The translations under genes and the position numbers were made by a program. A model generated the notes under the pieces. The model worked only from the letters and a program-made list of their open reading frames with translations, was not told the origin of the DNA and did not search any database. Below are positions 1 through 64,000 of a stretch of DNA of 64,000 nt, one piece after another; position 1 is the first letter of the stretch, and each line of letters starts with the position of its first letter. The stretch comes from Microbispora hainanensis (lineage in GTDB: Bacteria; Actinomycetota; Actinomycetes; Streptosporangiales; Streptosporangiaceae): positions 62,001-126,000 of the forward strand of contig NZ_VIRM01000005.1 in the NCBI RefSeq assembly GCF_006874475.1. Direction: 5' to 3'.

Positions 1-705
1 TACGCCGCGCTCGGTGGCGACCGGGTGTCGGTCATCGCGGAGGTGAAGCGGTCGAGCCCCTCGAAGGGCGCGCTCGCCGCCATCGCCGACCCCGCCGCCC
101 TCGCGGCGGACTACGAGGAGGGCGGCGCCCACGTCATCAGCGTGCTCACGGAGCGGCGCAGGTTCGGCGGCACACTCGCCGACCTCGCGGCCGTGCGCGC
201 GGCCGTGGACATCCCCATCCTGCGCAAGGACTTCATCGTCACCTCCTACCAGCTGTGGGAGGCCAGGGCGCACGGCGCCGACCTCGCCCTGCTCATCGTG
301 GCGGCCCTCGACCAGCAGGCGCTCGTCTCGCTGATCGAGCGGGCCGAGTCGATCGGGCTCGCCCCGCTCGTCGAGGTGCACACCGAGGAGGAGCTGGCCC
401 GGGCGGCCGACGCCGGCGCCAAGATCATCGGGGTGAACGCCCGCGACCTCAAGACCCTTGAGGTGGACCGCGAGGTGTTCGCCAAGCTCGCGCCCAAGGT
501 GCCGGACGGCGTCATCAAGGTCGCCGAGTCCGGGGTGCGCGGCCCGCACGACCTGCTCGCGTACGCGCGGGCGGGGGCGGACGCCGTGCTGGTGGGCGAG
601 AGCCTGGTCACCGGCAGGGACCCTAAGGCCGCGGTCAACGACCTCGTGACCGCGGGCGCCCACCCGGCCTCCCGGCAGGACACCGGCTCCGAGAGGCACT
701 CGTGA
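1..705 (+). CDS. trpC: Indole-3-glycerol phosphate synthase, 5' end outside window
   Basis: Catalyses ring closure of carboxyphenylaminodeoxyribulose phosphate to indole-3-glycerol phosphate in tryptophan synthesis (cytosolic TIM barrel). The frame is open from base 1, so the GTG at 25 is an internal valine and about 30 N-terminal residues are missing. Visible motifs are KRSSPSKG (first catalytic-lysine strand), [18 protein letters not shown] and the phosphate-binding VLVGESLV. The stop overlaps a possible trpB GTG at 702. It lies directly upstream of trpB and trpA in the same direction, so a trp operon is clear. Identity is secure; only the start is unseen. Confidence 0.97.
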
Positions 706-731
706 ACGACAGCGCATCGGAAGGAGGCCAC

Positions 732-1976
732 GTGACCGCGACGGAGGGGAGCATCCTCACCCCCGCGGACCTGGCCGGCAACGGCGTCCACGGAAACGAC
801 CCGGACATCCACGGCAAGTTCGGCATATTCGGCGGCAGGTACGTGCCCGAGGCGCTCATCCCGGCCCTCGACGAGGTCGCCGCGGAGTATGAGAAGGCCA
901 AGACCGACCTGGCCTTCCTGCGCGAGTTCGACCACCTGCTGCGCACGTACGCCGGTCGTCCCACGACGCTGACCGAGGTGCCGCGCTTCGCCGAGCACGC
1001 GGGCGGCGCGCGGATCCTGCTCAAGCGCGAGGACCTGACCCACACGGGCGCACACAAGATCAACAATGTGCTCGGCCAGGCGCTGCTGACCAAGCGGCTG
1101 GGCAAGCGGCGCGTCATCGCGGAGACCGGGGCGGGCCAGCACGGCGTCGCCACCGCCACCGCCGCGGCGCTCATGGGCCTGGAGTGCGTCATCTACATGG
1201 GCGCCGTCGACTGCGAGCGCCAGGCGCTCAACGTCGCCAGGATGAAGCTCCTCGGCGCGACGGTCGTGCCGGTCACCAACGGCAGCCAGACCCTCAAGGA
1301 CGCCATCAACGAGGCGTTCCGCGACTGGGTCACCAACGTCGACCACACCCACTACCTGTTCGGCACCGTCGCCGGTCCGCACCCGTTCCCGGAGATCGTG
1401 CGCGACTTCGCCAGGATCATCGGCGTGGAGGCCCGCCGCCAGGTCCAGGAGCTCACCGGCAGGCTGCCCGACGCCGTCTGCGCCGCCGTCGGCGGCGGCT
1501 CCAACGCGATCGGCGTCTTCCACGCCTTCGTCGAGGACGAGAACGTCCGGCTGTACGGCTACGAGGCCGGCGGCCGTGGCGCGGAGACCGGCGAGCACGC
1601 GCTGACCCTGACCGAGGGCAGTGTCGGCGTGCTGCACGGCGCCCGCACCTACGTCCTCCAGGACGAGGAGGGCCAGACGATCGAGTCCCACTCGATCTCG
1701 GCCGGCCTCGACTACCCGGGCGTGGGCCCGGAGCACGCGTGGCTCAAGGACACCGGCCGTGCCACCTACGAGGGCGTGACCGACGCGGAGGCCATGGAGG
1801 CCTTCGCCCTGCTCGCCCGCACCGAGGGCATCATCCCGGCCATCGAGTCCTCGCACGCGCTCGCGGGCGCGCTGCGGCTGGGCCGCGAGCTCGGCCCGGA
1901 CGCTCTCATCCTGGTGAACCTGTCGGGCCGCGGTGACAAGGACATGGGCACCGCCATGAAGTACTTCAACCTCTGA
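732..1976 (+). CDS. trpB: Tryptophan synthase beta subunit
   Basis: PLP enzyme joining indole and serine to give tryptophan, working with TrpA. The pyridoxal lysine is in HTGAHKINN (K109 with this start) and the phosphate-binding loop is GGGSNAIG. I chose the GTG at 732 because GGAGG lies at 721-725 with ideal spacing. An in-frame GTG at 702 overlaps the trpC stop (gtga), has a weaker GAGAGG upstream and would add 10 residues. 414 aa, normal for the family. Middle gene of trpC-trpB-trpA; the 22-nt gap to trpA suggests cotranscription. Confidence 0.97.
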
Positions 1977-1998
1977 TCAGCATCGATAGGGCATCCCG

Positions 1999-2793
1999 AT
2001 GACGACACTCCACGCGGTGTTCGACAAGGCCCGCGCCGAGGACAGGGCCGCACTGGTCGGCTACCTGCCGGCGGGCTTCCCGACCAAGGACGGCGCGGTC
2101 GCCGCGGCGACCGCGATGGTCGAGGCCGGCTGCGACGTGATCGAGATCGGCCTGCCGTACTCCGATCCGCTCATGGACGGCCCGACCATCCAGGACGCGG
2201 TCCACCGGTCGCTGACCAACGGCACCCGCATCGCCGACGTGCTGCGCACCGTCGAGGGCGTGGCGAAGTCGGGGGCCGCGACGCTGGTCATGACCTACTG
2301 GAACCCGATCGACCGCTACGGCGCCGAGCGCTTCGCGCGCGACCTCGCCTCGGCGGGCGGCGTCGGGACCATCACGCCGGACCTGACGCCCGAGGAGTCC
2401 GAGCCCTGGCTCGCCGCGAGCAAGGACGCCGGCATCGACACGGTCTTCCTCGTCGCGCCCAGCTCGCCGGACGAGCGCATCGCCCGGGTCGCCGGCTGCT
2501 GCACGGGCTTCGTGTACGCGGCCTCGCTGATGGGCGTGACCGGCGCCAGGGAGAGCGTAAGCTCGGCGGCGGAGGGCCTGGTCAAGCGCACCAGGGCGAA
2601 CACAGCGCTGCCGGTCTGCGTCGGGCTCGGCGTCGGCAACGGCGCCCAGGCCGCCGAGGTCGCGGCGTACGCCGACGGCGTCATCGTCGGGTCCGCCTTC
2701 ATCCGGCGTCTGCTCGACGCGCCGGACGAGAAGTCCGGTCTTGCGGCGGTACGCGAGCTCGCGTCCGAACTTGCCAGGGGTGTCCGGCGCTGA
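1999..2793 (+). CDS. trpA: Tryptophan synthase alpha subunit
   Basis: Cleaves indole-3-glycerol phosphate to indole and glyceraldehyde 3-phosphate and passes indole to TrpB. 264 aa TIM barrel. The two catalytic acids fall exactly where expected, E49 (DVIEIGLPYSDP) and D60 (MDGP), and VGLGVGN and GVIVGSAFIR form the phosphate site. ATG start follows an AGGG-type ribosome site. Last recognisable trp gene; the next gene starts 137 nt later and belongs to a different pathway. Confidence 0.97.
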   Translation: MTTLHAVFDKARAEDRAALVGYLPAGFPTKDGAVAAATAMVEAGCDVIEIGLPYSDPLMDGPTIQDAVHRSLTNGTRIADVLRTVEGVAKSGAATLVMTYWNPIDRYGAERFARDLASAGGVGTITPDLTPEESEPWLAASKDAGIDTVFLVAPSSPDERIARVAGCCTGFVYAASLMGVTGARESVSSAAEGLVKRTRANTALPVCVGLGVGNGAQAAEVAAYADGVIVGSAFIRRLLDAPDEKSGLAAVRELASELARGVRR

Positions 2794-2930
2794 GCCGCCC
2801 TGGGGTTTCCTTCCCGTACATGCGCCGCGAGCAGCCAAGATAAGGCGGCTTACCATGCTCTTATCCAGCACATGGTGAGGTTGGGTCCCGGTACTGTTCA
2901 GTCGGTGTTGCCTACCGGGCGAGGAGACTC

Positions 2931-3497
2931 ATGGTTCAGTTGGCATCCGGCGCCTCGGTGTCCGAACGGTTACAGCCCGCGAAACCCGTGCTCTCCTGGG
3001 TCACGACCGCCGCACGGGTCGTGCTCGCCGGCGTACTGATCGTCGCCGGGGCGCTCAAGATCGGAGCGCCCGCGTTGTCGGTCCAGGCGGTGCGGGCCTA
3101 TCAACTTCTGCCCGATTCCGTCGCGCAGGTCGTGGGATACGGCCTGCCCGTCTTGGAGATCATCACGGGCCTGCTGCTGCTCGTCGGCCTTTTCACGCGC
3201 GCGGTGGCGGTCGTCGGCGGGGTGCTGATGGTGGCGTTCGTCATCGGCATCGCGTCGGCCTGGGCCCGGGGGCTGCGCATCGACTGCGGCTGTTTCGGCG
3301 GGGACGGCACGCTCGCCGCCGGACAGGACCCCAACTACTTCTGGGAGTTGATGCGCGACCTCGGGCTGCTGATCTGCGCGGCGTGGATCGTGGCCAGGCC
3401 GGCCGGCCGCCTGTCGCTGGACTCCGCGCTGGGCTTCACGGGGGAGCGGGAAACAGCGGACAAGGACGGCTCGGACGGCGAGGACGACGCCGCGTGA
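2931..3497 (+). CDS. DoxX/MauE-family redox membrane protein
   Basis: 188-aa inner-membrane protein with about four hydrophobic segments (roughly residues 25-45, 66-88, 90-112, 137-155) and a C-G-C-F-G motif (C119, C121) on the loop before the last one. This motif is typical of the MauE/DoxX-related group that handles thiol-disulfide electrons at the membrane. The next gene, 51 nt downstream, is a DsbA-type thioredoxin, so the pair probably oxidises exported proteins. The acidic C-terminal tail (DKDGSDGEDDAA) is likely cytosolic. Compare the MauE-like protein at 48727-49245, which carries C-A-C-F-G and sits with TlpA-like proteins. Confidence 0.85.
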   Translation: MVQLASGASVSERLQPAKPVLSWVTTAARVVLAGVLIVAGALKIGAPALSVQAVRAYQLLPDSVAQVVGYGLPVLEIITGLLLLVGLFTRAVAVVGGVLMVAFVIGIASAWARGLRIDCGCFGGDGTLAAGQDPNYFWELMRDLGLLICAAWIVARPAGRLSLDSALGFTGERETADKDGSDGEDDAA

Positions 3498-3548
3498 CCG
3501 CGTACGACGGCGGCACGCGGCCGTAAAGACAGCCAGGGGGGAAGCTTC

Positions 3549-4295
3549 GTGAGCAAGCGGACGAGTGAGGCGGCCAGGGCCCGGATCGCGGCCCAACGCG
3601 AGGCCCTGCGCAAGCAGGAGCAGCGCAAGCGCATCACGATGATCGTCACCATCGCGGTGATCGTCGTGATCGCCGCCGCCTTCACGGTGTGGTCGGTGCG
3701 GCAGGGGGCCTCGGAGGAGGCGACCGGGAGTGTCGCCCCTGTCACCGTGGAGAAGGACGGCACGGTCGTGATGGCCAAGGCCGGCGTGACCAAGCCCGTG
3801 GTCGACGTGTTCGAGGACTTCCAGTGCCCGGCCTGCAAGCAGTTCGAGGAGACCAGCGGCTCGACGCTGAAGAACCTCGCCGCCGAGGGCAAGGCCAAGG
3901 TCGTGTATCACCCGATCACGATCTTCACGGAGGAGCCGACCAAGAGCAATTCGCTGCGCGCGGCCTCCGCGGCCCGCTGCATCACCGACGGGCGGCAGTG
4001 GCTGGCGTTCCACGACCTGCTCTACAAGAACCAGCCCAGCGAGACCGTGAGCGGCTTCTCCGCCGACGAGCTGATCAAGTGGGGCAAGCAGGCCGGCGTC
4101 ACCGCCCCCGACTTCGAGGACTGCGTGCGGCAGCAGCGCAACGTGGCCGCGCACCAGCAGTTCTCGTCGCAGACCATGACCGCGCAGAAGCTGCAGGGAA
4201 CGCCGACCATCAAGATCGACGGCAAGGAGATCGACACCAACGTCGCCTTCGTGCCGAGCTCGCTGCGTGACGCGGTGGAGAGCGCCGGCAAGTGA
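3549..4295 (+). CDS. Membrane-anchored DsbA-type thioredoxin
   Basis: 248 aa. Basic coiled N-terminus (residues 1-28), one transmembrane anchor (about 29-48), then an extracytoplasmic thioredoxin fold with active site C93-P-A-C96 in the context EDFQCPACKQFEE, typical of DsbA-like proteins (thioredoxin_4 group). The cis-proline segment is QGTPTIKIDG. GTG start with a G-rich ribosome site (AGGGGGGA). Presumably introduces or repairs disulfides in secreted proteins together with the upstream DoxX/MauE-type protein. A strong hairpin follows at 4304-4331. Confidence 0.88.
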   Translation: MSKRTSEAARARIAAQREALRKQEQRKRITMIVTIAVIVVIAAAFTVWSVRQGASEEATGSVAPVTVEKDGTVVMAKAGVTKPVVDVFEDFQCPACKQFEETSGSTLKNLAAEGKAKVVYHPITIFTEEPTKSNSLRAASAARCITDGRQWLAFHDLLYKNQPSETVSGFSADELIKWGKQAGVTAPDFEDCVRQQRNVAAHQQFSSQTMTAQKLQGTPTIKIDGKEIDTNVAFVPSSLRDAVESAGK

Positions 4296-4303
4296 CCTCC
4301 CGC

Positions 4304-4331
4304 CGGGACGGCCCCCACACGGGCCGTCCCG
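4304..4331 (+). terminator. Hairpin after dsbA-like gene
   Basis: Perfect 11-bp stem CGGGACGGCCC pairing with GGGCCGTCCCG around a 6-nt loop, 9 nt after the stop codon. There is no U-tract, as is common for actinobacterial terminators. Confidence 0.6.
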
Positions 4332-4362
4332 GGCCCGTCCCCGCCGAGGACAGGTCCTTGTC

Positions 4363-4414
4363 AAGAACGCGGTCCTCGCCCAGAACGGGTCCTCGCCGAG
4401 AACGCGGTCTGGCC
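4363..4414. repeat. Three tandem 17-bp units
   Basis: Three adjacent near-identical units of the form AGAACGCGGTCCTCGCC (units two and three differ at a few positions) in a non-coding gap. No gene can be supported here. The tract lies immediately before the possible transporter remnant at 4406-4561. Confidence 0.6.
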
Positions 4415-4561
4415 ACCGGGTTCGCGCTCACCGGCGCCCACGGGCTCACCGCGTCCCCGGGATGGCGGACCGCGGCGGGCGTCGTCGGGCTGGTGCTCGC
4501 GGTCGCCGCCTGCTACGCCGCCCTGGCCTTCGAGCTGGAGGACGCGCACGGGCGCGCGCCG
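4406..4561 (+). pseudogene. Possible remnant of an acetate/succinate (YaaH/SatP-type) transporter C-terminus
   Basis: About 52 codons with no convincing start read as one and a half hydrophobic segments (GWRTAAGVVGLVLAVAACYA) followed by ALAFELEDAHGR. The pattern, a helix ending in A-x-Y-x-A-x-x and then an acidic-GR tail, recalls the last helix of GPR1/FUN34/YaaH transporters. Upstream the frame runs into the 17-bp tandem repeat and downstream it runs into the ADP-ribosylglycohydrolase gene. Either a decayed gene end or a chance hydrophobic reading; recognition is by memory only. Confidence 0.3.
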
Positions 4562-4584
4562 GGTTTCGGCTCCGCGGCGTTGGT

Positions 4585-4590
4585 TACCAT
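4585..4590 (+). promoter_or_regulatory. -10 element of a leaderless promoter
   Basis: TACCAT placed so that +1 falls on the A of the ATG at 4597 (hexamer at -12 to -7). The downstream gene has no ribosome-binding site, consistent with a leaderless transcript. No good -35. Confidence 0.5.
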
Positions 4591-4596
4591 GCCCGC

Positions 4597-5553
4597 ATGC
4601 CGTACGACGAGGGATCTCCCCGCACCGGACCTGAGGGCGACGCGAGGAGGATCCACGCGGCGATGATCGCCTTCGCGGCGGGCGACGCGCTCGGCGTGCC
4701 CTGGGAGGGCCGACCGCCGGGGAGCATCGACGCGGCCCAGATCGTCCGGCTGCCGGCCACGGATCGAGGGTGGCCCCGCGGTTCGACCTCGGACGACACG
4801 GCGCAGATGGTGCTGGTCGCCCGGTGCCTGGCCGACACGGACGGGCGGCCCGCCTCGATGGACTTCCTGACGCGCCTGGCCGCCGCGGCGCCCGGGGTGC
4901 GCGGCCTCGGGCCGACGACGCGGCGGGCCCTCGCGCACTTCCACGCCACGGGGCGGCTCCCGGCGCCCTCGGCGGGCGACCTGCCCACCAACGGCGCGGC
5001 CATGCGCATCGCCCCCGTCGGCTGGGCCGTGCCACCCCACCTCCCCGGGCGCCGCCGCGGGCTGTGCGCGGCGCTGTCGAACGCGACGCATCGCGCGCCC
5101 GCGGCCGTGGCGGCCGCCTGCGTGATCGCGGCCATGGCGTCGTACGCCGTCGAGGGCGCGGGCGCGGACGACCTGCTGGACGTGGCCGCGGCGGAGGCCC
5201 GCTGGGCGGCCGGGCAGCACGGGCCGATGGATCCCGTGACGGACGCCGCCCGCGGCCGCTGGTCGCCCCCGCCCGAGGGCGTCGGCCTGGACGCCGTGGA
5301 GACGGCGGCCGCCGTGGTCCACGTGATCCGCGAGGCCCCCGGCCTGGCCGCGGCGCTCGCGTACGCCGTGTCGCTGGGCGGGGACACCGACACGGTCGCG
5401 GCGCTGACGGGCGGTGTCCTCGGCGCCCGCGACGCCGAAGGGATCACCGGGCTGGGCTGGCTGGGGCTGGTGGATCTCGGCGAATATCCGGGGCTGGAGG
5501 ACCTCGCCGCACGCCTGGCCGGCCTCCGCCGGACGCCCGCCGCCGGGCCCTGA
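4597..5553 (+). CDS. ADP-ribosylglycohydrolase family protein
   Basis: 318 aa. Family signatures in order: AFAAGDALGVPWEG near the N-terminus, STSDDTAQM (metal-binding Asp/Thr pair) and the C-terminal AVSLGGDTDTVAALTGG, which supplies the other metal-binding aspartates of the DraG/ARH fold. Probably removes ADP-ribose from proteins or small molecules; the substrate cannot be told. The start was chosen at ATG 4597 because the domain begins within 20 residues and a -10 element is correctly spaced for a leaderless mRNA. Longer upstream readings cross repeats and have no domain. Confidence 0.88.
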   Translation: MPYDEGSPRTGPEGDARRIHAAMIAFAAGDALGVPWEGRPPGSIDAAQIVRLPATDRGWPRGSTSDDTAQMVLVARCLADTDGRPASMDFLTRLAAAAPGVRGLGPTTRRALAHFHATGRLPAPSAGDLPTNGAAMRIAPVGWAVPPHLPGRRRGLCAALSNATHRAPAAVAAACVIAAMASYAVEGAGADDLLDVAAAEARWAAGQHGPMDPVTDAARGRWSPPPEGVGLDAVETAAAVVHVIREAPGLAAALAYAVSLGGDTDTVAALTGGVLGARDAEGITGLGWLGLVDLGEYPGLEDLAARLAGLRRTPAAGP

Positions 5554-5630
5554 ACGCGGTGTGACGATCGGTCGGCGCAGGTCGCGGAACGGTTGCCCGC
5601 GACCTCGCTCCGGACCCGCCCTCTCTTGCG

Positions 5631-5645
5631 GTAACGTCACGTTAC
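5631..5645. promoter_or_regulatory. Perfect palindrome abutting the lgt start codon
   Basis: GTAACGT-c-ACGTTAC, 7-1-7, ends one base before the ATG at 5646. It could be an operator; it also contains TAACGT, a plausible -10 that would start a near-leaderless lgt transcript. There is no Shine-Dalgarno sequence between it and the start. Confidence 0.45.
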
Positions 5646-6695
5646 ATGCCCCTCCTCGCCTCGATTCCCAGCCCGTCACAGGGGGTCTGGAATCTCGGAC
5701 CGATCCCGATCCGTGCGTACGCGCTGTGCATCGTGCTCGGCGTCATCGTCGCCGTCTGGATCGGCGAACGCCGCTGGCGCGCCCGTGGCGGCGCCCCCGG
5801 AACGATCACCGACCTCGCGGTCTGGGCCGTGCCCTTCGGACTCGTCGGCGGACGCCTCTATCACGTCATCACCGACTGGCAGATCTACTTCGGCTCGGAC
5901 GCGCCCAAACGGCCGATCGACGCGCTGTTCATCTGGGAGGGCGGCCTCGGCATCTGGGGCGCGATCGCCCTCGGCGCGCTCGGCGTCTGGATCGGCTGCC
6001 GCCGGCGCGGCATCTCCTTCACCGCGATCGCCGACACCCTCGCCCCCGGCGTCGCCGTGGCGCAGGCCATCGGCCGGTGGGGCAACTACTTCAACCAGGA
6101 GCTGTTCGGCGGCCCGACCGACCTGCCGTGGGGCCTGGAGATCGAGCCGGGCCGTCCGGGCACGGTCCCCGGCGAGACCCTCTACCACCCGACGTTCCTC
6201 TACGAGTCGCTGTGGGACCTCGCGCTCGCCGGTGTGCTGATCCTCGCCGCCCGCAGGTTCAGCTTGCGGCACGGCCGGGTGTTCGCGATGTATGTCGCGG
6301 GCTACACGCTCGGCCGGTTCTGGATCGAGGGGCTGCGGGTGGACCCCGCCCACCAGATCCTCGGCCTGCGGCTGAACCAGTGGACCTCGATCGTCATCTT
6401 CCTGTGCGCGCTGGCCTACCTGTGGCTGGCCCGCAACCGTACGGGTGAGGAGCCGCTGGGCGTGCAGAGCGGCGACGCCGGCGACGATCCCGCCGATCCC
6501 GCCCACGGTCGGGACCAGGCCGACGAGCCGGAACTCGTCTCCGGCGAGGAGCGGGAGGACGCGGAGGCGCGAGACGGCGCCGGCGACGACCTGCCGCCGG
6601 ACGGCGCCACCGGCTCCGGCAAGCAGACGGCGACCGCGGGAGCGGGCGCCGCGGGTGACGGCCCGGCGGCGGAACCGGAGGCCGGCCCACGATGA
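5646..6695 (+). CDS. lgt: Prolipoprotein diacylglyceryl transferase
   Basis: Transfers diacylglycerol from phosphatidylglycerol to the lipobox cysteine of prolipoproteins, in the cytoplasmic membrane. 349 aa with about seven hydrophobic segments. The Lgt signature is complete: GRWGNYFNQELFG in the middle, HPTFLYES, and GRFWIEGLR near the end of the core. The last 85 residues are a hydrophilic acidic tail (EEREDAEARDGAGDD) that is long compared with E. coli Lgt but common in actinomycetes. Several lipoproteins in this window (18532, 28109, 36441, 37822, 42619) are likely substrates. Stop overlaps the next start (atga). Confidence 0.95.
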   Translation: MPLLASIPSPSQGVWNLGPIPIRAYALCIVLGVIVAVWIGERRWRARGGAPGTITDLAVWAVPFGLVGGRLYHVITDWQIYFGSDAPKRPIDALFIWEGGLGIWGAIALGALGVWIGCRRRGISFTAIADTLAPGVAVAQAIGRWGNYFNQELFGGPTDLPWGLEIEPGRPGTVPGETLYHPTFLYESLWDLALAGVLILAARRFSLRHGRVFAMYVAGYTLGRFWIEGLRVDPAHQILGLRLNQWTSIVIFLCALAYLWLARNRTGEEPLGVQSGDAGDDPADPAHGRDQADEPELVSGEEREDAEARDGAGDDLPPDGATGSGKQTATAGAGAAGDGPAAEPEAGPR

Positions 6696-7411
6696 CGAAG
6701 GCCACGACGGGGGCGCGGGCCGAGATCCACCACGAGCACCGGGACGTCAACGGCGGCTGGTTACGCCCGGCGGTCTTCGGCGCGATGGACGGGCTGGTCT
6801 CCAACTTCGCGTTGATCGCGGGCGTCGCCGGCGGCACCGCGGAGACCAGGATCGTCGCCCTCGCCGGCATCGCGGGCCTGGCCGCCGGAGCGTTCTCCAT
6901 GGCGGGCGGAGAGTACGTGTCGGTCGCCAGCCAGCGTGAGCTCGCCCAGGCGGAGATCGACGTCGAACGGCGGGAGCTGGAGCGGCACCCCGAGGCCGAG
7001 GAGTCCGAGCTCGCCCGGATGTACGAGCAGCGGGGCGTGGACCCGGAGACCGCCAGGGAGGTCGCCCGGCAGATCTCCCGGAACCCGGAGGAGGCCCTGG
7101 CGGTCCATACACGGGCCGAGCTGGGCGTGGACCCCGACGACCTGCCCTCGCCCGTGCTGGCCGCCGTGTCGTCGTTCCTGTCGTTCAGCCTCGGCGCGCT
7201 GGTGCCGCTCCTGCCCTACCTGCTGGGCGTGCGGGGCTTGTGGATCTCCGCCGTGGTGTCGATGGCGGCGCTGTTCGCCGCGGGCGCCGTGGTCTCCCGG
7301 GTGACGGCCCGCAGCTGGTGGTTCAGCGGCCTGCGCCAGCTCGTGGTGGGGGCCGTGGCGGCCTCGCTGACCTGGGCCCTGGGCTCGCTGATTGGAACCG
7401 GCGGTCTATGA
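6692..7411 (+). CDS. VIT1/CCC1-family iron/manganese transporter
   Basis: 239 aa. N-terminal HHEHR-type metal-binding start, then GAMDGLVSNFALIAGVAGG (first helix signature of VIT proteins), GAFSMAGGEYVSVASQRE, a charged cytosolic helical domain (about 85-150) rich in Glu and Arg, and three C-terminal helices. Expected to export Fe(II)/Mn(II) from the cytosol across the membrane. ATG overlaps the lgt stop and its own stop overlaps the next ATG, so the three genes are translationally coupled. Confidence 0.9.
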   Translation: MTKATTGARAEIHHEHRDVNGGWLRPAVFGAMDGLVSNFALIAGVAGGTAETRIVALAGIAGLAAGAFSMAGGEYVSVASQRELAQAEIDVERRELERHPEAEESELARMYEQRGVDPETAREVARQISRNPEEALAVHTRAELGVDPDDLPSPVLAAVSSFLSFSLGALVPLLPYLLGVRGLWISAVVSMAALFAAGAVVSRVTARSWWFSGLRQLVVGAVAASLTWALGSLIGTGGL

Positions 7412-8331
7412 CCAAGCGCAAGCGCCGGTCGTCGGCGCCGGCCGAGGGGCGGACCGGGGCCGCGCTCTCCGATCTGGGGCTGGACGACCGGCAGCAGCGT
7501 GTCGTCGTGTGGTCGGTCAGCGCCGTGGGAGTGCTGGCGATCGCCCTGGTGCTGACGCTGGTGGTCAACGCGATCGGCGGGGGGCAGTCGCAACCGGCCG
7601 GGGAGTCGGGCGACGTGTCGGGGGAGGGCCTGCCCGCGACCTTCCAGTCCTGGCCGTCCCTGAAGGAACTCGCCCCGATCGCCGACAGGAAGGCCGACAC
7701 CGCGCCGCTGACCGCCCAGGAGGTGTTCGGCGCGCGGACCCTCACCGCCGGGAAGGTCACCCTGCGCAGGCTGGCCAGCCGCCTGGACCAGTCGTGCGCG
7801 GGCGCCGTGTGGGGAGTCGACCTCGCCGACGCCCTGGCCGAGGCCGGATGCAGCCAGGCCGTACGCGGCCTGTACGGCACCGCCGACGGGGTGTACGTCG
7901 CGCAGTACACCATGTTCAACCTCGCGGACGTCACCGCGGCGGATTCGCTGGCGAAGTCGCTGGCGTCGCTCTACCGGGGCGCGTGGGTGCAGCCGCTGGA
8001 GTCGGCGCGCGCGAAGTTCGGCACCTACAGCGAGGGCAACGCCTACGTCCTGGGGCACTATCTCGGGGTGACCTGGATCGGCCGGTCCGACGGCGCCGAA
8101 CCGGGGGAGAAGGACGACTTCATCATGCTCGGGCTGGCCGTGCGCGAGGCCGAGAAGGCGGTCTTCCGGCGCGTGGTCAAGGTGACCGGCGTGCCGTCGG
8201 ACCCCGCGCAGCCGCCGGGCCCGGCCGACACCGCGCAGCCGTCCGAGGAGCCTCCCTCCGAACCCGGCTCCTCTCCCGCGGTGTCCCCGTCCGCCACGAC
8301 CACCTCGGCGCAGTCGACCCTCGAACCCTAG
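7408..8331 (+). CDS. Membrane-anchored protein of unknown function
   Basis: 307 aa; I do not recognise a family. Basic N-terminus, one transmembrane helix (about 33-53, VVVWSVSAVGVLAIALVLTL), then an extracytoplasmic domain of about 200 residues with two cysteines (SCAGAVWG and GCSQAV) that could form a disulfide, and a Pro/Ser/Thr-rich tail (about 265-307). Start at ATG 7408 overlaps the VIT gene stop (atga). A longer upstream reading overlaps the VIT gene in another frame and is rejected. Coupling suggests shared expression with lgt and the metal transporter but not necessarily a shared job. Confidence 0.75.
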   Translation: MTKRKRRSSAPAEGRTGAALSDLGLDDRQQRVVVWSVSAVGVLAIALVLTLVVNAIGGGQSQPAGESGDVSGEGLPATFQSWPSLKELAPIADRKADTAPLTAQEVFGARTLTAGKVTLRRLASRLDQSCAGAVWGVDLADALAEAGCSQAVRGLYGTADGVYVAQYTMFNLADVTAADSLAKSLASLYRGAWVQPLESARAKFGTYSEGNAYVLGHYLGVTWIGRSDGAEPGEKDDFIMLGLAVREAEKAVFRRVVKVTGVPSDPAQPPGPADTAQPSEEPPSEPGSSPAVSPSATTTSAQSTLEP

Positions 8332-8371
8332 GTCCATCCGCGCCGGGGCCGGGGCGCGGCGCTCCCGGCGA

Positions 8372-8393
8372 AGGCGCCGGTCGCCGGGCGCCT
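8372..8393. terminator. Possible bidirectional terminator
   Basis: AGGCGCC pairing with GGCGCCT around an 8-nt loop, between the convergent ends of the unknown membrane protein and the polyamine synthase. Short stem and no U-tract. Confidence 0.35.
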
Positions 8394-8400
8394 ACGTTCC

Positions 8401-8440
8401 GGCCAGGGTCAGGGCCAGGGCCAGGGCCGGGGCCAGGGCG
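8401..8440. repeat. AGGGCC hexamer tract
   Basis: Imperfect tandem AGGGCC/AGGGTC units over 40 bp in the gap between two convergent genes. Low-complexity, non-coding. Confidence 0.6.
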
Positions 8441-8459
8441 CGGCGATCCGCGCCTTTCA

Positions 8460-10016
8460 TCAGGCCGTGGAGCCGTCCGTCACCTGTGCCGCGAGCCCGG
8501 CGAGGCGGTGGAGGGGGAGTTCGAGCGGGGTGGCGTCGAGGGCCCACGGCGCGGTCTCCTCGACGGCGGCCCTGGCCTGCCGCTTGGTGAGCCCGGCCGT
8601 CTCGGTCAACGCCTCGCGCCAGGCGTTGCCGGCCTTCCCGTGCGCGCTGTCCATGATCCTGCGCACCACCCGGTCCTGCCCGCCGTCCGGGGGCGGGAGC
8701 CGTACGGCGTCGAGGACGTGGCCCTCGGCGGCGAGGCGATAGACGGGGGAGAGCAGGCGGGCGAGCGCGGGCAGGTCCGCGACCGTGTCCGCCACAGGAC
8801 CCGCGGTGAGCACGCGGACGTGCCGGGCGCGCGTCGCGAGCAGCAGGCGGGGCAGCGCCGCCTCCAGCCCGGCCGGCACGGCGATCGCCACCCGCTCGGG
8901 GTCGGCGGCGTACGGCTTGGCCAGCAGGGTGGCGAGCCGGGTGCGCGGCACCTGCGGCAGCAGGCCACGCGGCCAGTCGCCGGCGAGCAGGCCCGGCCCG
9001 AACGCGGTGACGGCCGCCTCGTCCGGCGGAGCCGCCGGGGCGGACTCGACGGCCTGCGGGCCCTGCGTGTAAATGGCCGTGGCGAGGCGGTCGAGCCGGG
9101 AGGCGATCGCCGGCCACGTCTTCGTGGTGGGCCGCAGCACGTACAGGTCCGCCGCGCTGCCGACTGCCTCCGCCCCGTGATACCGATTGAAGTGCGGAAA
9201 TATGGCCTCGTGCAGCAGGTTGAGGTCGAACAGGGCCTTCTGCACCTTCAGCGCGAGCATCGGCGTGCGCTCGGAGGCGCCGTACGCCACGAGGATCCGT
9301 CCCTGGTCGCGGTCGCGCAGGCCCTCGGCGGCCCGGGCGGCGAACAGCCCGATCCCCTCCGGCGTGTACGGCGGGTCGGTGATCGCGAGGTCGGCCCAGC
9401 CGCGCAGCGACGGCGGCAGGCCGAGGCGCAGGTCGGCCCAGCGGGTGCGCACCCCGAGGTCCTGGGCGTCGATGTACTCCAGGATGCGGTCGTCGATGTC
9501 GGCCACGGCGACCTCGACCTCGGGATGGACCATCCGCACGGCCAGCGAGGTCAGGTCGTGGTCGCCGACGCACAGCAGGCGGGCGCCGGGGAGCCAGAAC
9601 CGCCGTCCCAGCAGGAGGGCGCGGCGCAGCACGGTCTCGGCGGTCGCTGAGACGTGGTCGAGCGCGTGCCGTCCCCGGGGCGCCTTGGCGATCAGGGTCT
9701 CCAGGCGGCCGAGCGTCTCGGCGTGCTCCGCGACCATTCCGGCGACCGGATTCCCAAGGCCGGAAATATCCGTATCCGTCCAAGCGTTGTAGCGGTTGGC
9801 CTGATCACTGGGAATACGGACACGGTCGCCGCTGTGCTCAAGGGGGAGCACCCGCAGCAGCGACTCGATCGTCCGCCGCGACGTCGCCGTCTCCCGGACC
9901 AGATCGGCCAGGGTCCACCAGCGGCCGCCGGACAGGAGCGCAAGCGCTCCGCGCAGGCGCAGGCCGTCCACTCCGGTCTTCGCCAGCAGTTCGTCGATCG
10001 CCTCATGACCACCCAT
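8460..10016 (-). CDS. Branched-chain polyamine synthase (BpsA/DUF43 family)
   Basis: 518 aa. N-terminal winged-helix-like region (about 5-75), then a Rossmann aminopropyltransferase domain with GDHDLTS (151-157), VADIDDR (172-177) and TDPPYTPEG (213-221). These match the nucleotide-binding and catalytic motifs of N4-bis(aminopropyl)spermidine synthase from thermophiles, which adds two aminopropyl groups to spermidine. The C-terminal ~200 residues are an extra domain I cannot name. ATG at 10016 preferred; a TTG two codons upstream is possible. Transcribed divergently from gltB with about 160 nt between. Actual product in this organism is inferred from family only. Confidence 0.75.
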   Translation of the reverse strand: MGGHEAIDELLAKTGVDGLRLRGALALLSGGRWWTLADLVRETATSRRTIESLLRVLPLEHSGDRVRIPSDQANRYNAWTDTDISGLGNPVAGMVAEHAETLGRLETLIAKAPRGRHALDHVSATAETVLRRALLLGRRFWLPGARLLCVGDHDLTSLAVRMVHPEVEVAVADIDDRILEYIDAQDLGVRTRWADLRLGLPPSLRGWADLAITDPPYTPEGIGLFAARAAEGLRDRDQGRILVAYGASERTPMLALKVQKALFDLNLLHEAIFPHFNRYHGAEAVGSAADLYVLRPTTKTWPAIASRLDRLATAIYTQGPQAVESAPAAPPDEAAVTAFGPGLLAGDWPRGLLPQVPRTRLATLLAKPYAADPERVAIAVPAGLEAALPRLLLATRARHVRVLTAGPVADTVADLPALARLLSPVYRLAAEGHVLDAVRLPPPDGGQDRVVRRIMDSAHGKAGNAWREALTETAGLTKRQARAAVEETAPWALDATPLELPLHRLAGLAAQVTDGSTA

Positions 10017-10174
10017 GCGCAAACCCTATCCACGGCGCTGACCTGTGAAGGTTCGCGAAGCGGACCTGGGGGGCACTATTCCGGCAGCGTGTTGTAATCT
10101 CTAAGCACCACAACCGCAGCAGGGCCAGCGTCGTCCCTCTGTTCCACGCAGACGTTGACGACGGGAGTGACTAC

Positions 10175-14701
<4,527 letters not shown>

Positions 14702-14769
14702 CGCCGATGCGAATCACCGCGTCCGTTTCCACGACCGTTTCCGCACAGGGATAGAGGGGGGTAACACCG

Positions 14770-16254
14770 TTGGCTGACCCGAAGGGGTTCCTGACACACG
14801 GGCGCGAGCTGCCGGCGCGCCGCCCGGTCGACGTTCGCATTCGCGACTGGCGCGAGGTCTACGAGGACTTCCCCCGGCCCGCGCTCACCAAGCAGGCCGC
14901 GCGCTGCATGGACTGCGGCATCCCGTTCTGCCACAACGGCTGCCCCCTGGGGAACCTCATCCCCGAGTGGAACGACCTCGTCTATCGCGACGACTGGCGC
15001 GAGGCGATCGAGCGGCTGCACGCGACCAACAACTTCCCGGAGTTCACCGGCCGCCTGTGCCCCGCGCCGTGCGAGTCGGCGTGCGTCCTCGGCATCAACT
15101 CCGACCCGGTCGCGATCAAGCGGGTCGAGGTCGAGATCGTCGACCGCGCCTTCGCCGAGGGCTGGGTCACGCCGCAGCCGCCCGCGGCCAGGACGGGCAG
15201 GAAGGTCGCCGTGGTCGGCTCGGGCCCGGCCGGCCTCGCCGCCGCGCAGCAGCTCACCCGCGCCGGGCACGACGTGGTCGTGTTCGAGCGGGCCGACCGG
15301 ATCGGCGGGCTGCTCCGCTACGGCATCCCCGAGTTCAAGATGGAGAAGCGGCACGTCGACCGCCGCGTCGCCCAGATGGAGGCCGAGGGCACCGAGTTCC
15401 GCACCGGGGTCAACGTCGGTGTGGACGTCACGGTGGCCCGGCTCCGCGAGGAGTTCGACGCGGTCGTGCTGGCGGGCGGCGCCACGGCGTGGCGCGACCT
15501 GCCGGTGCCCGGCCGCGACCTCAAGGGCGTCTACCAGGCGATGGAGTATCTCCCGCCGGCCAACAAGGTGCAGCACGGCGACTTCCCCGAGTCGCCGATC
15601 TCCGCCAAGGGCAAGCACGTCGTCGTGATCGGCGGTGGCGACACCGGCGCCGACTGCATCGGCACGGCGATCCGCCAGGGGGCCCTGTCGGTCACCCAGC
15701 TGGAGATCATGCCGAGGCCGCCGGCGACCCGTCCGGGCAGCCAGCCGTGGCCGACCTACCCGATGCTGTTCAAGATGGAGAGCGCGCACGAGGAGCTGGA
15801 GGCCGGGGCGGGCGACCGCGTCTACGCGGTGTCCACCACCGAGTTCGCCGGCGACGACGAGGGCAACGTGCGGGCGCTGCGCCTGGTCGAGGTCGAGGGC
15901 CCGGCGGCGGGCTTCAAGCCGATCCCCGGCACCGAGCGGGAGATCCCGGCCGAGCTGGTGACGCTCGCCATGGGCTTCCTCGGCCCTGAGAAGGGCCCGC
16001 TGCTGAACGACCTCGCGGCGCTGTCCGGCGACCCGGAGTCGTTCTTCGACGCCCGGGGCAACGTGGCCAGGAACGCGTCGTACGCGACGTCGGTCGAGGG
16101 CGTGTTCGCGGCCGGTGACATGGGCCGCGGCCAGTCGCTGATCGTCTGGGCGATCGCCGAGGGCCGTTCGGCCGCGGCGGCGGTGGACGCCTACCTGAGC
16201 GGGCGGACCGTGCTGCCCGTTCCCATCCCGCCGACGGCGCGCCCTCTCGTCTGA
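14770..16254 (+). CDS. gltD: Glutamate synthase small subunit
   Basis: Supplies electrons from NADPH to GltB through FAD and two 4Fe-4S clusters. 494 aa. Cluster cysteines are in CMDCGIPFCHNGCPLG and CPAPCESACVLG; FAD-binding VVGSGPAGLAAAQ and NADPH-binding VIGGGDTGADC follow. TTG start at 14770 is chosen because GAGGGGGG precedes it at correct spacing and translation begins straight into the conserved N-terminus (ADPKGFL). 68 nt after gltB, same operon. Strong hairpin after the stop. Confidence 0.96.
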   Translation: MADPKGFLTHGRELPARRPVDVRIRDWREVYEDFPRPALTKQAARCMDCGIPFCHNGCPLGNLIPEWNDLVYRDDWREAIERLHATNNFPEFTGRLCPAPCESACVLGINSDPVAIKRVEVEIVDRAFAEGWVTPQPPAARTGRKVAVVGSGPAGLAAAQQLTRAGHDVVVFERADRIGGLLRYGIPEFKMEKRHVDRRVAQMEAEGTEFRTGVNVGVDVTVARLREEFDAVVLAGGATAWRDLPVPGRDLKGVYQAMEYLPPANKVQHGDFPESPISAKGKHVVVIGGGDTGADCIGTAIRQGALSVTQLEIMPRPPATRPGSQPWPTYPMLFKMESAHEELEAGAGDRVYAVSTTEFAGDDEGNVRALRLVEVEGPAAGFKPIPGTEREIPAELVTLAMGFLGPEKGPLLNDLAALSGDPESFFDARGNVARNASYATSVEGVFAAGDMGRGQSLIVWAIAEGRSAAAAVDAYLSGRTVLPVPIPPTARPLV

Positions 16255-16265
16255 GATGTGATCCG

Positions 16266-16300
16266 CCGGCCGTGGTCCCAGGGGACCGGACCACGGCCGG
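16266..16300 (+). terminator. Terminator hairpin after gltD
   Basis: Perfect 13-bp stem CCGGCCGTGGTCC / GGACCACGGCCGG with 9-nt loop, 12 nt after the gltD stop; no U-tract. Confidence 0.7.
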
Positions 16301-16433
16301 TGTGGGCGTTTGGGGGATAAAACGGGCATATCCCAATTCGGTGGCCGGGTTGCGAGCGTGTACGGCTGCCGGGAGGATGCTGAGCCCGTATCGAGGGGCC
16401 CCGGCACCGGGTGCCCGCAATCGAGGAGGATCG

Positions 16434-18086
16434 TTGCACGCACGGGGGCGGCTCGCCGGGGCCATCATGTCCATCACGCTGCTCGGCGGGCTGGGGGCCG
16501 CGGGACTGCCGGGGGCGGCGACCGCGTCCGAGCCCGCGCAGAACTACCTGGTCTTCTACAAGGACGGCGGCCTCGCCGCCGCACAGCGCGCGGTCGGGGC
16601 CGCCGGAGCGACGATCCAGGCGCGGGACGACAAGCTCGGCTATCTGGTCGTGCGCACGTCCGACCCCGAGCGGATCGGCGCCGATCCCTCCGTGGTCGGC
16701 GTCACGCTCGACCGTCCCATCGGCAAGACCGCCGACGCGCCCGTCGCCCCGCGCGCGAAGCAGGCCCGGCCGGCCCCGAAGCATGTCCGAGCGGCCCCGA
16801 TACAAGCAACACAGGGGGGCGACCCGCTCTCGGACCGCCAGTGGGACATGAAGATGATCGGCGCCACCCCCACCGGGTCGTACGCCAAGGCCCGGGGCAG
16901 CCACAAGGTGCTGGTGGGCGTCATCGACACCGGCATCGACGGCAACCACCCCGACATCGCGCCCAACTTCAACCGGGAGCTCAGCCGCAACTTCGTCATC
17001 GACCAGCCCGTCGACGAGAACGGCAAGCCGCTCGACGGGCCCTGCGAGCACGCGGGCTGCAAGGACCCGGCCGACGTCGACGACGACGGTCACGGCACCC
17101 ACGTCGCGAGCACGATCGGCTCGCCGATCAACGGCATCGGCGTCGCCGGGGTCGCCCCCGACGTGTCGCTGGTCAACCTCCGCGCCGGCACCGACTCGGG
17201 CTTCTTCTTCCTCAAGCCCACGATGGACGCCCTGGAGTACGCCGCCGACGTCGGCGTCGACGTGGTCAACATGAGCTTCTACGTCGACCCCTGGACGTTC
17301 AACTGCGCGAGCAACCCGAGCGACACGACCAGAGAGAGCCTTGAGCAGCGGGCGATCCTGGAGGGCATGCGCCGCGCCGTCAAGTACGCCCACACGCGCG
17401 GGGTCACGCTCATCAGCGCGATCGGGAACGAGAGCCTCGACCTCGGCAAGGTGAAGACCGACACCTCCAGCCCCGATTATCCCAAGGGCTCGGAGAAGAA
17501 GCGGATCATCGACAACACCTGCCTCAACGTCCCGGCCGAGCTCGACGGCGTCATCTCGGTGTCCTCCGTCGGCCCCAGCGGGCGCAAGGCGCCGTATTCC
17601 GACTACGGCGTCGAGCAGACCGACATCGCCGCGCCGGGCGGCGACCTGTTCGACGCCGGCAGCGATCTGAAGGGCGTGAGCCGGGAGATCCTGGCCGCCG
17701 CCCCCGAGCACGTCCTGCGCGCCAGGGGCCTGCTGTTCGCCGACGGCAAGCCGAAGACGTCGTCGGTGGTCCGCGACTGCCAGGGCGGCACGTGCGCCTA
17801 CTACCAATACCTGGAGGGCACCTCCATGGCCGCGCCGCACGTCACCGGGGTGGCGGCGCTGATCATCGGCCGGTTCGGCAAGCCGGGCAAGGGCGGGCTC
17901 CAGATGGACCCCGCGCAGGTGGAGCGCCTGCTGTACGCGACGGCGACGCCGAAGGGCTGCCCGACGCCCCGCACCTACCGCTACAGCACGGGCGAGAGCC
18001 AGGTCTGCGAGGGGCCCACGGCGAAGAACGGCTTCTTCGGGCACGGCGTGGTCAATGCCGCCCGGGCCGCCACCGTCACGTCCTGA
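16434..18086 (+). CDS. Secreted S8 subtilisin-like serine protease
   Basis: 550 aa preproprotein. Signal peptide (about 1-32, ending GAATAS), inhibitor-like propeptide with YLVFYKDGG (about 37-95), then the peptidase domain with the full triad: D165 (VGVIDTGIDG), H220 (DDDGHGTHVAS) and S464 (EGTSMAAPHVTG), and oxyanion Asn in SAIGNES. TTG start chosen because GAGGAGG sits 5-11 nt before it and the signal peptide begins at once; earlier in-frame starts lack both. Likely extracellular protein degradation. The extra cysteines (pairs around 204/209, 363, 449/454) may form disulfides. Confidence 0.9.
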   Translation: MHARGRLAGAIMSITLLGGLGAAGLPGAATASEPAQNYLVFYKDGGLAAAQRAVGAAGATIQARDDKLGYLVVRTSDPERIGADPSVVGVTLDRPIGKTADAPVAPRAKQARPAPKHVRAAPIQATQGGDPLSDRQWDMKMIGATPTGSYAKARGSHKVLVGVIDTGIDGNHPDIAPNFNRELSRNFVIDQPVDENGKPLDGPCEHAGCKDPADVDDDGHGTHVASTIGSPINGIGVAGVAPDVSLVNLRAGTDSGFFFLKPTMDALEYAADVGVDVVNMSFYVDPWTFNCASNPSDTTRESLEQRAILEGMRRAVKYAHTRGVTLISAIGNESLDLGKVKTDTSSPDYPKGSEKKRIIDNTCLNVPAELDGVISVSSVGPSGRKAPYSDYGVEQTDIAAPGGDLFDAGSDLKGVSREILAAAPEHVLRARGLLFADGKPKTSSVVRDCQGGTCAYYQYLEGTSMAAPHVTGVAALIIGRFGKPGKGGLQMDPAQVERLLYATATPKGCPTPRTYRYSTGESQVCEGPTAKNGFFGHGVVNAARAATVTS

Positions 18087-18194
18087 GCGGCCTCCTGGGC
18101 TCTTCCAGGGCCGGCTGAGTACGCGCCTGAGTAGCCCGCCGGATGACCGGCGGGCCGAGGCGGGCCTACCCTCCTTCGCGGAGGAGGGCAGACC

Positions 18195-18611
18195 ATGATC
18201 TACGGGCTCGTCTGGCAGGCCACGATGGTGGTGCATCTCGTCGTCATCGCCTACATCGCCCTGGGCGGCTTCCTCGCCTGGTGGCGGCCCCGGCTGATCT
18301 GGCCGCACCTCGCGCTGTGCGCCTGGGGGCTGGTGCAGCTCGCCGGGCTCGTGGAGTGCCCGCTGACCGCGCTGGAGAACTGGGCGCGGGCCAGGGCGGG
18401 GGAGCGCGGGCTGCTGCCCGGCGGCTTCATCGACACCTACATCGAGGGCGTCGTCTATCCGGAGGCATACGTGTGGCACGTGCGGCTGGCGGTGATCGCC
18501 GTCGTGCTCGCCTCCTGGGCGGGCCTCGCGATCAGGACCCGCCGACGCCGCACACGTCCTGCGCGTACGACAGGAACGTCTGCTGCACCGGAGCCGGAGG
18601 CGTCGCGATGA
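18195..18611 (+). CDS. DUF2784 membrane protein
   Basis: 138 aa, about four hydrophobic segments; pattern VHLVVIAYIALGGFLAWW, WGLVQLAGLVECPLTALENW and a conserved FIDTYIEGVVYP typical of DUF2784. Function unknown for the family. ATG start with GGAGG at 18181-18185. Its last 80 bases overlap the 3' end of the convergent lipoprotein gene; the overlap encodes only a basic, low-complexity tail here. Confidence 0.8.
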   Translation: MIYGLVWQATMVVHLVVIAYIALGGFLAWWRPRLIWPHLALCAWGLVQLAGLVECPLTALENWARARAGERGLLPGGFIDTYIEGVVYPEAYVWHVRLAVIAVVLASWAGLAIRTRRRRTRPARTTGTSAAPEPEASR

Positions 18612-19386
18612 GGTAACGCTTCTCGCCGCCGCCCACGGTGCCGTAGACCGGGAACAGGTAGGCCTTCTTGGCCTCGGCGAAGGCGTGCCAGTCGCAGCGC
18701 ATTGGGGTGACCTCCACCGGGATCTCCAGCCGCTTGGCGTCCGCCGCGAGCACCGCCACCGGCCGGCGCTTGCCGGAGCGGGGCAGCATCGTGTAGTGCG
18801 TGGTGGCGCCGAGCTCGTCGATGGTGACCGGCTCGGAGCCGCCCTTCCTGGTGACGACGAGGTTCCCCTGGAGGGTCCGGCCCGCGCGGGTCCAGGTGTC
18901 CCCGAACGTGACGTCCACCGACTGGCGCAGGATGTAGGCCCCGCACTCGGCCTTCACCAGCCCGTCCAGGGTCGGATCGGGGTGCCGGACCGGGAACTCC
19001 ACCTTGCGTGAGGTGCCGTCGCCCACCTGGATGTGCGCCACCACGGTGGCCGGGCGCACCGGCGGGATCGTCTCCGGGTCGCAGCGCGCCTCGCCGTACG
19101 GGATCCGTAGGTCCGTACGCGGCGTCTTGCCGAGGGTGGTGTCCACGCGGGCCGGCGGGAGCGTCGCGAACGAGTCCGTGACGAGCTGGACGTCCTGGAA
19201 GCGCACCCGCGTGGCGGTGTCGTTGCGCACGGACACCTCCAGCTCGTGGGATGTCTCGTCGCTGCGCCACTGGTTGAGCGACACCGAAACACCCGTCGGC
19301 GGCGCTGCCGATTCGGTAGCCTGTCCTGCGCACGCGGCCAGGGTGAACAGCGCCGTTATTGCCCCCCAGGTCCGGGTACGTCCCAT
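18532..19386 (-). CDS. Lipoprotein of unknown function, paralogue of 42619-43473
   Basis: 284 aa with lipobox LAAC (C19), so an anchored extracytoplasmic protein. No family recognised. It aligns along its whole length with the product of 42619-43473: shared stretches include GVSVSL, VRNDTAT, DSF, PRTD, PATVVAHI, HPDP, DVTFG, TRSGR/TRAGR, GTTHY/ATTHY and EAKxAYLF. Four cysteines outside the lipobox are in equivalent places (RC, ECG, RCD, VC near the end). Start at ATG 19386 because the signal peptide begins there; longer readings have no signal. Convergent overlap with the DUF2784 gene. Confidence 0.75.
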   Translation of the reverse strand: MGRTRTWGAITALFTLAACAGQATESAAPPTGVSVSLNQWRSDETSHELEVSVRNDTATRVRFQDVQLVTDSFATLPPARVDTTLGKTPRTDLRIPYGEARCDPETIPPVRPATVVAHIQVGDGTSRKVEFPVRHPDPTLDGLVKAECGAYILRQSVDVTFGDTWTRAGRTLQGNLVVTRKGGSEPVTIDELGATTHYTMLPRSGKRRPVAVLAADAKRLEIPVEVTPMRCDWHAFAEAKKAYLFPVYGTVGGGEKRYLIATPPAPVQQTFLSYAQDVCGVGGS

Positions 19387-19481
19387 GGCTGCCAAGGCTA
19401 GGGCACGCGGGTGATCGCGTGAAGTGTCTGAACATTTGGCGACAGCTGTGTGCGCCGTCACTGCAAGTGGTCTGTACCAAT

Positions 19482-19487
19482 TAGGGT
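19482..19487 (+). promoter_or_regulatory. -10 element of a leaderless pyk promoter
   Basis: TAGGGT at exactly -12 to -7 relative to the GTG at 19494, so transcription would start on the start codon. Confidence 0.6.
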
Positions 19488-19493
19488 AGTGCT

Positions 19494-20927
19494 GTGAGTC
19501 GTCGAGCAAAGATCGTCTGTACCCTCGGGCCCGCCACCTCCTCACCGGAGCGCCTACGCGAGCTCATCCAGGCGGGCATGAACGTCGCCCGCTTCAACCT
19601 CTCGCACGGCAGCCACGAGTTGCACAAGGAGGTGTTCGACCGGGTCAGAGCCGCCGCCGACGAGCTCGGCTGCGCCGTGGGCGTCCTCGCCGACCTCCAG
19701 GGTCCCAAGATCCGCGTCGGACGTTTCGCCTCCGGTCCCGTACGGCTCGGCTTCGGCGACGTCTTCACGATCACGACCGAGGACGTCCCCGGCGACCGTG
19801 ACATCGTCTCCACGACGTACGCGGGCCTGCCGGGCGACGTCAAGCCCGGCGACACGATCCTCGTGGACGACGGCCGGCTGAACCTCGAGGTGACCGCGGT
19901 CGAGGGGCCGCGCGTCGTCACCCGCGTGGTCATCGGCGGCATGATCTCCGACAACAAGGGCCTCAACCTCCCCGGCGTCGCCGTCAGCGCCCCGGCGCTC
20001 ACGGAGAAGGACGAGGAGGACCTGCGCTGGGCCCTGCGCACCGGCTTCGACATGATCGCCCTGTCGTTCGTCCGGTCGCCGGACGACGCCGCGCTCGTCC
20101 ACGGGATCATGGAGGAGGAGGGCGTCAGGCTCCCGCTCCTCGCCAAGATCGAGAAGCCGCAGGCCGTCGACCGCCTCGAAGAGATCGTGGACGCCTTCGA
20201 CGGTGTCATGGTCGCCCGCGGCGACCTCGGCGTCGAGTTGCCGCTTGAGCAGGTGCCGATCGTCCAGCGCCGCATCATCGAGCTGTGCCGGGAGAAGGCC
20301 CACCCGGTCATCGTGGCCACCCAGATGCTCGACTCGATGATGAGCGCCCCCCGGCCCACCCGCGCCGAGGCGTCCGACGTCGCGTACGCCGTGATGGACG
20401 GCGCGGACGCGGTCATGCTGTCCGGTGAGACCTCGGTGGGCAACTACCCGATCGAGTCGGTCTCCACGATGGCCCGCATCGCGGTCGCCGCCGAGGGCAC
20501 CACGCTGCAGGCCACCCACACGCTGGACCGCCTGCCCGAGACGACCGGCGGGGCCATCGCCCGCGCCGCGGCCGAGGTCGGCGCGATCGTCGGGGCCAAG
20601 GCCCTGGTGGCGTTCACGATGTCCGGCGAGACCGCCCGGCGGCTGGCCCGTTATCGCTCGCCGATCCCGCTGCTGGCGTTCACCTCCAACCCTCAGGTGC
20701 GCGGCCAGCTCGCGCTGACGTGGGGCGTGGAGACGTTCGAGGTGCCGTTCGTGCACCACACCGACGACATGGTCCGCCAGGTGGAGGCCTCGCTGCTGTC
20801 GCTCGGCGTCTGCGAGAAGGGCGACAAGGTCGTCGTCGTCGCGGGCTCGCCCCCCGGCAACCACGGCTCCACCAACGCCCTGCGCGTTCACACCATCGGT
20901 TCGGCGGTCGCCCACCCGTCGAGCTGA
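19494..20927 (+). CDS. pyk: Pyruvate kinase
   Basis: Converts phosphoenolpyruvate and ADP to pyruvate and ATP. 477 aa. Begins SRRAKIVCTLGPATSS; has MNVARFNLSHG, the active-site lysine region LLAKIEKPQAVD, MVARGDLGVELP (Mg-binding Glu/Asp) and VATQMLDSMM. C-terminal allosteric domain intact. GTG start with no Shine-Dalgarno but a perfectly placed TAGGGT, suggesting leaderless translation. Monocistronic: divergent from the lipoprotein gene and followed by a hairpin. Confidence 0.97.
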   Translation: MSRRAKIVCTLGPATSSPERLRELIQAGMNVARFNLSHGSHELHKEVFDRVRAAADELGCAVGVLADLQGPKIRVGRFASGPVRLGFGDVFTITTEDVPGDRDIVSTTYAGLPGDVKPGDTILVDDGRLNLEVTAVEGPRVVTRVVIGGMISDNKGLNLPGVAVSAPALTEKDEEDLRWALRTGFDMIALSFVRSPDDAALVHGIMEEEGVRLPLLAKIEKPQAVDRLEEIVDAFDGVMVARGDLGVELPLEQVPIVQRRIIELCREKAHPVIVATQMLDSMMSAPRPTRAEASDVAYAVMDGADAVMLSGETSVGNYPIESVSTMARIAVAAEGTTLQATHTLDRLPETTGGAIARAAAEVGAIVGAKALVAFTMSGETARRLARYRSPIPLLAFTSNPQVRGQLALTWGVETFEVPFVHHTDDMVRQVEASLLSLGVCEKGDKVVVVAGSPPGNHGSTNALRVHTIGSAVAHPSS

Positions 20928-20940
20928 TCCCCGGCGCACG

Positions 20941-20977
20941 GCCGGGTGCCCGGGCGGCACGGCCTGGGGCACCCGGC
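20941..20977 (+). terminator. Terminator hairpin after pyk
   Basis: 11-bp stem GCCGGGTGCCC / GGGCACCCGGC with a 15-nt loop, 14 nt after the stop. No U-tract. Confidence 0.55.
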
Positions 20978-21092
20978 GGCGGGAGTAAACCCCTTGAAGG
21001 CGCGGCGCCTTCGACGGAGCATGGCAGGAGCGAGTCGACCTTTCCTGTCAGATGCCGTCGTGCCGGATACCGGAGGAGCGCTGCGCCCGTTG

Positions 21093-22886
21093 ATGGACTC
21101 CCCTCAGGACCCCGGGCCCGGCGCGAGCGGCGGCACTGGTCATAGGCCATGGCACTCGCTGTGGCGGCTGCGGTCCTACCTGCGTCCGTACGTGCCCAGC
21201 CTCGTGGTGAGCTGGACCGCCGCGCTGCTCGGGATCGCCGCGGCCACGGTGATCCCGCTGGTGAGCAAGGAGATCATCGACGGCCCGGTGGCCCACGGGG
21301 ACCTCGGCGGGCTGGTCCCGCTCGGGCTGCTGGCCCTCGGCCTCGGCGTCGCCGAGGCCGTTCTCACGTTCGTCCGCCGCTGGTCGCAGGCCGGGCCGGT
21401 CCTCGGCCTCGAGACCGCGATCCGCGACGACCTCTACCGGCACCTCCAGCGGCTGCCGATGAGCTTCCACGACGGCTGGCAGTCGGGCCAGCTGCTGTCG
21501 AGGGCGACGAGCGATCTGTCGACGATCCGCCGGTTCCTCGGCTTCGGCATGCTGTTCCTGATCATGAACATCCTGCAGCTCACCGCGGTCACCGCGGTGC
21601 TGCTGCGGATGCACTGGCCGCTCGGCCTGCTCGTCGCCGTCTCCGCCGTCCCGATCGTGGCCTTGTCGCTGCGGTTCGAGCGGCGCTACAGAGTCGTCTC
21701 CCGGCAGGTGCAGGACCAGCAGGGCGACCTCGCCACGCTGGTCGAGGAGTCGGCCGTGGGCATCCGCACGATCAAGGCGTTCGGGCGGCGCGAGCACGTC
21801 TTCGAGACCTTCGCCGCCGCCGCCCGCGAGATCCGCCGCACCTCGCTGGCGAAGGTGCGGCTGGCCTCCCGGTTCTTCACCTTCCTCGAAGTCGTGCCGA
21901 ACGTCACGCTCGCCCTCGTCCTGCTGCTCGGCGCGATCGCGGTCGGCGCCGGCGCGCTGACGCTCGGCACCCTGGTCGCGTTCGCCACGCTGGTGCTCCA
22001 GCTCGTCTGGCCGGTCGCCTCGCTCGGCTACATCCTCACGATGGGCCAGGAGGCCATGACCTCCGCCGACCGGGTGATCGAGGTGCTCGACACGGTGCCC
22101 GCGATCAGCGGCGGCCCGGCCGTCATCGAGCGCCCGCGCGGCCACGTGCGCTTCGAAGGCGTCGGGTTCCGCTTCCCCGGCGCCGACCGGCCGGTGCTGC
22201 GCGACGTGTGGCTGGAGGTGCGGCCGGGGGAGACCGTCGCCCTCGTGGGGGCCACCGGGTCGGGCAAGACGACGCTCACCGCGCTCGTGCCCCGCCTGCT
22301 CGACGTCACCTCCGGCCGCGTCACCGTGGACGGGCACGACGTGCGGGACCTGACGCTGACCTCGCTGCGCTCGGTGGTCGCCACGGCGTTCGAGGAGCCG
22401 ACGCTGTTCTCGATGAGCGTCCGCGAGAACGTGACGCTCGGCCACGGGCACGCCACCGAGGACGAGATCAGGCAGGCCCTGGAGATCGCGCAGGCGACGT
22501 TCGCGTACGACCTGCCGTGGGGGCTCGACACCCGCATCGGCGAGCAGGGCATGTCGCTGTCGGGCGGTCAGCGGCAGCGGCTCGCGCTGGCCAGGGCCGT
22601 CCTCGGCAGGCCGCGGGTGCTCGTCCTCGACGACACCCTGTCGGCGCTCGACGTGGAGACCGAGGCGCTGGTCGAGGAGGCGCTGCGGCGGGTGCTCGCC
22701 GACGCGACCGGCATCGTCGTGGCCCACCGCGCCTCGACCGTGCTGCTCGCCGACCGGGTCGCGCTGCTGCGCGACGGCACCGTCACCCACGTCGGCCGCC
22801 ACGGCGACCTGCTGTCGGCCGTGCCGGAGTATCGCGAACTGCTCGCCCAGGACGCCGACCTCGACCCCGAGGGATCGATGCGATGA
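21093..22886 (+). CDS. ABC exporter half-transporter A (degenerate ATPase site)
   Basis: 597 aa: six-helix exporter domain (about 30-330) then an ATPase domain. Walker A GATGSGKTT (K392), signature LSGGQ (489-493), H-loop VAHR. Walker B ends L-D-D (D514), Asp where the catalytic Glu normally sits. With the next gene it forms a heterodimer in which only one site should hydrolyse ATP. Substrate unknown (multidrug- or lipid-type). GGAGGAG lies 14 nt upstream of this ATG, so a TTG one codon earlier (21090) is also possible. Overlaps the next gene by 4 nt (atga). Confidence 0.9.
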   Translation: MDSPQDPGPGASGGTGHRPWHSLWRLRSYLRPYVPSLVVSWTAALLGIAAATVIPLVSKEIIDGPVAHGDLGGLVPLGLLALGLGVAEAVLTFVRRWSQAGPVLGLETAIRDDLYRHLQRLPMSFHDGWQSGQLLSRATSDLSTIRRFLGFGMLFLIMNILQLTAVTAVLLRMHWPLGLLVAVSAVPIVALSLRFERRYRVVSRQVQDQQGDLATLVEESAVGIRTIKAFGRREHVFETFAAAAREIRRTSLAKVRLASRFFTFLEVVPNVTLALVLLLGAIAVGAGALTLGTLVAFATLVLQLVWPVASLGYILTMGQEAMTSADRVIEVLDTVPAISGGPAVIERPRGHVRFEGVGFRFPGADRPVLRDVWLEVRPGETVALVGATGSGKTTLTALVPRLLDVTSGRVTVDGHDVRDLTLTSLRSVVATAFEEPTLFSMSVRENVTLGHGHATEDEIRQALEIAQATFAYDLPWGLDTRIGEQGMSLSGGQRQRLALARAVLGRPRVLVLDDTLSALDVETEALVEEALRRVLADATGIVVAHRASTVLLADRVALLRDGTVTHVGRHGDLLSAVPEYRELLAQDADLDPEGSMR

Positions 22887-24727
22887 CCCAGCAGCCCGCC
22901 GACGACGCGACAGAGACGGATGGGTGGCGCGGGGTCGCCGCGGAGGAGCGGGACGAGATCTCCGAGCGGGTCTCCCTGCTGCTGCGCACCCGGTCGCGCC
23001 GCCTGCTCGGCGACCTGCTGCGCCCGCACCGCCGGGCGATCGCCGTGCTCACCGCGGTCATCGTGGTGTCCAACGCCGCCGGGCTGGCTTTGCCGTACCT
23101 CGTGAAGGCGGGCATCGACGACGGGATCCCGCCCATGCTTCGCGGGCAGGGCGCGGGCACCCTGCTCGCGATCGTCGGCGCGCTGCTGGCCGCGACGCTC
23201 ACCCAGGCGCTCACCCGGCAGGCGTTCCTGCAGATGTCGGGCCGGATCGGCCAGGACATCCTGCTGGAGCTGCGCCGCCGGGTCTTCGACCACTTCCAGC
23301 GCCTGTCGCTGTCGTTCCACGAGAAGTACACCTCGGGGCGGGTCATCTCCCGGCTCACCTCCGACGTGGACGCGATCGCGGAGCTGCTCGACTCCGGGTT
23401 CGACGGCCTGGTCACGGCCGTGCTCACGCTGTGCGGCACCGCGGTCATGCTGCTCGTGCTCGACGTGCGCCTCGGCCTGGTGGCGTTGCTGCCGCTGCCG
23501 GTCCTGCTGCTGTTCACCCGGTGGTTCCGCCGCCAGTCGAGCGTCGCCTACCGCCGCACCCGGGAGGCGGTGGCGCTGGTCATCGTGCACTTCGTGGAGT
23601 CGATGACCGGGATACGGGCGGTGCAGGCGTTCCGGCGGGAGCCGCGCAACCAGGAGATCTTCGAGCGGCTCAACGTCGACTACCGCGCCGCCAACACGCG
23701 GGGCATGCGCCTGGTCGCCGTGTTCATGCCCGGCATCAAGCTGATCGGCAACATCACCGTCGCCGCCGTCCTGCTGTACGGCGGCCTGCTGGCGCTGCAC
23801 GGCACGGTCACGGTCGGCGTGCTCGCGGCGTTCCTGCTCTATCTGCGCCAGTTCTACGAGCCGATGCAGGAGATCTCGCAGTTCTACAACGCGCTGCAGT
23901 CGGCAGGGGCGGCGCTGGAGAAGCTGTCGGGCGTGCTGGAGGAGCGGCCCTCGGTGGCCCCGCCCCGCCGCCCGGTGCCGCTGCCGCGCGCCGCGGGGGC
24001 GCTGCGGTTCGAGGCCGTCCGGTTCGCCTATCCCAGCGGCCCGACGGTGCTTCCGCTGCTCGACCTGGAGATCCCCGCCGGGCAGACCGTCGCCGTCGTC
24101 GGCACCACGGGCGCGGGCAAGACCACGCTGGCCAAGCTCATCGCCCGGTTCCACGACCCGGTCGCCGGGCGGGTGCTGCTCGACGGCGTGGACCTGCGCG
24201 ACCTGGACGAGGCCACGCTGCGCCGCCACGTGGTGATGGTCACCCAGGAGAACTACCTGTTCAGCGGGACCGTCGCCGACAACGTGCGGTTCGGGCGGCC
24301 CGGCGCGCCGGATTCGGAGATCGAGCGGGCGGCCGAGGCCATCGGCGCCCACACGTTCGTCTCCGCGCTGCCGGACGGATACGAGACGCAGGTCGGCAAG
24401 CGCGGCGGGCGCATGTCGGCCGGCCAGCGGCAGCTCGTGGCGTTCGCCCGGGCGTTCCTCGCCGACCCGGCCGTGCTGATCCTGGACGAGGCCACCTCCA
24501 GCCTCGACGTGCCCAGCGAGCGCCTCGTCCAGCGGGCGCTGCGGACGATCCTCGCCGACCGGACCGCGCTGATCATCGCCCACCGCCTGTCGACCGTGGA
24601 GATCGCCGACCGGGTGCTCGTCATGGAGCACGGCCGGATCGTGGAGGACGGCCCGCCGGAGCGCCTGATCGCCGGCGCCGGCCGGTTCGCCCGCCTCCAT
24701 CGCGCCTGGCTCGACAGCCTCGCCTGA
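22883..24727 (+). CDS. ABC exporter half-transporter B (catalytic ATPase)
   Basis: 614 aa. Extended N-terminal cytosolic region (1-48), six-helix exporter domain (about 50-340), ATPase with Walker A GTTGAGKTT, signature M-S-A-G-Q (511-515, non-canonical) and Walker B LILDEATSS (E536 intact). This is the complement of subunit A: B supplies the intact Walker B/Glu to pair with A's canonical LSGGQ, and its MSAGQ pairs with A's degenerate Walker B. Typical of asymmetric heterodimeric type IV exporters. Translationally coupled to subunit A. Confidence 0.92.
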   Translation: MTQQPADDATETDGWRGVAAEERDEISERVSLLLRTRSRRLLGDLLRPHRRAIAVLTAVIVVSNAAGLALPYLVKAGIDDGIPPMLRGQGAGTLLAIVGALLAATLTQALTRQAFLQMSGRIGQDILLELRRRVFDHFQRLSLSFHEKYTSGRVISRLTSDVDAIAELLDSGFDGLVTAVLTLCGTAVMLLVLDVRLGLVALLPLPVLLLFTRWFRRQSSVAYRRTREAVALVIVHFVESMTGIRAVQAFRREPRNQEIFERLNVDYRAANTRGMRLVAVFMPGIKLIGNITVAAVLLYGGLLALHGTVTVGVLAAFLLYLRQFYEPMQEISQFYNALQSAGAALEKLSGVLEERPSVAPPRRPVPLPRAAGALRFEAVRFAYPSGPTVLPLLDLEIPAGQTVAVVGTTGAGKTTLAKLIARFHDPVAGRVLLDGVDLRDLDEATLRRHVVMVTQENYLFSGTVADNVRFGRPGAPDSEIERAAEAIGAHTFVSALPDGYETQVGKRGGRMSAGQRQLVAFARAFLADPAVLILDEATSSLDVPSERLVQRALRTILADRTALIIAHRLSTVEIADRVLVMEHGRIVEDGPPERLIAGAGRFARLHRAWLDSLA

Positions 24728-24854
24728 GGCCTGCCCATCGCGGGCTACTCCGGGCGGCTTAGCCCGTCCGGCTGGGCTGATCCCGGTGGGGTAGCGGCGG
24801 ATGACTCCGTGGGTGGGACGCCGCCGGACCGCGGCCGGACGAGGATTGGCGGTC

Positions 24855-25328
24855 ATGGAAACCCCACAGAGGTATGTCCACGGAGCGGCGTTGCTGGCCA
24901 CCGGCCTGCTCGCGGGCGCGTTCGCGTACGGCGCGGCCAACGTGATCCCCACGTTCGGAGCCGTTCCGCTGGACGTGCGCCTGACCTTCCACACCACGAT
25001 GATGAAGGTCAACGAGCCGATCATGCAGAGCGCGATGGCGCTGGCCATCCTCTCCACCTTCGGCCTGGCGATCGCCGGACGCGGCCGGGTGCGCCTTCTC
25101 GCGCTCGGCGCGGGCGCGCTGGCGCTGACCTCGCTGCTCGTCACCGTGTTCGGCAACGTCCCGCTGCACGCGCGCTTCCGGGAATGGGCCGCAGGTCCGG
25201 TGCCGGCCGGCTACGCCGAGACCTTCCGGCGGTGGGAGCTGTTCCACGACCTGCGCACCCTGACCGCGCTGGCCGCCTTCGTCCTGATCGTCGTCATCGC
25301 CGTCGTCAACCGGCCCGCCAGCCGCTGA
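24855..25328 (+). CDS. DUF1772 (anthrone-oxygenase-like) membrane protein
   Basis: 157 aa, four hydrophobic segments, with FHTTMMKVNEPIM in the loop after the first helix, NVPLH later and a RRWELFHDLRTLTALAAF helix near the end, the pattern of DUF1772. Some members assist polyketide anthrone oxidation; here the role is unknown. ATG 24855 chosen because the first helix starts shortly after. First gene of a compact three-gene operon with a SnoaL-like protein and an NAD(P)-binding protein. Confidence 0.8.
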   Translation: METPQRYVHGAALLATGLLAGAFAYGAANVIPTFGAVPLDVRLTFHTTMMKVNEPIMQSAMALAILSTFGLAIAGRGRVRLLALGAGALALTSLLVTVFGNVPLHARFREWAAGPVPAGYAETFRRWELFHDLRTLTALAAFVLIVVIAVVNRPASR

Positions 25329-25339
25329 GGAGAAAAACC

Positions 25340-25786
25340 ATGTTCCGTACCGTCCTGGTCACCGTGCCGCCGGGCATCCCAGCCCGAGGACACGCTCACG
25401 ATGAACTCATGCGAGGTGGCCTGATGCCCGGCTTCGACGCCTTTCTGACGCGCCTGCCGTACGAGCTGGCCTTCGGCCAGGAGGACCCGGCCGCGATCGT
25501 GGACCGCTACTACACGCCCGACCTCGAATACCACAACGACGGCATCGTCCTCGACCGGCAGCGGCTGATCGACCACGCGGGCCCGGCCCGCAAGAACGCC
25601 CGCGAGCTGGAGATCCAGGTCCACGACACGCTGATCGACGACGACCGGGCCGCCGCCCGCTACACCATGACCGTCCTGACCAGGAAGGGCACGACCCTGC
25701 GGATCGAGGTTCAGCTGTTCGCCCGCTTCGCCTCGGACGGACGGGTTCGGCGCGTCGACTCGATCACCCGGACGGTGCAGCCGTGA
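25340..25786 (+). CDS. SnoaL/NTF2-like protein
   Basis: 148 aa alpha+beta barrel type: helical N-terminal part, DPAAIVDRYYTPDLEYHNDG, then beta strands DDDRAAARYTMTVLTRKG and LRIEVQLFARFASDGRVRRVDS. The pattern is that of SnoaL-like polyketide cyclase/limonene-epoxide-hydrolase relatives; no catalytic function can be assigned. GAGGAG precedes ATG 25340, but the first 28 residues look non-domain-like and a second start at ATG 25424 with GAGGTGG upstream is possible. Stop overlaps the next GTG. Confidence 0.7.
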   Translation: MFRTVLVTVPPGIPARGHAHDELMRGGLMPGFDAFLTRLPYELAFGQEDPAAIVDRYYTPDLEYHNDGIVLDRQRLIDHAGPARKNARELEIQVHDTLIDDDRAAARYTMTVLTRKGTTLRIEVQLFARFASDGRVRRVDSITRTVQP

Positions 25787-26391
25787 ACCTCACTCTCGTC
25801 GGCTCCACCGGCCACACCGGCCGATACGTCCTGGCCGAGGCACTGCGCCGCGGCCACCGGGTCACCGCGTTCACCCGCAACGCCGCCGCCCTGGAAGCGC
25901 GGCCGCACGCCGTCGTCGAAGGCGACGGCCGCGACCTGGAGAAGATGCGCACGGCCGTGGCGGACGCGGACGTGGTGATCTCCATCATCAACGGCGGCGA
26001 CAGCCGCGACCCGCATCGCGCGGCCGAGGCCACCCGCACCGTCATGCGGGCGATGACCGAGACCGGGGCCCGGCGGCTGATCGTCACCACTCCCTATCCG
26101 ATCGTCGCCCGCAGGCCGGTCCTGGTCCTGTGGCTGCTGCGCCGCCTGCTGGCCACCCAGTATGCCGACGCCCGCGACCTGGAACGGGCCGTGAGCGCCG
26201 CCGACCTGGACTGGACCATCGTCAGGCTGACCCGGCTCACCGACCGGCCCGCCACCGGGGCGGTCGTGATCCGCCGCGAACTTCTGGGCATGCCGCACGC
26301 TCTGACCAGGGCGGACGTGGCGACCACCCTGCTGGACATCGCACAGGAGGGTCACCTGAGCCGCGTGGCGGTCAACGTCAACGGCCGCTGA
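25783..26391 (+). CDS. NAD(P)-binding NmrA/SDR-like protein
   Basis: 202 aa Rossmann protein. Nucleotide-binding LVGSTGHTGRYVLAEAL at the very start, then TRNAAALEARPHAVVEGDGRDLEKM, ADVVISIIN and RRLIVTTPYPI, characteristic of the NAD(P)H-binding NmrA-like group (atypical SDR). No classical Tyr-x-x-x-Lys. GTG overlaps the preceding stop (gtga). Last gene of the DUF1772 / SnoaL-like / NmrA-like operon, which could act on a small aromatic or quinone substrate (inference). Confidence 0.8.
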   Translation: MNLTLVGSTGHTGRYVLAEALRRGHRVTAFTRNAAALEARPHAVVEGDGRDLEKMRTAVADADVVISIINGGDSRDPHRAAEATRTVMRAMTETGARRLIVTTPYPIVARRPVLVLWLLRRLLATQYADARDLERAVSAADLDWTIVRLTRLTDRPATGAVVIRRELLGMPHALTRADVATTLLDIAQEGHLSRVAVNVNGR

Positions 26392-26406
26392 GCCGGTCAT
26401 CCGAGG

Positions 26407-26841
26407 TCACGAGTGGGGAAGGAGCAGGCGTTCCATGGCGGGGCGCAGCGGCGGGCCGATCTCCACGGGGCGGCGGGTGCGCCGGTCCACGAAGACGTGC
26501 GTGAAGTCGCCCTCGGCGACCAGCGTGTCCCCGGCGACCAGCGCGAGCTCGTAGCGGACGCTGGAGCGGCCGAGGCGCCCGATCCGCAGGCCCACGCCGA
26601 TCACCTGCGGGAAGGACACCGAGGCGTGGTAGGAGCAGCGCGACTCCACGCACACCCCGATGGCCGGGCCCTCGTGGATGTCCAGCCCGGCCTCCTCGAT
26701 CAGCCAGGTGTTGATCACGGTGTCCATCAGCGAGTAGTGCACGACGTTGTTGACGTGCCCGTAGACGTCGTTGTCCTTCCAGCGGGTGGGCACGTCCCGC
26801 CAGTGGGGATAGGCCGTCCGGTCGATCACGGGCTCGTTCAC
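26407..26841 (-). CDS. Hotdog-fold acyl-CoA thioesterase
   Basis: 144 aa, 4-hydroxybenzoyl-CoA thioesterase type: RWKDNDVYGHVNNVVHYSLMDT contains the catalytic Asp and the D-x-Y-G-H-V-N-N motif, followed by the central helix and ESRCSYHASVSFPQVIGVG strands. Hydrolyses an acyl-CoA. GTG start overlaps the acyl-CoA dehydrogenase stop (gtga), so it is coupled to that gene. Confidence 0.9.
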   Translation of the reverse strand: MNEPVIDRTAYPHWRDVPTRWKDNDVYGHVNNVVHYSLMDTVINTWLIEEAGLDIHEGPAIGVCVESRCSYHASVSFPQVIGVGLRIGRLGRSSVRYELALVAGDTLVAEGDFTHVFVDRRTRRPVEIGPPLRPAMERLLLPHS

Positions 26842-27983
26842 AGTCCGAGGTCCCGGCCGATGATCTCGCGCATGATCTCGTTGGACCCCGCCCAGATCCG
26901 GGTCACCCTGGCGTCCGCCCAGGCCCGCGCCACGCGATACTCCTTCATGTAGCCGTAGCCGCCGTAGAGCTGCACGCAGGCGTCGATCACCTGGTTCTGC
27001 ACCTCGGCGGTCCACATCTTGGCCTTGGCGGCGTCGACCGCCGTCAGCTCCCGGGCGGTGTGGGCGGCCACGCACTGGTCGACGTACGCCCGGGTCACCT
27101 CCACCTTCGTCACCAGGTCGGCGAGGGTGAACTTGTTGTACTGGAAACTGCCGATCGCCTGGCCGAACGCCTTGCGCTCCTTCACGTACGACAGGGTCTC
27201 GGCGAGCACGGCGGCGGCGTGGGAGATGTTGGTGACGGCGCTGCCGAGCCGTTCCTGGGGGAGGCGCTCCATCATCGCGACGAACCCCCGGTCCACCTCG
27301 CCGATCACGTTGGCGGCCGGCACCCGCACGCCCTCGAAGAACAGCTCGGCCGTGTCGGCCTCCGGCTGGCCGACCTTGTCCAGCTTGCGCCCGCGATGGA
27401 AGCCGGGCATGCCCTCCTCGACCGCGAACAGCGTGATGCCCTTGGCCCGCTTCTCCGGGCTGGTGCGCGCCGCCACCACGACGAGGTCGGCCTGGTAGCC
27501 GTTCGTGATGAACGTCTTGGAACCGTCGATGATCCAGTCGGAGCCGTCTCTGACGGCGGTCGTGCGCAGCGCCGCCAGGTCCGACCCGCCGCTCGGCTCG
27601 GTCATGCCGATCGCGGTGATCAGCTCTCCCGAGCAGAACGGCGGCAGCCAGCGCTTCTTCTGCTCGTCCGTCGTCAGCTCCACCAGGTAGGGCGCGACCA
27701 CGTCGAAGTGGATGCCGAAACTGGACGCCAAAGCCATGCCCACCCCGGCAAGCTCCTCGATGAGCACGGCGTTGAAGCGGTAGTCGCCGGCCGCCGCGCC
27801 GTCGTACTCCTCGGGGACCTCCAGGCCGAGGAACCCCTGCCGGCCGGCCTCCCGCCACACCTCGCGGTCGATCAGCCGGCGCTCGATGAACTCCTCGGCG
27901 CGCGGGGCGACCGAGCGGATCACGAACTGCCGCACGGAGTCGCGGAATGCCTCGTGGTCCTCGCCATAGATGGTGCGTCGCAT
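26838..27983 (-). CDS. Acyl-CoA dehydrogenase (long-chain/isovaleryl-type active site)
   Basis: 381 aa FAD enzyme making trans-2-enoyl-CoA. AIGMTEPSGGSDLA and WIIDGSKTFITNG are FAD/substrate motifs. The usual C-terminal catalytic Glu is replaced by Ala (IWAGSNEIM); the base is instead likely E262 in LAETLSYVKERKAFG, as in long-chain and isovaleryl-CoA dehydrogenases. Upstream of and coupled to the thioesterase. Lies beside a liv-type transporter operon, so branched-chain amino acid breakdown is one possibility; fatty acids another. Confidence 0.93.
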   Translation of the reverse strand: MRRTIYGEDHEAFRDSVRQFVIRSVAPRAEEFIERRLIDREVWREAGRQGFLGLEVPEEYDGAAAGDYRFNAVLIEELAGVGMALASSFGIHFDVVAPYLVELTTDEQKKRWLPPFCSGELITAIGMTEPSGGSDLAALRTTAVRDGSDWIIDGSKTFITNGYQADLVVVAARTSPEKRAKGITLFAVEEGMPGFHRGRKLDKVGQPEADTAELFFEGVRVPAANVIGEVDRGFVAMMERLPQERLGSAVTNISHAAAVLAETLSYVKERKAFGQAIGSFQYNKFTLADLVTKVEVTRAYVDQCVAAHTARELTAVDAAKAKMWTAEVQNQVIDACVQLYGGYGYMKEYRVARAWADARVTRIWAGSNEIMREIIGRDLGL

Positions 27984-28108
27984 CGATTCTCCAGACGATT
28001 GTTCGGTAGGGGGATACTAGTGTCCCTCTTTCCGATCTTTGCCCCGTCGCGTCGCCCAGAGCGGCACCTGCGAGTAACCTCCGGCGCGGACGCGGCGGCC
28101 GTCGCCCG

Positions 28109-29395
28109 TCAGCCCACCGGCACCGGATAATCCTTCGCCAGCTCCGAGACCTCCGCCTCCCTGAAGACCACCGCGCCGCCGAGCGCCGCCTTGTCGGGCT
28201 TGAGCAGGTAGGACGACCGGGAGGCGGGCTTGTCGAAGAACGTGAAGTCCATCGGCGTGCCGAAGTCGCCGCCGAAGCCCGACTGCGAGCGGTGCGCGGT
28301 CAGGACGCCCTCACGGGTGAGATCCTTGGCCTCGCACGCCTTCTTCATCGCCTCGTCCACGATCATCGCCGCGCTCCAGCCGGTCGGCACGCCGCTGTCG
28401 AGGGTCTCGCCGGGATACTTCGCCTGGTAGTCGGCCACCAGCCGCTGCATCGCCGCGTTCTGAACGCTGACCGGCGTCCCCGCCGACACGTAGTAGAAGT
28501 CCTTCAGCAGGGCCGGCCCGGCCGGGGTCGGAAGGAGCTGCGGAGAGTAGGCCGAGTTGCTGCCGACGAACGGCACGTCCATGCCCTTCGCCAGGGACAC
28601 GCCGACCAGCGAGGCCGTCTGCCGGGGCCCCACCGAGACGAGCACGGCCTTGACCCCGGCCGCCTTGAACGCCGCCACCTGAGCGCTCATGTCCTGGTCG
28701 GTCGCCTTGATCTTCTGCTCGACGATCTGCAGGCCGAGCTTGTCCGCGGCGTACTTCGAGCCGTTGAGCGAGCTCTCGCCGTAGTCGCCCTCGAAGTAGA
28801 GGTGCCCGATCTTGTCGCCGGACGTGATCCCCTTCTCCTTCACGAGGAACTCGACGGCGTTGATCATGTCCACGTCGTACGTCGTGCCGGTCACCTGGAT
28901 GGCCCGGCTGCCGAGCAGCGTGGTCGCCCATGCCATCGGGATCGTGAGCAGCTTGTCGCCGTCGACGCGCTGCTTCAGCGCCGTGATCATCGGGGAGCCG
29001 ATGAACTGCGCGATCGCCGCCGACTTGGGCGCGACCTCGGTGTAGGCGGCCACGGCCTTCTGCGTGTCGTAGCCGTGGTCGCGGACGACCAGCTCGTACT
29101 TGCGGCCGCAGACCCCGCCGGCGGCGTTGACCTGGTCGAAGTACAGCTGCTGCGCCTGCGTCAGGCTCTTGCCGAACGACGCGTACGGACCGGTCAGGTC
29201 GGTGAGCGCGCTCACGGTGATCGTGGTGGCCGAGACGCCGGGGCCGGTCTTGACCCCGTCGCCGCCGGCCGTCGCCCCGGCGCCGTCGCCTCCGCCCGTG
29301 GCCTTGCCGCTCGCGCACCCTGCCGCCGAGGCCGCGACGGCCAGGGACAGCAGGGCTAACGCCGCGACGCCGGCGCGGGTGCCGATTTTGCCCAT
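28109..29395 (-). CDS. Liv-type ABC transporter substrate-binding lipoprotein
   Basis: 428 aa. Signal peptide and lipobox AAGC (C27), Gly/Ala linker, then periplasmic-binding type I fold: ITVSALTDLTGPYASFGK, YFDQVNAAGGVCGRKYELVVRDHGYD, LYFEGDYGESS. Binds the ligand for the permease/ATPase genes just upstream. AAGGAG precedes ATG 29395. The gene before it (permease M) runs 40 nt into this one. Substrate could be branched-chain amino acids, amides or aromatic acids; cannot be decided. Confidence 0.9.
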   Translation of the reverse strand: MGKIGTRAGVAALALLSLAVAASAAGCASGKATGGGDGAGATAGGDGVKTGPGVSATTITVSALTDLTGPYASFGKSLTQAQQLYFDQVNAAGGVCGRKYELVVRDHGYDTQKAVAAYTEVAPKSAAIAQFIGSPMITALKQRVDGDKLLTIPMAWATTLLGSRAIQVTGTTYDVDMINAVEFLVKEKGITSGDKIGHLYFEGDYGESSLNGSKYAADKLGLQIVEQKIKATDQDMSAQVAAFKAAGVKAVLVSVGPRQTASLVGVSLAKGMDVPFVGSNSAYSPQLLPTPAGPALLKDFYYVSAGTPVSVQNAAMQRLVADYQAKYPGETLDSGVPTGWSAAMIVDEAMKKACEAKDLTREGVLTAHRSQSGFGGDFGTPMDFTFFDKPASRSSYLLKPDKAALGGAVVFREAEVSELAKDYPVPVG

Positions 29396-30585
29396 CTGAG
29401 CTCCTTGAGTCGAACGCGGCCGAGCCGCGTGGCGAGCCCGGCCAGACCGCCGGGCAGGAACAGCACCACCGCGACGACGGCGGCGCCGTAGAGGATCCGC
29501 GCGGCCTCGGCGGGGGAGACCCCGCCGGACCCCGGCTCGGCCACCAGCGGCAGGGCGTCGCTGTAGCGCGTGAGCAGCTGGGGGAGCAGGGAGACGAACG
29601 CGGCCCCGGCGACCGCCCCCGCGACCGATCCCAGGCCGCCGATCACGATCATCGCGAGGTAGTCGAGGGACAGCAGCATGCCGAAGTAGTCCGGCACGAC
29701 CTGCTGGAAGACCAGGGCGACCAGCACCCCGGCGAGCCCGCCGTACATGGACGACAGGACGAACACGCCCGCGCGGTAGCGGGCGACGGGGACGCCCATG
29801 ACCCCCGCGGCGATCTCGTGGTCCCTGATCGTGTTCATCGCCAGCCCGGGACGGCCGCGCAGCACGCCCCTGGCGAACACGGCCACGCCCGCGAGCAGCG
29901 CGATCCCGAGGAACCACAGCCGTTCGAGCGAACCGAACGGCACGTTCAGCACCACCAGCTCCGGGGTGTCGGCGAAGACGAGACCGAACAGCTCCATCGG
30001 CGGCACCGGCCGTCCGTTGAAGCCGCCGGTCACCGGTTCGGCGTTGAACAGGATGTGCTGGCCGACGAAGATCAGGGCGAGTGTGGCGATGCCCAGGTAG
30101 GCGCCCTTGAGGCGGCCCGCGATCGGGCTGAACACGCCGCCGCACAGGCCCGCGACGATCACCGCGGCCACGGCCGCGAGCGGCGTCGGGAGCCCCAGGT
30201 CGGTCGACAGGTAGACGTAGGAGTACGCCCCGACCGCGAGGAAGAAGGCGTGCCCCAAGGAGAGCTGCCCGGTCGCCCCGGTCAGCAGGTTGATCCCGAT
30301 CGCGCCGATCGCCGCGGACATCGCGAACAGCCCCGCCTGCAGCCAGAACCCCTCCAGGTAGAAGGGCACCGCGACGGCCACCGCGACCACCGCGAGCCAC
30401 AGCACTAGCCGGAGGGTCCGTGCCGTGATCCCGGGCACGGCCAGGAGGGGCCGGGACGCGCCGGGTGCGGGCGTCCCTGCCGTCGGCGTCGCTGTCGTGG
30501 ACGTCGCTGTCGTGGGCGTGTCGCGTACGGGCGTCGCGGCTTCGGACGTGGGCTCAGACACGGGCTCAGACACGGGCTCAGACAC
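29356..30585 (-). CDS. Liv-type ABC permease (LivM-like)
   Basis: 409 aa. Unusual low-complexity N-terminal extension of about 45 residues (SEP repeats, then Thr/Ala/Pro), then 8-10 transmembrane helices with GINLLTGATGQLSLGHAFF and the permease loop RDHEIAAGVMGVPVARYRAGVFVLSS (EAA-like). GTG start lies inside a 12-bp direct repeat (30550-30585), so two further in-frame GTGs are equally placed; AAGGAG favours the first. Its start overlaps the LivH-like stop and its end overlaps the binding-protein gene by 40 nt. Confidence 0.9.
   Translation of the reverse strand: MSEPVSEPVSEPTSEAATPVRDTPTTATSTTATPTAGTPAPGASRPLLAVPGITARTLRLVLWLAVVAVAVAVPFYLEGFWLQAGLFAMSAAIGAIGINLLTGATGQLSLGHAFFLAVGAYSYVYLSTDLGLPTPLAAVAAVIVAGLCGGVFSPIAGRLKGAYLGIATLALIFVGQHILFNAEPVTGGFNGRPVPPMELFGLVFADTPELVVLNVPFGSLERLWFLGIALLAGVAVFARGVLRGRPGLAMNTIRDHEIAAGVMGVPVARYRAGVFVLSSMYGGLAGVLVALVFQQVVPDYFGMLLSLDYLAMIVIGGLGSVAGAVAGAAFVSLLPQLLTRYSDALPLVAEPGSGGVSPAEAARILYGAAVVAVVLFLPGGLAGLATRLGRVRLKELRWAKSAPAPASRR
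30550..30585. repeat. Three exact 12-bp direct repeats at the LivH/LivM junction
   Basis: GGGCTCAGACAC x3 on the plus strand; on the coding strand each unit reads V-S-E-P in the LivM-like frame and TGA in the LivH-like frame. The stop of one gene and the start of the next sit in the first unit. Confidence 0.8.
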
Positions 30586-31471
30586 GGGCCGGCTCCTTCG
30601 TGCCGAACAGCCCCGAGGGCCGCAGCAGCAGGATCACGATCATCACGAGGAACGGCGCGGCGTCGCCGATGCCGCGGCCCAGGAAGGCCAGCTCGCTCTG
30701 GTAGCCGCTCATCAGCGTCTCGGTGACGCCCACGATCAGCCCGCCGGCCAGCGCGCCCGTGGTCGAGTCGAGCCCGCCGAGGATGGCGGCGGGGAACGCC
30801 TTCATCGCCGCCGCGGCCGTGCCCCTGTCGAGGCCCGGCGTCGGGAACACGCACAGGAACAGCGCCGCGACCGCGGCCAGCGCCCCGGCGACGGCCCACG
30901 CGCTGAGCGAGACCCGGCCGAGCCGCACGCCCATCAGCGCGGCGGTCTCCGCGTCCTCGGCGGTGGCGCGCATCGCCACGCCCCAGCCGGTGAACTTGAA
31001 GGCGAGCAGGAACGCCACGATCAGCGCGGCGGCGACCGCGAGGGCCACGACGCGGGTCTCGGCGATCGTGACCGGCCCGAGGTGCAGCACCCGGTCGCCC
31101 CAGGGGTCGCCGAGGGCGAGCACCTCGGTGCCGATCTGCCGGGTGAGCTCGGTCGTGAGCAGGATGTCCACGCCGATCGTGACGATGGCCAGCACGCCGC
31201 GGGAGCCGACGTGCGCCCGGCGGAGGATCAGGAACTCCACCAGCGCGCCGACCAGCGCCGCCGCCGCGATCCCGGCCGCCAGTGCCGCCCAGAACCCGAT
31301 CAGCGGGTGCAGCCGGGCGATCACGTAGCCGCCGGCCAGCAGCAGCGACGCGTGCGTGAAGTTGACCACCTCGGTCGCCTTGAAGATCACCACGAAGCCG
31401 AGCGCGATCAGCGCGTACACGGCCCCGACCGAGATCCCGTTGACGAGCAGCTCCAGGAAGACCGCCATCAC
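30578..31471 (-). CDS. Liv-type ABC permease (LivH-like)
   Basis: 297 aa integral membrane protein; NGISVGAVYALIALGFVVIFKATEVVNFTHASLLLAGGY is the LivH N-terminus (shown in part: VVNFTHASLL) and MRATAEDAETAALMGVRLGRV the cytoplasmic coupling loop. Ends LRPSGLFGTKE, the usual LivH ending. Start is GTG 31471 (gtga overlap with the ATPase stop) or ATG 31468; both fit. Works with the LivM-like, two ATPases and the binding lipoprotein of the same operon. Confidence 0.92.
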   Translation of the reverse strand: MMAVFLELLVNGISVGAVYALIALGFVVIFKATEVVNFTHASLLLAGGYVIARLHPLIGFWAALAAGIAAAALVGALVEFLILRRAHVGSRGVLAIVTIGVDILLTTELTRQIGTEVLALGDPWGDRVLHLGPVTIAETRVVALAVAAALIVAFLLAFKFTGWGVAMRATAEDAETAALMGVRLGRVSLSAWAVAGALAAVAALFLCVFPTPGLDRGTAAAAMKAFPAAILGGLDSTTGALAGGLIVGVTETLMSGYQSELAFLGRGIGDAAPFLVMIVILLLRPSGLFGTKEPARV

Positions 31472-32351
31472 GCCTCCCCCAGCTCATCGGACGGGCGGCC
31501 GAAGTCGCCGAGATAGGCGCGGACCACCTCGGGGTCGCGCTGGACCTCTTCGGGCGGCCCGTCGGCGATCCGCCTGCCGAAGTCGAGCACGGTCACCGCG
31601 TCCGCGATCCGCATGACCATGCCCATGTCGTGCTCGACCAGCAGGATCGAGATGCCGAGGCTCTCGCGCACCGACTCGATGAGGCCGGCCATCTCGCGCC
31701 GCTCGCCGCCGTTCATCCCCGCCACCGGCTCGTCCAGCAGGAGCAGCCGCGGCTCCATGCACAGTGCCCGGGCCAGCTCCACCCGCTTCTGCACGCCGTA
31801 CGGCAGCAGCCCCACCGGAATGGACAGCGCGTCGCCGACGCCCGCGAACTCCGCGATCTCCGCCACCCGCGCGCCGTGCCGTAGGGCCTCGCGCCTGGCC
31901 GCGGGCAGCCGCAGGCCGGCCGAGACGAAGCCGGCACGGGTCAGGCGGTGCCGGCCGAGCATGAGGTTGTCGCGGACCGTCAGGTGGGGCGACAGGGCGA
32001 TGTTCTGGAACGTCCGCGCCACGCCCAGCGCGGCCACCTGGTGCGGGCGCAGCGCGGTCAGCTCGGCGCCGCCGAAGCGCACGCTGCCCGAGGTGGCGCG
32101 GTAGACGCCCGACAGCACGTTGAAGCAGGTGGACTTGCCCGCGCCGTTCGGGCCGATCAGCGCGTGCACGCTGCCGGGGGCCACGGTGAAGCTCACCGCG
32201 TCGAGGGCGGTGAGCCCGGCGAAGCGCACCGTCACCTCGCTGACCAGGAGCTCCGCCGGGCCGTCGCCGCCGACCGTACCGACCGGTTGGTTTCTGAAGG
32301 GTATGCGTCGCCGCCTCGCCGGATGCGCGCGCGGCTCGCCGCGGCGGTGGG

Positions 32352-32364
<13 letters not shown>
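31468..32364 (-). CDS. Liv-type ABC ATPase (LivG-like)
   Basis: 298 aa. Walker A GPNGAGKST, Q-loop ARTFQN, signature region LPYGVQKRVELARAL (LivG proteins characteristically have LPYGxQ, not LSGGQ), Walker B LLLLDEPVAGM and H-loop VEHDMGM. A basic N-terminal extension of about 38 residues (RRGEPRAHPARRRR) is unusual and may reflect a wrong start; no better start with a ribosome site is obvious. Start overlaps the end of the LivF-like gene. Confidence 0.92.
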
Positions 32365-33272
<908 letters not shown>

Positions 33273-33459
33273 CCGCGCCTCCTGTGACTTCGATGAAGGC
33301 ACACCCAACCCACCGTGGTCGAGGGCCGTCCAGCACCGGAGGTCAAGTCGGGACCCCAGCCCATGCCCGCCCGTCGTGCCCTGTGCTCCAGCACAATCCC
33401 GCATCACGAAACGAAAACCGAACCTTGTTCCGGACGCTGTGTGCTGGCACATTCGGGGC

Positions 33460-34638
33460 ATGAGGTCCAGGACGGACGCCGAGGTCCGGGAACTGCTGCG
33501 GACCTCCGCCGCAGGCCTGCTGGAACGGCTGCCCGAGCTCGCCGACGAGCTGGTGAAGCGCGGCAGGGAAAGCGACGAGGCCTACCGAATGACGGTCCCC
33601 TTCGAGGACCACTGGAAGAGCACCCACGAGGGGCTGCGCATCGGCATCACCGCGATCCTGCAGCCCCGGCACGAGCGGCGCGACGTCGCGTACGCCCAGA
33701 CGGTGGGGCGCAGGCGGGCCGAGTTCGGGCTCCCGCTCGACTCGCTCATGCGCAGCTACCGCCTGGCCGCACAGGTCACCTGGAACGGCGTCATCGACAT
33801 CATCGGCGACCAGGGTCAGGAACGGCTGCCCGCCCTGCTGCGCAGCGCGACCCACGTCTGGCACGCCATCGACCGCCAGGCCGTGGCGGCGGCCGACGCC
33901 TACCGCCGCCGGGAGAACGAGCTGCTCGGCCGGACCAACCAGCGCGTCAACGCGATGCTCGACGCCCTCCTGGAGTGCCGCGCCGACCCGGCCGTGGCGG
34001 GCGTGGCGGCCGGCGCCCTCGGCCTGCCGGAGCACGGCCGCTATGCGGTCGTCACAACGCGGCTGCCCGCGCAGCCCGACCGCGTGCACCGCCCCGACGA
34101 GATCGGCGGCCTGCGGTTCCTGTGGCGCATGCGCCCTGACCTGGAGATGGCGGTGGTGCACCTCGGCGACCGGGAGCTGGACGACCTGGTGGCCGCGATC
34201 ACCCCGGTCGTCTGCGCGAGCGCCGGCGTCAGCCCGGTGGTGGAGAGCCTCGCCGACCTCGGCACGGCCCGCCGCCTGGCGGAGGTGGCCATGCGCACCT
34301 GCTCGGGGACCGGGCCGGAGATCGCGCGGCTCGACCGGCGGCTGCCCGCCGCCCTGGTCGTGTGCCAGCCGGAGCTGGCCGGTCACCTCGCGGGCGGCGT
34401 CCTCGGCCCGATCATCGCCTCATCCGACGGCGGCGTGCTGCTCGCGACGCTGGAGGCGTGGCTGCGCTGCGAGGGTTCGGCCGTCCGGGCGGCGGCCGAG
34501 CTCTACTGCCACCGCAACACCGTCTTCAACCGCGTGCGCCGCATCGAGCAGCTCACCGGACGGTCGCTGGCCCGCCCCCTGGACGTCGTCGAGCTCTCCC
34601 TCGCCCTCGACGCCGTCCGCCTCCTCCCAGGCACCTGA
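33460..34638 (+). CDS. PucR-type helix-turn-helix transcriptional regulator
   Basis: 392 aa. N-terminal RsbT-antagonist-like helical region (LLRTSAAGLLERLPELADEL), central GGDEF-like degenerate domain, C-terminal PucR HTH: AAAELYCHRNTVFNRVRRIEQLTG followed by LDVVELSLALDAVRLL (about 340-390). Divergent from the liv-type operon with 187 nt between, so it is the natural candidate regulator of that operon (inference). Start at ATG 33460; much longer readings extend into the divergent gene and are rejected. Confidence 0.88.
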   Translation: MRSRTDAEVRELLRTSAAGLLERLPELADELVKRGRESDEAYRMTVPFEDHWKSTHEGLRIGITAILQPRHERRDVAYAQTVGRRRAEFGLPLDSLMRSYRLAAQVTWNGVIDIIGDQGQERLPALLRSATHVWHAIDRQAVAAADAYRRRENELLGRTNQRVNAMLDALLECRADPAVAGVAAGALGLPEHGRYAVVTTRLPAQPDRVHRPDEIGGLRFLWRMRPDLEMAVVHLGDRELDDLVAAITPVVCASAGVSPVVESLADLGTARRLAEVAMRTCSGTGPEIARLDRRLPAALVVCQPELAGHLAGGVLGPIIASSDGGVLLATLEAWLRCEGSAVRAAAELYCHRNTVFNRVRRIEQLTGRSLARPLDVVELSLALDAVRLLPGT

Positions 34639-34690
34639 TTTCCCGCATCCAGGGTGACGTGTCGGTCACAGCGCGTATCATCGGCCCGCT

Positions 34691-35248
34691 GTGGCTCCCT
34701 TGGCGTTCATCGACGAAAGCATGCGGCGCAGGAGTGGTGACGCCTATGTGTACGCCTTGGCGGCCGTCCTGCTGGAGGAGCACGTCTGCGCGGAACTGCG
34801 AGAGCGGCTGCTGGGCCTCAGGGCCGGCCGGAGCCGGACGATCCATTGGCGGGACGAACCTCCCGCTCGTCACCTGCTCATCGCCGAGGCGGTGGCGAGG
34901 ATGCCCTTGCGGGCGATTGTCGTCGTCGACATCTATCCGGAGAACGGCAAAGCGGAACGAGCGAGGCGCCTCTGCCTGGACAGGCTCCTCTGCGAGCTGT
35001 CGCAGCAGAAGGTGGAGACGGTCTGCATCGAGACGCGGGACCAGTGGCACGACAGACGAGACCGCGCGTTGGTGGACGCGCTCCGCGGGGCGGGTCGAAT
35101 CGAGCGAAACCTGCGCGCGGAATGGAGGAGATCGGCGGACGAGCCGCTGCTCTGGCTCGCAGACGTACTCGTCGGCAGCGTCGTGTGGTGGCTCGGCGGC
35201 GAAGGCGAGAGCTTCGACATCATCCGGCAGAGGATCGAGTTCCTGTGA
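34691..35248 (+). CDS. DUF3800 protein
   Basis: 185 aa. Starts APLAFIDES, has IHWRDE, VVVDIYPENG and ends with PLLWLADVLVGSVVWWLGG; this Asp-first-strand plus late L-A-D helix is the DUF3800 layout, often considered RNase H-like. These proteins are frequent near mobile or defence genes, but none are seen next to it here. GTG start with TATCAT ending 9 nt upstream, so nearly leaderless. Followed by a two-part hairpin. Confidence 0.75.
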   Translation: MAPLAFIDESMRRRSGDAYVYALAAVLLEEHVCAELRERLLGLRAGRSRTIHWRDEPPARHLLIAEAVARMPLRAIVVVDIYPENGKAERARRLCLDRLLCELSQQKVETVCIETRDQWHDRRDRALVDALRGAGRIERNLRAEWRRSADEPLLWLADVLVGSVVWWLGGEGESFDIIRQRIEFL

Positions 35249-35283
35249 CCGTTCCTCGTGGCATCCGGCGCTGAAACCGCGAA

Positions 35284-35318
35284 GGCCGGGCGCCCGATTC
35301 CATCGGGAGGTCCCGGCC
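35284..35318 (+). terminator. Hairpin after DUF3800 gene
   Basis: Outer stem GGCCGGG/CCCGGCC and inner stem CCCGAT/ATCGGG separated by small internal loops. It lies 35 nt after the stop and 120 nt beyond the 3' end of the tRNA gene on the opposite strand. Nothing else recognised between 35249 and 35440. Confidence 0.6.
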
Positions 35319-35440
35319 TCACTTCCGCAGCCCCAGCGGGGCTCGGCGGTCACAGTATGTCACCGCTGGCCATTGGAGTGCAACCATGGCCCCGTCGTCG
35401 CCCTGGCGGCTTCTGAGCGAGGGGGCACTATTCGTCCAAG

Positions 35441-35514
35441 TGCCCCGAGTGGGATTCGAACCCACACTGAATGGATTTTGAGGCCATCGACTCTGCCGAT
35501 TGGTCTATCGGGGC
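35441..35514 (-). tRNA. tRNA-Leu (anticodon CAA), short variable loop
   Basis: 74 nt, folds as a cloverleaf: acceptor GCCCCGA/TCGGGGC, D-stem GAC/GTC with G18G19 in AATCGGCAGA, anticodon loop CTCAAAA (anticodon CAA, codon UUG), T-arm GTGGG-TTCGAAT-CCCAC, discriminator A73, no encoded CCA. The variable loop is only about 5 nt; bacterial tRNA-Leu normally has a long class-II arm. The top anticodon-stem pair (C-T) is mismatched. Identity by anticodon and A73. Confidence 0.85.
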
Positions 35515-35622
35515 TATTTCCGGACTTGTCCGGTTTTGGCAATGGATACGACACAGCAGTCGATCTTGCTTGGAGATCGCTCAGGGCATCCCCTGCCGTG
35601 GTCCTAATGTAGCGGACGTCGG

Positions 35623-35628
35623 TAACCT
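35623..35628 (+). promoter_or_regulatory. -10 element of a leaderless promoter
   Basis: TAACCT with predicted +1 one base before the GTG at 35636. No Shine-Dalgarno sequence upstream of that start. Confidence 0.45.
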
Positions 35629-35635
35629 CTTGTGC

Positions 35636-36232
35636 GTGAGTACGCAGCGGCGAGTGGTGATCGCGGAAGACGAGGCACTGATCCGCCTCGACCTGAAGGA
35701 GATGCTCGAAGAGGACGGTTACGCCGTGGTCGGCGAGGCCGGCGACGGCGAGACGGCGGTGAAACTGGCCGTGGAACTCCGCCCGGATCTGGTGATCCTC
35801 GACGTGAAGATGCCCGTGCTCGACGGGATCTCCGCGGCCGAGCGCATCGTCTCGGAACGCATCGCGCCGTGCCTCATCCTCACCGCGTTCTCGCAGCGCG
35901 ACCTGGTCGAGCGGGCCAGGGACGCGGGTGCGATGGCCTACCTGGTCAAGCCGTTCACCAAGGGCGACCTGGTTCCGGCCATCGAGATGGCGGTGAGCCG
36001 GCACGAGGAGATCGCCGCGCTGGAGAAGGAGGTCTCCACGCTGTCGGAGCGGCTGGAGACCAGGAAGCTCGTGGAGCGGGCGAAGGGCCTGCTCATGGCC
36101 CAGCACGGCTGGACGGAGCCGCAGGCCTTCCGGTGGATCCAGAAGGCGTCCATGGACCGGCGCCTGAGCATGCGCCAGGTGGCCCAGATCGTGGTCAACG
36201 GGAACGTCGGCGAGGCCCAGCCGCCCGCCTGA
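35636..36232 (+). CDS. pdtaR: ANTAR-domain response regulator (PdtaR-like)
   Basis: 198 aa. Receiver domain with acidic pair E11-D12, phospho-acceptor D56 (VILDVKMPVLDG) and K105 (AYLVKPF); short coiled linker (HEEIAALEKEVSTLSERLETRK); C-terminal ANTAR RNA-binding domain ERAKGLLMAQHGWTEPQAFRWIQKASMD. In mycobacteria the orthologue is phosphorylated by PdtaS and acts as a transcription antiterminator. GTG start because the receiver begins immediately; longer readings cross the tRNA. No histidine kinase is adjacent. Confidence 0.92.
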   Translation: MSTQRRVVIAEDEALIRLDLKEMLEEDGYAVVGEAGDGETAVKLAVELRPDLVILDVKMPVLDGISAAERIVSERIAPCLILTAFSQRDLVERARDAGAMAYLVKPFTKGDLVPAIEMAVSRHEEIAALEKEVSTLSERLETRKLVERAKGLLMAQHGWTEPQAFRWIQKASMDRRLSMRQVAQIVVNGNVGEAQPPA

Positions 36233-36440
36233 TCCCGCCCTGCGAAACGCGGATGAGAAGACTCCTGGTCAGGGGCCCGTCCCGCTAAGTTGAGGAGTTA
36301 TTACGACTCCGCATCCAAGTGCGGACAGTTCTGATGCATCCCTGGTCGGGGCTTGCCCCGGCTATGTACGTTTCAGCCATTCGATCGGGACCAGTCGGCT
36401 GCGCTGACGATTTCCCGGGCCTGGATGAAGGAGATGCTTC

Positions 36441-37721
36441 ATGATCCGCATTGCCCCCCTCGGGCGGGCGCTGGCCGTCGCCGCGGCCGCCAGCCTCGCG
36501 CTGACGGCCTGTGGCGGTGGCGAGGACAGCGCCGCGCCGGCTTCCTCGGCGCCGGCGGCCGAGTCCTCGGCACCGGCCGCGCAGGGTGACGGCGTTCTCA
36601 CCCTCGGCGCGCTGTTGCCGCAGACGGGAGACCTGGCCTTCCTCGGCCCGCCAGAGTTCGCCGGAGTCAAGCTGGCCGTTCAGGAGATCAACGATGCCGG
36701 CGGTGTTCTGGGCAAGCCCGTGACCGAGATCGACACGGACTCGGGTGACACGAAGACGGACATCGCCTCCCAGTCTGTTGACAAGTTGCTGCAGCAGAAG
36801 GCGGATGCCATCATCGGGGCCGCCTCGTCCGGTGTGTCGAAGACCGTGATCGACAAGATCACCAACGCCGGCGTCGTGCATTTCTCGCCGGCCAATACCT
36901 CGCCGGAGTTCACCACTTACAACGACAAGGGCCTGTACTTCCGTACCGCTCCCTCCGACGTGCTGCAGGGCCGAGTGCTGGGCGACCTGATCATCCAGGA
37001 CGGCAGTGACAGTGTCGCCATCCTCAACCGTCAGGACTCGTACGGCACGGGGCTGGCCGACGAGGTGGAGAAGTCGGTCACCAGTGGTGGTGGTGAGGTC
37101 GTGGCGAAGACGGCCTACGACCCTGCGGCCGCGGACTTCTCCGCCGACGTCTCGAAGATCAAGGCCGCCAAGCCGAAGGCCATCGCGCTCATCGCGTTCA
37201 ACGAGACCACGAAGATCATCCCTGAGCTGAAGAAGCAGGGCCTGGGCCCGGACAAGGTGAAGATCTACTTCGTCGACGGCAACACGGCCGACTACAGCGA
37301 GGACTTCCCGAAGGGCACCCTGACGGGCATCAAGGGGACGATCCCCGGTGCGGCCGCCCCCGACGAGTTCCGCAAGAAGATCCTCGAGGTCGACCCGGGT
37401 CTGAAGGACTTCACCTACGGGCCGGAGTCCTACGACGCGACGAACCTGATCGCGCTGGCCGCCGAGGCAGCCCAGGACGACTCGGGCAAGGGCATCGCGT
37501 CCAAGCTGGTAGAGATCAGCAAGGGCGGCGAGAAGTGCAAGGACTTCAAGTCCTGCCTCGACCTGCTCAAGGCCGGCAAGGACATCGACTACGACGGGAT
37601 CAGCGGGCCGGTCGAGTTCAGCGACGCCGGTGACCCGACCGAGGCTACGATCGGCGTCTACCAGTACGGCGACGACAACAAGTACAAGAACGTCGGTTAC
37701 CAGGCGGGCAAGATCAGCTGA
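36441..37721 (+). CDS. Branched-chain amino acid ABC transporter substrate-binding lipoprotein
   Basis: 426 aa. Signal peptide and lipobox LTAC (C24), Ser/Ala/Pro linker (about 30-48), then LivK-like fold: LTLGALLPQTGDLAFLGPPEFAG, VQEINDAGGVLGKPV, NRQDSYGTGLAD, FNETTKIIPEL. First gene of the second liv operon. ATG after GAAGGAGA. The 208-nt gap before it contains no gene. Between it and the permease gene lies an oppositely oriented lipoprotein gene, so this gene may have its own terminator (37747-37775). Confidence 0.93.
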   Translation: MIRIAPLGRALAVAAAASLALTACGGGEDSAAPASSAPAAESSAPAAQGDGVLTLGALLPQTGDLAFLGPPEFAGVKLAVQEINDAGGVLGKPVTEIDTDSGDTKTDIASQSVDKLLQQKADAIIGAASSGVSKTVIDKITNAGVVHFSPANTSPEFTTYNDKGLYFRTAPSDVLQGRVLGDLIIQDGSDSVAILNRQDSYGTGLADEVEKSVTSGGGEVVAKTAYDPAAADFSADVSKIKAAKPKAIALIAFNETTKIIPELKKQGLGPDKVKIYFVDGNTADYSEDFPKGTLTGIKGTIPGAAAPDEFRKKILEVDPGLKDFTYGPESYDATNLIALAAEAAQDDSGKGIASKLVEISKGGEKCKDFKSCLDLLKAGKDIDYDGISGPVEFSDAGDPTEATIGVYQYGDDNKYKNVGYQAGKIS

Positions 37722-37746
37722 CGAGAACCCCGGGAAACGGCGCATG

Positions 37747-37775
37747 GAGGGCCCTGGCGTTCGGCCGGGGCCCTC
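37747..37775 (+). terminator. Hairpin after the LivK-like gene
   Basis: GAGGGCCC / GGGCCCTC with a 13-nt loop, 26 nt past the stop. No U-tract. Confidence 0.5.
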
Positions 37776-37821
37776 GCCATGGCCGCGGCCGAGCCTCTGC
37801 CGCGCGTTCCGCCGGCGTGCT

Positions 37822-38271
37822 TCAGGAAGCGGGACATCCCTTCTTCACGGCGGCGGACGCGGCCCGGTACTCCTTGAGTGCGCGGACCTGCCGGTCGAAG
37901 GGCGTGGCGGCTGGCGAGAGCCGATCCGTCGTGGTCGTCAGGACCGATTCATAGGGGAGCAGTTCGCGCGGCAGACGCGGGCCGTACTCCAGCACGACAC
38001 CGTGCACGTACGCGAGCCTGCCGCGCACGCCCTCGCTGAACTCCTGCGTGTCCTCCTCGCCCGCCGGCACCAGCAGAGGCTCCGCGTATCCGATCGCGGA
38101 GACGATCCGCACGCAGGGATCGTCGGAGGGATCCGCGCCCACGAGGTAACGCGCGACCGGGGATGGCGGCGGCGCCTTCTCCGGAGCGGGCGAGCCACAT
38201 GCGGCGAGGGTGAGGAGCGCCAGTGCCGCCTGCGTAGGCAAGGTCAGGGGGTGCCTGTTCATGAATCCCAT
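37822..38271 (-). CDS. Small lipoprotein of unknown function
   Basis: 149 aa with signal peptide and lipobox LAAC (C25). Mature part about 125 residues with two more cysteines (DPCVRI and a C-terminal KKGCPAS) that may pair. No family recognised. ATG 38271 preferred (GAGG at 8 nt); ATG 38262 is alternative. Inserted on the opposite strand inside the second liv operon. Confidence 0.6.
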   Translation of the reverse strand: MGFMNRHPLTLPTQAALALLTLAACGSPAPEKAPPPSPVARYLVGADPSDDPCVRIVSAIGYAEPLLVPAGEEDTQEFSEGVRGRLAYVHGVVLEYGPRLPRELLPYESVLTTTTDRLSPAATPFDRQVRALKEYRAASAAVKKGCPAS

Positions 38272-38538
38272 GGAAGCATCCTCGTCGTGAGTAAGGGCCT
38301 CTTCGAAGCCTTCCCTTCGACGAGCGGCATGCGCGTCGACGCGGTCGAATCCGGCGCGGACGACGCACGCCCGGCCTCTGTCCTCGGCAATGCTCACACC
38401 TGGGAAACACACTTGTCACCAGTCAGTGACAAAGCATCTGTAATAGGACGTTGGGAACTAAGCTCCGACGAAAGCGGCGGCAAGATCCCGCCACCTGCGT
38501 CGGGACGAAGCCCGACAAGATCATTTGAGGGAGCACCA

Positions 38539-39843
38539 TTGCGCAGAGCCGTGATTGCGTTCACGGCCTTCCTGGGCGGTCTCGTCATCCTGCTCACTTC
38601 TTCCGCCACTGCGTGGGCGGAGGGCGAGGGCTTGCGGGGCACACTCCAGAGCCAGGGCCAGCCAGTGCAGGGCGTGAAGATCACCGTGGTGACGGAGGCT
38701 GACGCGCCAATAGGCGAGGCGAAAAGCGACGCCGAGGGGAAGTGGGAGATCCCCGTTCCCAAGGCGGCCACGTACAAGGTGACGCTGGACCAGGCGACTC
38801 TCCCCGCGGGCGTCGCGCTGAAGTTCAAGGACCGCACCTCGCTCACCCTTCAGGTGTTCGAGGGCAGCAAGCGCAACGTCCTGTTCCCCTTGGTGCCGGC
38901 CGGCGCCGCGCAGGGGGGCGCCGACCAGGGAGGTGCGGCGTCCTCAGCCGACGAGAGCACCTTCTGGGACGAGTTCGCCCAGCTGGCGTTCGAAGGGCTC
39001 AACCTCGGCCTGGTGATCGCTCTGGGAGCCATGGGCATCTCGCTTATCTTCGGGACGACCGGGCTCACGAACTTCGCGCACGGTGAGCTGCTCACCGTGG
39101 GCGCCTTCATCGCCTACGTCTTCAACACGACGTTCGGACTGCACCTGCTCCTCGCCGCGCCGCTGGCGGTGATCGTGGCCGGGATCTTCGGGTACGGGCA
39201 GGAACGCTTCTTCTGGGGGCCGTTGCGTCGGCGGAAGAGCGGGCTGATCGCCATGATGATCATCTCCATCGGTGTGGCGATCTTCCTGCGTTATCTGCTC
39301 CTGTTCCTGTTCGGCGGGGAGAACGTGCCCTACCGGCAGTACGTCGCCCAGGACGGCTTCCAGATCGGGCCCATCTCCACCACCCCGAAGAGCCTGGTGG
39401 CCATGGGAATCGAGATCCTGGTCCTCATCCTGGTGGGGTCGGCTCTGCTGTTCACACGACTGGGCAAGGCAACCCGCGCGGTTTCGGACAACCCCGCGCT
39501 CGCCGCCTCCTCCGGTATCAACGTGGACCGCATCGTCCGGATCGTCTGGACGATGGGCGCCGCGGTCGCGGGTCTCGCCGGAGTACTACTGGGCACCACG
39601 CAGATCCTCAACTATCAGATGGGGCAGCAGGTGCTGCTGCTGATGTTCGCGGGCGTCACCCTCGGCGGACTCGGCACCGCCTTCGGGGCCCTGGTCGGCT
39701 CCCTCGTCGTAGGGGTGTTCGTCCAGGTCTCGACGCTGTGGATTCCGCCGGAGCTGAAGACCGTGGGAGCGCTGGCCGTGCTCATCATCGTTCTCCTCCT
39801 CCGGCCGCAAGGCATCCTCGGGCGCCGTGAGCGCATCGGCTAG
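38539..39843 (+). CDS. Liv-type permease (LivH-like) with secreted N-terminal domain
   Basis: 434 aa. Residues 1-27 are a signal peptide (ending ATAWA); about 28-125 form a beta-rich domain (LRGTLQSQGQPVQGVKITVV, KSDAEGKWEIPVP, YKVTLD) resembling carboxypeptidase-regulatory/Ig-like folds; about 145-430 are the LivH permease (SLIFGTTGLTNFAHGELLTVGA, ILNYQMGQQVLL, LRPQGILGRRE). TTG start with GAGGGAG upstream. The extra domain would face outside the cell and might meet the binding lipoprotein. LivH proteins usually lack it. Confidence 0.88.
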   Translation: MRRAVIAFTAFLGGLVILLTSSATAWAEGEGLRGTLQSQGQPVQGVKITVVTEADAPIGEAKSDAEGKWEIPVPKAATYKVTLDQATLPAGVALKFKDRTSLTLQVFEGSKRNVLFPLVPAGAAQGGADQGGAASSADESTFWDEFAQLAFEGLNLGLVIALGAMGISLIFGTTGLTNFAHGELLTVGAFIAYVFNTTFGLHLLLAAPLAVIVAGIFGYGQERFFWGPLRRRKSGLIAMMIISIGVAIFLRYLLLFLFGGENVPYRQYVAQDGFQIGPISTTPKSLVAMGIEILVLILVGSALLFTRLGKATRAVSDNPALAASSGINVDRIVRIVWTMGAAVAGLAGVLLGTTQILNYQMGQQVLLLMFAGVTLGGLGTAFGALVGSLVVGVFVQVSTLWIPPELKTVGALAVLIIVLLLRPQGILGRRERIG

Positions 39844-39855
39844 GAAGGCAGCCTC

Positions 39856-40842
39856 ATGGACTGGAACCTCATCTTCACGCGGGCGATTGAGGCGGGGATC
39901 GGCACCGAAGCGGTCATCTACGCGCTCGCGGCGATCGGCCTGAACATCCACTTCGGGTACACGGGCCTGCTGAACTTCGGGCAGGCCGGATTCCTTGCGG
40001 TGGGGGCGTACGGCCTGGCCACAATGATCGCGACCTTCGGCATGCCGTTCTGGGTGGGCATCGCCACCGGTCTCCTCGGCGCCGTAGTGTTCGCCCTTCT
40101 CCTCGGCATCCCCACTCTCCGGCTGAGGGCGGACTACCTGGCGATCGTCACCATCGCCGCCGCGGAGATCGTGCGCCTGGTCGTGCGATCCGTCGCCCTC
40201 CGGGACACCTTCGGCGGCACGGACGGCTTGGAGGCGTTCTCCGACGACTTCTACGCCATGAATCCCTACTCTCCGGGTGAGTACGGCATCGGGCCCATCG
40301 GGTTCGATCACCGCACCATGTGGGTGCTCACGGTCGGTTGGGTGCTCGTGGCCCTGGCGTGCGTCCTGGTGTACCTCGTGATGAACAGCCCCTGGGGCCG
40401 GGTGCTCAAGGCGATCCGCGAAGACGAGGACGCGGTGCGGAGCCTGGGCAAGAACGTGTTCGCCTACAAGATGCAGGCGCTCGTCTTCGGCGGAGTCGTG
40501 GGCGCGCTGGGCGGCTTCCTGTTCGCGCTCAGCCGGGCCGCCACCCAGCCCGACCTGTTCAGCACCGAGATCACCTTCTTCGCGTACACCGTCCTCATCC
40601 TCGGAGGCGCGGCGCGGGTGCTCGGGCCCGTGGTGGGCGCGGCCATCTTCTGGCTGCTGCTGATCCTGGTGAAGACCGGCATGGAGGAGGCGGTCAACAA
40701 CCACGTGATCACCTTCATCAACGTGAACCAGGTGGGCTCCATCAACTACATGCTCGTCGGTGTCGGCCTGATACTCCTGCTGATCTACCGGCCCCAGGGC
40801 ATCTTCGGCGACAAGAGGGAGATCGCGCTCGATGCACGCTGA
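39856..40842 (+). CDS. Liv-type permease (LivM-like)
   Basis: 328 aa membrane protein; LNIHFGYTGLLNFGQAGFLAVGAYG and the coupling loop GRVLKAIREDEDAVRSLGKNVFAYKMQ are LivM features. 12 nt after the LivH-like stop with GGAAGG upstream. Ends LIYRPQGIFGDKRE. Overlaps the ATPase gene by 11 nt. Confidence 0.94.
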   Translation: MDWNLIFTRAIEAGIGTEAVIYALAAIGLNIHFGYTGLLNFGQAGFLAVGAYGLATMIATFGMPFWVGIATGLLGAVVFALLLGIPTLRLRADYLAIVTIAAAEIVRLVVRSVALRDTFGGTDGLEAFSDDFYAMNPYSPGEYGIGPIGFDHRTMWVLTVGWVLVALACVLVYLVMNSPWGRVLKAIREDEDAVRSLGKNVFAYKMQALVFGGVVGALGGFLFALSRAATQPDLFSTEITFFAYTVLILGGAARVLGPVVGAAIFWLLLILVKTGMEEAVNNHVITFINVNQVGSINYMLVGVGLILLLIYRPQGIFGDKREIALDAR

Positions 40843-41757
40843 TGCCGTCACCACCAGAAAGGCGGCCGCGCTGGCCGCCTTCGAGGGCCTGCCCACCGAG
40901 CCCGGGACCCCCAAACCCGACCCGATCCTGGTCATCGACAAGGTCGTACGCAGGTTCGGCGGCCTCACCGCGGTCGACGTCGAACACCTGGAGATCCAGC
41001 GCGGCGCGATCACCGCCCTGATCGGCCCGAACGGCGCGGGCAAGACGACGTTCTTCAACCAGCTGACCGGCTTCGACTCGGCGGACGAAGGGTCGTGGAC
41101 CTTCAACGGCAAGCAGTTGAAGGGCGTGCCCGCTCACCGCGTCGCGCGGCAGGGCATGGTGCGCACGTTCCAGCTCACCAAGGCCCTGTCCCGGCTGACC
41201 GTGATGGAGAACATGCGGCTCGGGGCGCAGAGCCAGCGTGGGGAGAACTTCTTCCGCGCGCTGATCCCGGGCATCTGGCGCGGCCAGGAGAACGAGATCA
41301 CCGAGAGAGCGGAGGAGCTCCTCGAGCGCTTCAAGCTCGCCGCGAAGCGCGACGACTTCGCCGGGTCCCTCTCCGGCGGCCAGCGCAAGCTCCTGGAAAT
41401 GGCCCGCGCGCTGATGGTCGGCCCCGAACTGGTCATGCTGGACGAGCCCATGGCGGGCGTGAACCCCGCCCTCACCCAGTCGCTGCTCGGTCACGTCAAG
41501 GACCTGCGCGAGGAGGGCATGACGGTGCTGTTCGTCGAGCACGACATGGACATGGTCCGCGACATCAGCGACTGGGTCGTCGTGATGGCACAGGGCGCCG
41601 TGATCGCGGAAGGCCCGCCGGACACCATCATGTCGGACCCGCGGGTGGTCGACGCCTACCTGGGCGCCCACCACGACGCGCCGTTGTCGGCCGAGGAGAC
41701 CGAGGAACAGTTGCAGGACGCCGAGGCCGAGCTGGAGTCCGAGATCGAGGAGAAGGC

Positions 41758-41761
<4 letters not shown>
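40832..41761 (+). CDS. Liv-type ABC ATPase (LivG-like)
   Basis: 309 aa. Walker A GPNGAGKTT, LSGGQRKLLEMARAL, Walker B LVMLDEPMAGVN, H-loop VEHDMDM. N-terminal extension of about 30 residues and an acidic C-terminal tail (EETEEQLQDAEAELESEIEE). ATG start, overlapping the permease stop; its stop overlaps the next ATG (atga). Confidence 0.94.
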
Positions 41762-42597
<836 letters not shown>

Positions 42598-42618
42598 CGC
42601 GAGACGAGGAGCATCCGG

Positions 42619-43473
42619 GTGGGGGAGTGGCGGCGGTTTTCCCTGCTTGCCGCGACGGTCGTCGCCGCGGCCACGGCGGTCGGCTGCGGCGCCGACGCCG
42701 GACCATCGGCCGAGCCCCCGCCCGGCGTCAGCGTCAGCCTGCAGCAGAATCGCTCGGACGTTCCGGCGCACAAGATGCAGGTGGCCGTACGCAACGACAC
42801 CGCTACTCCGGTGTATTTCAAGGACGTGCGGCTGCTCACGGACTCCTTCCAAGAGACGCCGCCCCAGCCGGTGGACACGGTCCTGGGAAGGACTCCGCGT
42901 ACGGACTTTCCCATCTCCTACGGCGCCGCCCGTTGTGCGCCCACGCGCATTCCCGACGCCGAACCGGCGACCGTGGTAGCGCACATCGCCGTGGGCAAGG
43001 GCCCGCTGCACGAGGTCAGGTGGCGGATTCCCCACCCCGACCCGCTGCTGCGGCAACTGGTGAACATCGAGTGCGGGGAGTTCCTGCTGAGGCGGTCCAT
43101 CGACGTGACCTTCGGCCCCGCCTGGACGCGGTCCGGGCGGCAGCTGCGGGGAGCCCTGCGGGTGGACCTCAAAGCGGGCGCCGGGCAGGTGACCATCGAG
43201 GACATCGCGGGCACGACGCACTACGACCTGCGGCCCGCGTCGGGAGAGCCTAAGCCCGTGGCCGTCCTCACCGGCACACGGGACCTTCCCGTCGTCGTGA
43301 CACCGAGCCGGTGTGACCGGCACGCCATGGGGGAGGCCAAGCAGGCGTACCTGTTCTCCCTGTGGGCGTCGGCGGGCGGAACGCAGACCTATCGGTTGAT
43401 CGTGGTGCCGGATCAGCGGACCCAGCGGCTCTTCGAGTCCTACGCCATGGAGGTCTGCGCCGAACGCCGCTGA
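42619..43473 (+). CDS. Lipoprotein of unknown function, paralogue of 18532-19386
   Basis: 284 aa, signal peptide and lipobox AVGC (C23). Aligns end to end with the product of 18532-19386 (same length, shared blocks GVSVSL, VRNDTAT, LGRTPRTD/LGKTPRTD, EPATVVAHI/RPATVVAHI, HPDP, ECG, DVTFG, GTTHY/ATTHY, RCD, AKQAYLF/AKKAYLF). No family recognised. GTG start with GAGGAG upstream. Sits just after the liv operon and before the Cys-rich peptide cassette, convergent with its ABC exporter. Confidence 0.78.
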   Translation: MGEWRRFSLLAATVVAAATAVGCGADAGPSAEPPPGVSVSLQQNRSDVPAHKMQVAVRNDTATPVYFKDVRLLTDSFQETPPQPVDTVLGRTPRTDFPISYGAARCAPTRIPDAEPATVVAHIAVGKGPLHEVRWRIPHPDPLLRQLVNIECGEFLLRRSIDVTFGPAWTRSGRQLRGALRVDLKAGAGQVTIEDIAGTTHYDLRPASGEPKPVAVLTGTRDLPVVVTPSRCDRHAMGEAKQAYLFSLWASAGGTQTYRLIVVPDQRTQRLFESYAMEVCAERR

Positions 43474-43494
43474 CCGGGCCACTGTCGCCCGGCC

Positions 43495-45336
43495 TCACAC
43501 GCCGGCCGCGGACACGTTCGTCTCGTCGCGGTAGCCCGACGCCTGCAGCCGGAACAGCCGCGCGTAGATGCCGCCTGCCCTGATCAGCTCGTCATGGCCG
43601 CCCGTCTCCGCGAACACGCCGTCGTCGAGGACGGCCAGCGTGTCGGCGTGTCTGATGGCGCCGAGCCGGTGCGAGATGAGCAGGCTCGTCCGGCCGAGGC
43701 GCAGGTCCGAGATGCGCGTGTGCACCTCGTGCTCGGCCTCGGCGTCCAGGCCGGAGCTCGGCTCGTCCAGGATCAGGAAGTCTCTGTCGCCCCGCAGCAG
43801 GGCGCGGGCCAAGGCGATGCGCTGCCACTGGCCGCCGGAGAGGAAGACGCCAATGCTCTCATCACCGTTACGGCCGGAATCGACGAAGATCCTGGTCAGG
43901 AGGGTGTCATAGCCCTTCGGTAGTGACTCGATCGCCTTGTGGATTCCCGCGTTCCGAGCCGCCGCCTCGACCGCAGAGTCGTCCGCGAGGAGCTCCAGGG
44001 CACCGATGCCGATGTTCTCGCGCGCGGACAGGTCGTATTGCATGAAGTCCTGGAACGTGGCACCGATTCTGCATCTTAGCTCCGCCGGGTCGAAGTCGCG
44101 CAGGTCGATGCCGTCCCAGGTGATGCGGCCTCTGGTCGGGTCGTACATTCGGCACAGCAGCTTGACGATCGTGCTCTTCCCCGCGCCGTTCAACCCGACG
44201 AGCCCGGTGCAGGCGTCGGCCCTGATCTCGAGCGTGGCGCCCCGGAGAACCCACGGGTGTTCGTCGTTGTAGCGGAACCAGACGTCCTCCAGCTTGATGC
44301 CGTGCGTTAGGGGGGGAACGGGCCGGGGACTGGCGGCGATCACGAGATCGGATTCCGCGTTCTCCACCTCGAGGTAGCTCCTGAACAGCAGGAGCTGCTG
44401 GTGCGTGCGGGCGACCTGGCCGACGAGTCCGGCGAGCTGATTCTGTACTCCGCCCACCGCAGCAACGAACATCGAGATGTCGCCGACCATCAGGGTGCCC
44501 TGGCTCGCCCGGAGGATGGTCCAGACGAGGCCGCCTCCCGCGATCAGCGCCGCCAGCACGCCGAGCGCCGACTGAACGCGTAACTCCCGCACGTCCAGTT
44601 TCCGGTTCGCGGCGTTCGCCGTCTCCCGGTCGTCGATCATGCGCCCGTGCAGGAAGGCGCCTATGCCGAACAGCCGGATCTCCTTCGCCGCCTGGGGGTC
44701 GGCCATCAACTGGCTGTAGAACAGCTCGCGCCGTTCGACCGGGCCCAGCTTGAGATACGTGGCCACTCGGCACCGGGAGACGGAGAGCTCCGCCAGGAGC
44801 GCCGGAATCGCGCCGATCAAGAGGACGGCGGCCAGGACCGGGTTCAGGGCGAGCAGGCTGCCGGTGAAACCGAGGATCCCGACGACGGCCGCGCCGATGG
44901 ACAGTGCCCCCGTGAGGATCTGGCTGGGGGTGCGGCCCCCCATGGTCTGTGCGAGCCGCAGCCGGTCGAGGAAGGCGGGATTCTCGAAGCGGGCGAGTCC
45001 CGGCAGCCGGTTGACCGCGGTGTACAGGCGGCTCTGAGCGGCCAGCGCGATCGACCTGTCGAGTTCGGACTGGCAGTAACGGGAGCCCTGCTCCAGGCCC
45101 TTGGACAGCAACCCCAGTGCCGCGAGGAACAGGGACAGGCCGAGCACCGCGGCCGTGGAGTGGCTCGCCACGATGGAGTCAAGTATCAGCTTGGTCGACC
45201 ATGCGACGGCGACGGGCACCGCGGCCAGGGCGGCCGCGATCAGCACCGCCAAGACGACCAGGCGTGGCCGCGTCCGCCAGGCCAGGGAAATCGTCTTTGC
45301 GGTCATACGGACGTTGTCCTTCGCCGACTTCATCAA
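43495..45336 (-). CDS. ABC exporter of the Cys-rich peptide cassette
   Basis: 613 aa: about six transmembrane helices (25-310) then ATPase with Walker A GLNGAGKST (K387), LSGGQ (499-503), Walker B LILDE (E525) and SHR H-loop. No N-terminal C39 peptidase domain (only about 20 residues precede the first helix), so it cannot trim leaders itself, matching the separate S26 proteases nearby. TTG start with GAGGAG 7 nt upstream, or ATG 45333. Last gene of the minus-strand module, after a strong hairpin; probably exports both precursor peptides (inference). Confidence 0.88.
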   Translation of the reverse strand: MMKSAKDNVRMTAKTISLAWRTRPRLVVLAVLIAAALAAVPVAVAWSTKLILDSIVASHSTAAVLGLSLFLAALGLLSKGLEQGSRYCQSELDRSIALAAQSRLYTAVNRLPGLARFENPAFLDRLRLAQTMGGRTPSQILTGALSIGAAVVGILGFTGSLLALNPVLAAVLLIGAIPALLAELSVSRCRVATYLKLGPVERRELFYSQLMADPQAAKEIRLFGIGAFLHGRMIDDRETANAANRKLDVRELRVQSALGVLAALIAGGGLVWTILRASQGTLMVGDISMFVAAVGGVQNQLAGLVGQVARTHQQLLLFRSYLEVENAESDLVIAASPRPVPPLTHGIKLEDVWFRYNDEHPWVLRGATLEIRADACTGLVGLNGAGKSTIVKLLCRMYDPTRGRITWDGIDLRDFDPAELRCRIGATFQDFMQYDLSARENIGIGALELLADDSAVEAAARNAGIHKAIESLPKGYDTLLTRIFVDSGRNGDESIGVFLSGGQWQRIALARALLRGDRDFLILDEPSSGLDAEAEHEVHTRISDLRLGRTSLLISHRLGAIRHADTLAVLDDGVFAETGGHDELIRAGGIYARLFRLQASGYRDETNVSAAGV

Positions 45337-45395
45337 TGCCCGGCTCCTCGGCCCACTCGTTTTCGCCTTTTACATCGCAGTGCGGTATCGAGGTA

Positions 45396-45434
45396 AAAAG
45401 GACCCTGAGCCGGAAGTCGGCTCAGGGTCCTTTT
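45396..45434 (-). terminator. Strong intrinsic terminator/attenuator after precursor peptide 1
   Basis: Perfect 16-bp stem AAAAGGACCCTGAGCC with its complement, 7-nt loop, flanked by A/T runs so it would work on either strand. It begins 3 nt after the peptide stop and ends 59 nt before the exporter start. Expected effect: many precursor transcripts, fewer exporter transcripts. Confidence 0.85.
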
Positions 45435-45437
45435 CGA

Positions 45438-45653
45438 TTACAAGCAGCAGCCGAACTGGTTGCAGTGCTCGGTGCACTGCGATGTCAATGTGCAGTTGTA
45501 CTGTGCCTGCCCGAACGGGACGCCCGGGCAGGTTCCTGCGCACACAGTGGAGCTGCTCGGCGTGCAGGCGGCGGCGGCACTGGTCCGCGGCGCCATCCAT
45601 CCCGCCACTCTCGCGAGCGACACGTCCGCCATTCGGTTGAGAATTCCGACCAT
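45438..45653 (-). CDS. Cys-rich precursor peptide 1
   Basis: 71 aa. Leader residues 1-29 (starts MVGILNRMADV, no long hydrophobic stretch) ending in S-A-A-A-A, then a predicted 42-residue core with eight cysteines at core positions 1, 9, 13, 25, 31, 35, 40 and 41 (four possible disulfides). Ala at -1 and -3 suits a type I signal-peptidase cut before the first Cys. Excellent ribosome site (GGAGGTG, 7 nt spacing) and a terminator right after the stop mark a highly expressed small gene. Same layout as the peptide at 47305. Function (bacteriocin, toxin, signal) unknown. Confidence 0.8.
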   Translation of the reverse strand: MVGILNRMADVSLARVAGWMAPRTSAAAACTPSSSTVCAGTCPGVPFGQAQYNCTLTSQCTEHCNQFGCCL

Positions 45654-45660
45654 GTTTGTT

Positions 45661-45667
45661 CACCTCC
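45661..45667 (-). promoter_or_regulatory. Strong ribosome-binding site of precursor peptide 1
   Basis: GGAGGTG on the minus strand, 7 nt before the ATG; it fixes the start of this short gene. Confidence 0.8.
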
Positions 45668-45729
45668 AACTGGAATCTGTACTGCTTCTTATGGCATCCC
45701 GTTCCTGCGACGCGGAACAGGAAGATCTT

Positions 45730-46269
45730 CTATATCCGCAGGCCGTAGCTCGCCGTTACCAGCTGCGAGACGAGCGTCGCGTTCGAAGCGACGTACCCGT
45801 CCATCACGCGCAGCAATGTGGGGAACCGGTTGACGCCGAAGGACTCCACCAGTTTCGAGGGATTGTCCTCGTGAATTACATGTGCCGTCGTTCTCCTGGC
45901 CATGCCGATCATGTTCTCCCGGTCCGGCCCGTCCCCGACTATCGCTATCACGGCATTAGTGTCGGCAGGGAGTTCGCTGAGGAATTCGGTGAACTCCGGG
46001 AGCCGCTCCCGGCAGGGTGCGCATGTGACCGAGAAGAACCCAATGAGATACGAGCCGTCCAGTCGCTCGGCACTGATCTCTTCGCCCGCCAGTCCTTCGG
46101 CGACGAAATCAGGGGCTTGGGTGCCCGGTTTGGGAAGCGCCTCCAGTCCGGGCCCCGCGTCCGCAGGGAGAGAAAGCCGCTGCATTTTGCGTATCAGGCC
46201 GTAGGTCAGGAGCAGGTTGACGCCGCAGAGTGCGCCAAGGAGCGTGACTGCCGCTGCGAGGATCTCCAT
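45730..46269 (-). CDS. Membrane-anchored TlpA/MauD-like thiol-disulfide protein 1
   Basis: 179 aa. One N-terminal transmembrane helix (about 3-25), then a thioredoxin-like domain with C83-A-P-C86 (FFSVTCAPCRERLPEF) and a cis-Pro loop in FGVNRFPTLL. Starts on the overlapping stop of the S26 gene (taatg), so the two are coupled, and lies directly upstream of precursor peptide 1. By analogy with MauD, which is needed for disulfides in the multi-disulfide methylamine dehydrogenase small subunit, it likely oxidises or isomerises the exported peptide. Its N-terminus resembles that of the protein at 47670. Confidence 0.82.
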   Translation of the reverse strand: MEILAAAVTLLGALCGVNLLLTYGLIRKMQRLSLPADAGPGLEALPKPGTQAPDFVAEGLAGEEISAERLDGSYLIGFFSVTCAPCRERLPEFTEFLSELPADTNAVIAIVGDGPDRENMIGMARRTTAHVIHEDNPSKLVESFGVNRFPTLLRVMDGYVASNATLVSQLVTASYGLRI

Positions 46270-46787
46270 TACCGATGGTCCTTCTGGGAGGGTATAAAAC
46301 GTCGTGCCGTCATCTGTATTTCACGCCGCCGGCCGGGTGATTCCGCAGGCGAAAAGCGGGCCACGGCGTACACCCACCTGTGGGGGACGGCTCCCCACTG
46401 GCGGGAATCGAGACTGTTCATGGACTCGCCCAGGACCACCACAGTGCCCTCGGGCACGAGACGGTCCCGTCCGCCGCCCGGTATTCCGGGCGGGAAATTC
46501 TGCCCACCCAGGGCCACGACCCGTTTGACGAAGCGGTAGGCATGGTCGTTGCCGCGCAGATCTTCGAATCCGTCGGTGGAGGGCAGTGCGTGTTCCGGCA
46601 CACGGAGAAGGACCACGTCGCCGATCCTGAGACGCTCGCGGCGAGTCCGGTCGAACACCACGCGGTCGCCGGGAAGCAGTGCTGGGTACATGCTCGAACC
46701 GTGGATATCCACTAGAAGATATCGGCGTCGGATGGCTAGGGCGACTATTGTCGTCGCTATAAGCGAAAACGCTATGATGATTGCCAA
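46269..46787 (-). CDS. S26 signal-peptidase-like protease 1
   Basis: 172 aa. One N-terminal transmembrane helix (about 2-19), serine box HGSSMYPALLPGDRVVF (S32 catalytic) and lysine box YRFVKRVVALGG (K88 catalytic), then LGESMNSLDSRQWGAVP, the conserved GDN-x-x-x-S-D-S-R region (with GES in place of GDN). Complete Ser-Lys dyad, so probably active, presumably cutting the A-A-A-A|C site of the precursors. TTG start at 46787; GGGAG lies somewhat far upstream, so a CTG three codons earlier is possible. First gene of the minus-strand module. Confidence 0.8.
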   Translation of the reverse strand: MAIIIAFSLIATTIVALAIRRRYLLVDIHGSSMYPALLPGDRVVFDRTRRERLRIGDVVLLRVPEHALPSTDGFEDLRGNDHAYRFVKRVVALGGQNFPPGIPGGGRDRLVPEGTVVVLGESMNSLDSRQWGAVPHRWVYAVARFSPAESPGRRREIQMTARRFIPSQKDHR

Positions 46788-47304
46788 CGTATGCAGCGTT
46801 GCTCCCTGTGGTTTCTATTCGAAGAATAGATGTCATTGGCGCTCAATGTTGGCTGGGAGGCTGCCGGTGCTCCGTCCCCTTCTTATTCAGGCGGGTCGGC
46901 CACAATGGCGACTCTGTCTGAGCGGATCGAGTTCCGGGTTGCTCTCGCCTTGGCTGCTTCGATATTCGACCGATCCTGGAGATCTTGTCAAGTGTCAGTT
47001 ACTTCAGGGTCGTGGTGACGATGACTGCGTGGTTAACACGAGGTTAGGCGATAGTCAAAACCCTTGCTTTGGTCAGATTTCGATGACAGCGAGCGCCTGC
47101 TGTCATCATGCGAATTGTGGCAGTGCTCGGACACGTGTCGGGTGTCTTCGGCTTATGTCAACGCGTAGTCAGTTGATTGCGGGAAGTATGTCCTCGCCGT
47201 CACCTCTTGAAGCTTCTCGACGAGATCTGGACCTTGACTTGCCAACTGGTCGCTGTTCAACTGTAGGTGTTGATTCGTTCGTCGCGACCAGAAAGGGCTG
47301 CCTC
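46788..47304. promoter_or_regulatory. Divergent intergenic region of the peptide cassette
   Basis: 517 bp without a supportable gene, lower in GC than the surrounding sequence. It separates the two modules and must hold both promoters. Visible: the palindrome at 46814-46830 and a TTGACT at 47234-47239 that could be a -35 for peptide 2, without a convincing -10. A 62-codon reading from 46830 has no family and no ribosome site. Confidence 0.5.
46814..46830. promoter_or_regulatory. Palindromic operator candidate upstream of S26 protease 1
   Basis: TCTATTC-gaa-GAATAGA, a perfect 7-3-7 inverted repeat 27 nt upstream of the S26 start. No regulator gene is encoded in the cassette. Confidence 0.4.
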
Positions 47305-47508
47305 ATGCTGAACTATTTAGCTCGCCTCAAGGACGAGTTGTTGTCGGCGGTGCTGCCGTCTTCGGAGGCCGCGGCCGCCTGTTCGCTGGCTGGCCGTTCG
47401 TGCCGCCACTGCTCGTCGACATACTCCGAGCTGGTGGAGACTTATGACTGCCCGGTCGGGGGTATCAGCCAGTACGTAGAGCACTACTACGGCTGCGGTA
47501 CCTGCTGA
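47305..47508 (+). CDS. Cys-rich precursor peptide 2
   Basis: 67 aa. Leader residues 1-25 (starts MLNYLARLKDEL, amphipathic rather than hydrophobic) ending E-A-A-A-A, then a 42-residue core with six cysteines at core positions 1, 8, 11, 24, 39 and 42 (three possible disulfides). Shares with peptide 1 the AAAA|C junction, core length, cysteine spacing in the first half, Tyr-[Asn/Asp]-Cys at core 22-25 and aromatic-Gly-Cys near the end. GAAAGGG 7 nt before ATG. Longer in-frame readings have no leader-like start and are rejected. Confidence 0.8.
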   Translation: MLNYLARLKDELLSAVLPSSEAAAACSLAGRSCRHCSSTYSELVETYDCPVGGISQYVEHYYGCGTC

Positions 47509-47527
47509 CGTCGTTTCGACGCCGTCT

Positions 47528-47548
47528 CGGTCGTGAATGGTACGACCG
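47528..47548 (+). terminator. Short hairpin after precursor peptide 2
   Basis: CGGTCGT / ACGACCG with 7-nt loop, 20 nt after the stop; a weaker counterpart of the hairpin after peptide 1. Confidence 0.4.
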
Positions 47549-47669
47549 CGCTCCGGACGGGAACGAACGCTTCGCGAGGAGAGAGGCCGGTATCGTGGCA
47601 TCTGTTTGGGGCTGCGATGCCGGCCACCGTAGACATACAATTCCGCCATTCTTTTCCTGGAGTTGACTC

Positions 47670-48194
47670 GTGGTCGCATTACAGCTGGTACTACTACTGT
47701 TGACATTGTTCCTGACAATGCTCAACATCGTCGTGACCCTGGGCCTCGCTCGCAGGATCGGGCGGGGAGGTGGGCTGGCGCCGACTCTTCCGGGCGGACC
47801 GCAGCTCAGCTCATCTCCGGGAACCGCCATCGGTCGGTTCGAGGCGACCGGTACCCGGGGGGAGAGGGTCACGCGCGACGCTCTCGAATTCGGCACCGTC
47901 GTCGCCTTCCTCTCGGCTGGCTGCGAGCCCTGCCATGAGGTCCTGCCCGACTACCTCTCCTACGCGAGCGCGAACACGGGAAAAGTCGTGTCGGTCCTGA
48001 GCGGTGAGCATGAGGCGGAAGTGATCGCGGCCCTAGAGGCCGCGGGGCCGGTGATCCTGGAAGAGCCCAACGGACCCACGGCCAGAGCGTTCGGGGTGGT
48101 TGGAGTGCCCGTCTTCGTGACGGTCGGCGTAGGTGACGTGGCCGCGACCGACACGAGGATCCGCCCGGAGTCGCGGCTCGACGTGCGGGCGTAG
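47670..48194 (+). CDS. Membrane-anchored TlpA/MauD-like thiol-disulfide protein 2
   Basis: 174 aa. Transmembrane helix 2-27, thioredoxin-like domain with C85-E-P-C88 (LSAGCEPCHEVLPDY) and cis-Pro loop FGVVGVPVFV. Shares with the protein at 45730 the N-terminal NxxxTxGLxR pattern at the end of its membrane helix, and the same gene neighbours, so the modules are likely duplicates. GTG start with GGAG 7 nt upstream. Expected role: disulfide formation in precursor 2 after export (inference). Confidence 0.82.
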   Translation: MVALQLVLLLLTLFLTMLNIVVTLGLARRIGRGGGLAPTLPGGPQLSSSPGTAIGRFEATGTRGERVTRDALEFGTVVAFLSAGCEPCHEVLPDYLSYASANTGKVVSVLSGEHEAEVIAALEAAGPVILEEPNGPTARAFGVVGVPVFVTVGVGDVAATDTRIRPESRLDVRA

Positions 48195-48205
48195 GGCGGC
48201 GTCCG

Positions 48206-48618
48206 TTGCTCGCGTCGTCCGCAGGTGCGCCCATCGTCTTGACGGTGTTCGTCGCACTGCCGGCTGTCTGCGTCGTCTCGATACTTCTGCTGCGGAGCAG
48301 GTTCCATGTCGTGAGCGTTTTCGGACTGAGCATGTATCCGTACCTGAACGCGGGGGACAGGGTGATCATCGAGCGTCGCCCTGACCGCTGCGGTCGCGGA
48401 GACGTCGTCCTCATCGTGTCTCCCGGCTGGCCAGGCCAAGTCATCAAGCGGATAGCCGCCGTCGGAGGCGACCGGTTCCCGTGCGATGCGGGAGTGGTGC
48501 CCCAGGCCATGTCTTCGTCCTAGGGGACAATCTCGAGGCGAGCGTGGACTCGCGGCACTTCGGGTTTGTGCCGGTGGAGCGCGTGGTGGGACGCGTGATC
48601 CGCCGGCTGGCGCTCTAG
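48206..48618 (+). pseudogene. S26 signal-peptidase-like protease 2, one-base frameshift
   Basis: Reads as an S26 protease: membrane helix (about 10-30), serine box VFGLSMYPYLNAGDRV (S42), lysine box QVIKRIAAVGGDRFP (K81). The frame then stops at 48523, while the adjacent frame continues GHVFVLGDNLEASVDSRHFG to a stop at 48618, exactly the missing C-terminal region. One extra C in the CCCC run at 48500-48503 would restore a 137-aa protein (V-P-P-G-H). Either a true mutation, a sequencing error or, less likely, programmed shifting. TTG start assumed 11 nt after the TlpA-like stop. Confidence 0.75.
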
Positions 48619-48726
48619 GGAGTGCCCCCCGCGCCAGGTAGAAGATCAAAAGGATCTGACCTGGTCCTGGAAGAACGGCCCGGCCCGCCTTCACGCCGGT
48701 CCTCGTATGTTGTGGAGCCATACTCA

Positions 48727-49245
48727 ATGGGTTATTCGGTGGTCTTCAGCGGGACTCTGCTCATCGTCGTCTTCTTGGTTTCGGGCGTGGGCAAGTGGTT
48801 CGGCTACGCCACCTTCGTGGCGTCGATTCGTGAACTGCGGGTGCTGCCGGTCAGCGCCGTCCCGCGCGCCGCGGCCCTGGTGATCGCCGCGGAACTCGGC
48901 ATCGCGTCGACCCTCGCCGCGGGCATGATGGTCGAGCCTGCCCTTCGCGCGTACGCCTTCGTCCTCGCCGCTCTGATGCTCGCGGGCTTCACCGCGGTGA
49001 TCGTGATTACGCTTCGCAGAGGTGGATCCGGAGGCTGCGCCTGTTTCGGGCGTCGGTCGTCGGAGTTCTCCGGGCGGCACCTGGTGCGCAACGCCGTACT
49101 GCTCGTCGCGGCCTTGGCGGGAGTCGTCGGTGCCCGGGAAGATCTCGGGGCCTGGACCGCGGGAACCGCCGTCGCGATCACGGCGGGCCTGGTCCTGTCG
49201 CTCCTCGTGGTCGTCATGGACGACGTGGTAGACCTGTTCGCCTGA
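48727..49245 (+). CDS. MauE-like redox membrane protein of the peptide cassette
   Basis: 172 aa, about four transmembrane helices, with G-C-A-C-F-G (C104, C106) in the loop after the third, the MauE/DoxX-type redox motif. In methylamine dehydrogenase biogenesis, MauE acts with MauD to make disulfides; here it would recharge the two TlpA/MauD-like proteins. ATG 48727 chosen for GGAG at 9 nt; an upstream start at 48622 would add 35 polar residues without a ribosome site. Last gene of the plus-strand module. Confidence 0.82.
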   Translation: MGYSVVFSGTLLIVVFLVSGVGKWFGYATFVASIRELRVLPVSAVPRAAALVIAAELGIASTLAAGMMVEPALRAYAFVLAALMLAGFTAVIVITLRRGGSGGCACFGRRSSEFSGRHLVRNAVLLVAALAGVVGAREDLGAWTAGTAVAITAGLVLSLLVVVMDDVVDLFA

Positions 49246-49278
49246 GGCTCCGGAACCGGAGGCCGGGAGAGTGGGACA

Positions 49279-49356
49279 AGCCCGTGGGAAGGACCTTTGG
49301 GACCGTACACAGCTTCCCCGGCTCCGCACGTTGTCTACTCGGTCTTCCCACGGGCT
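49279..49356. repeat. Long inverted repeat after the MauE-like gene
   Basis: AGCCCGTGGGAAGgACC (49279-49295) pairs with GGTCTTCCCACGGGCT (49341-49356) with one bulge and a 45-nt loop. It lies between the cassette and the convergent thioesterase; could end the cassette transcript. Nothing else seen between 49246 and 49504. Confidence 0.5.
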
Positions 49357-49504
49357 CTGGAGCCACAACGGTAGCGACCGGAGCGACTCCCGTGCAAAGA
49401 GAGTCGCAAGCCGTTCCGTTATGAGGCCCAATGCGTCGTAAGGGGTTTTCATGGTGCTTGCCCGGCCCGCCCGTGGGCGGGCGTGCCCCGCGAGCCGGGC
49501 GGGC

Positions 49505-49921
49505 TCAGGCGGCGTCCCTGAGCATGCAGGTCAGACGGGCCGTGCAGACCGCCCGGCCCTCGTCGTCGGTGATCTCGATGACGTACGTCGCGAGCGTGCG
49601 CCCGCCGTGCACCCGGGTGGCGACGGCGGTGACGTGTCCCGAGGTGGCGGAGCGGTGGTGGGTGGCGTTGATCTCGATGCCGACGGCGATCCTGCCCGGG
49701 CCGGCGTGCAGGGCGGCGCCGGTCGAACCGAGGGTCTCGGCAAGCACACAGGACGCGCCGCCGTGCAGCAGCCCGTACGGCTGCGTGTTGCCCTTGACGG
49801 GCATCCGGCCGACCACCCGCTCGGCGCTGGCCTCCAGGATCTCCAGCCCCATCCGCCGGTGCAGGTGGTCCCCGGGCGCGTTCATGAACGCCACGAACTC
49901 CTCGGGATTCGTCAAGGTCAA
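49505..49921 (-). CDS. PaaI-type hotdog thioesterase
   Basis: 138 aa. NTQPYGLLHGGASCVLAETLGS is the PaaI-family motif with the conserved His-Gly-Gly and catalytic acid, followed by GIEINATHHRSATSGHVTAVATRVHGG. Likely hydrolyses an aromatic or hydroxyaryl-CoA; menaquinone-pathway DHNA-CoA hydrolase is another possibility. TTG start with AGGAGG at 8 nt. Divergent from polA with 62 nt between. Confidence 0.88.
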   Translation of the reverse strand: MTLTNPEEFVAFMNAPGDHLHRRMGLEILEASAERVVGRMPVKGNTQPYGLLHGGASCVLAETLGSTGAALHAGPGRIAVGIEINATHHRSATSGHVTAVATRVHGGRTLATYVIEITDDEGRAVCTARLTCMLRDAA

Positions 49922-49971
49922 GGGGACGCCTCCTGTGGGAAGAGCATGGGTTTTCTGTCGTACAGGGAGAC

Positions 49972-49977
49972 TAGGCT
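49972..49977 (+). promoter_or_regulatory. -10 element of a leaderless polA promoter
   Basis: TAGGCT at exactly -12 to -7 of the GTG at 49984; no ribosome site for that start. Confidence 0.6.
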
Positions 49978-49983
49978 GCGGAT

Positions 49984-52665
49984 GTGCCGAAGAGTGAAGC
50001 GACCCCCACCCGTCCGTGTCTGCTGCTCCTGGACGGGCATTCTCTTGCTTATCGCGCGTTCTACGCGTTGAAAGACGCGAACCTCATGACCACCGACGGT
50101 CAGCACACCGAGGCGGTGTACGGCTTCACGTCGATGCTGGCCAACATCCTCCGTGACGAGCAGCCGAGTCACGTCGCGGTGTGCTTCGACCGGAGCGAGC
50201 CGACCTTCAGGCACGAGGCGTACGACGGCTACAAGGCCAACAGGGCGGAGACCCCCGAGGACTTCCGCGGCCAGATGCAGCTCATCTTCGAGCTGCTCGA
50301 CGCGCTGCGCATCCCGCGCCTGTCCGTGGCCGGCTTCGAGGCGGACGACCTGATCGCGACGCTGGCGACCCGGGCCTCGGCCGAGGGCATGGACGTGCTC
50401 ATCGTGACCGGCGACCGCGACGCGCTCCAGCTCGTGAACGACAAGGTCACGGTGCTCATGACGCGGCGGGGCATCAGCGACATGACCCGTTTCACCCCCG
50501 AGGCCGTCAAGGAGAAGTACGGCCTCACCCCGGCGCAGTATCCGGACTTCGCGGCCCTGCGCGGCGACCCGAGCGACAACCTGCCGAGCATCCCGGGCGT
50601 GGGGGAGAAGACCGCCACCAAGTGGATCTCGGAGTACGGCTCGCTCGACGAGCTGGTCCGGCGGGCCGACGAGGTGAAGGGCAAGGTCGGCGAGAAGCTC
50701 CGCGAGCACCTCGGCCAGGTGATCCACAACCGGATGCTGACCGAGCTGAGGCGCGACGCCCCGGTCGACGCCGAGCCGTCCGCGCTCACCATCGGCCCGT
50801 GGGATCGCGAGGAGGTCAACAAGCTCCTCGACGCGCTGCAGATCCGCGGCGAGCTGCGCGAGCGCCTGTTCAAGACCCTCGGCACCACCGACCCGGAGGC
50901 GGGCGAGGGCTTCGAGATCGAGGTGACCGTGCTCGAGCCGGGCCAGGTGGCCGGCTGGCTGGCCGCCCTCCCCGAAGACCGCGCCGGCCTGGCCTTCCAG
51001 GGCACGTACGGCAGCGGCACCGGGCGGATCGACGGTCTGGCGATCGCCTCGCCGGGCGGCGCCGCCTACCTCGACCCCACACGCCTCACCGAGGAGGACG
51101 AGGCGGCGCTGCGCGCCTGGCTCGCCGACGAGAACAGGCCGAAGGCCGTGCACGACGCCAAGGGGCCGCTGCTCGGGCTGTGGGCCCACGGACACGATCT
51201 GCGCGGCCTCACCTGCGACACGGCGCTCGCCGCATACCTGGCGATGCCGGGGCAGAGGTCGTTCCCGCTCGACGACCTGGTCCTGCGCTACCTCCACCGC
51301 GAGCTGCGGGCGGAGTCCGCGCCCGGCGGGCAGACCTCCCTGTTCGACGACGCCGACGAGGGCGCGGCCCGCGACCTGGCGCTGCGGGCCCAGGCCGTGC
51401 GCGACCTGGCCGACGCGCTGGAGGCGCACCTGTCCCAGCGCGGCGGCACCCGGCTGGTGACCGAGGTCGAGCTCCCGCTGGTGCGGGTGCTGGCCCAGAT
51501 GGAGCGGGCCGGCATCGCCGCCGACCGGCAATACTTCGCGGCGCTGGAGGCCGAGTTCGGCGCGGCCGTCAAGCAGGCGGTCGAGGCCGCCCACCAGGTG
51601 GTGGGCGAGCAGTTCAACCTCGGCTCGCCCAAGCAACTGCAGGAGATCCTGTTCGGCAAGCTCGGCCTGCCCAAGACCAAGAAGATCAAGACGGGCTACA
51701 CGACCGACGCCGACGCGCTCGCCTGGCTGGCCCAGCAGACCGACAACGAGCTGCCGGTGATCCTGCTGCGCCACCGCGACCAGACCAAGCTGCGCACCAC
51801 GGTCGAGGGCCTGATCAAGGAGATCTCCGACGACGGGCGGATCCACACCACGTTCAACCAGATCGTGGCGGCCACCGGGCGGCTGTCGAGCGAGAAGCCC
51901 AACCTGCAGAACATCCCGATCCGCACGGTCGAGGGCCGGCGCATCCGCAAGGGTTTCGTGGTCGGGGAGGGCTACGAGACGCTGCTGACGGCCGACTACA
52001 GCCAGATCGAGCTGCGGATCATGGCCCACCTGTCCGGGGACGAGTCGCTGATCGAGGCCTTCGAGTCGGGCCACGACTTCCACCAGGCCACCGCGTCGCG
52101 CGTCTTCGACCTGCCCCCGGAGCAGGTCGACGCCGAGCTGCGCGCCCGGATCAAGGCCATGAACTACGGCCTTGCCTACGGCCTGTCCGACTTCGGCCTG
52201 TCGGGGCAGCTCAACATCCCCGTCGCCGAGGCCAGGGCGCTCAAGGAGGAATACTTCGAGGAGTTCGGCGGCGTCCGCGACTACCTGGAGTCGATCGTCG
52301 CCCAGGCCCGCAGGGACGGCTACACCGAGACCATCCTCGGCCGCCGCCGCTACCTGCCCGACCTGACCAGCGACAACCGGCAGCGCCGGGAGATGGCCGA
52401 GCGGATGGCGCTCAACGCCCCCATCCAGGGCTCTGCCGCCGACATCATCAAGGTCGCCATGCTCAACGTGCAGAAGGCGATCGAGGGCATGCGCTCCCGC
52501 ATGCTGCTCCAGGTCCACGACGAGCTGGTGTTCGAGGTCGCGCCGGGCGAGCTGGACGAGCTGACCGAGGTCGTGCGCACCCAGATGGGCCGGGCCTACG
52601 ACCTGAGCGTCCCGCTGGAGGTCAGCGTGGGCGTCGGCACCACCTGGGAGGACGCCGGCCACTGA
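49984..52665 (+). CDS. polA: DNA polymerase I
   Basis: 893 aa. 5'-3' exonuclease domain (about 10-295: LLLDGHSLAYRAFYAL, CFDRSEPTFRHE, FEADDLIATLA, VTGDRDALQL, GDPSDNLPSIPGVGEKTA). The middle 3'-5' exonuclease-like domain lacks the D-x-E metal site (the strand reads GLAFQGTYGSG), so no proofreading. Polymerase domain with ATGRLSSEKPNLQNIP, motif A ADYSQIELRIMAH and motif C QVHDELVFEV (H845-D846-E847). GTG start, probably leaderless. Followed by a hairpin. Confidence 0.97.
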   Translation: MPKSEATPTRPCLLLLDGHSLAYRAFYALKDANLMTTDGQHTEAVYGFTSMLANILRDEQPSHVAVCFDRSEPTFRHEAYDGYKANRAETPEDFRGQMQLIFELLDALRIPRLSVAGFEADDLIATLATRASAEGMDVLIVTGDRDALQLVNDKVTVLMTRRGISDMTRFTPEAVKEKYGLTPAQYPDFAALRGDPSDNLPSIPGVGEKTATKWISEYGSLDELVRRADEVKGKVGEKLREHLGQVIHNRMLTELRRDAPVDAEPSALTIGPWDREEVNKLLDALQIRGELRERLFKTLGTTDPEAGEGFEIEVTVLEPGQVAGWLAALPEDRAGLAFQGTYGSGTGRIDGLAIASPGGAAYLDPTRLTEEDEAALRAWLADENRPKAVHDAKGPLLGLWAHGHDLRGLTCDTALAAYLAMPGQRSFPLDDLVLRYLHRELRAESAPGGQTSLFDDADEGAARDLALRAQAVRDLADALEAHLSQRGGTRLVTEVELPLVRVLAQMERAGIAADRQYFAALEAEFGAAVKQAVEAAHQVVGEQFNLGSPKQLQEILFGKLGLPKTKKIKTGYTTDADALAWLAQQTDNELPVILLRHRDQTKLRTTVEGLIKEISDDGRIHTTFNQIVAATGRLSSEKPNLQNIPIRTVEGRRIRKGFVVGEGYETLLTADYSQIELRIMAHLSGDESLIEAFESGHDFHQATASRVFDLPPEQVDAELRARIKAMNYGLAYGLSDFGLSGQLNIPVAEARALKEEYFEEFGGVRDYLESIVAQARRDGYTETILGRRRYLPDLTSDNRQRREMAERMALNAPIQGSAADIIKVAMLNVQKAIEGMRSRMLLQVHDELVFEVAPGELDELTEVVRTQMGRAYDLSVPLEVSVGVGTTWEDAGH

Positions 52666-52699
52666 GTCCCGCCTGAGCACGCGCCCGCCGCTCCGCACC

Positions 52700-52742
52700 C
52701 GGCGAACCGGGCCGGACCGGTCGGCTGCGCCGGGGTTCGCCG
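52700..52742 (+). terminator. Hairpin after polA
   Basis: CGGCGAACC / GGTTCGCCG, 9-bp stem enclosing a GC-rich 25-nt loop that can fold further. Lies between convergent polA and the DUF2127 gene. Confidence 0.5.
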
Positions 52743-52780
52743 TGCGCTGATCGAAGCGGGCCGGTCCGGCGGGCGACGGG

Positions 52781-53578
52781 TCAGGGGTGGCCGGTGGGGC
52801 CGCTGTGCCCGCGGTCCCGCCCGGCCAGGGCCAGGCTCGCCTGCTCGACCTCCAGCAGGCTCGTCTCGTGCCGCTCGGTCTCGTACGCCGCCCGCCCGCC
52901 GCGCAGCCCGAACAGGCGCTTGCTCAACGCGATGTACAGCACGGCCGCGATGTTGATCAGGAGGAGCACGATCCGGAGCGGGCTCACCTTCTCGGCGATC
53001 TCGTAGATCTCCACCGGAATGAACGCCGAGGTGACGACCACCGAGAAGTACTCGCCCCATCGCTTCAGCAGCCACAGGCCGACGCCCTCGGTCAGCAGCA
53101 GGGCCGCGAGGACGAGCAGGGCGAGGAAGACCCAGGTGAGGGTCGTGGTCCGCGCGCCCAGCGCGGTCCGCAGCGTGTGCACCACGCCCGAGTGGTCGAG
53201 GTTCCATCCGAGCTTGTGGGCCAGCGGCTGGACCAGCGGGAGGTCCTGGTCGAACGCCCGCCGTACGGCGTCGTGGTGGGCCCGGAACCGCCACACGCCG
53301 TACGCTCCCGCGATCACGAGCAGCGCCTTGGCCCAGCGGAAGACGGCGATCAGCCGTAAGACGGCGGCGTCCCGCAGCGCCCGGCCCCGCAGCACGACGG
53401 GCGCGTCCCCCGCCGGTCCGGCCCCGCGCGGCGGGCCCAGGGTGAAGTCGCCGCAGCGCAGGCAGCGCCACGCCTCGCCCAGCGCGGTGTCGGCGCGCAG
53501 GCGGCTTCGCAGCGCCTCCTCGTCCGGCGCGTAGGTGACGTGCCCGTGCCGTCCGCAGGCACGCAGGCTCCAGTCCAC
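52781..53578 (-). CDS. DUF2127 membrane protein with N-terminal zinc-ribbon-like motif
   Basis: 265 aa. Residues 1-40 contain C-x(3)-H-x-H (RACGRHGHVTY) and C-L-R-C (EAWRCLRCGDF), a likely zinc ribbon; residues about 70-235 hold four membrane helices of DUF2127 type (LLVIAGAYGVWRFRAHHDAVR, LLTEGVGLWLLKRWGEYFSVV). Function unknown. GTG 53578 chosen because it starts directly at the ribbon (DWSLRACG); a GTG at 53596 would add six residues. Divergent from the deacetylase gene. Confidence 0.75.
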   Translation of the reverse strand: MDWSLRACGRHGHVTYAPDEEALRSRLRADTALGEAWRCLRCGDFTLGPPRGAGPAGDAPVVLRGRALRDAAVLRLIAVFRWAKALLVIAGAYGVWRFRAHHDAVRRAFDQDLPLVQPLAHKLGWNLDHSGVVHTLRTALGARTTTLTWVFLALLVLAALLLTEGVGLWLLKRWGEYFSVVVTSAFIPVEIYEIAEKVSPLRIVLLLINIAAVLYIALSKRLFGLRGGRAAYETERHETSLLEVEQASLALAGRDRGHSGPTGHP

Positions 53579-53628
53579 AGGAAAATTGCAACACACGCGA
53601 ATGTGGACACGTCGGGCAGTAAGGTCAA

Positions 53629-54702
53629 ATGACTGTGCGCAACCTTGCCCGAATGACGGCGATCGCGAATGTCGTCGTTGTCGTGATCGGTCTTGCCGTG
53701 CTCGTGCTGCTGCCCCGATCCACGGGCGAGGAACGGTCGCAGGCGCGGCCGGCGCAGCCGCGGTCGCCGTCGCCCAAGCCCAGTGCGGCCCCGCCGAAGG
53801 CGACCGCCGCGTCGGCCAGGAAGGTCAAGGCGAACGAGGCCGGCCTGGTGCCGGTGATCATGTATCACCGCATCCTGCCCAAACGGCTGGCGTCCATCGA
53901 CCGGACCCCCGCCCAGCTGCGCAAGGAACTGGAACGCCTGGCCAAGGACGGCTACGTGCCGATCACCGCGGCCGAACTGGTGGCAAGGAAGATCGACATC
54001 CCGGCCGGGGCCCATCCCGTCGTCCTGACCTTCGACGACGGCCACCCCAGCCACTTCGCGGTGGACGGGAACGGCATGCCGAAGAACGACACGGCCGTCG
54101 GCATCATCTACGAGGTCGCGGCGAAGTATCCGAGCTTCCGGCCCACCGCCACTTTCTGGGTCAACCGCGACCCCTTCGGGCTGCGGGATCGCACGCAGCA
54201 GAAGCAGGCGGTGAAGTGGCTGCTCGACCACGGCTTCGAGGTGGCCAACCACACCTATTCCCACCCCGATCTCCGCCGGCTCTCCAACAAGAAGGTCGGC
54301 GAGCAGATCGTCCGGCAGGAGCGGCTGCTGAAAAAGATCGGCGTGCCCGCCTCGACGACCTTCGCGCTGCCATACGGGTCGCTGCCGAGGAAGCGGAGCC
54401 GGGCGCACGACGGCGCCTGGGACGGCACCCGCTACAACTTCGACGCCGTCTTCCTGGCCGGGGCGCAGCCGACGGTTTCGCCATACGCGAAAAGTTTCCC
54501 GCGCTACGCGATCCCGAGGATCCAGTCCAACGGAAAACACGGGGAATGCCGGCGCTGGTGCACGACCTACTGGCTCGATTGGCTCGACAGACACCCAGGA
54601 GAGCGTTATACGTCGGATGGGGATCCGGCCCGAGTGTCCGTGCCGCGTAAACTCCGGGCAACGCTCTCGCCGGCCCGGGCGAAGTCGGTGATCACCTACT
54701 AG
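53629..54702 (+). CDS. Membrane-anchored polysaccharide deacetylase (CE4/NodB)
   Basis: 357 aa. One N-terminal transmembrane segment (11-29), Pro/Ser/Ala linker (32-65), NodB domain with VPVIMYHRILP, LTFDDGHPS (D136 general base, D137 metal) and NHTYSH (H208, H212 metal ligands). Probably deacetylates cell-wall or extracellular polysaccharide. Inserted loop near 148-160 and a CRRWC pair near the end. ATG start; no strong ribosome site (AAGGT close to the ATG). Confidence 0.88.
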   Translation: MTVRNLARMTAIANVVVVVIGLAVLVLLPRSTGEERSQARPAQPRSPSPKPSAAPPKATAASARKVKANEAGLVPVIMYHRILPKRLASIDRTPAQLRKELERLAKDGYVPITAAELVARKIDIPAGAHPVVLTFDDGHPSHFAVDGNGMPKNDTAVGIIYEVAAKYPSFRPTATFWVNRDPFGLRDRTQQKQAVKWLLDHGFEVANHTYSHPDLRRLSNKKVGEQIVRQERLLKKIGVPASTTFALPYGSLPRKRSRAHDGAWDGTRYNFDAVFLAGAQPTVSPYAKSFPRYAIPRIQSNGKHGECRRWCTTYWLDWLDRHPGERYTSDGDPARVSVPRKLRATLSPARAKSVITY

Positions 54703-54724
54703 GCGTTCGTCTGGTTGCCTCGGA

Positions 54725-54753
54725 TTGACCCAGCTCGCTCCGTCTCATATGCT
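54725..54753 (+). promoter_or_regulatory. Housekeeping-sigma promoter of rpsA
   Basis: TTGACC - 17 bp - TATGCT, close to consensus. Predicted start about 54760 gives a leader of about 150 nt before rpsA, long enough for autogenous control by S1 (inference). Confidence 0.7.
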
Positions 54754-54911
54754 GATCGCTGCGCTGTGGGCTCGCGCGCGTCACGGACGGAGCGGGCTCG
54801 CGCTCGGTCATCTGGTGGCTACCAGGAAAAGCAGCATCATCCAGTGAACGAAAAACGGCCCGCCGCGCTTCTGTCACAACGACATCTGTCCGGTTCGGAG
54901 CAATTCCACAC

Positions 54912-56375
54912 ATGACGAGCAGCACTGAGGCCACCTCGAGCACCCCGCAGGTAGCGGTCAACGACATCGGTTCCGAGGAGGCCTTCCTCGCCGCGATCGA
55001 CGAGACCATCAAGTACTTCAACGATGGGGACATCGTTGAAGGCACCGTTGTCAAGGTCGATCGAGACGAGGTCTTGCTCGACATTGGCTACAAGACCGAG
55101 GGCGTTATCCCGTCGCGCGAGCTCTCGATCAAGCACGATGTCGACCCGGCCGAGGTCGTCGAGGTCGGAGAGCACGTCGAGGCCCTGGTTCTCCAGAAGG
55201 AGGACAAGGAAGGCCGCCTCATCCTGTCCAAGAAGCGCGCCCAGTACGAGCGCGCCTGGGGCACGATCGAGAAGATCAAGGACGAGGACGGCATCGTCAC
55301 CGGCACGGTCATCGAGGTCGTCAAGGGTGGCCTGATCCTCGACATCGGTCTGCGCGGCTTCCTCCCCGCCTCCCTGGTGGAGATGCGCCGCGTCCGCGAC
55401 CTGCAGCCGTACGTCGGGCGCGAGCTCGAGGCCAAGATCATCGAGCTGGACAAGAACCGCAACAACGTGGTCCTGTCCCGCCGCGCCTGGCTGGAGCAGA
55501 CGCAGTCCGAGGTTCGCCAGACGTTCCTCAACACCCTGCAGAAGGGCCAGGTCCGCAAGGGCGTCGTTTCCTCGATCGTCAACTTCGGTGCGTTCGTGGA
55601 CCTCGGCGGCGTCGACGGCCTGGTGCACGTGTCCGAGCTGTCCTGGAAGCACATCGACCACCCGTCCGAGGTCGTCGAGGTGGGCCAGGAGGTCACGGTC
55701 GAGGTTCTCGACGTCGACATGGAGCGCGAGCGGGTCTCGCTGTCGCTCAAGGCGACGCAGGAGGACCCGTGGCAGCAGTTCGCCCGGACCCACCAGATCG
55801 GTCAGGTCGTGCCCGGCCGCGTCACCAAGCTGGTGCCGTTCGGTGCCTTCGTCCGGGTCGAGGAGGGCATCGAGGGCCTGGTCCACATCTCCGAGCTGGC
55901 CGAGCGCCACGTGGAGATCCCGGAGCAGGTCGTGCAGGTCGGCGACGAGATCTTCGTGAAGATCATCGACATCGACCTGGACCGCCGCCGCATCTCGCTG
56001 TCCCTCAAGCAGGCCAACGAGGGTGTCGGCGCCGAGGTCGAGTTCGACCCCACGCTGTACGGCATGGCGGCGACCTACGACGACCAGGGCAACTACATCT
56101 ACCCCGAGGGCTTCGACGCCGAGACCGGCGAGTGGCTCGAGGGCTTCGACAAGCAGCGTGAGGAGTGGGAGCGGCAGTACGCCGAGGCCCAGGCCCGCTT
56201 CGAGGCGCACCGCTCGCAGATCGAGAAGGCCCGCCAGGAGGAGGCGGCGGCCAGCGAGGCCGCTCCGTCGACCTACAGCGGCGAGACCAGCACGCAGTCC
56301 AGCAGTGGCGGCGCCCTCGCCTCCGACGAGGCCCTCGCGGCCCTGCGTGAGAAGCTGGCGGGCGGCCAGAGCTGA
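54912..56375 (+). CDS. rpsA: 30S ribosomal protein S1
   Basis: 487 aa with four S1/OB-fold repeats, near residues 35-105, 120-190, 205-275 and 290-362 (GTVVKVDRDEVLLDIGYKTEG, GTVIEVVKGGLILDIGLRGF, GVVSSIVNFGAFVDLGGVDG, GRVTKLVPFGAFVRVEEGIEG), and an acidic, Ser/Thr-rich C-terminal tail. Four repeats is the usual actinobacterial form, versus six in E. coli. Binds mRNA on the small subunit. ATG start; own promoter and terminator. Confidence 0.97.
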   Translation: MTSSTEATSSTPQVAVNDIGSEEAFLAAIDETIKYFNDGDIVEGTVVKVDRDEVLLDIGYKTEGVIPSRELSIKHDVDPAEVVEVGEHVEALVLQKEDKEGRLILSKKRAQYERAWGTIEKIKDEDGIVTGTVIEVVKGGLILDIGLRGFLPASLVEMRRVRDLQPYVGRELEAKIIELDKNRNNVVLSRRAWLEQTQSEVRQTFLNTLQKGQVRKGVVSSIVNFGAFVDLGGVDGLVHVSELSWKHIDHPSEVVEVGQEVTVEVLDVDMERERVSLSLKATQEDPWQQFARTHQIGQVVPGRVTKLVPFGAFVRVEEGIEGLVHISELAERHVEIPEQVVQVGDEIFVKIIDIDLDRRRISLSLKQANEGVGAEVEFDPTLYGMAATYDDQGNYIYPEGFDAETGEWLEGFDKQREEWERQYAEAQARFEAHRSQIEKARQEEAAASEAAPSTYSGETSTQSSSGGALASDEALAALREKLAGGQS

Positions 56376-56424
56376 CACCCGGTCTCTTCTGACCGGAGGT
56401 CACGGCCAGTCCTCCACAGCATTA

Positions 56425-56454
56425 CGAAAGGCCCCGCTTCGGCGGGGCCTTTCG
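56425..56454 (+). terminator. Terminator of rpsA
   Basis: 13-bp perfect stem CGAAAGGCCCCGC with complement and a UUCG tetraloop, 50 nt after the stop. Textbook stable hairpin. Confidence 0.85.
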
Positions 56455-56513
56455 CCATCTTGGCCGGCCTTTCCCGTGGGGGGACACCCGCCCTGCGGAG
56501 GCTGGTGTGCCGA

Positions 56514-56519
56514 TAGGGT
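56514..56519 (+). promoter_or_regulatory. -10 element upstream of GNAT gene
   Basis: TAGGGT; predicted +1 one base before GTG 56527. Confidence 0.55.
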
Positions 56520-56526
56520 GGCCCTC

Positions 56527-57000
56527 GTGGTGGAGATCGCGAGGGCCCTGCCCGCGGACGCGGGGGAGATCCTCACCCTGCAGCGGGCCGCGTACGTCAC
56601 CGAGGCGCAGCTCTACGGCGACCCGTTCATCGCGCCGCTCGTCGAGTCGCTCGACCAGGTCCGTACGCTGATCGAGACGGCGGTCGTGCTCAAGGCGACG
56701 GACGGCGGGCGGGTGGTCGGCGCGGTCCGGGGCCAGATGTCCGGCTCGACCTGCCTGGTGGGCCGGCTCGTGGTCGCGCCCGACCGGCAGGGGCAGGGGA
56801 TCGGCAGCGCGCTGCTGGCCGCGATGCACGAGGCCGTGCCTATGGCGGCGGCGTTCGACCTGTTCACCGGCCATCTGTCGGATGGGAACCTGCGGCTCTA
56901 CCGTCGCCTCGGCTACCGGGAGACCCAGCGCGAACGGGTGCAGGACCACCTGACCCTGGTCCACCTGCGCCGGGAGCCGCAGCATCAGCCGGCCCGATAG
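56527..57000 (+). CDS. GNAT-family N-acetyltransferase
   Basis: 157 aa. Acetyl-CoA-binding motif [20 protein letters not shown] (Q/R-x-x-G-x-G/A) at about 78-97, preceded by [11 protein letters not shown] and followed by [20 protein letters not shown]. Substrate unknown. GTG start, probably leaderless. Its TAG stop is shared with the -10 element of coaE. Confidence 0.85.
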
Positions 57001-57003
57001 GCT
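56998..57003 (+). promoter_or_regulatory. -10 element of coaE overlapping the previous stop codon
   Basis: TAGGCT, whose TAG is the GNAT stop; predicted +1 one base before the coaE GTG at 57011. Confidence 0.5.
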
Positions 57004-57010
57004 GCGGCAC

Positions 57011-57616
57011 GTGCTGAAAGTTGGGCTCACAGGCGGCATAGGTTCGGGCAAGAGCGAGGTGTCGCGCCTGCTCGCGGCACGCGGCGCCGTCGTCGTCGAC
57101 GCGGACAAGATCGCCAGGGAGGTCGTGGAGCCGGGCACCCCCGGGCTCACGGAGATCGTCGAGGCGTTCGGCGAGGACGTGCTCCGTCCCGACGGCACGC
57201 TCGACCGGGAACGGCTCGGCGCGATCGTCTTCGCGGACGCCGAGAAGCTGAAGATCCTCAACGGCATCGTCCACCCGAAGGTGGGTGAGCGCAGCAAGCA
57301 ACTGCAGCGGGAGGCCCCGGACGACGCGGTCGTCGTCTACGACGTGCCGCTGCTGGCCGAGAACAACCTGGCCCCCCTGTACGACGTGGTGATCGTGGTG
57401 GACACACCGGACGACGTGCGGCTGGAGCGTCTGCAGCGGTTCCGCGGCATGCGGGAGGAGGACGCCCGCGCCCGGATCGCCGCCCAGGCCTCCCGCGAGG
57501 ACCGGCTGAGGATCGCCGACATCGTGATCCGCAACGAAGGGTCCCTGGACGACCTGGAGGCCCAGGTCGACAAGGTCTGGCAGGACCTGAGCAGCCGGGT
57601 CGCCCACGACGCCTGA
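57011..57616 (+). CDS. coaE: Dephospho-CoA kinase
   Basis: Last step of coenzyme A synthesis, phosphorylating the 3'-hydroxyl of dephospho-CoA. 201 aa. P-loop [30 protein letters not shown] (catalytic Asp), [13 protein letters not shown] and the lid region [23 protein letters not shown] start, leaderless by promoter position. Some actinobacteria have an extra C-terminal UPF0157 domain; this protein lacks it. Confidence 0.95.
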
Positions 57617-57757
57617 CATGACCGCCCTGCCGGGAAGCCGCACGGACGCCCGCCGCCGCGAATCTACAACGTAAAGCCGTCTGCGGGCCGGAGGCCGGCA
57701 GTGAGGCGGCGGCTCGCTGCCCCTCCCGCGTCGTCATCGCCACCGCGCTCGAAGCGC

Positions 57758-58936
57758 TTACCGCTGGAGCCGCTCCTCGCGGGTGCGCCCGGCGGCGGCG
57801 CCTTCCACCCACGACCGGTAGGCGTCGAGGACGAGGCCGTGGAAGTGGTGCACGCCGTGCTCGGACAGCCCCGAGCCGGACGGGTCGTAGACGATGCGGC
57901 CCTGGTCGAAGGCCGGGGTGTTCATGCCGCGCTGGACGCTCTCCACGATCGTGATGTCCTGCTGCTGCAGCACCTCGTCGATGTAGCGCACCGCCTCCAC
58001 CTCGGCGTCCAGGAGCTCGGCCGTCTCGAAGTAGAAGTCCCAGGTCTCCAGCGTGCGGCCGGGACCGGCCGGGATGACCTGCAGGACCATGAAGTTGCCC
58101 CGCCCGGGGTAGCGCAGCAGGCAGGTGTTGGGCCACAGCCACCACACCGCGTGCTGCGTGACCGACGCGCCCGCGACGTCGTACGCGGCGTTGTCGTGCG
58201 TGCCGGCCTCGGCGAAGTGGCTCGACCAGATGCCGTGGGTCTTCACCTCGTAGGTGTCCATGTCGACGAGGTCGACGAACTCCTTGTGGGCGACGTGGCA
58301 GTGGTAGCACTCCAGGAAGTTGTCGATGACGTTCTTCCAGTTGGACGCGATGTCGTAGGTCAGCCGCTTCGCGTGGGTCAGCCCGGCCACGTCGGGAGCC
58401 CACTTCGCGATGCCGGCCGCCAGATCTCCGGCCTGCTCGGCCAAGGGGACGGCGGCCGGGTCCAGATTCACGTAGACGAAGCCGCCGAATTCCTCCACCT
58501 GCACCTGGTCGAGGCAGATCTCGTTCTTGTCGAAGGTCTCCATCGCGTCGGCCCGGCGGGCCGCCTTCAGCCGTCCGTCCAGGCTGTAGGTCCACGCGTG
58601 GTAGGGGCAGACGATGTTGCGCGTGGTGCCGGACCCCGTGAGCAGCTCGTGGGCGCGGTGCTTGCAGACGTTGTAGAACGCGCGCAGCGCTCCGTCTCGA
58701 TCACGCACGACCGCGATCGGCATGCCGGCCACGGTGGCCGACACGTAGCTGCCGGGGGACGCGAGCTTCTCCACGTGGCAGATCCACTGCCAGGTGCGGG
58801 CGAAGATCGCCCGGAGGTCGACGTCGAGCCACCGCGGGTCGGTGTACGTCTCGGCGCGCAACGACATCGATCGTGCGGGGTCCTCGTGATATCCGGTGCC
58901 GACGCGGCGTACGTCGTCGATCGTGACTGAAGCCAT
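57758..58936 (-). CDS. Rieske-type ring-hydroxylating/demethylating oxygenase, alpha subunit
   Basis: 392 aa. Rieske 2Fe-2S site C91-x-H93 ... C110-x2-H113 (exact C-x-H-x16-C-x2-H spacing), then the catalytic domain with mononuclear iron ligands H212 and H217 and a bridging D205 in VIDNFLECYHCHVAH. Closest in feel to the glycine betaine/carnitine-type oxygenases (GbcA/CntA group), but the substrate is not determined. No reductase gene nearby. ATG start, leaderless by promoter position; operator and promoter upstream. Confidence 0.88.
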   Translation of the reverse strand: MASVTIDDVRRVGTGYHEDPARSMSLRAETYTDPRWLDVDLRAIFARTWQWICHVEKLASPGSYVSATVAGMPIAVVRDRDGALRAFYNVCKHRAHELLTGSGTTRNIVCPYHAWTYSLDGRLKAARRADAMETFDKNEICLDQVQVEEFGGFVYVNLDPAAVPLAEQAGDLAAGIAKWAPDVAGLTHAKRLTYDIASNWKNVIDNFLECYHCHVAHKEFVDLVDMDTYEVKTHGIWSSHFAEAGTHDNAAYDVAGASVTQHAVWWLWPNTCLLRYPGRGNFMVLQVIPAGPGRTLETWDFYFETAELLDAEVEAVRYIDEVLQQQDITIVESVQRGMNTPAFDQGRIVYDPSGSGLSEHGVHHFHGLVLDAYRSWVEGAAAGRTREERLQR

Positions 58937-58942
58937 GGCCGG

Positions 58943-58971
58943 AGCATACGAGCGTCTGAACGATCGTTCAA
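58943..58971 (-). promoter_or_regulatory. Promoter of the Rieske oxygenase gene
   Basis: Minus strand TTGAAC - 17 bp - TATGCT with +1 on the A of the ATG at 58936, so leaderless. The -35 lies inside the TetR operator. Confidence 0.7.
58957..58970. promoter_or_regulatory. TetR operator 1
   Basis: Perfect 14-bp palindrome TGAACGATCGTTCA overlapping the -35 of the Rieske gene, just downstream of a TetR gene. Confidence 0.65.
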
Positions 58972-58979
58972 TATATTCC

Positions 58980-58993
58980 TGGACGTTCGTTCA
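58980..58993. promoter_or_regulatory. TetR operator 2 (degenerate copy)
   Basis: TGGACGTTCGTTCA, 12 of 14 bases as in operator 1, 23 bp away (about two helical turns), overlapping the end of the TetR gene. Confidence 0.5.
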
Positions 58994-59614
58994 GTCCTGT
59001 CGCTGCGCCGCCGGTGGGCCGGCGAGCGCGATCTCCTCGCAGCGGGCGACGTTCCTGCTGATCGAGGCGTGATCGAGCCCCAGCAGGGCGGTGAGCCACA
59101 GGCCGTTCTGGATCACGTCGATGTCGGCGGCCCGCCTGCCGCACTCGTCCGCCGGCAACTCGGGGCGGGCCGCCTGGATCAGGGCGGCGAGCCCGGCGCG
59201 GTAGCGCTTCTGGGCCTCGGTGTTGATGCGCTCGAAGTCCTCGTGGGCCTGGGCGAGCGCCCAGAGCTGAAGCCGCAGGGACAGATACTCCGTCGTCAGG
59301 AACTCCGGATCGGCCACCCGCTTCAGCGCGGCACGCAGCCGCTCTTCCGGTTCCAGGGCGGGGTCCGGCTCGACCAGGGCGATGTCCAGCTCCTCGATGC
59401 GGCGCAGGGCCGCCCGGATCAGGCTCGTCTTGTCCTCGTAGTGGTAGTTCACCAGCCCCAGCGAGACCCCGGCCTCGCGTGCGACGGCGCGCATGCTGAC
59501 CCCGGAGATGCCCTGCAGGGACAGCAGCCGGAGTGCCGCCTCGAGGATCCGCGCCTGCCGGTCGACCTTCTCGTCGGCGTCCATCGCGCGCACGGGCCTC
59601 GGGCTCATCTCCAC
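58991..59614 (-). CDS. TetR-family regulator (BetI-like)
   Basis: 207 aa. N-terminal HTH: ILEAALRLLSLQGISGVSMRAVAREAGVSLGLVNYHYEDK (in part: REAGVSLGLVNYHYEDK), then a helical ligand domain. The HTH sequence resembles BetI-type regulators of choline/betaine genes. Directly upstream of and codirectional with the Rieske gene, with two operators in between; a repressor of that gene is the simplest reading (inference). ATG 59614; ATG 59584 possible. Confidence 0.88.
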   Translation of the reverse strand: MEMSPRPVRAMDADEKVDRQARILEAALRLLSLQGISGVSMRAVAREAGVSLGLVNYHYEDKTSLIRAALRRIEELDIALVEPDPALEPEERLRAALKRVADPEFLTTEYLSLRLQLWALAQAHEDFERINTEAQKRYRAGLAALIQAARPELPADECGRRAADIDVIQNGLWLTALLGLDHASISRNVARCEEIALAGPPAAQRQD

Positions 59615-59671
59615 AACCTTAGCGACGGCGGGAGGGCCGCGTCAGTGGCCGTTCCCCAGGGCTGGCCCGCC

Positions 59672-59700
59672 TTGACGACAGTGGCTAACGTCATTAGCCT
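59672..59700 (+). promoter_or_regulatory. Promoter of the alpha/beta hydrolase-TetR operon
   Basis: TTGACG - 17 bp - TAGCCT; operator A (59683-59699) covers the spacer and -10. Confidence 0.6.
59683..59699. promoter_or_regulatory. Operator A (GGCT-N9-AGCC)
   Basis: GGCTAACGTCATTAGCC, inverted repeat GGCTAA/TTAGCC over the promoter between the divergent TetR (58991) and hydrolase genes. Confidence 0.55.
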
Positions 59701-59703
59701 CTC

Positions 59704-59720
59704 GGCTATAACAATGAGCC
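59704..59720. promoter_or_regulatory. Operator B (GGCT-N9-AGCC)
   Basis: GGCTATAACAATGAGCC, same outer arms as operator A, 21 bp away, two helical turns. Confidence 0.5.
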
Positions 59721-59732
59721 TGGAGGGCGAAG

Positions 59733-60569
59733 ATGACCGAGTTCCTGAAGATCGGCGAGGGTGAGATCGCGTACGACGTGACCGGGGAGGGGCCGCTGAT
59801 CGTGATGGTCCCCGGCATGGGCGACAGCCGTCGCGCCTACCGTTTCCTCGCCCCGGCGCTGACCGCCGCCGGATATCGGGTGGCGACCGTGGACCTGCGC
59901 GGGCACGGCGAGTCGAGCCTCGGCTGGGACTCCTACACCCGCACCGACACCGCGAACGACATCGTCGCCCTGATCGAGCACCTGGGCGGGCCGGCCGTCG
60001 TCGCCGGGCACTCGTTCGCCGGGGGAGCGGCCACCATCGCGGCGGCGCGGCGGCCGGAGCTGGTCGGCGCGATCGTGGAGGTCGGCCCCTTCACCCGCGC
60101 CCAGAAGCCCGACCTGGGCGGGCTGCTGAGCAACGGTCACTACCGCAAGGGCATGACGCGGCTCATGGGCGTGGCGATCTTCCGCAGCATCGGGCTGTGG
60201 AAGAGCTACCTCGACCACGCCTACCCCGGCGTCAAGCCCGCCGACTGGGCGGACTACCTGGCCGCCCTGGACGGCGACCTGCGCAGGCCGGGCCGGATGG
60301 CCGTCGTGAGCGCGATGGGCACGTCCGCCCCCACGGACGCCGGCGCCCACCTCGGTGACATCCGCTGCCCCGCCCTGGTCGTCATGGGCACCCACGACCC
60401 CGACTGGGCCGACCCCCGGGCGGAGGCGGACGGAATCGTCGCCGGGATGCCGCAGGGGCTCGGCGAGGTGGTGATGATCGAGGGCGCCGGGCACTACCCG
60501 CACGCGCAGCACCCCGACCAGGTCGCGGCCGCGATGCTCGCGTTCCTCAAGGAGCGCGTGCGTGGCTAG
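59733..60569 (+). CDS. Alpha/beta hydrolase
   Basis: 278 aa. Oxyanion loop VMVPGMGDSRRAYR, nucleophile elbow AGHSFAGG (S94), late Asp in MGTHDPDWADPR and catalytic His in EGAGHYPHAQHP (H254): a complete triad. Substrate unknown. ATG with GGAGGG upstream. Overlaps the following TetR gene by 8 nt, so both are probably controlled by that regulator. Confidence 0.9.
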   Translation: MTEFLKIGEGEIAYDVTGEGPLIVMVPGMGDSRRAYRFLAPALTAAGYRVATVDLRGHGESSLGWDSYTRTDTANDIVALIEHLGGPAVVAGHSFAGGAATIAAARRPELVGAIVEVGPFTRAQKPDLGGLLSNGHYRKGMTRLMGVAIFRSIGLWKSYLDHAYPGVKPADWADYLAALDGDLRRPGRMAVVSAMGTSAPTDAGAHLGDIRCPALVVMGTHDPDWADPRAEADGIVAGMPQGLGEVVMIEGAGHYPHAQHPDQVAAAMLAFLKERVRG

Positions 60570-61122
60570 GGCCGCCCTGTCCCCGGACGCCGTCGTCGAC
60601 CACGCGCTGCGGATCGTGGACGAGGAGGGCCCCGAGGCGCTCACCCTGTCCGCGGTCGCCGGCCGGGCGGGCGTCGCCACGCCCTCCCTCTACAAGCACG
60701 TACGCAACCTCGCCGAGCTGCGCGTCCTGGTGTCCGGGCGGGTGATGGGCGAGCTGGTGGAGGTCGCGAGCGAGGCGGTGCTCGGCCGGTCCGGCGACGA
60801 GGCGCTGCGCGCCCTGATGGACGGCTGGCGCTCCTACGCCGCCCGGCATCCGCACCGCTACTCCGCGCTGATCCAGGCGCCCCGGCCCGAGACGGCCGAG
60901 ACGGGAGACCGGCTGGTCGGCATCATGCTCGCCGCGCTTCGGGCGTACGGGCTGGAGGGCTCGGCCGCGATCCACGCGGTCCGCTGCCTGCGCGCCGCGA
61001 TGCACGGCTTCGCCGTCCTGGAGGCCGCGGGCGCGTTCCAGCTCGCCGAGGACCTCGACGAGAGCCACGCCCTGCTGACCCACATGGTCATGGCGGGCCT
61101 GCGGACCGCCCGCGAGAGCTGA
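60562..61122 (+). CDS. TetR-family regulator
   Basis: 186 aa. HTH LSAVAGRAGVATPSLYKHVRNLAELR at about 28-53, C-terminal helical domain of the WHG/TetR_C type (HPHRYSALIQAP). GTG start overlaps the hydrolase gene. Likely represses its own operon through the two GGCT-N9-AGCC sites (inference). The last 8 codons and stop are duplicated 42 bp downstream. Confidence 0.88.
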   Translation: MARAALSPDAVVDHALRIVDEEGPEALTLSAVAGRAGVATPSLYKHVRNLAELRVLVSGRVMGELVEVASEAVLGRSGDEALRALMDGWRSYAARHPHRYSALIQAPRPETAETGDRLVGIMLAALRAYGLEGSAAIHAVRCLRAAMHGFAVLEAAGAFQLAEDLDESHALLTHMVMAGLRTARES

Positions 61123-61168
61123 GCCCTCCGTGCATCCGGGCTGCGGACCGCCCGCGAGAGCTGAGCCC
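61099..61168. repeat. 28-bp direct repeat across the TetR stop codon
   Basis: An exact 28-bp sequence at 61099-61126, including the stop, recurs at 61141-61168. The second copy lies in the non-coding gap, consistent with a small tandem duplication. Confidence 0.8.
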
Positions 61169-61188
61169 CTCGCCTCGGCCCTCCGCCG

Positions 61189-64000
61189 TCAGAACGGCTC
61201 GTCGAGGGCCAGCCGCCTGACCTCGGGCAGGTATTCGTCCAGCTCGCCGGGCTCGAACCGGCACATGCCGATCACGTACCAGAACTGGCCCGTCACGTCG
61301 CCCTCCAGCTTGTACAGCCCGCCGGGGGAGAACGCGGCCCATCCCTCGGGCAGGCCGAGCAGGGTGGCGCGGCGTTCGCGCCGGGGGACGTCCCACAGGA
61401 TCACCACGCCGTCGTCGCCGGCGCTGGCGAGCAGGTCCCCGGAGGGGTGGAACGCGACCGACCAGATCCGGCGGCCGTGGCCGGAGAGGGTGCCGACCCG
61501 TGCGCCGGAGGCCGGGTCCCACAGGTGGACGGCGAGGTCGTCCCCGGCGGTGGCCAGCAGATCGCCCGACGGGCTGAAGGCGGCCGTCCACAGCCGCCCG
61601 CCGCCGGCGAGCACGTGCAGGCACTCGCCGGAGGCGACGTCCCACAGGCGGGCGGTGCCGTCGTTGCTCGCGCTCGCCAGCAGTTCACCCGAGGGGGAGA
61701 AGGCCACCGCGTACACCCGGTCGTCGTGGCCGCTCAGCGTCGCCGCCCACTGGCCGGTCGGCGCGTCCCACAGCCGCACGTTGCGGTCGTCGCAGCCCGT
61801 GGCCACGAGCCTGCCGTCGGGACTGAAGCCGATCGACCTGACCCGGCCCCGGTGCCCGGCGAGGTTGGCGACCTGCCGACCGGAGGGGCGATACCACAGC
61901 CGCACGCTGTCGTCGTCGTTCGCGGTGGCCAGCAGCTGCCCGTCGGGGCTGAACGCCTCGGCCCACACGTGGTCGGTCTCCACGTTGAGCTCCCGCTCGT
62001 ACGTGCCCGCCACCGGGTTCCACAGGTAGACGCCGCCGTCGTTGCTCGCGGTCGCCAGCAGCGGACCGGCCGGGCTGAAGACGGCCGACACCAGCCGGTC
62101 GGCCGTCCCCGTGAGCGAACGCAGGCGGCGGCCCGTGACCGGGTCCCACAGGCGTACGTAACCGTCGTTGCCGCAGGCGGCGAGCATGCCGCCGTCGGCG
62201 GAGAAGCCGACCGAGGTGATGCGGCGGCCGTGGCCGCGCATCGTCTGGACGGCCTGCCCGGTGTGCGGGTCCCACAGGCGGGCGGTGCCGTCGTTGCTGG
62301 AGGTCGCGAGCTGCCGCCCGTCGGGGCGGAACGCGAACGGCCACACCGAGCCCCGGTGCCCGGTCAGCTCGGCCCGCACCTGGCCCGTGCGGTGGTCCCA
62401 TATTCGTACAACCCCGTTGCTGTCGCCGGTCGCCAGCAGCTCGCCAGTGGGGTCGAACAGGACCTGGTAGACGGCACCGCGGTGGCCGGGGAGGCTGCCG
62501 GCGGACTCGCCCGTGGCCGGGTCCCACAGCCGTACGGCTCCCTCCGTGTCGCCGGAGGCGAGCAGCCGGCCCTCCGGGTGGAAGGCGAGGGAGTAGATCC
62601 GGCCGGGGTGACCGGTCAGGTGGTGCACCGCGGCGCCGGTGCGGGGGTCCCAGACGCGCAGCACGCCCTGGCCGTCACCGGCGGCCAGCCGGGTGCCGTC
62701 GGGGCTGAGGGCCAGGCGGTAGACGGCTCCGCTGTGGCCGTGCAGGTGGTGGCGCACCCGCCCGGTTGCGAGGTCCCACACGCGGATCGCCCCCGCGCTG
62801 TCTCCGGTCGCCAGAAGTCCCGGCAGGAACACGGCGGTGTAGATCGGGGCGGTGTGACCCGGCAGCTCCCACACGAGCTCGCCGGACGCCCAGACCCGCA
62901 TGACCCCGTCCGCGCCGCCGGCCGCGATCAGGTCGCCCGAGGTGACCACGGGCCACACGCCCTCGGGATGGCCGCGCAGGACGTGCGCCTGCTCGCCGGT
63001 GGCCGGGTCCCACACCCGCACGGTGCCGTCGCTCGCGCCGGTCACCAGCCCGGCCTCGCCGTAGGCGACCTTGTAGACGCGGCCCCGGTGGCCCTGCAGC
63101 GTGCGCAGGGCGGACCCGGTGACGCTGTCGCAGACCAGGACGCCGCCGTCCTCCCCGCCCAGGGCGACCACGCCCCCGCCCGGGTCGTAGGCGACCGGTT
63201 CGGGCAGGCGGCTGCTGTTGAAGTGATAGCCGTACGGCACGCCGACGACGGCGGGGGCCAGCTCGGCGCCGACCGTGCCGCCGTCCGTGCCGCCGTCCGT
63301 GCCGCCGTCCGTGCCGCCGTCCGTGCCGCCGTCCGTGCCGGGGACGGCGGGCGCGACGGCCGCGCCGCGCAGCTCGGGCGCTCCCCGGGGGACGCCGGTG
63401 ACGTCGATGAGCGCCGCACGGTCCCAGCGGCTGCCCTCGACGGCGACGTCCCGCAGGTCGGCGCGGGCGAACCGGGCCCGGGTGAGATCGGCGCCGCGCA
63501 GGTCGGCGCCCACCAGCACGGCCTCGTCCAGGCGCGCCCCCGCGAGCCGGGCGTTCCTGAGCACCGCGTGGGACAGGTCGGCCCCGACGAGCCGGGTGTC
63601 GGTGAGGTCGGCGCCGGTGAGGTCCACGCCCTGCAGCTCGCGATAGGACAGGTCCTCGCCGCTGAGCCGGGCTCCGCGCAGGTCGGTGGCGGCGGAGGTG
63701 CGCAGCCGGGTGGTCACCTTGATGGCGTTGGCCCGCGCGACGTCGTCGGCACCGGAGGAGGCGAGCGTGCGGGCGGCCCAGGCCTGCAGCCGCGAGGCGT
63801 CGGCCAGGTCGCACAGGAAGTCGACGGCGAGCGCCGACAACGGCCGCAGGCCGAGACCCGGCGCGTGGCCGCCGTCGAGCGACTCCGCCAGGTGCCGGGC
63901 CACCAGCCACTCCACCACCGAGGCGTGGATGAAGCCGAACAACCCCTCGTCCGTACGGACCAGCAGGCTGCCGGCTCCGACGGCGTGCACGGCCTGCTCG
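61189..64000 (-). CDS. STAND/NACHT-like protein with pentapeptide and WD40 repeats, N-terminus outside window
   Basis: The frame is open to the window edge, so the N-terminal part is missing; 936 residues are visible, numbered here from a GTG at 63990 that is probably internal. Residues 1-100 look like the end of an NTPase helical domain (FGFIHASVVEWLVARHLAES, as in NACHT/STAND proteins). Then about 18 pentapeptide repeats (103-197, A-D/N-L-x-x), a GTDG linker (218-239) and about 15 WD40 repeats (245-900), enough for two propellers. Ends with a WYVIGMCRFEPGELDEYLPEVRRL tail. Likely a nucleotide-switched sensor; defence or developmental signalling roles are both possible. Confidence 0.8.
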   Translation of the reverse strand, partial: EQAVHAVGAGSLLVRTDEGLFGFIHASVVEWLVARHLAESLDGGHAPGLGLRPLSALAVDFLCDLADASRLQAWAARTLASSGADDVARANAIKVTTRLRTSAATDLRGARLSGEDLSYRELQGVDLTGADLTDTRLVGADLSHAVLRNARLAGARLDEAVLVGADLRGADLTRARFARADLRDVAVEGSRWDRAALIDVTGVPRGAPELRGAAVAPAVPGTDGGTDGGTDGGTDGGTDGGTVGAELAPAVVGVPYGYHFNSSRLPEPVAYDPGGGVVALGGEDGGVLVCDSVTGSALRTLQGHRGRVYKVAYGEAGLVTGASDGTVRVWDPATGEQAHVLRGHPEGVWPVVTSGDLIAAGGADGVMRVWASGELVWELPGHTAPIYTAVFLPGLLATGDSAGAIRVWDLATGRVRHHLHGHSGAVYRLALSPDGTRLAAGDGQGVLRVWDPRTGAAVHHLTGHPGRIYSLAFHPEGRLLASGDTEGAVRLWDPATGESAGSLPGHRGAVYQVLFDPTGELLATGDSNGVVRIWDHRTGQVRAELTGHRGSVWPFAFRPDGRQLATSSNDGTARLWDPHTGQAVQTMRGHGRRITSVGFSADGGMLAACGNDGYVRLWDPVTGRRLRSLTGTADRLVSAVFSPAGPLLATASNDGGVYLWNPVAGTYERELNVETDHVWAEAFSPDGQLLATANDDDSVRLWYRPSGRQVANLAGHRGRVRSIGFSPDGRLVATGCDDRNVRLWDAPTGQWAATLSGHDDRVYAVAFSPSGELLASASNDGTARLWDVASGECLHVLAGGGRLWTAAFSPSGDLLATAGDDLAVHLWDPASGARVGTLSGHGRRIWSVAFHPSGDLLASAGDDGVVILWDVPRRERRATLLGLPEGWAAFSPGGLYKLEGDVTGQFWYVIGMCRFEPGELDEYLPEVRRLALDEPF
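63277..63336. repeat. Five tandem 12-bp units encoding GTDG linker
   Basis: GCCGCCGTCCGT x5 without mismatch on the plus strand; in-frame for the minus-strand protein, so unit number can vary without breaking it. Confidence 0.85.

Follow-up and report, generated by a model that had tools for sequence, protein, structure and literature searches.

A candidate compound cassette for two disulfide-rich secreted mini-proteins in Microbispora hainanensis

Our analysis of a 64,000-nucleotide stretch of the Microbispora hainanensis genome (hereafter, the window) revealed what is probably a compound cassette making two ribosomal, disulfide-rich secreted mini-proteins. Each precursor begins with a short leader, which carries a conserved Asp and the motif P-x3-A-x-A and is not of the Sec signal peptide type, followed by a predicted core of 42-43 residues. 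In the proposed pathway, the reduced precursor would cross the membrane through an ABC exporter, a membrane-anchored S26 protease would then cut it outside, after A-x-A, and an anchored TlpA-like protein would form or shuffle the disulfides, four in peptide A and three in peptide B. MauE, via its C-x-C pair, would hold the TlpA-like protein in the right redox state. As the exporter would take the reduced precursor, and S26 and TlpA would act outside, export would precede maturation, in contrast to RiPPs with cytosolic modification. Such an export-first, RiPP-like, disulfide-only pathway, with S26 predicted to remove the leader and TlpA/MauE to handle the disulfides, is supported by the A-x-A leaders, the invariant Ser and Lys of the S26 proteins, and the even cysteine counts. 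The genes present, the leader rule, Cys parity, the conserved catalytic residues and the recurrence of the set are observed; transport, cleavage, disulfides, redox direction and activity are inferred.

Gene content and layout

The window contains genes for two precursors, two TlpA-like CxxC proteins, two S26 proteases, one ABC exporter and one MauE, arranged around a divergent intergenic region (46788..47304) where the two operons presumably have their promoters, although nothing of sigma-70 type was matched in it. The minus strand encodes an intact S26 signal-peptidase-like protease (S26-1, 46269..46787) with an N-terminal hydrophobic anchor and catalytic Ser32/Lys88, a membrane-anchored thioredoxin-fold protein of the TlpA/ResA type (TlpA-1, 45730..46269; Pfam AhpC-TSA) with a CAPC motif and the conserved Pro150, the precursor of peptide A (45438..45653; 71 aa, 8 Cys), and an ABC exporter with fused permease and ATPase (43495..45336). 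In agreement with the first-pass annotation, which described one exporter without a C39 domain, Pfam shows ABC_tran plus weak AAA/SMC matches in this protein, and the C39 peptidase domain is absent. A GC-rich hairpin with A/T flanks (45396..45434, minus strand; -35.8 kcal/mol, z -8.4) follows the stop codon of peptide A, ahead of the exporter gene, and is possibly a terminator or an attenuator; it is missing from the pattern-scan list.

The plus strand encodes the precursor of peptide B (47305..47508; 67 aa, 6 Cys), a second TlpA-like protein with a CEPC motif (TlpA-2, 47670..48194), a second S26 protease, discussed below, and a multi-helix membrane protein (48622..49245; alternative starts at 48712 or 48727 are possible). 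The last of these, first noticed as the single membrane protein with a CACFG motif, proved to belong to the MauE family (PF07291, 3.8e-23). At the right edge of the cassette, homology to the DNA of congeneric genomes starts again at 49279 in 13 of the 14 genomes compared and at 49253 in the remaining one.

The nearest relative of the exporter in our set is that of locus L088 (68% identity), TlpA-2 is 62% identical to its counterpart in the same locus, and relatives of peptide B were found in loci L088 and L101. The window resembles a cassette of the L088/L060 type (peptide B, TlpA-2, S26-2, MauE and exporter) combined with a second peptide-TlpA-S26 module, which looks as if it uses the same exporter and MauE. 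Inversion of the transport block and the cassette as one piece was also considered and is contradicted by the exporter strands in L060.

The ORFs tested from 39.8 to 53.6 kb include no class-defining enzyme of lanthipeptide, sactipeptide, lasso peptide or YcaO pathways, and the absence of the first three, already read from the sequence alone, holds for this segment. It is quite unlikely that an additional cytosolic modification was overlooked and that the cassette makes an ordinary RiPP to which disulfides are added. A pre-ATP-grasp-type gene does lie near mauE in three outgroup loci (L112, L113 and L119; Pfam checked on L112 only), but the flanking ORFs of the window that have Pfam matches belong to branched-chain amino acid transport, a thioesterase, DNA polymerase I and DUF2127, and among the gene clusters listed no further enzyme is as widely spread as the four protein families of the cassette.

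Precursors and their leaders

As in RiPPs in the broad sense, both ribosomal precursors can be divided into a leader and a core and have exporter and protease genes next to them. The modification that enzymes would add to the core, disulfides, is predicted from the even Cys counts and the TlpA and MauE genes. AAAA closes both leaders ahead of the first Cys, and a double-glycine end is absent from both. The leader of peptide A ends in ...MADVSLARVAGWMAPRTSAAA, and the predicted cut would give a core starting ACTPSSST..., of 43 aa (42 if one residue later); the leader of peptide B is MLNYLARLKDELLSAVLPSSEAAA, with a predicted core starting ACSLAGRSC.... The first reading had put both cores at 42 residues. 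The family rule P-x3-A-x-A gives 43-residue cores starting with A-C, although the shorter core would also be allowed, because AAAA contains two A-x-A frames. Fully oxidised, the predicted cores have calculated monoisotopic masses of 4408.718 (43 aa) or 4337.681 (42 aa) for peptide A and 4647.896 or 4576.859 for peptide B.

In the pattern D...P-x3-A-x-A, the residues D, P, A and A are invariant in all 17 aligned leaders, and P-x3-A-x-A has the appearance of a signal-peptidase type of site. A Sec-like hydrophobic core was not found in the precursor leaders: across 87 uncurated precursor candidates the highest 19-residue hydropathy was 1.46, compared with 2.2-2.9 for the N-termini of TlpA, S26 and MauE. 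The maximum ahead of the first Cys is 0.81 in peptide A and 0.48 in peptide B, and by this measure a transmembrane helix is not indicated there in either. Neither peptide had a Pfam match over the cut-off (DUF4762 was matched by peptide B at 0.05, below the cut-off) or matched a known peptide family in NCBIfam. The sole match in a PHROGs search, at 0.05, was for the L004 peptide, PDB sequence searches with the peptides gave nothing below E 0.6, and a fold model of the peptide (mean pLDDT 57.7) was too poor for use.

Precursor counts were taken from leader profiles, because loose peptide calling yielded false positives. A blind profile, trained on same-genus cassettes alone with the window left out and run on 5,648 ORFs of other genera, picked 43 ORFs, all of them Cys-rich peptides with an even Cys count; 41 lie no more than 0.75 kb from a cassette gene, and the other two at 2.0 and 5.1 kb. 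With a wider profile, built from 17 leaders including those of the window, the Cys count was even in 81/81 precursors versus 290/444 control ORFs. A-x-A was present in all 81 and P-x3-[AV]xA in 79. The peptide of locus L052, which has 6 Cys, was left out of the 81 and included in the dN analysis. In the whole-genome search of 15 genomes, 35 of 38 leader matches (E<=1e-5) had a MauE place no more than about 5 kb away.

By sequence comparison, leaders are conserved and cores variable (dN 0.047 for the leader versus 0.224 for the core). Positive selection on the cores is not supported, because core dN/dS is ~0.55.

Processing and thiol-disulfide proteins

Both S26 genes of the window match Pfam Peptidase_S26. 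S26-1 combines this match with the Ser/Lys dyad and the membrane anchor of type I signal peptidases. The first-pass annotation had described two divergent sets, each with a peptide, a CxxC protein and a Ser-Lys S26 protease; this gene content stands, but the plus-strand protease is not intact. Its first part (48206..48523), with the catalytic Ser and Lys, runs in a frame that stops at 48523, the last conserved C-terminal block (about 48496..48618) lies in another reading frame, and PF10502 matches two pieces of the gene in different frames. The frameshift may be a true lesion or a draft-assembly error. With S26-2 frameshifted, S26-1 may now serve both precursors. A decaying locus, in which the peptide B module is no longer made, is unlikely: it would account for the broken frame and for the empty site in the close relative G009 (DNA comparison), but both precursors, both TlpA genes, mauE, the exporter gene and S26-1 are open, both precursors obey the family leader rule, and S26-1 could act on the two of them.

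Catalytic Ser and Lys were present in 72/72 S26 proteins aligned (the broken window copy excluded). Loci L113-L116, with no S26 detected, have precursors without A-x-A. Exceptions to the link between S26 and A-x-A are L101, with A-x-A and no S26 in the stretch fetched, and L087 and L095, which carry S26 but have V-x-A.

TlpA-2 gave no Pfam match at E<=0.1 and weak NCBIfam matches; it aligns with other TlpA-like proteins and keeps the conserved C85, C88 and P147. Among 77 TlpA-like proteins, the first Cys and the Pro were present in all and the second Cys in 75, and the thioredoxin-type CxxC, the conserved Pro and the N-terminal anchor place the two TlpA-like proteins of the window with TlpA/MauD-like oxidoreductases. 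The C-x-C of MauE was found in all 82 proteins aligned. An AlphaFold2 model of MauE (mean pLDDT 82.9) matched no solved structure in Foldseek at E<=0.001, so a DsbB/VKOR-like oxidase fold lacks support. Sequence matches to BURRH (about 2e-6) and to alanine dehydrogenase were taken as composition matches.

The role of TlpA/MauE may be to oxidise, isomerise or reduce. The closest solved relatives of TlpA are the thiol-disulfide oxidoreductases StoA and ResA, and reductases are known among TlpA/ResA relatives. This would suit exported metal-binding peptides, metallothionein-like or metallophores, with thiols kept reduced by TlpA/MauE, and even Cys numbers would also suit paired metal ligands. We regard such products as quite unlikely, given that Cys spacing differs widely among precursor families, that six is the commonest Cys count (57 of the 81 precursors of the wider profile), that oxidation is favoured at extracytoplasmic sites, and that no obvious metal-transport genes occur among the gene clusters listed.

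Distribution, known systems and likely function

Comparison with other genomes indicates that the gene set is real and a member of a large family, not a chance association. The same genome has two further cassettes beyond the window, three in all, which contain all three matches to the MauE query, all four matches to the TlpA profile (built from those four) and four of six S26 genes (a grouping of 10 match rows). Of 297 genomes sampled from the order, 166 have a related MauE protein. A single genome can have up to four MauE places. The first reading had called for homologous peptides beside TlpA/S26/MauE genes elsewhere, and the search found them. All four protein families occur in 69/84 loci, a co-occurrence conditional on MauE because the loci were located via MauE, with matches to fetch picked by hand and family profiles enriched from the same loci; at least one family is missing in the other 15. 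A precursor matching the leader profile was found in 67 of 88 loci and no leader match in 21. Partial sets also occur: in L124 a peptide has the leader but no cassette gene was found, L127 has a peptide and S26 without MauE, TlpA or a cassette-type exporter, and L126 gave no MauE match. Regulator homologs were found in 35/84 loci.

Several known systems resemble the cassette in part. In methylamine utilisation, MauE and a thioredoxin-like partner, MauD, serve a disulfide-rich protein. The window has a protein of the same Pfam family, MauE, and a broadly comparable thioredoxin-like partner, but the client is a small peptide, and no methylamine dehydrogenase subunit genes were found among the neighbouring ORFs tested (Pfam, NCBIfam). 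Double-glycine/C39 bacteriocin systems differ in both leader end and exporter. In the AgrD/AIP system of Staphylococcus aureus a thiolactone ring is made by AgrB, and to our knowledge there is no TlpA or MauE. The AgrD signal precursor likewise has a short amphipathic leader, possibly removed by signal peptidase I (PMC10196373). This likeness, the NB-ARC/TPR or BTAD type regulators adjoining many cassettes, and a response-regulator-like gene cluster in 12/83 loci would fit signals (pheromones) or developmental surface peptides, in place of antimicrobials, made by the cassette as proposed. We find this somewhat unlikely in view of the strong core variation within a genus, the multiple MauE places in one genome, and an FtsX-type permease cluster, possibly of immunity type, in 7 loci (L065 being the one checked with Pfam). 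Peptides with an antimicrobial or another competitive role are the likeliest products.

Cinnamycin-type lantibiotics (coerumycin) are likewise actinobacterial and have precursors with an A-x-A motif (AYA/AFA) and postulated recognition by a type I signal peptidase; this peptidase is a general one, not encoded in the cluster, and the products have lanthionine rings (PMC12837462). TMcin of Staphylococcus shares membrane maturation, leader removal, a cluster-encoded DsbA-family protein (TmcD) for its disulfide, and ABC secretion, but differs in a precursor transmembrane helix, one disulfide, the S2P-type protease TmcP and separate ABC subunits; S26 and MauE are not mentioned for TMcin in the part of that report used here (PMC13252029). 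The mauE and mauE+mauD candidate RiPP families of Streptomyces from decRiPPter are uncharacterised families with Cys-rich precursors, found with a strict filter that required a peptidase, a transporter and a regulator; modification of RiPP precursors by MauE/MauD is its authors' proposal (PMC7794033). There a small precursor with 8 or more Cys has MauE, and in one family also MauD, in its neighbourhood; compared by description, MauE stands beside the precursor in the window too, with 8 Cys in peptide A and 6 in peptide B, while the S26 protease, the leader rule, Cys parity and the family spread are not given in the sections of that paper drawn on here (PMC7794033). The first-pass annotation knew of no characterised system with this gene set, and our literature search found no laboratory study of it. 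The idea is not wholly new, because decRiPPter, the only work joining MauE with RiPPs within the literature searched, had already proposed a place for MauE/MauD in RiPP clusters whose precursors are Cys-rich (PMC7794033).

More broadly, there is about an even chance that these loci encode a large class of mini-proteins in actinobacteria, exported before maturation and modified by disulfides alone. Their leaders would share a single code, D...P-x3-A-x-A, recognised by an ABC exporter and an S26 protease dedicated to it, and MauE/TlpA would act as a portable extracellular oxidative-folding pair. Behind this leader would stand hypervariable cores, most of them with 6 or 8 Cys, and modules could be combined around a common exporter, as in the window. 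If this is true, stable disulfide-rich peptides would have a widespread natural source in actinobacteria, and their precursors would be easy to locate by a simple leader rule. It would also explain what S26 proteases encoded in such clusters do and what MauE does outside methylamine metabolism, and would provide a tool for producing disulfide-rich peptides in bacteria.

Genes of the window locus and its sister cassettes

The minus-strand gene set of the cassette contains, in transcription order, an S26 protease (S26-1, 46787-46269), a TlpA-like protein (TlpA1, 46269-45730), the precursor of peptide A (45653-45438) and the ABC exporter (45336-43495); the last two genes are separated by a hairpin of high predicted stability (-35.8 kcal/mol, z -8.4). 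The plus-strand set comprises the precursor of peptide B (47305-47508), a second TlpA-like protein (TlpA2, 47670-48194), an S26 gene (S26-2, 48206-48618) and MauE, which ends at 49245. The first-pass annotation had described two peptide-TlpA-S26 modules (here called A and B) with a common exporter and MauE; the genes are present as described, except that S26-2 is broken by a frameshift. The two peptide cores proposed there also stand, with a length of 43 residues more likely than 42. Those neighboring ORFs that matched Pfam are of the housekeeping type: branched-chain amino acid transport, thioesterase, DNA polymerase I and DUF2127. The adjoining ORF 42619-43473 (284 aa) had no match in a Pfam search, and no counterpart aligns in the corresponding stretch of G009, a close relative; its start looks lipoprotein-like by eye.

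The source genome encodes three cassettes: that of the window, L004 (peptide-MauE-TlpA-ABC-S26) and L005 (MauE-TlpA-ABC-S26-peptide). A profile built from its own four TlpA proteins detected four places, and a MauE query three, all inside these cassettes. Peptidase_S26 matches group, in our reading, into six genes, four in the cassettes and two in tandem elsewhere.

The nearest relatives in our set of TlpA2 (62%), the first part of S26-2 (57%), MauE (53%) and the ABC protein (68%) all belong to L088, a single cassette from another genus, and those of TlpA1 and S26-1 are distant (31-40% among the matches listed). L060, from the same genus, has the window layout without module A: the exporter on one strand and peptide-TlpA-S26-MauE on the other. 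On this comparison, the window locus looks like an L088/L060-like cassette with a second module added.

In G009, with 97% DNA identity across the right flank, the cassette is absent from the site. Over window 38527-49279, the site also differs in its branched-chain amino acid transport block (38527-42597), whose orientation in G009 (stretch L143) and in L060 is opposite to that in the window. A single simple inversion does not account for the site difference, since the L060 cassette lies on the opposite side of the block, with its exporter oriented as in the window. Cassettes of L081 (another genus) and L108 (another family) likewise have genes for branched-chain amino acid transport and a thioesterase as neighbors; the matching context spans 39856-52665 in the window, L060 being grouped alongside, hinting at a preferred or ancestral cassette site.

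Distribution and gene content

Within the genus, 14 of 15 genomes have MauE relatives (E<=1e-6). At E<=1e-12, such relatives appear in at least 166 of 297 genomes of an order-drawn sample (all listed ones from the same family) and in at least 36 of the 394 genomes in a class sample, 14 of which belong outside the family; the latter two counts refer to MauE alone, not to cassettes, and are possibly low, with about 11 and 8 candidates scored per genome, respectively. Eighty stretches were taken, 31 of the 35 MauE places in other genomes of the genus and 49 chosen from the order and class samples (mostly high-scoring MauE matches plus outgroups), which together with the window, L004, L005 and L013 gave 84 loci. 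All four families co-occur in 69 of these (MauE 82, TlpA 74, ABC 76, S26 71), figures that are conditional, as MauE served to select the loci and these loci also fed the enrichment of the profiles. Split by hand, complete sets occur in 3/3 loci of the own genome, 29/31 of other genomes of the genus, 31/35 of other genera of the family, and 6/15 outside the family. Crude gene-call clusters in 83 loci were led by ABC (72), merged MauE/TlpA (63), a regulator (45), S26 (37) and a response-regulator-like protein (12), all others reaching at most 10. Homologs of the L004 regulator (HTH, NB-ARC, TPR) are present in 35 of 84 loci, the window not among them, in 34 cases within 0.9 kb of the cassette; the L044 homolog combines BTAD and NB-ARC.

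Precursor peptides

In 17 aligned leaders, including both window peptides, the D, P, A and A residues are invariant. A blind profile of 28 same-genus leaders, excluding those of the window, picked out 43 matches (E<=0.01) among 5,648 ORFs in 50 loci from other genera, six of them long ORFs with the peptide as the 3' end. From leader match to stop codon, all 43 are Cys-rich with an even Cys number; for 41 of them a strictly called cassette gene is no more than 0.75 kb away (for the others, 2.0 and 5.1 kb). A wider profile from the 17 aligned leaders gave 82 matches in 88 loci; among the 81 distinct precursors counted (L052 left out), A-x-A precedes the first Cys in all, exactly three residues separate P from the site in 79, and the Cys number is always even (57 with 6, 19 with 8, 2 with 4, 2 with 10, 1 with 12), against 290 of 444 control ORFs (the remaining ORFs of 45-80 aa that contain 4 or more Cys). 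No leader match to this profile was found in 21 of the 88 loci, some of which have Cys-rich candidates.

In whole-genome searches within the genus (150 candidates scored per genome, with a profile including leaders from some searched genomes), 35 of 38 matches at E<=1e-5 have a MauE place no farther than about 5 kb away. Away from such places, L125 contains TlpA, ABC, S26 and a MauE fragment, and L126 TlpA, ABC and S26; around the L124 match no cassette gene was found in 15.5 kb. The L124 precursor (7558-7716), which has the family leader, is possibly an orphan that relies on genes elsewhere.

In 13 precursors from 12 Microbispora loci, dN and dS were 0.047 and 0.194 for the leader and 0.224 and 0.411 for the core, where all six Cys are fixed. 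Downstream of 80 precursors, folding gave z<-3 in 18 stretches vs 3 of 132 random stretches from the same loci (simple shuffles).

Proposed export, leader removal and disulfide handling

The predicted cleavage site resembles those of type I signal peptidases, but a strongly hydrophobic core is missing from the leaders (top 19-residue hydropathy 1.46 among 87 candidates, a few false positives still included); therefore, the simplest reading is export by the adjacent ABC protein rather than Sec. The leader is likely removed by S26: all 72 S26 sequences compared retain both Ser and Lys (broken window copy excluded), and in L113-L116, where S26 was not detected, the precursors lack A-x-A. Exceptions are L101 (A-x-A, S26 absent from the stretch examined) and L087 and L095 (S26 with V-x-A). 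L113-L116 form a different branch, with 8-Cys precursors and a neighboring gene of an FtsX-type permease cluster. An FtsX-type permease also stands beside peptide and S26 in L065 (8026-10884) and, by eye, in L127 (3970-6828), the latter without MauE or TlpA; it may provide immunity or an additional export route.

The TlpA proteins, which among solved structures are related best to StoA and ResA, conserve the first Cys and the Pro in 77 of 77 sequences and the second Cys in 75, and the MauE C-x-C is present in 82 of 82. Together with the even Cys counts, this conservation suggests that the cores carry disulfides, which TlpA and MauE may handle either by accepting or by donating electrons. Pre-ATP-grasp-type genes (Pfam on L112) occur near MauE and ABC genes in L112 (8908-9936, beside two Cys-rich precursors), L119 (8916-9935) and L113 (10531-11541), so that a role of MauE in further RiPP types is possible.

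mauE next to Cys-rich candidate RiPP precursors was already reported by decRiPPter, in three uncharacterized candidate families, of which one also has mauD; their precursors contain at least 8 Cys (PMC7794033). TMcin shows that a cluster-encoded DsbA-family enzyme is able to serve RiPP disulfide formation at the membrane (PMC13252029). No characterized system with the present gene set was seen in the literature searched. The initial interpretation, a dedicated pathway in which a ribosomal peptide is exported, cut by S26 and folded by a MauD/MauE-type relay, is well supported by sequence comparison, and the cassettes would encode a RiPP-like, export-first, disulfide-only peptide pathway.
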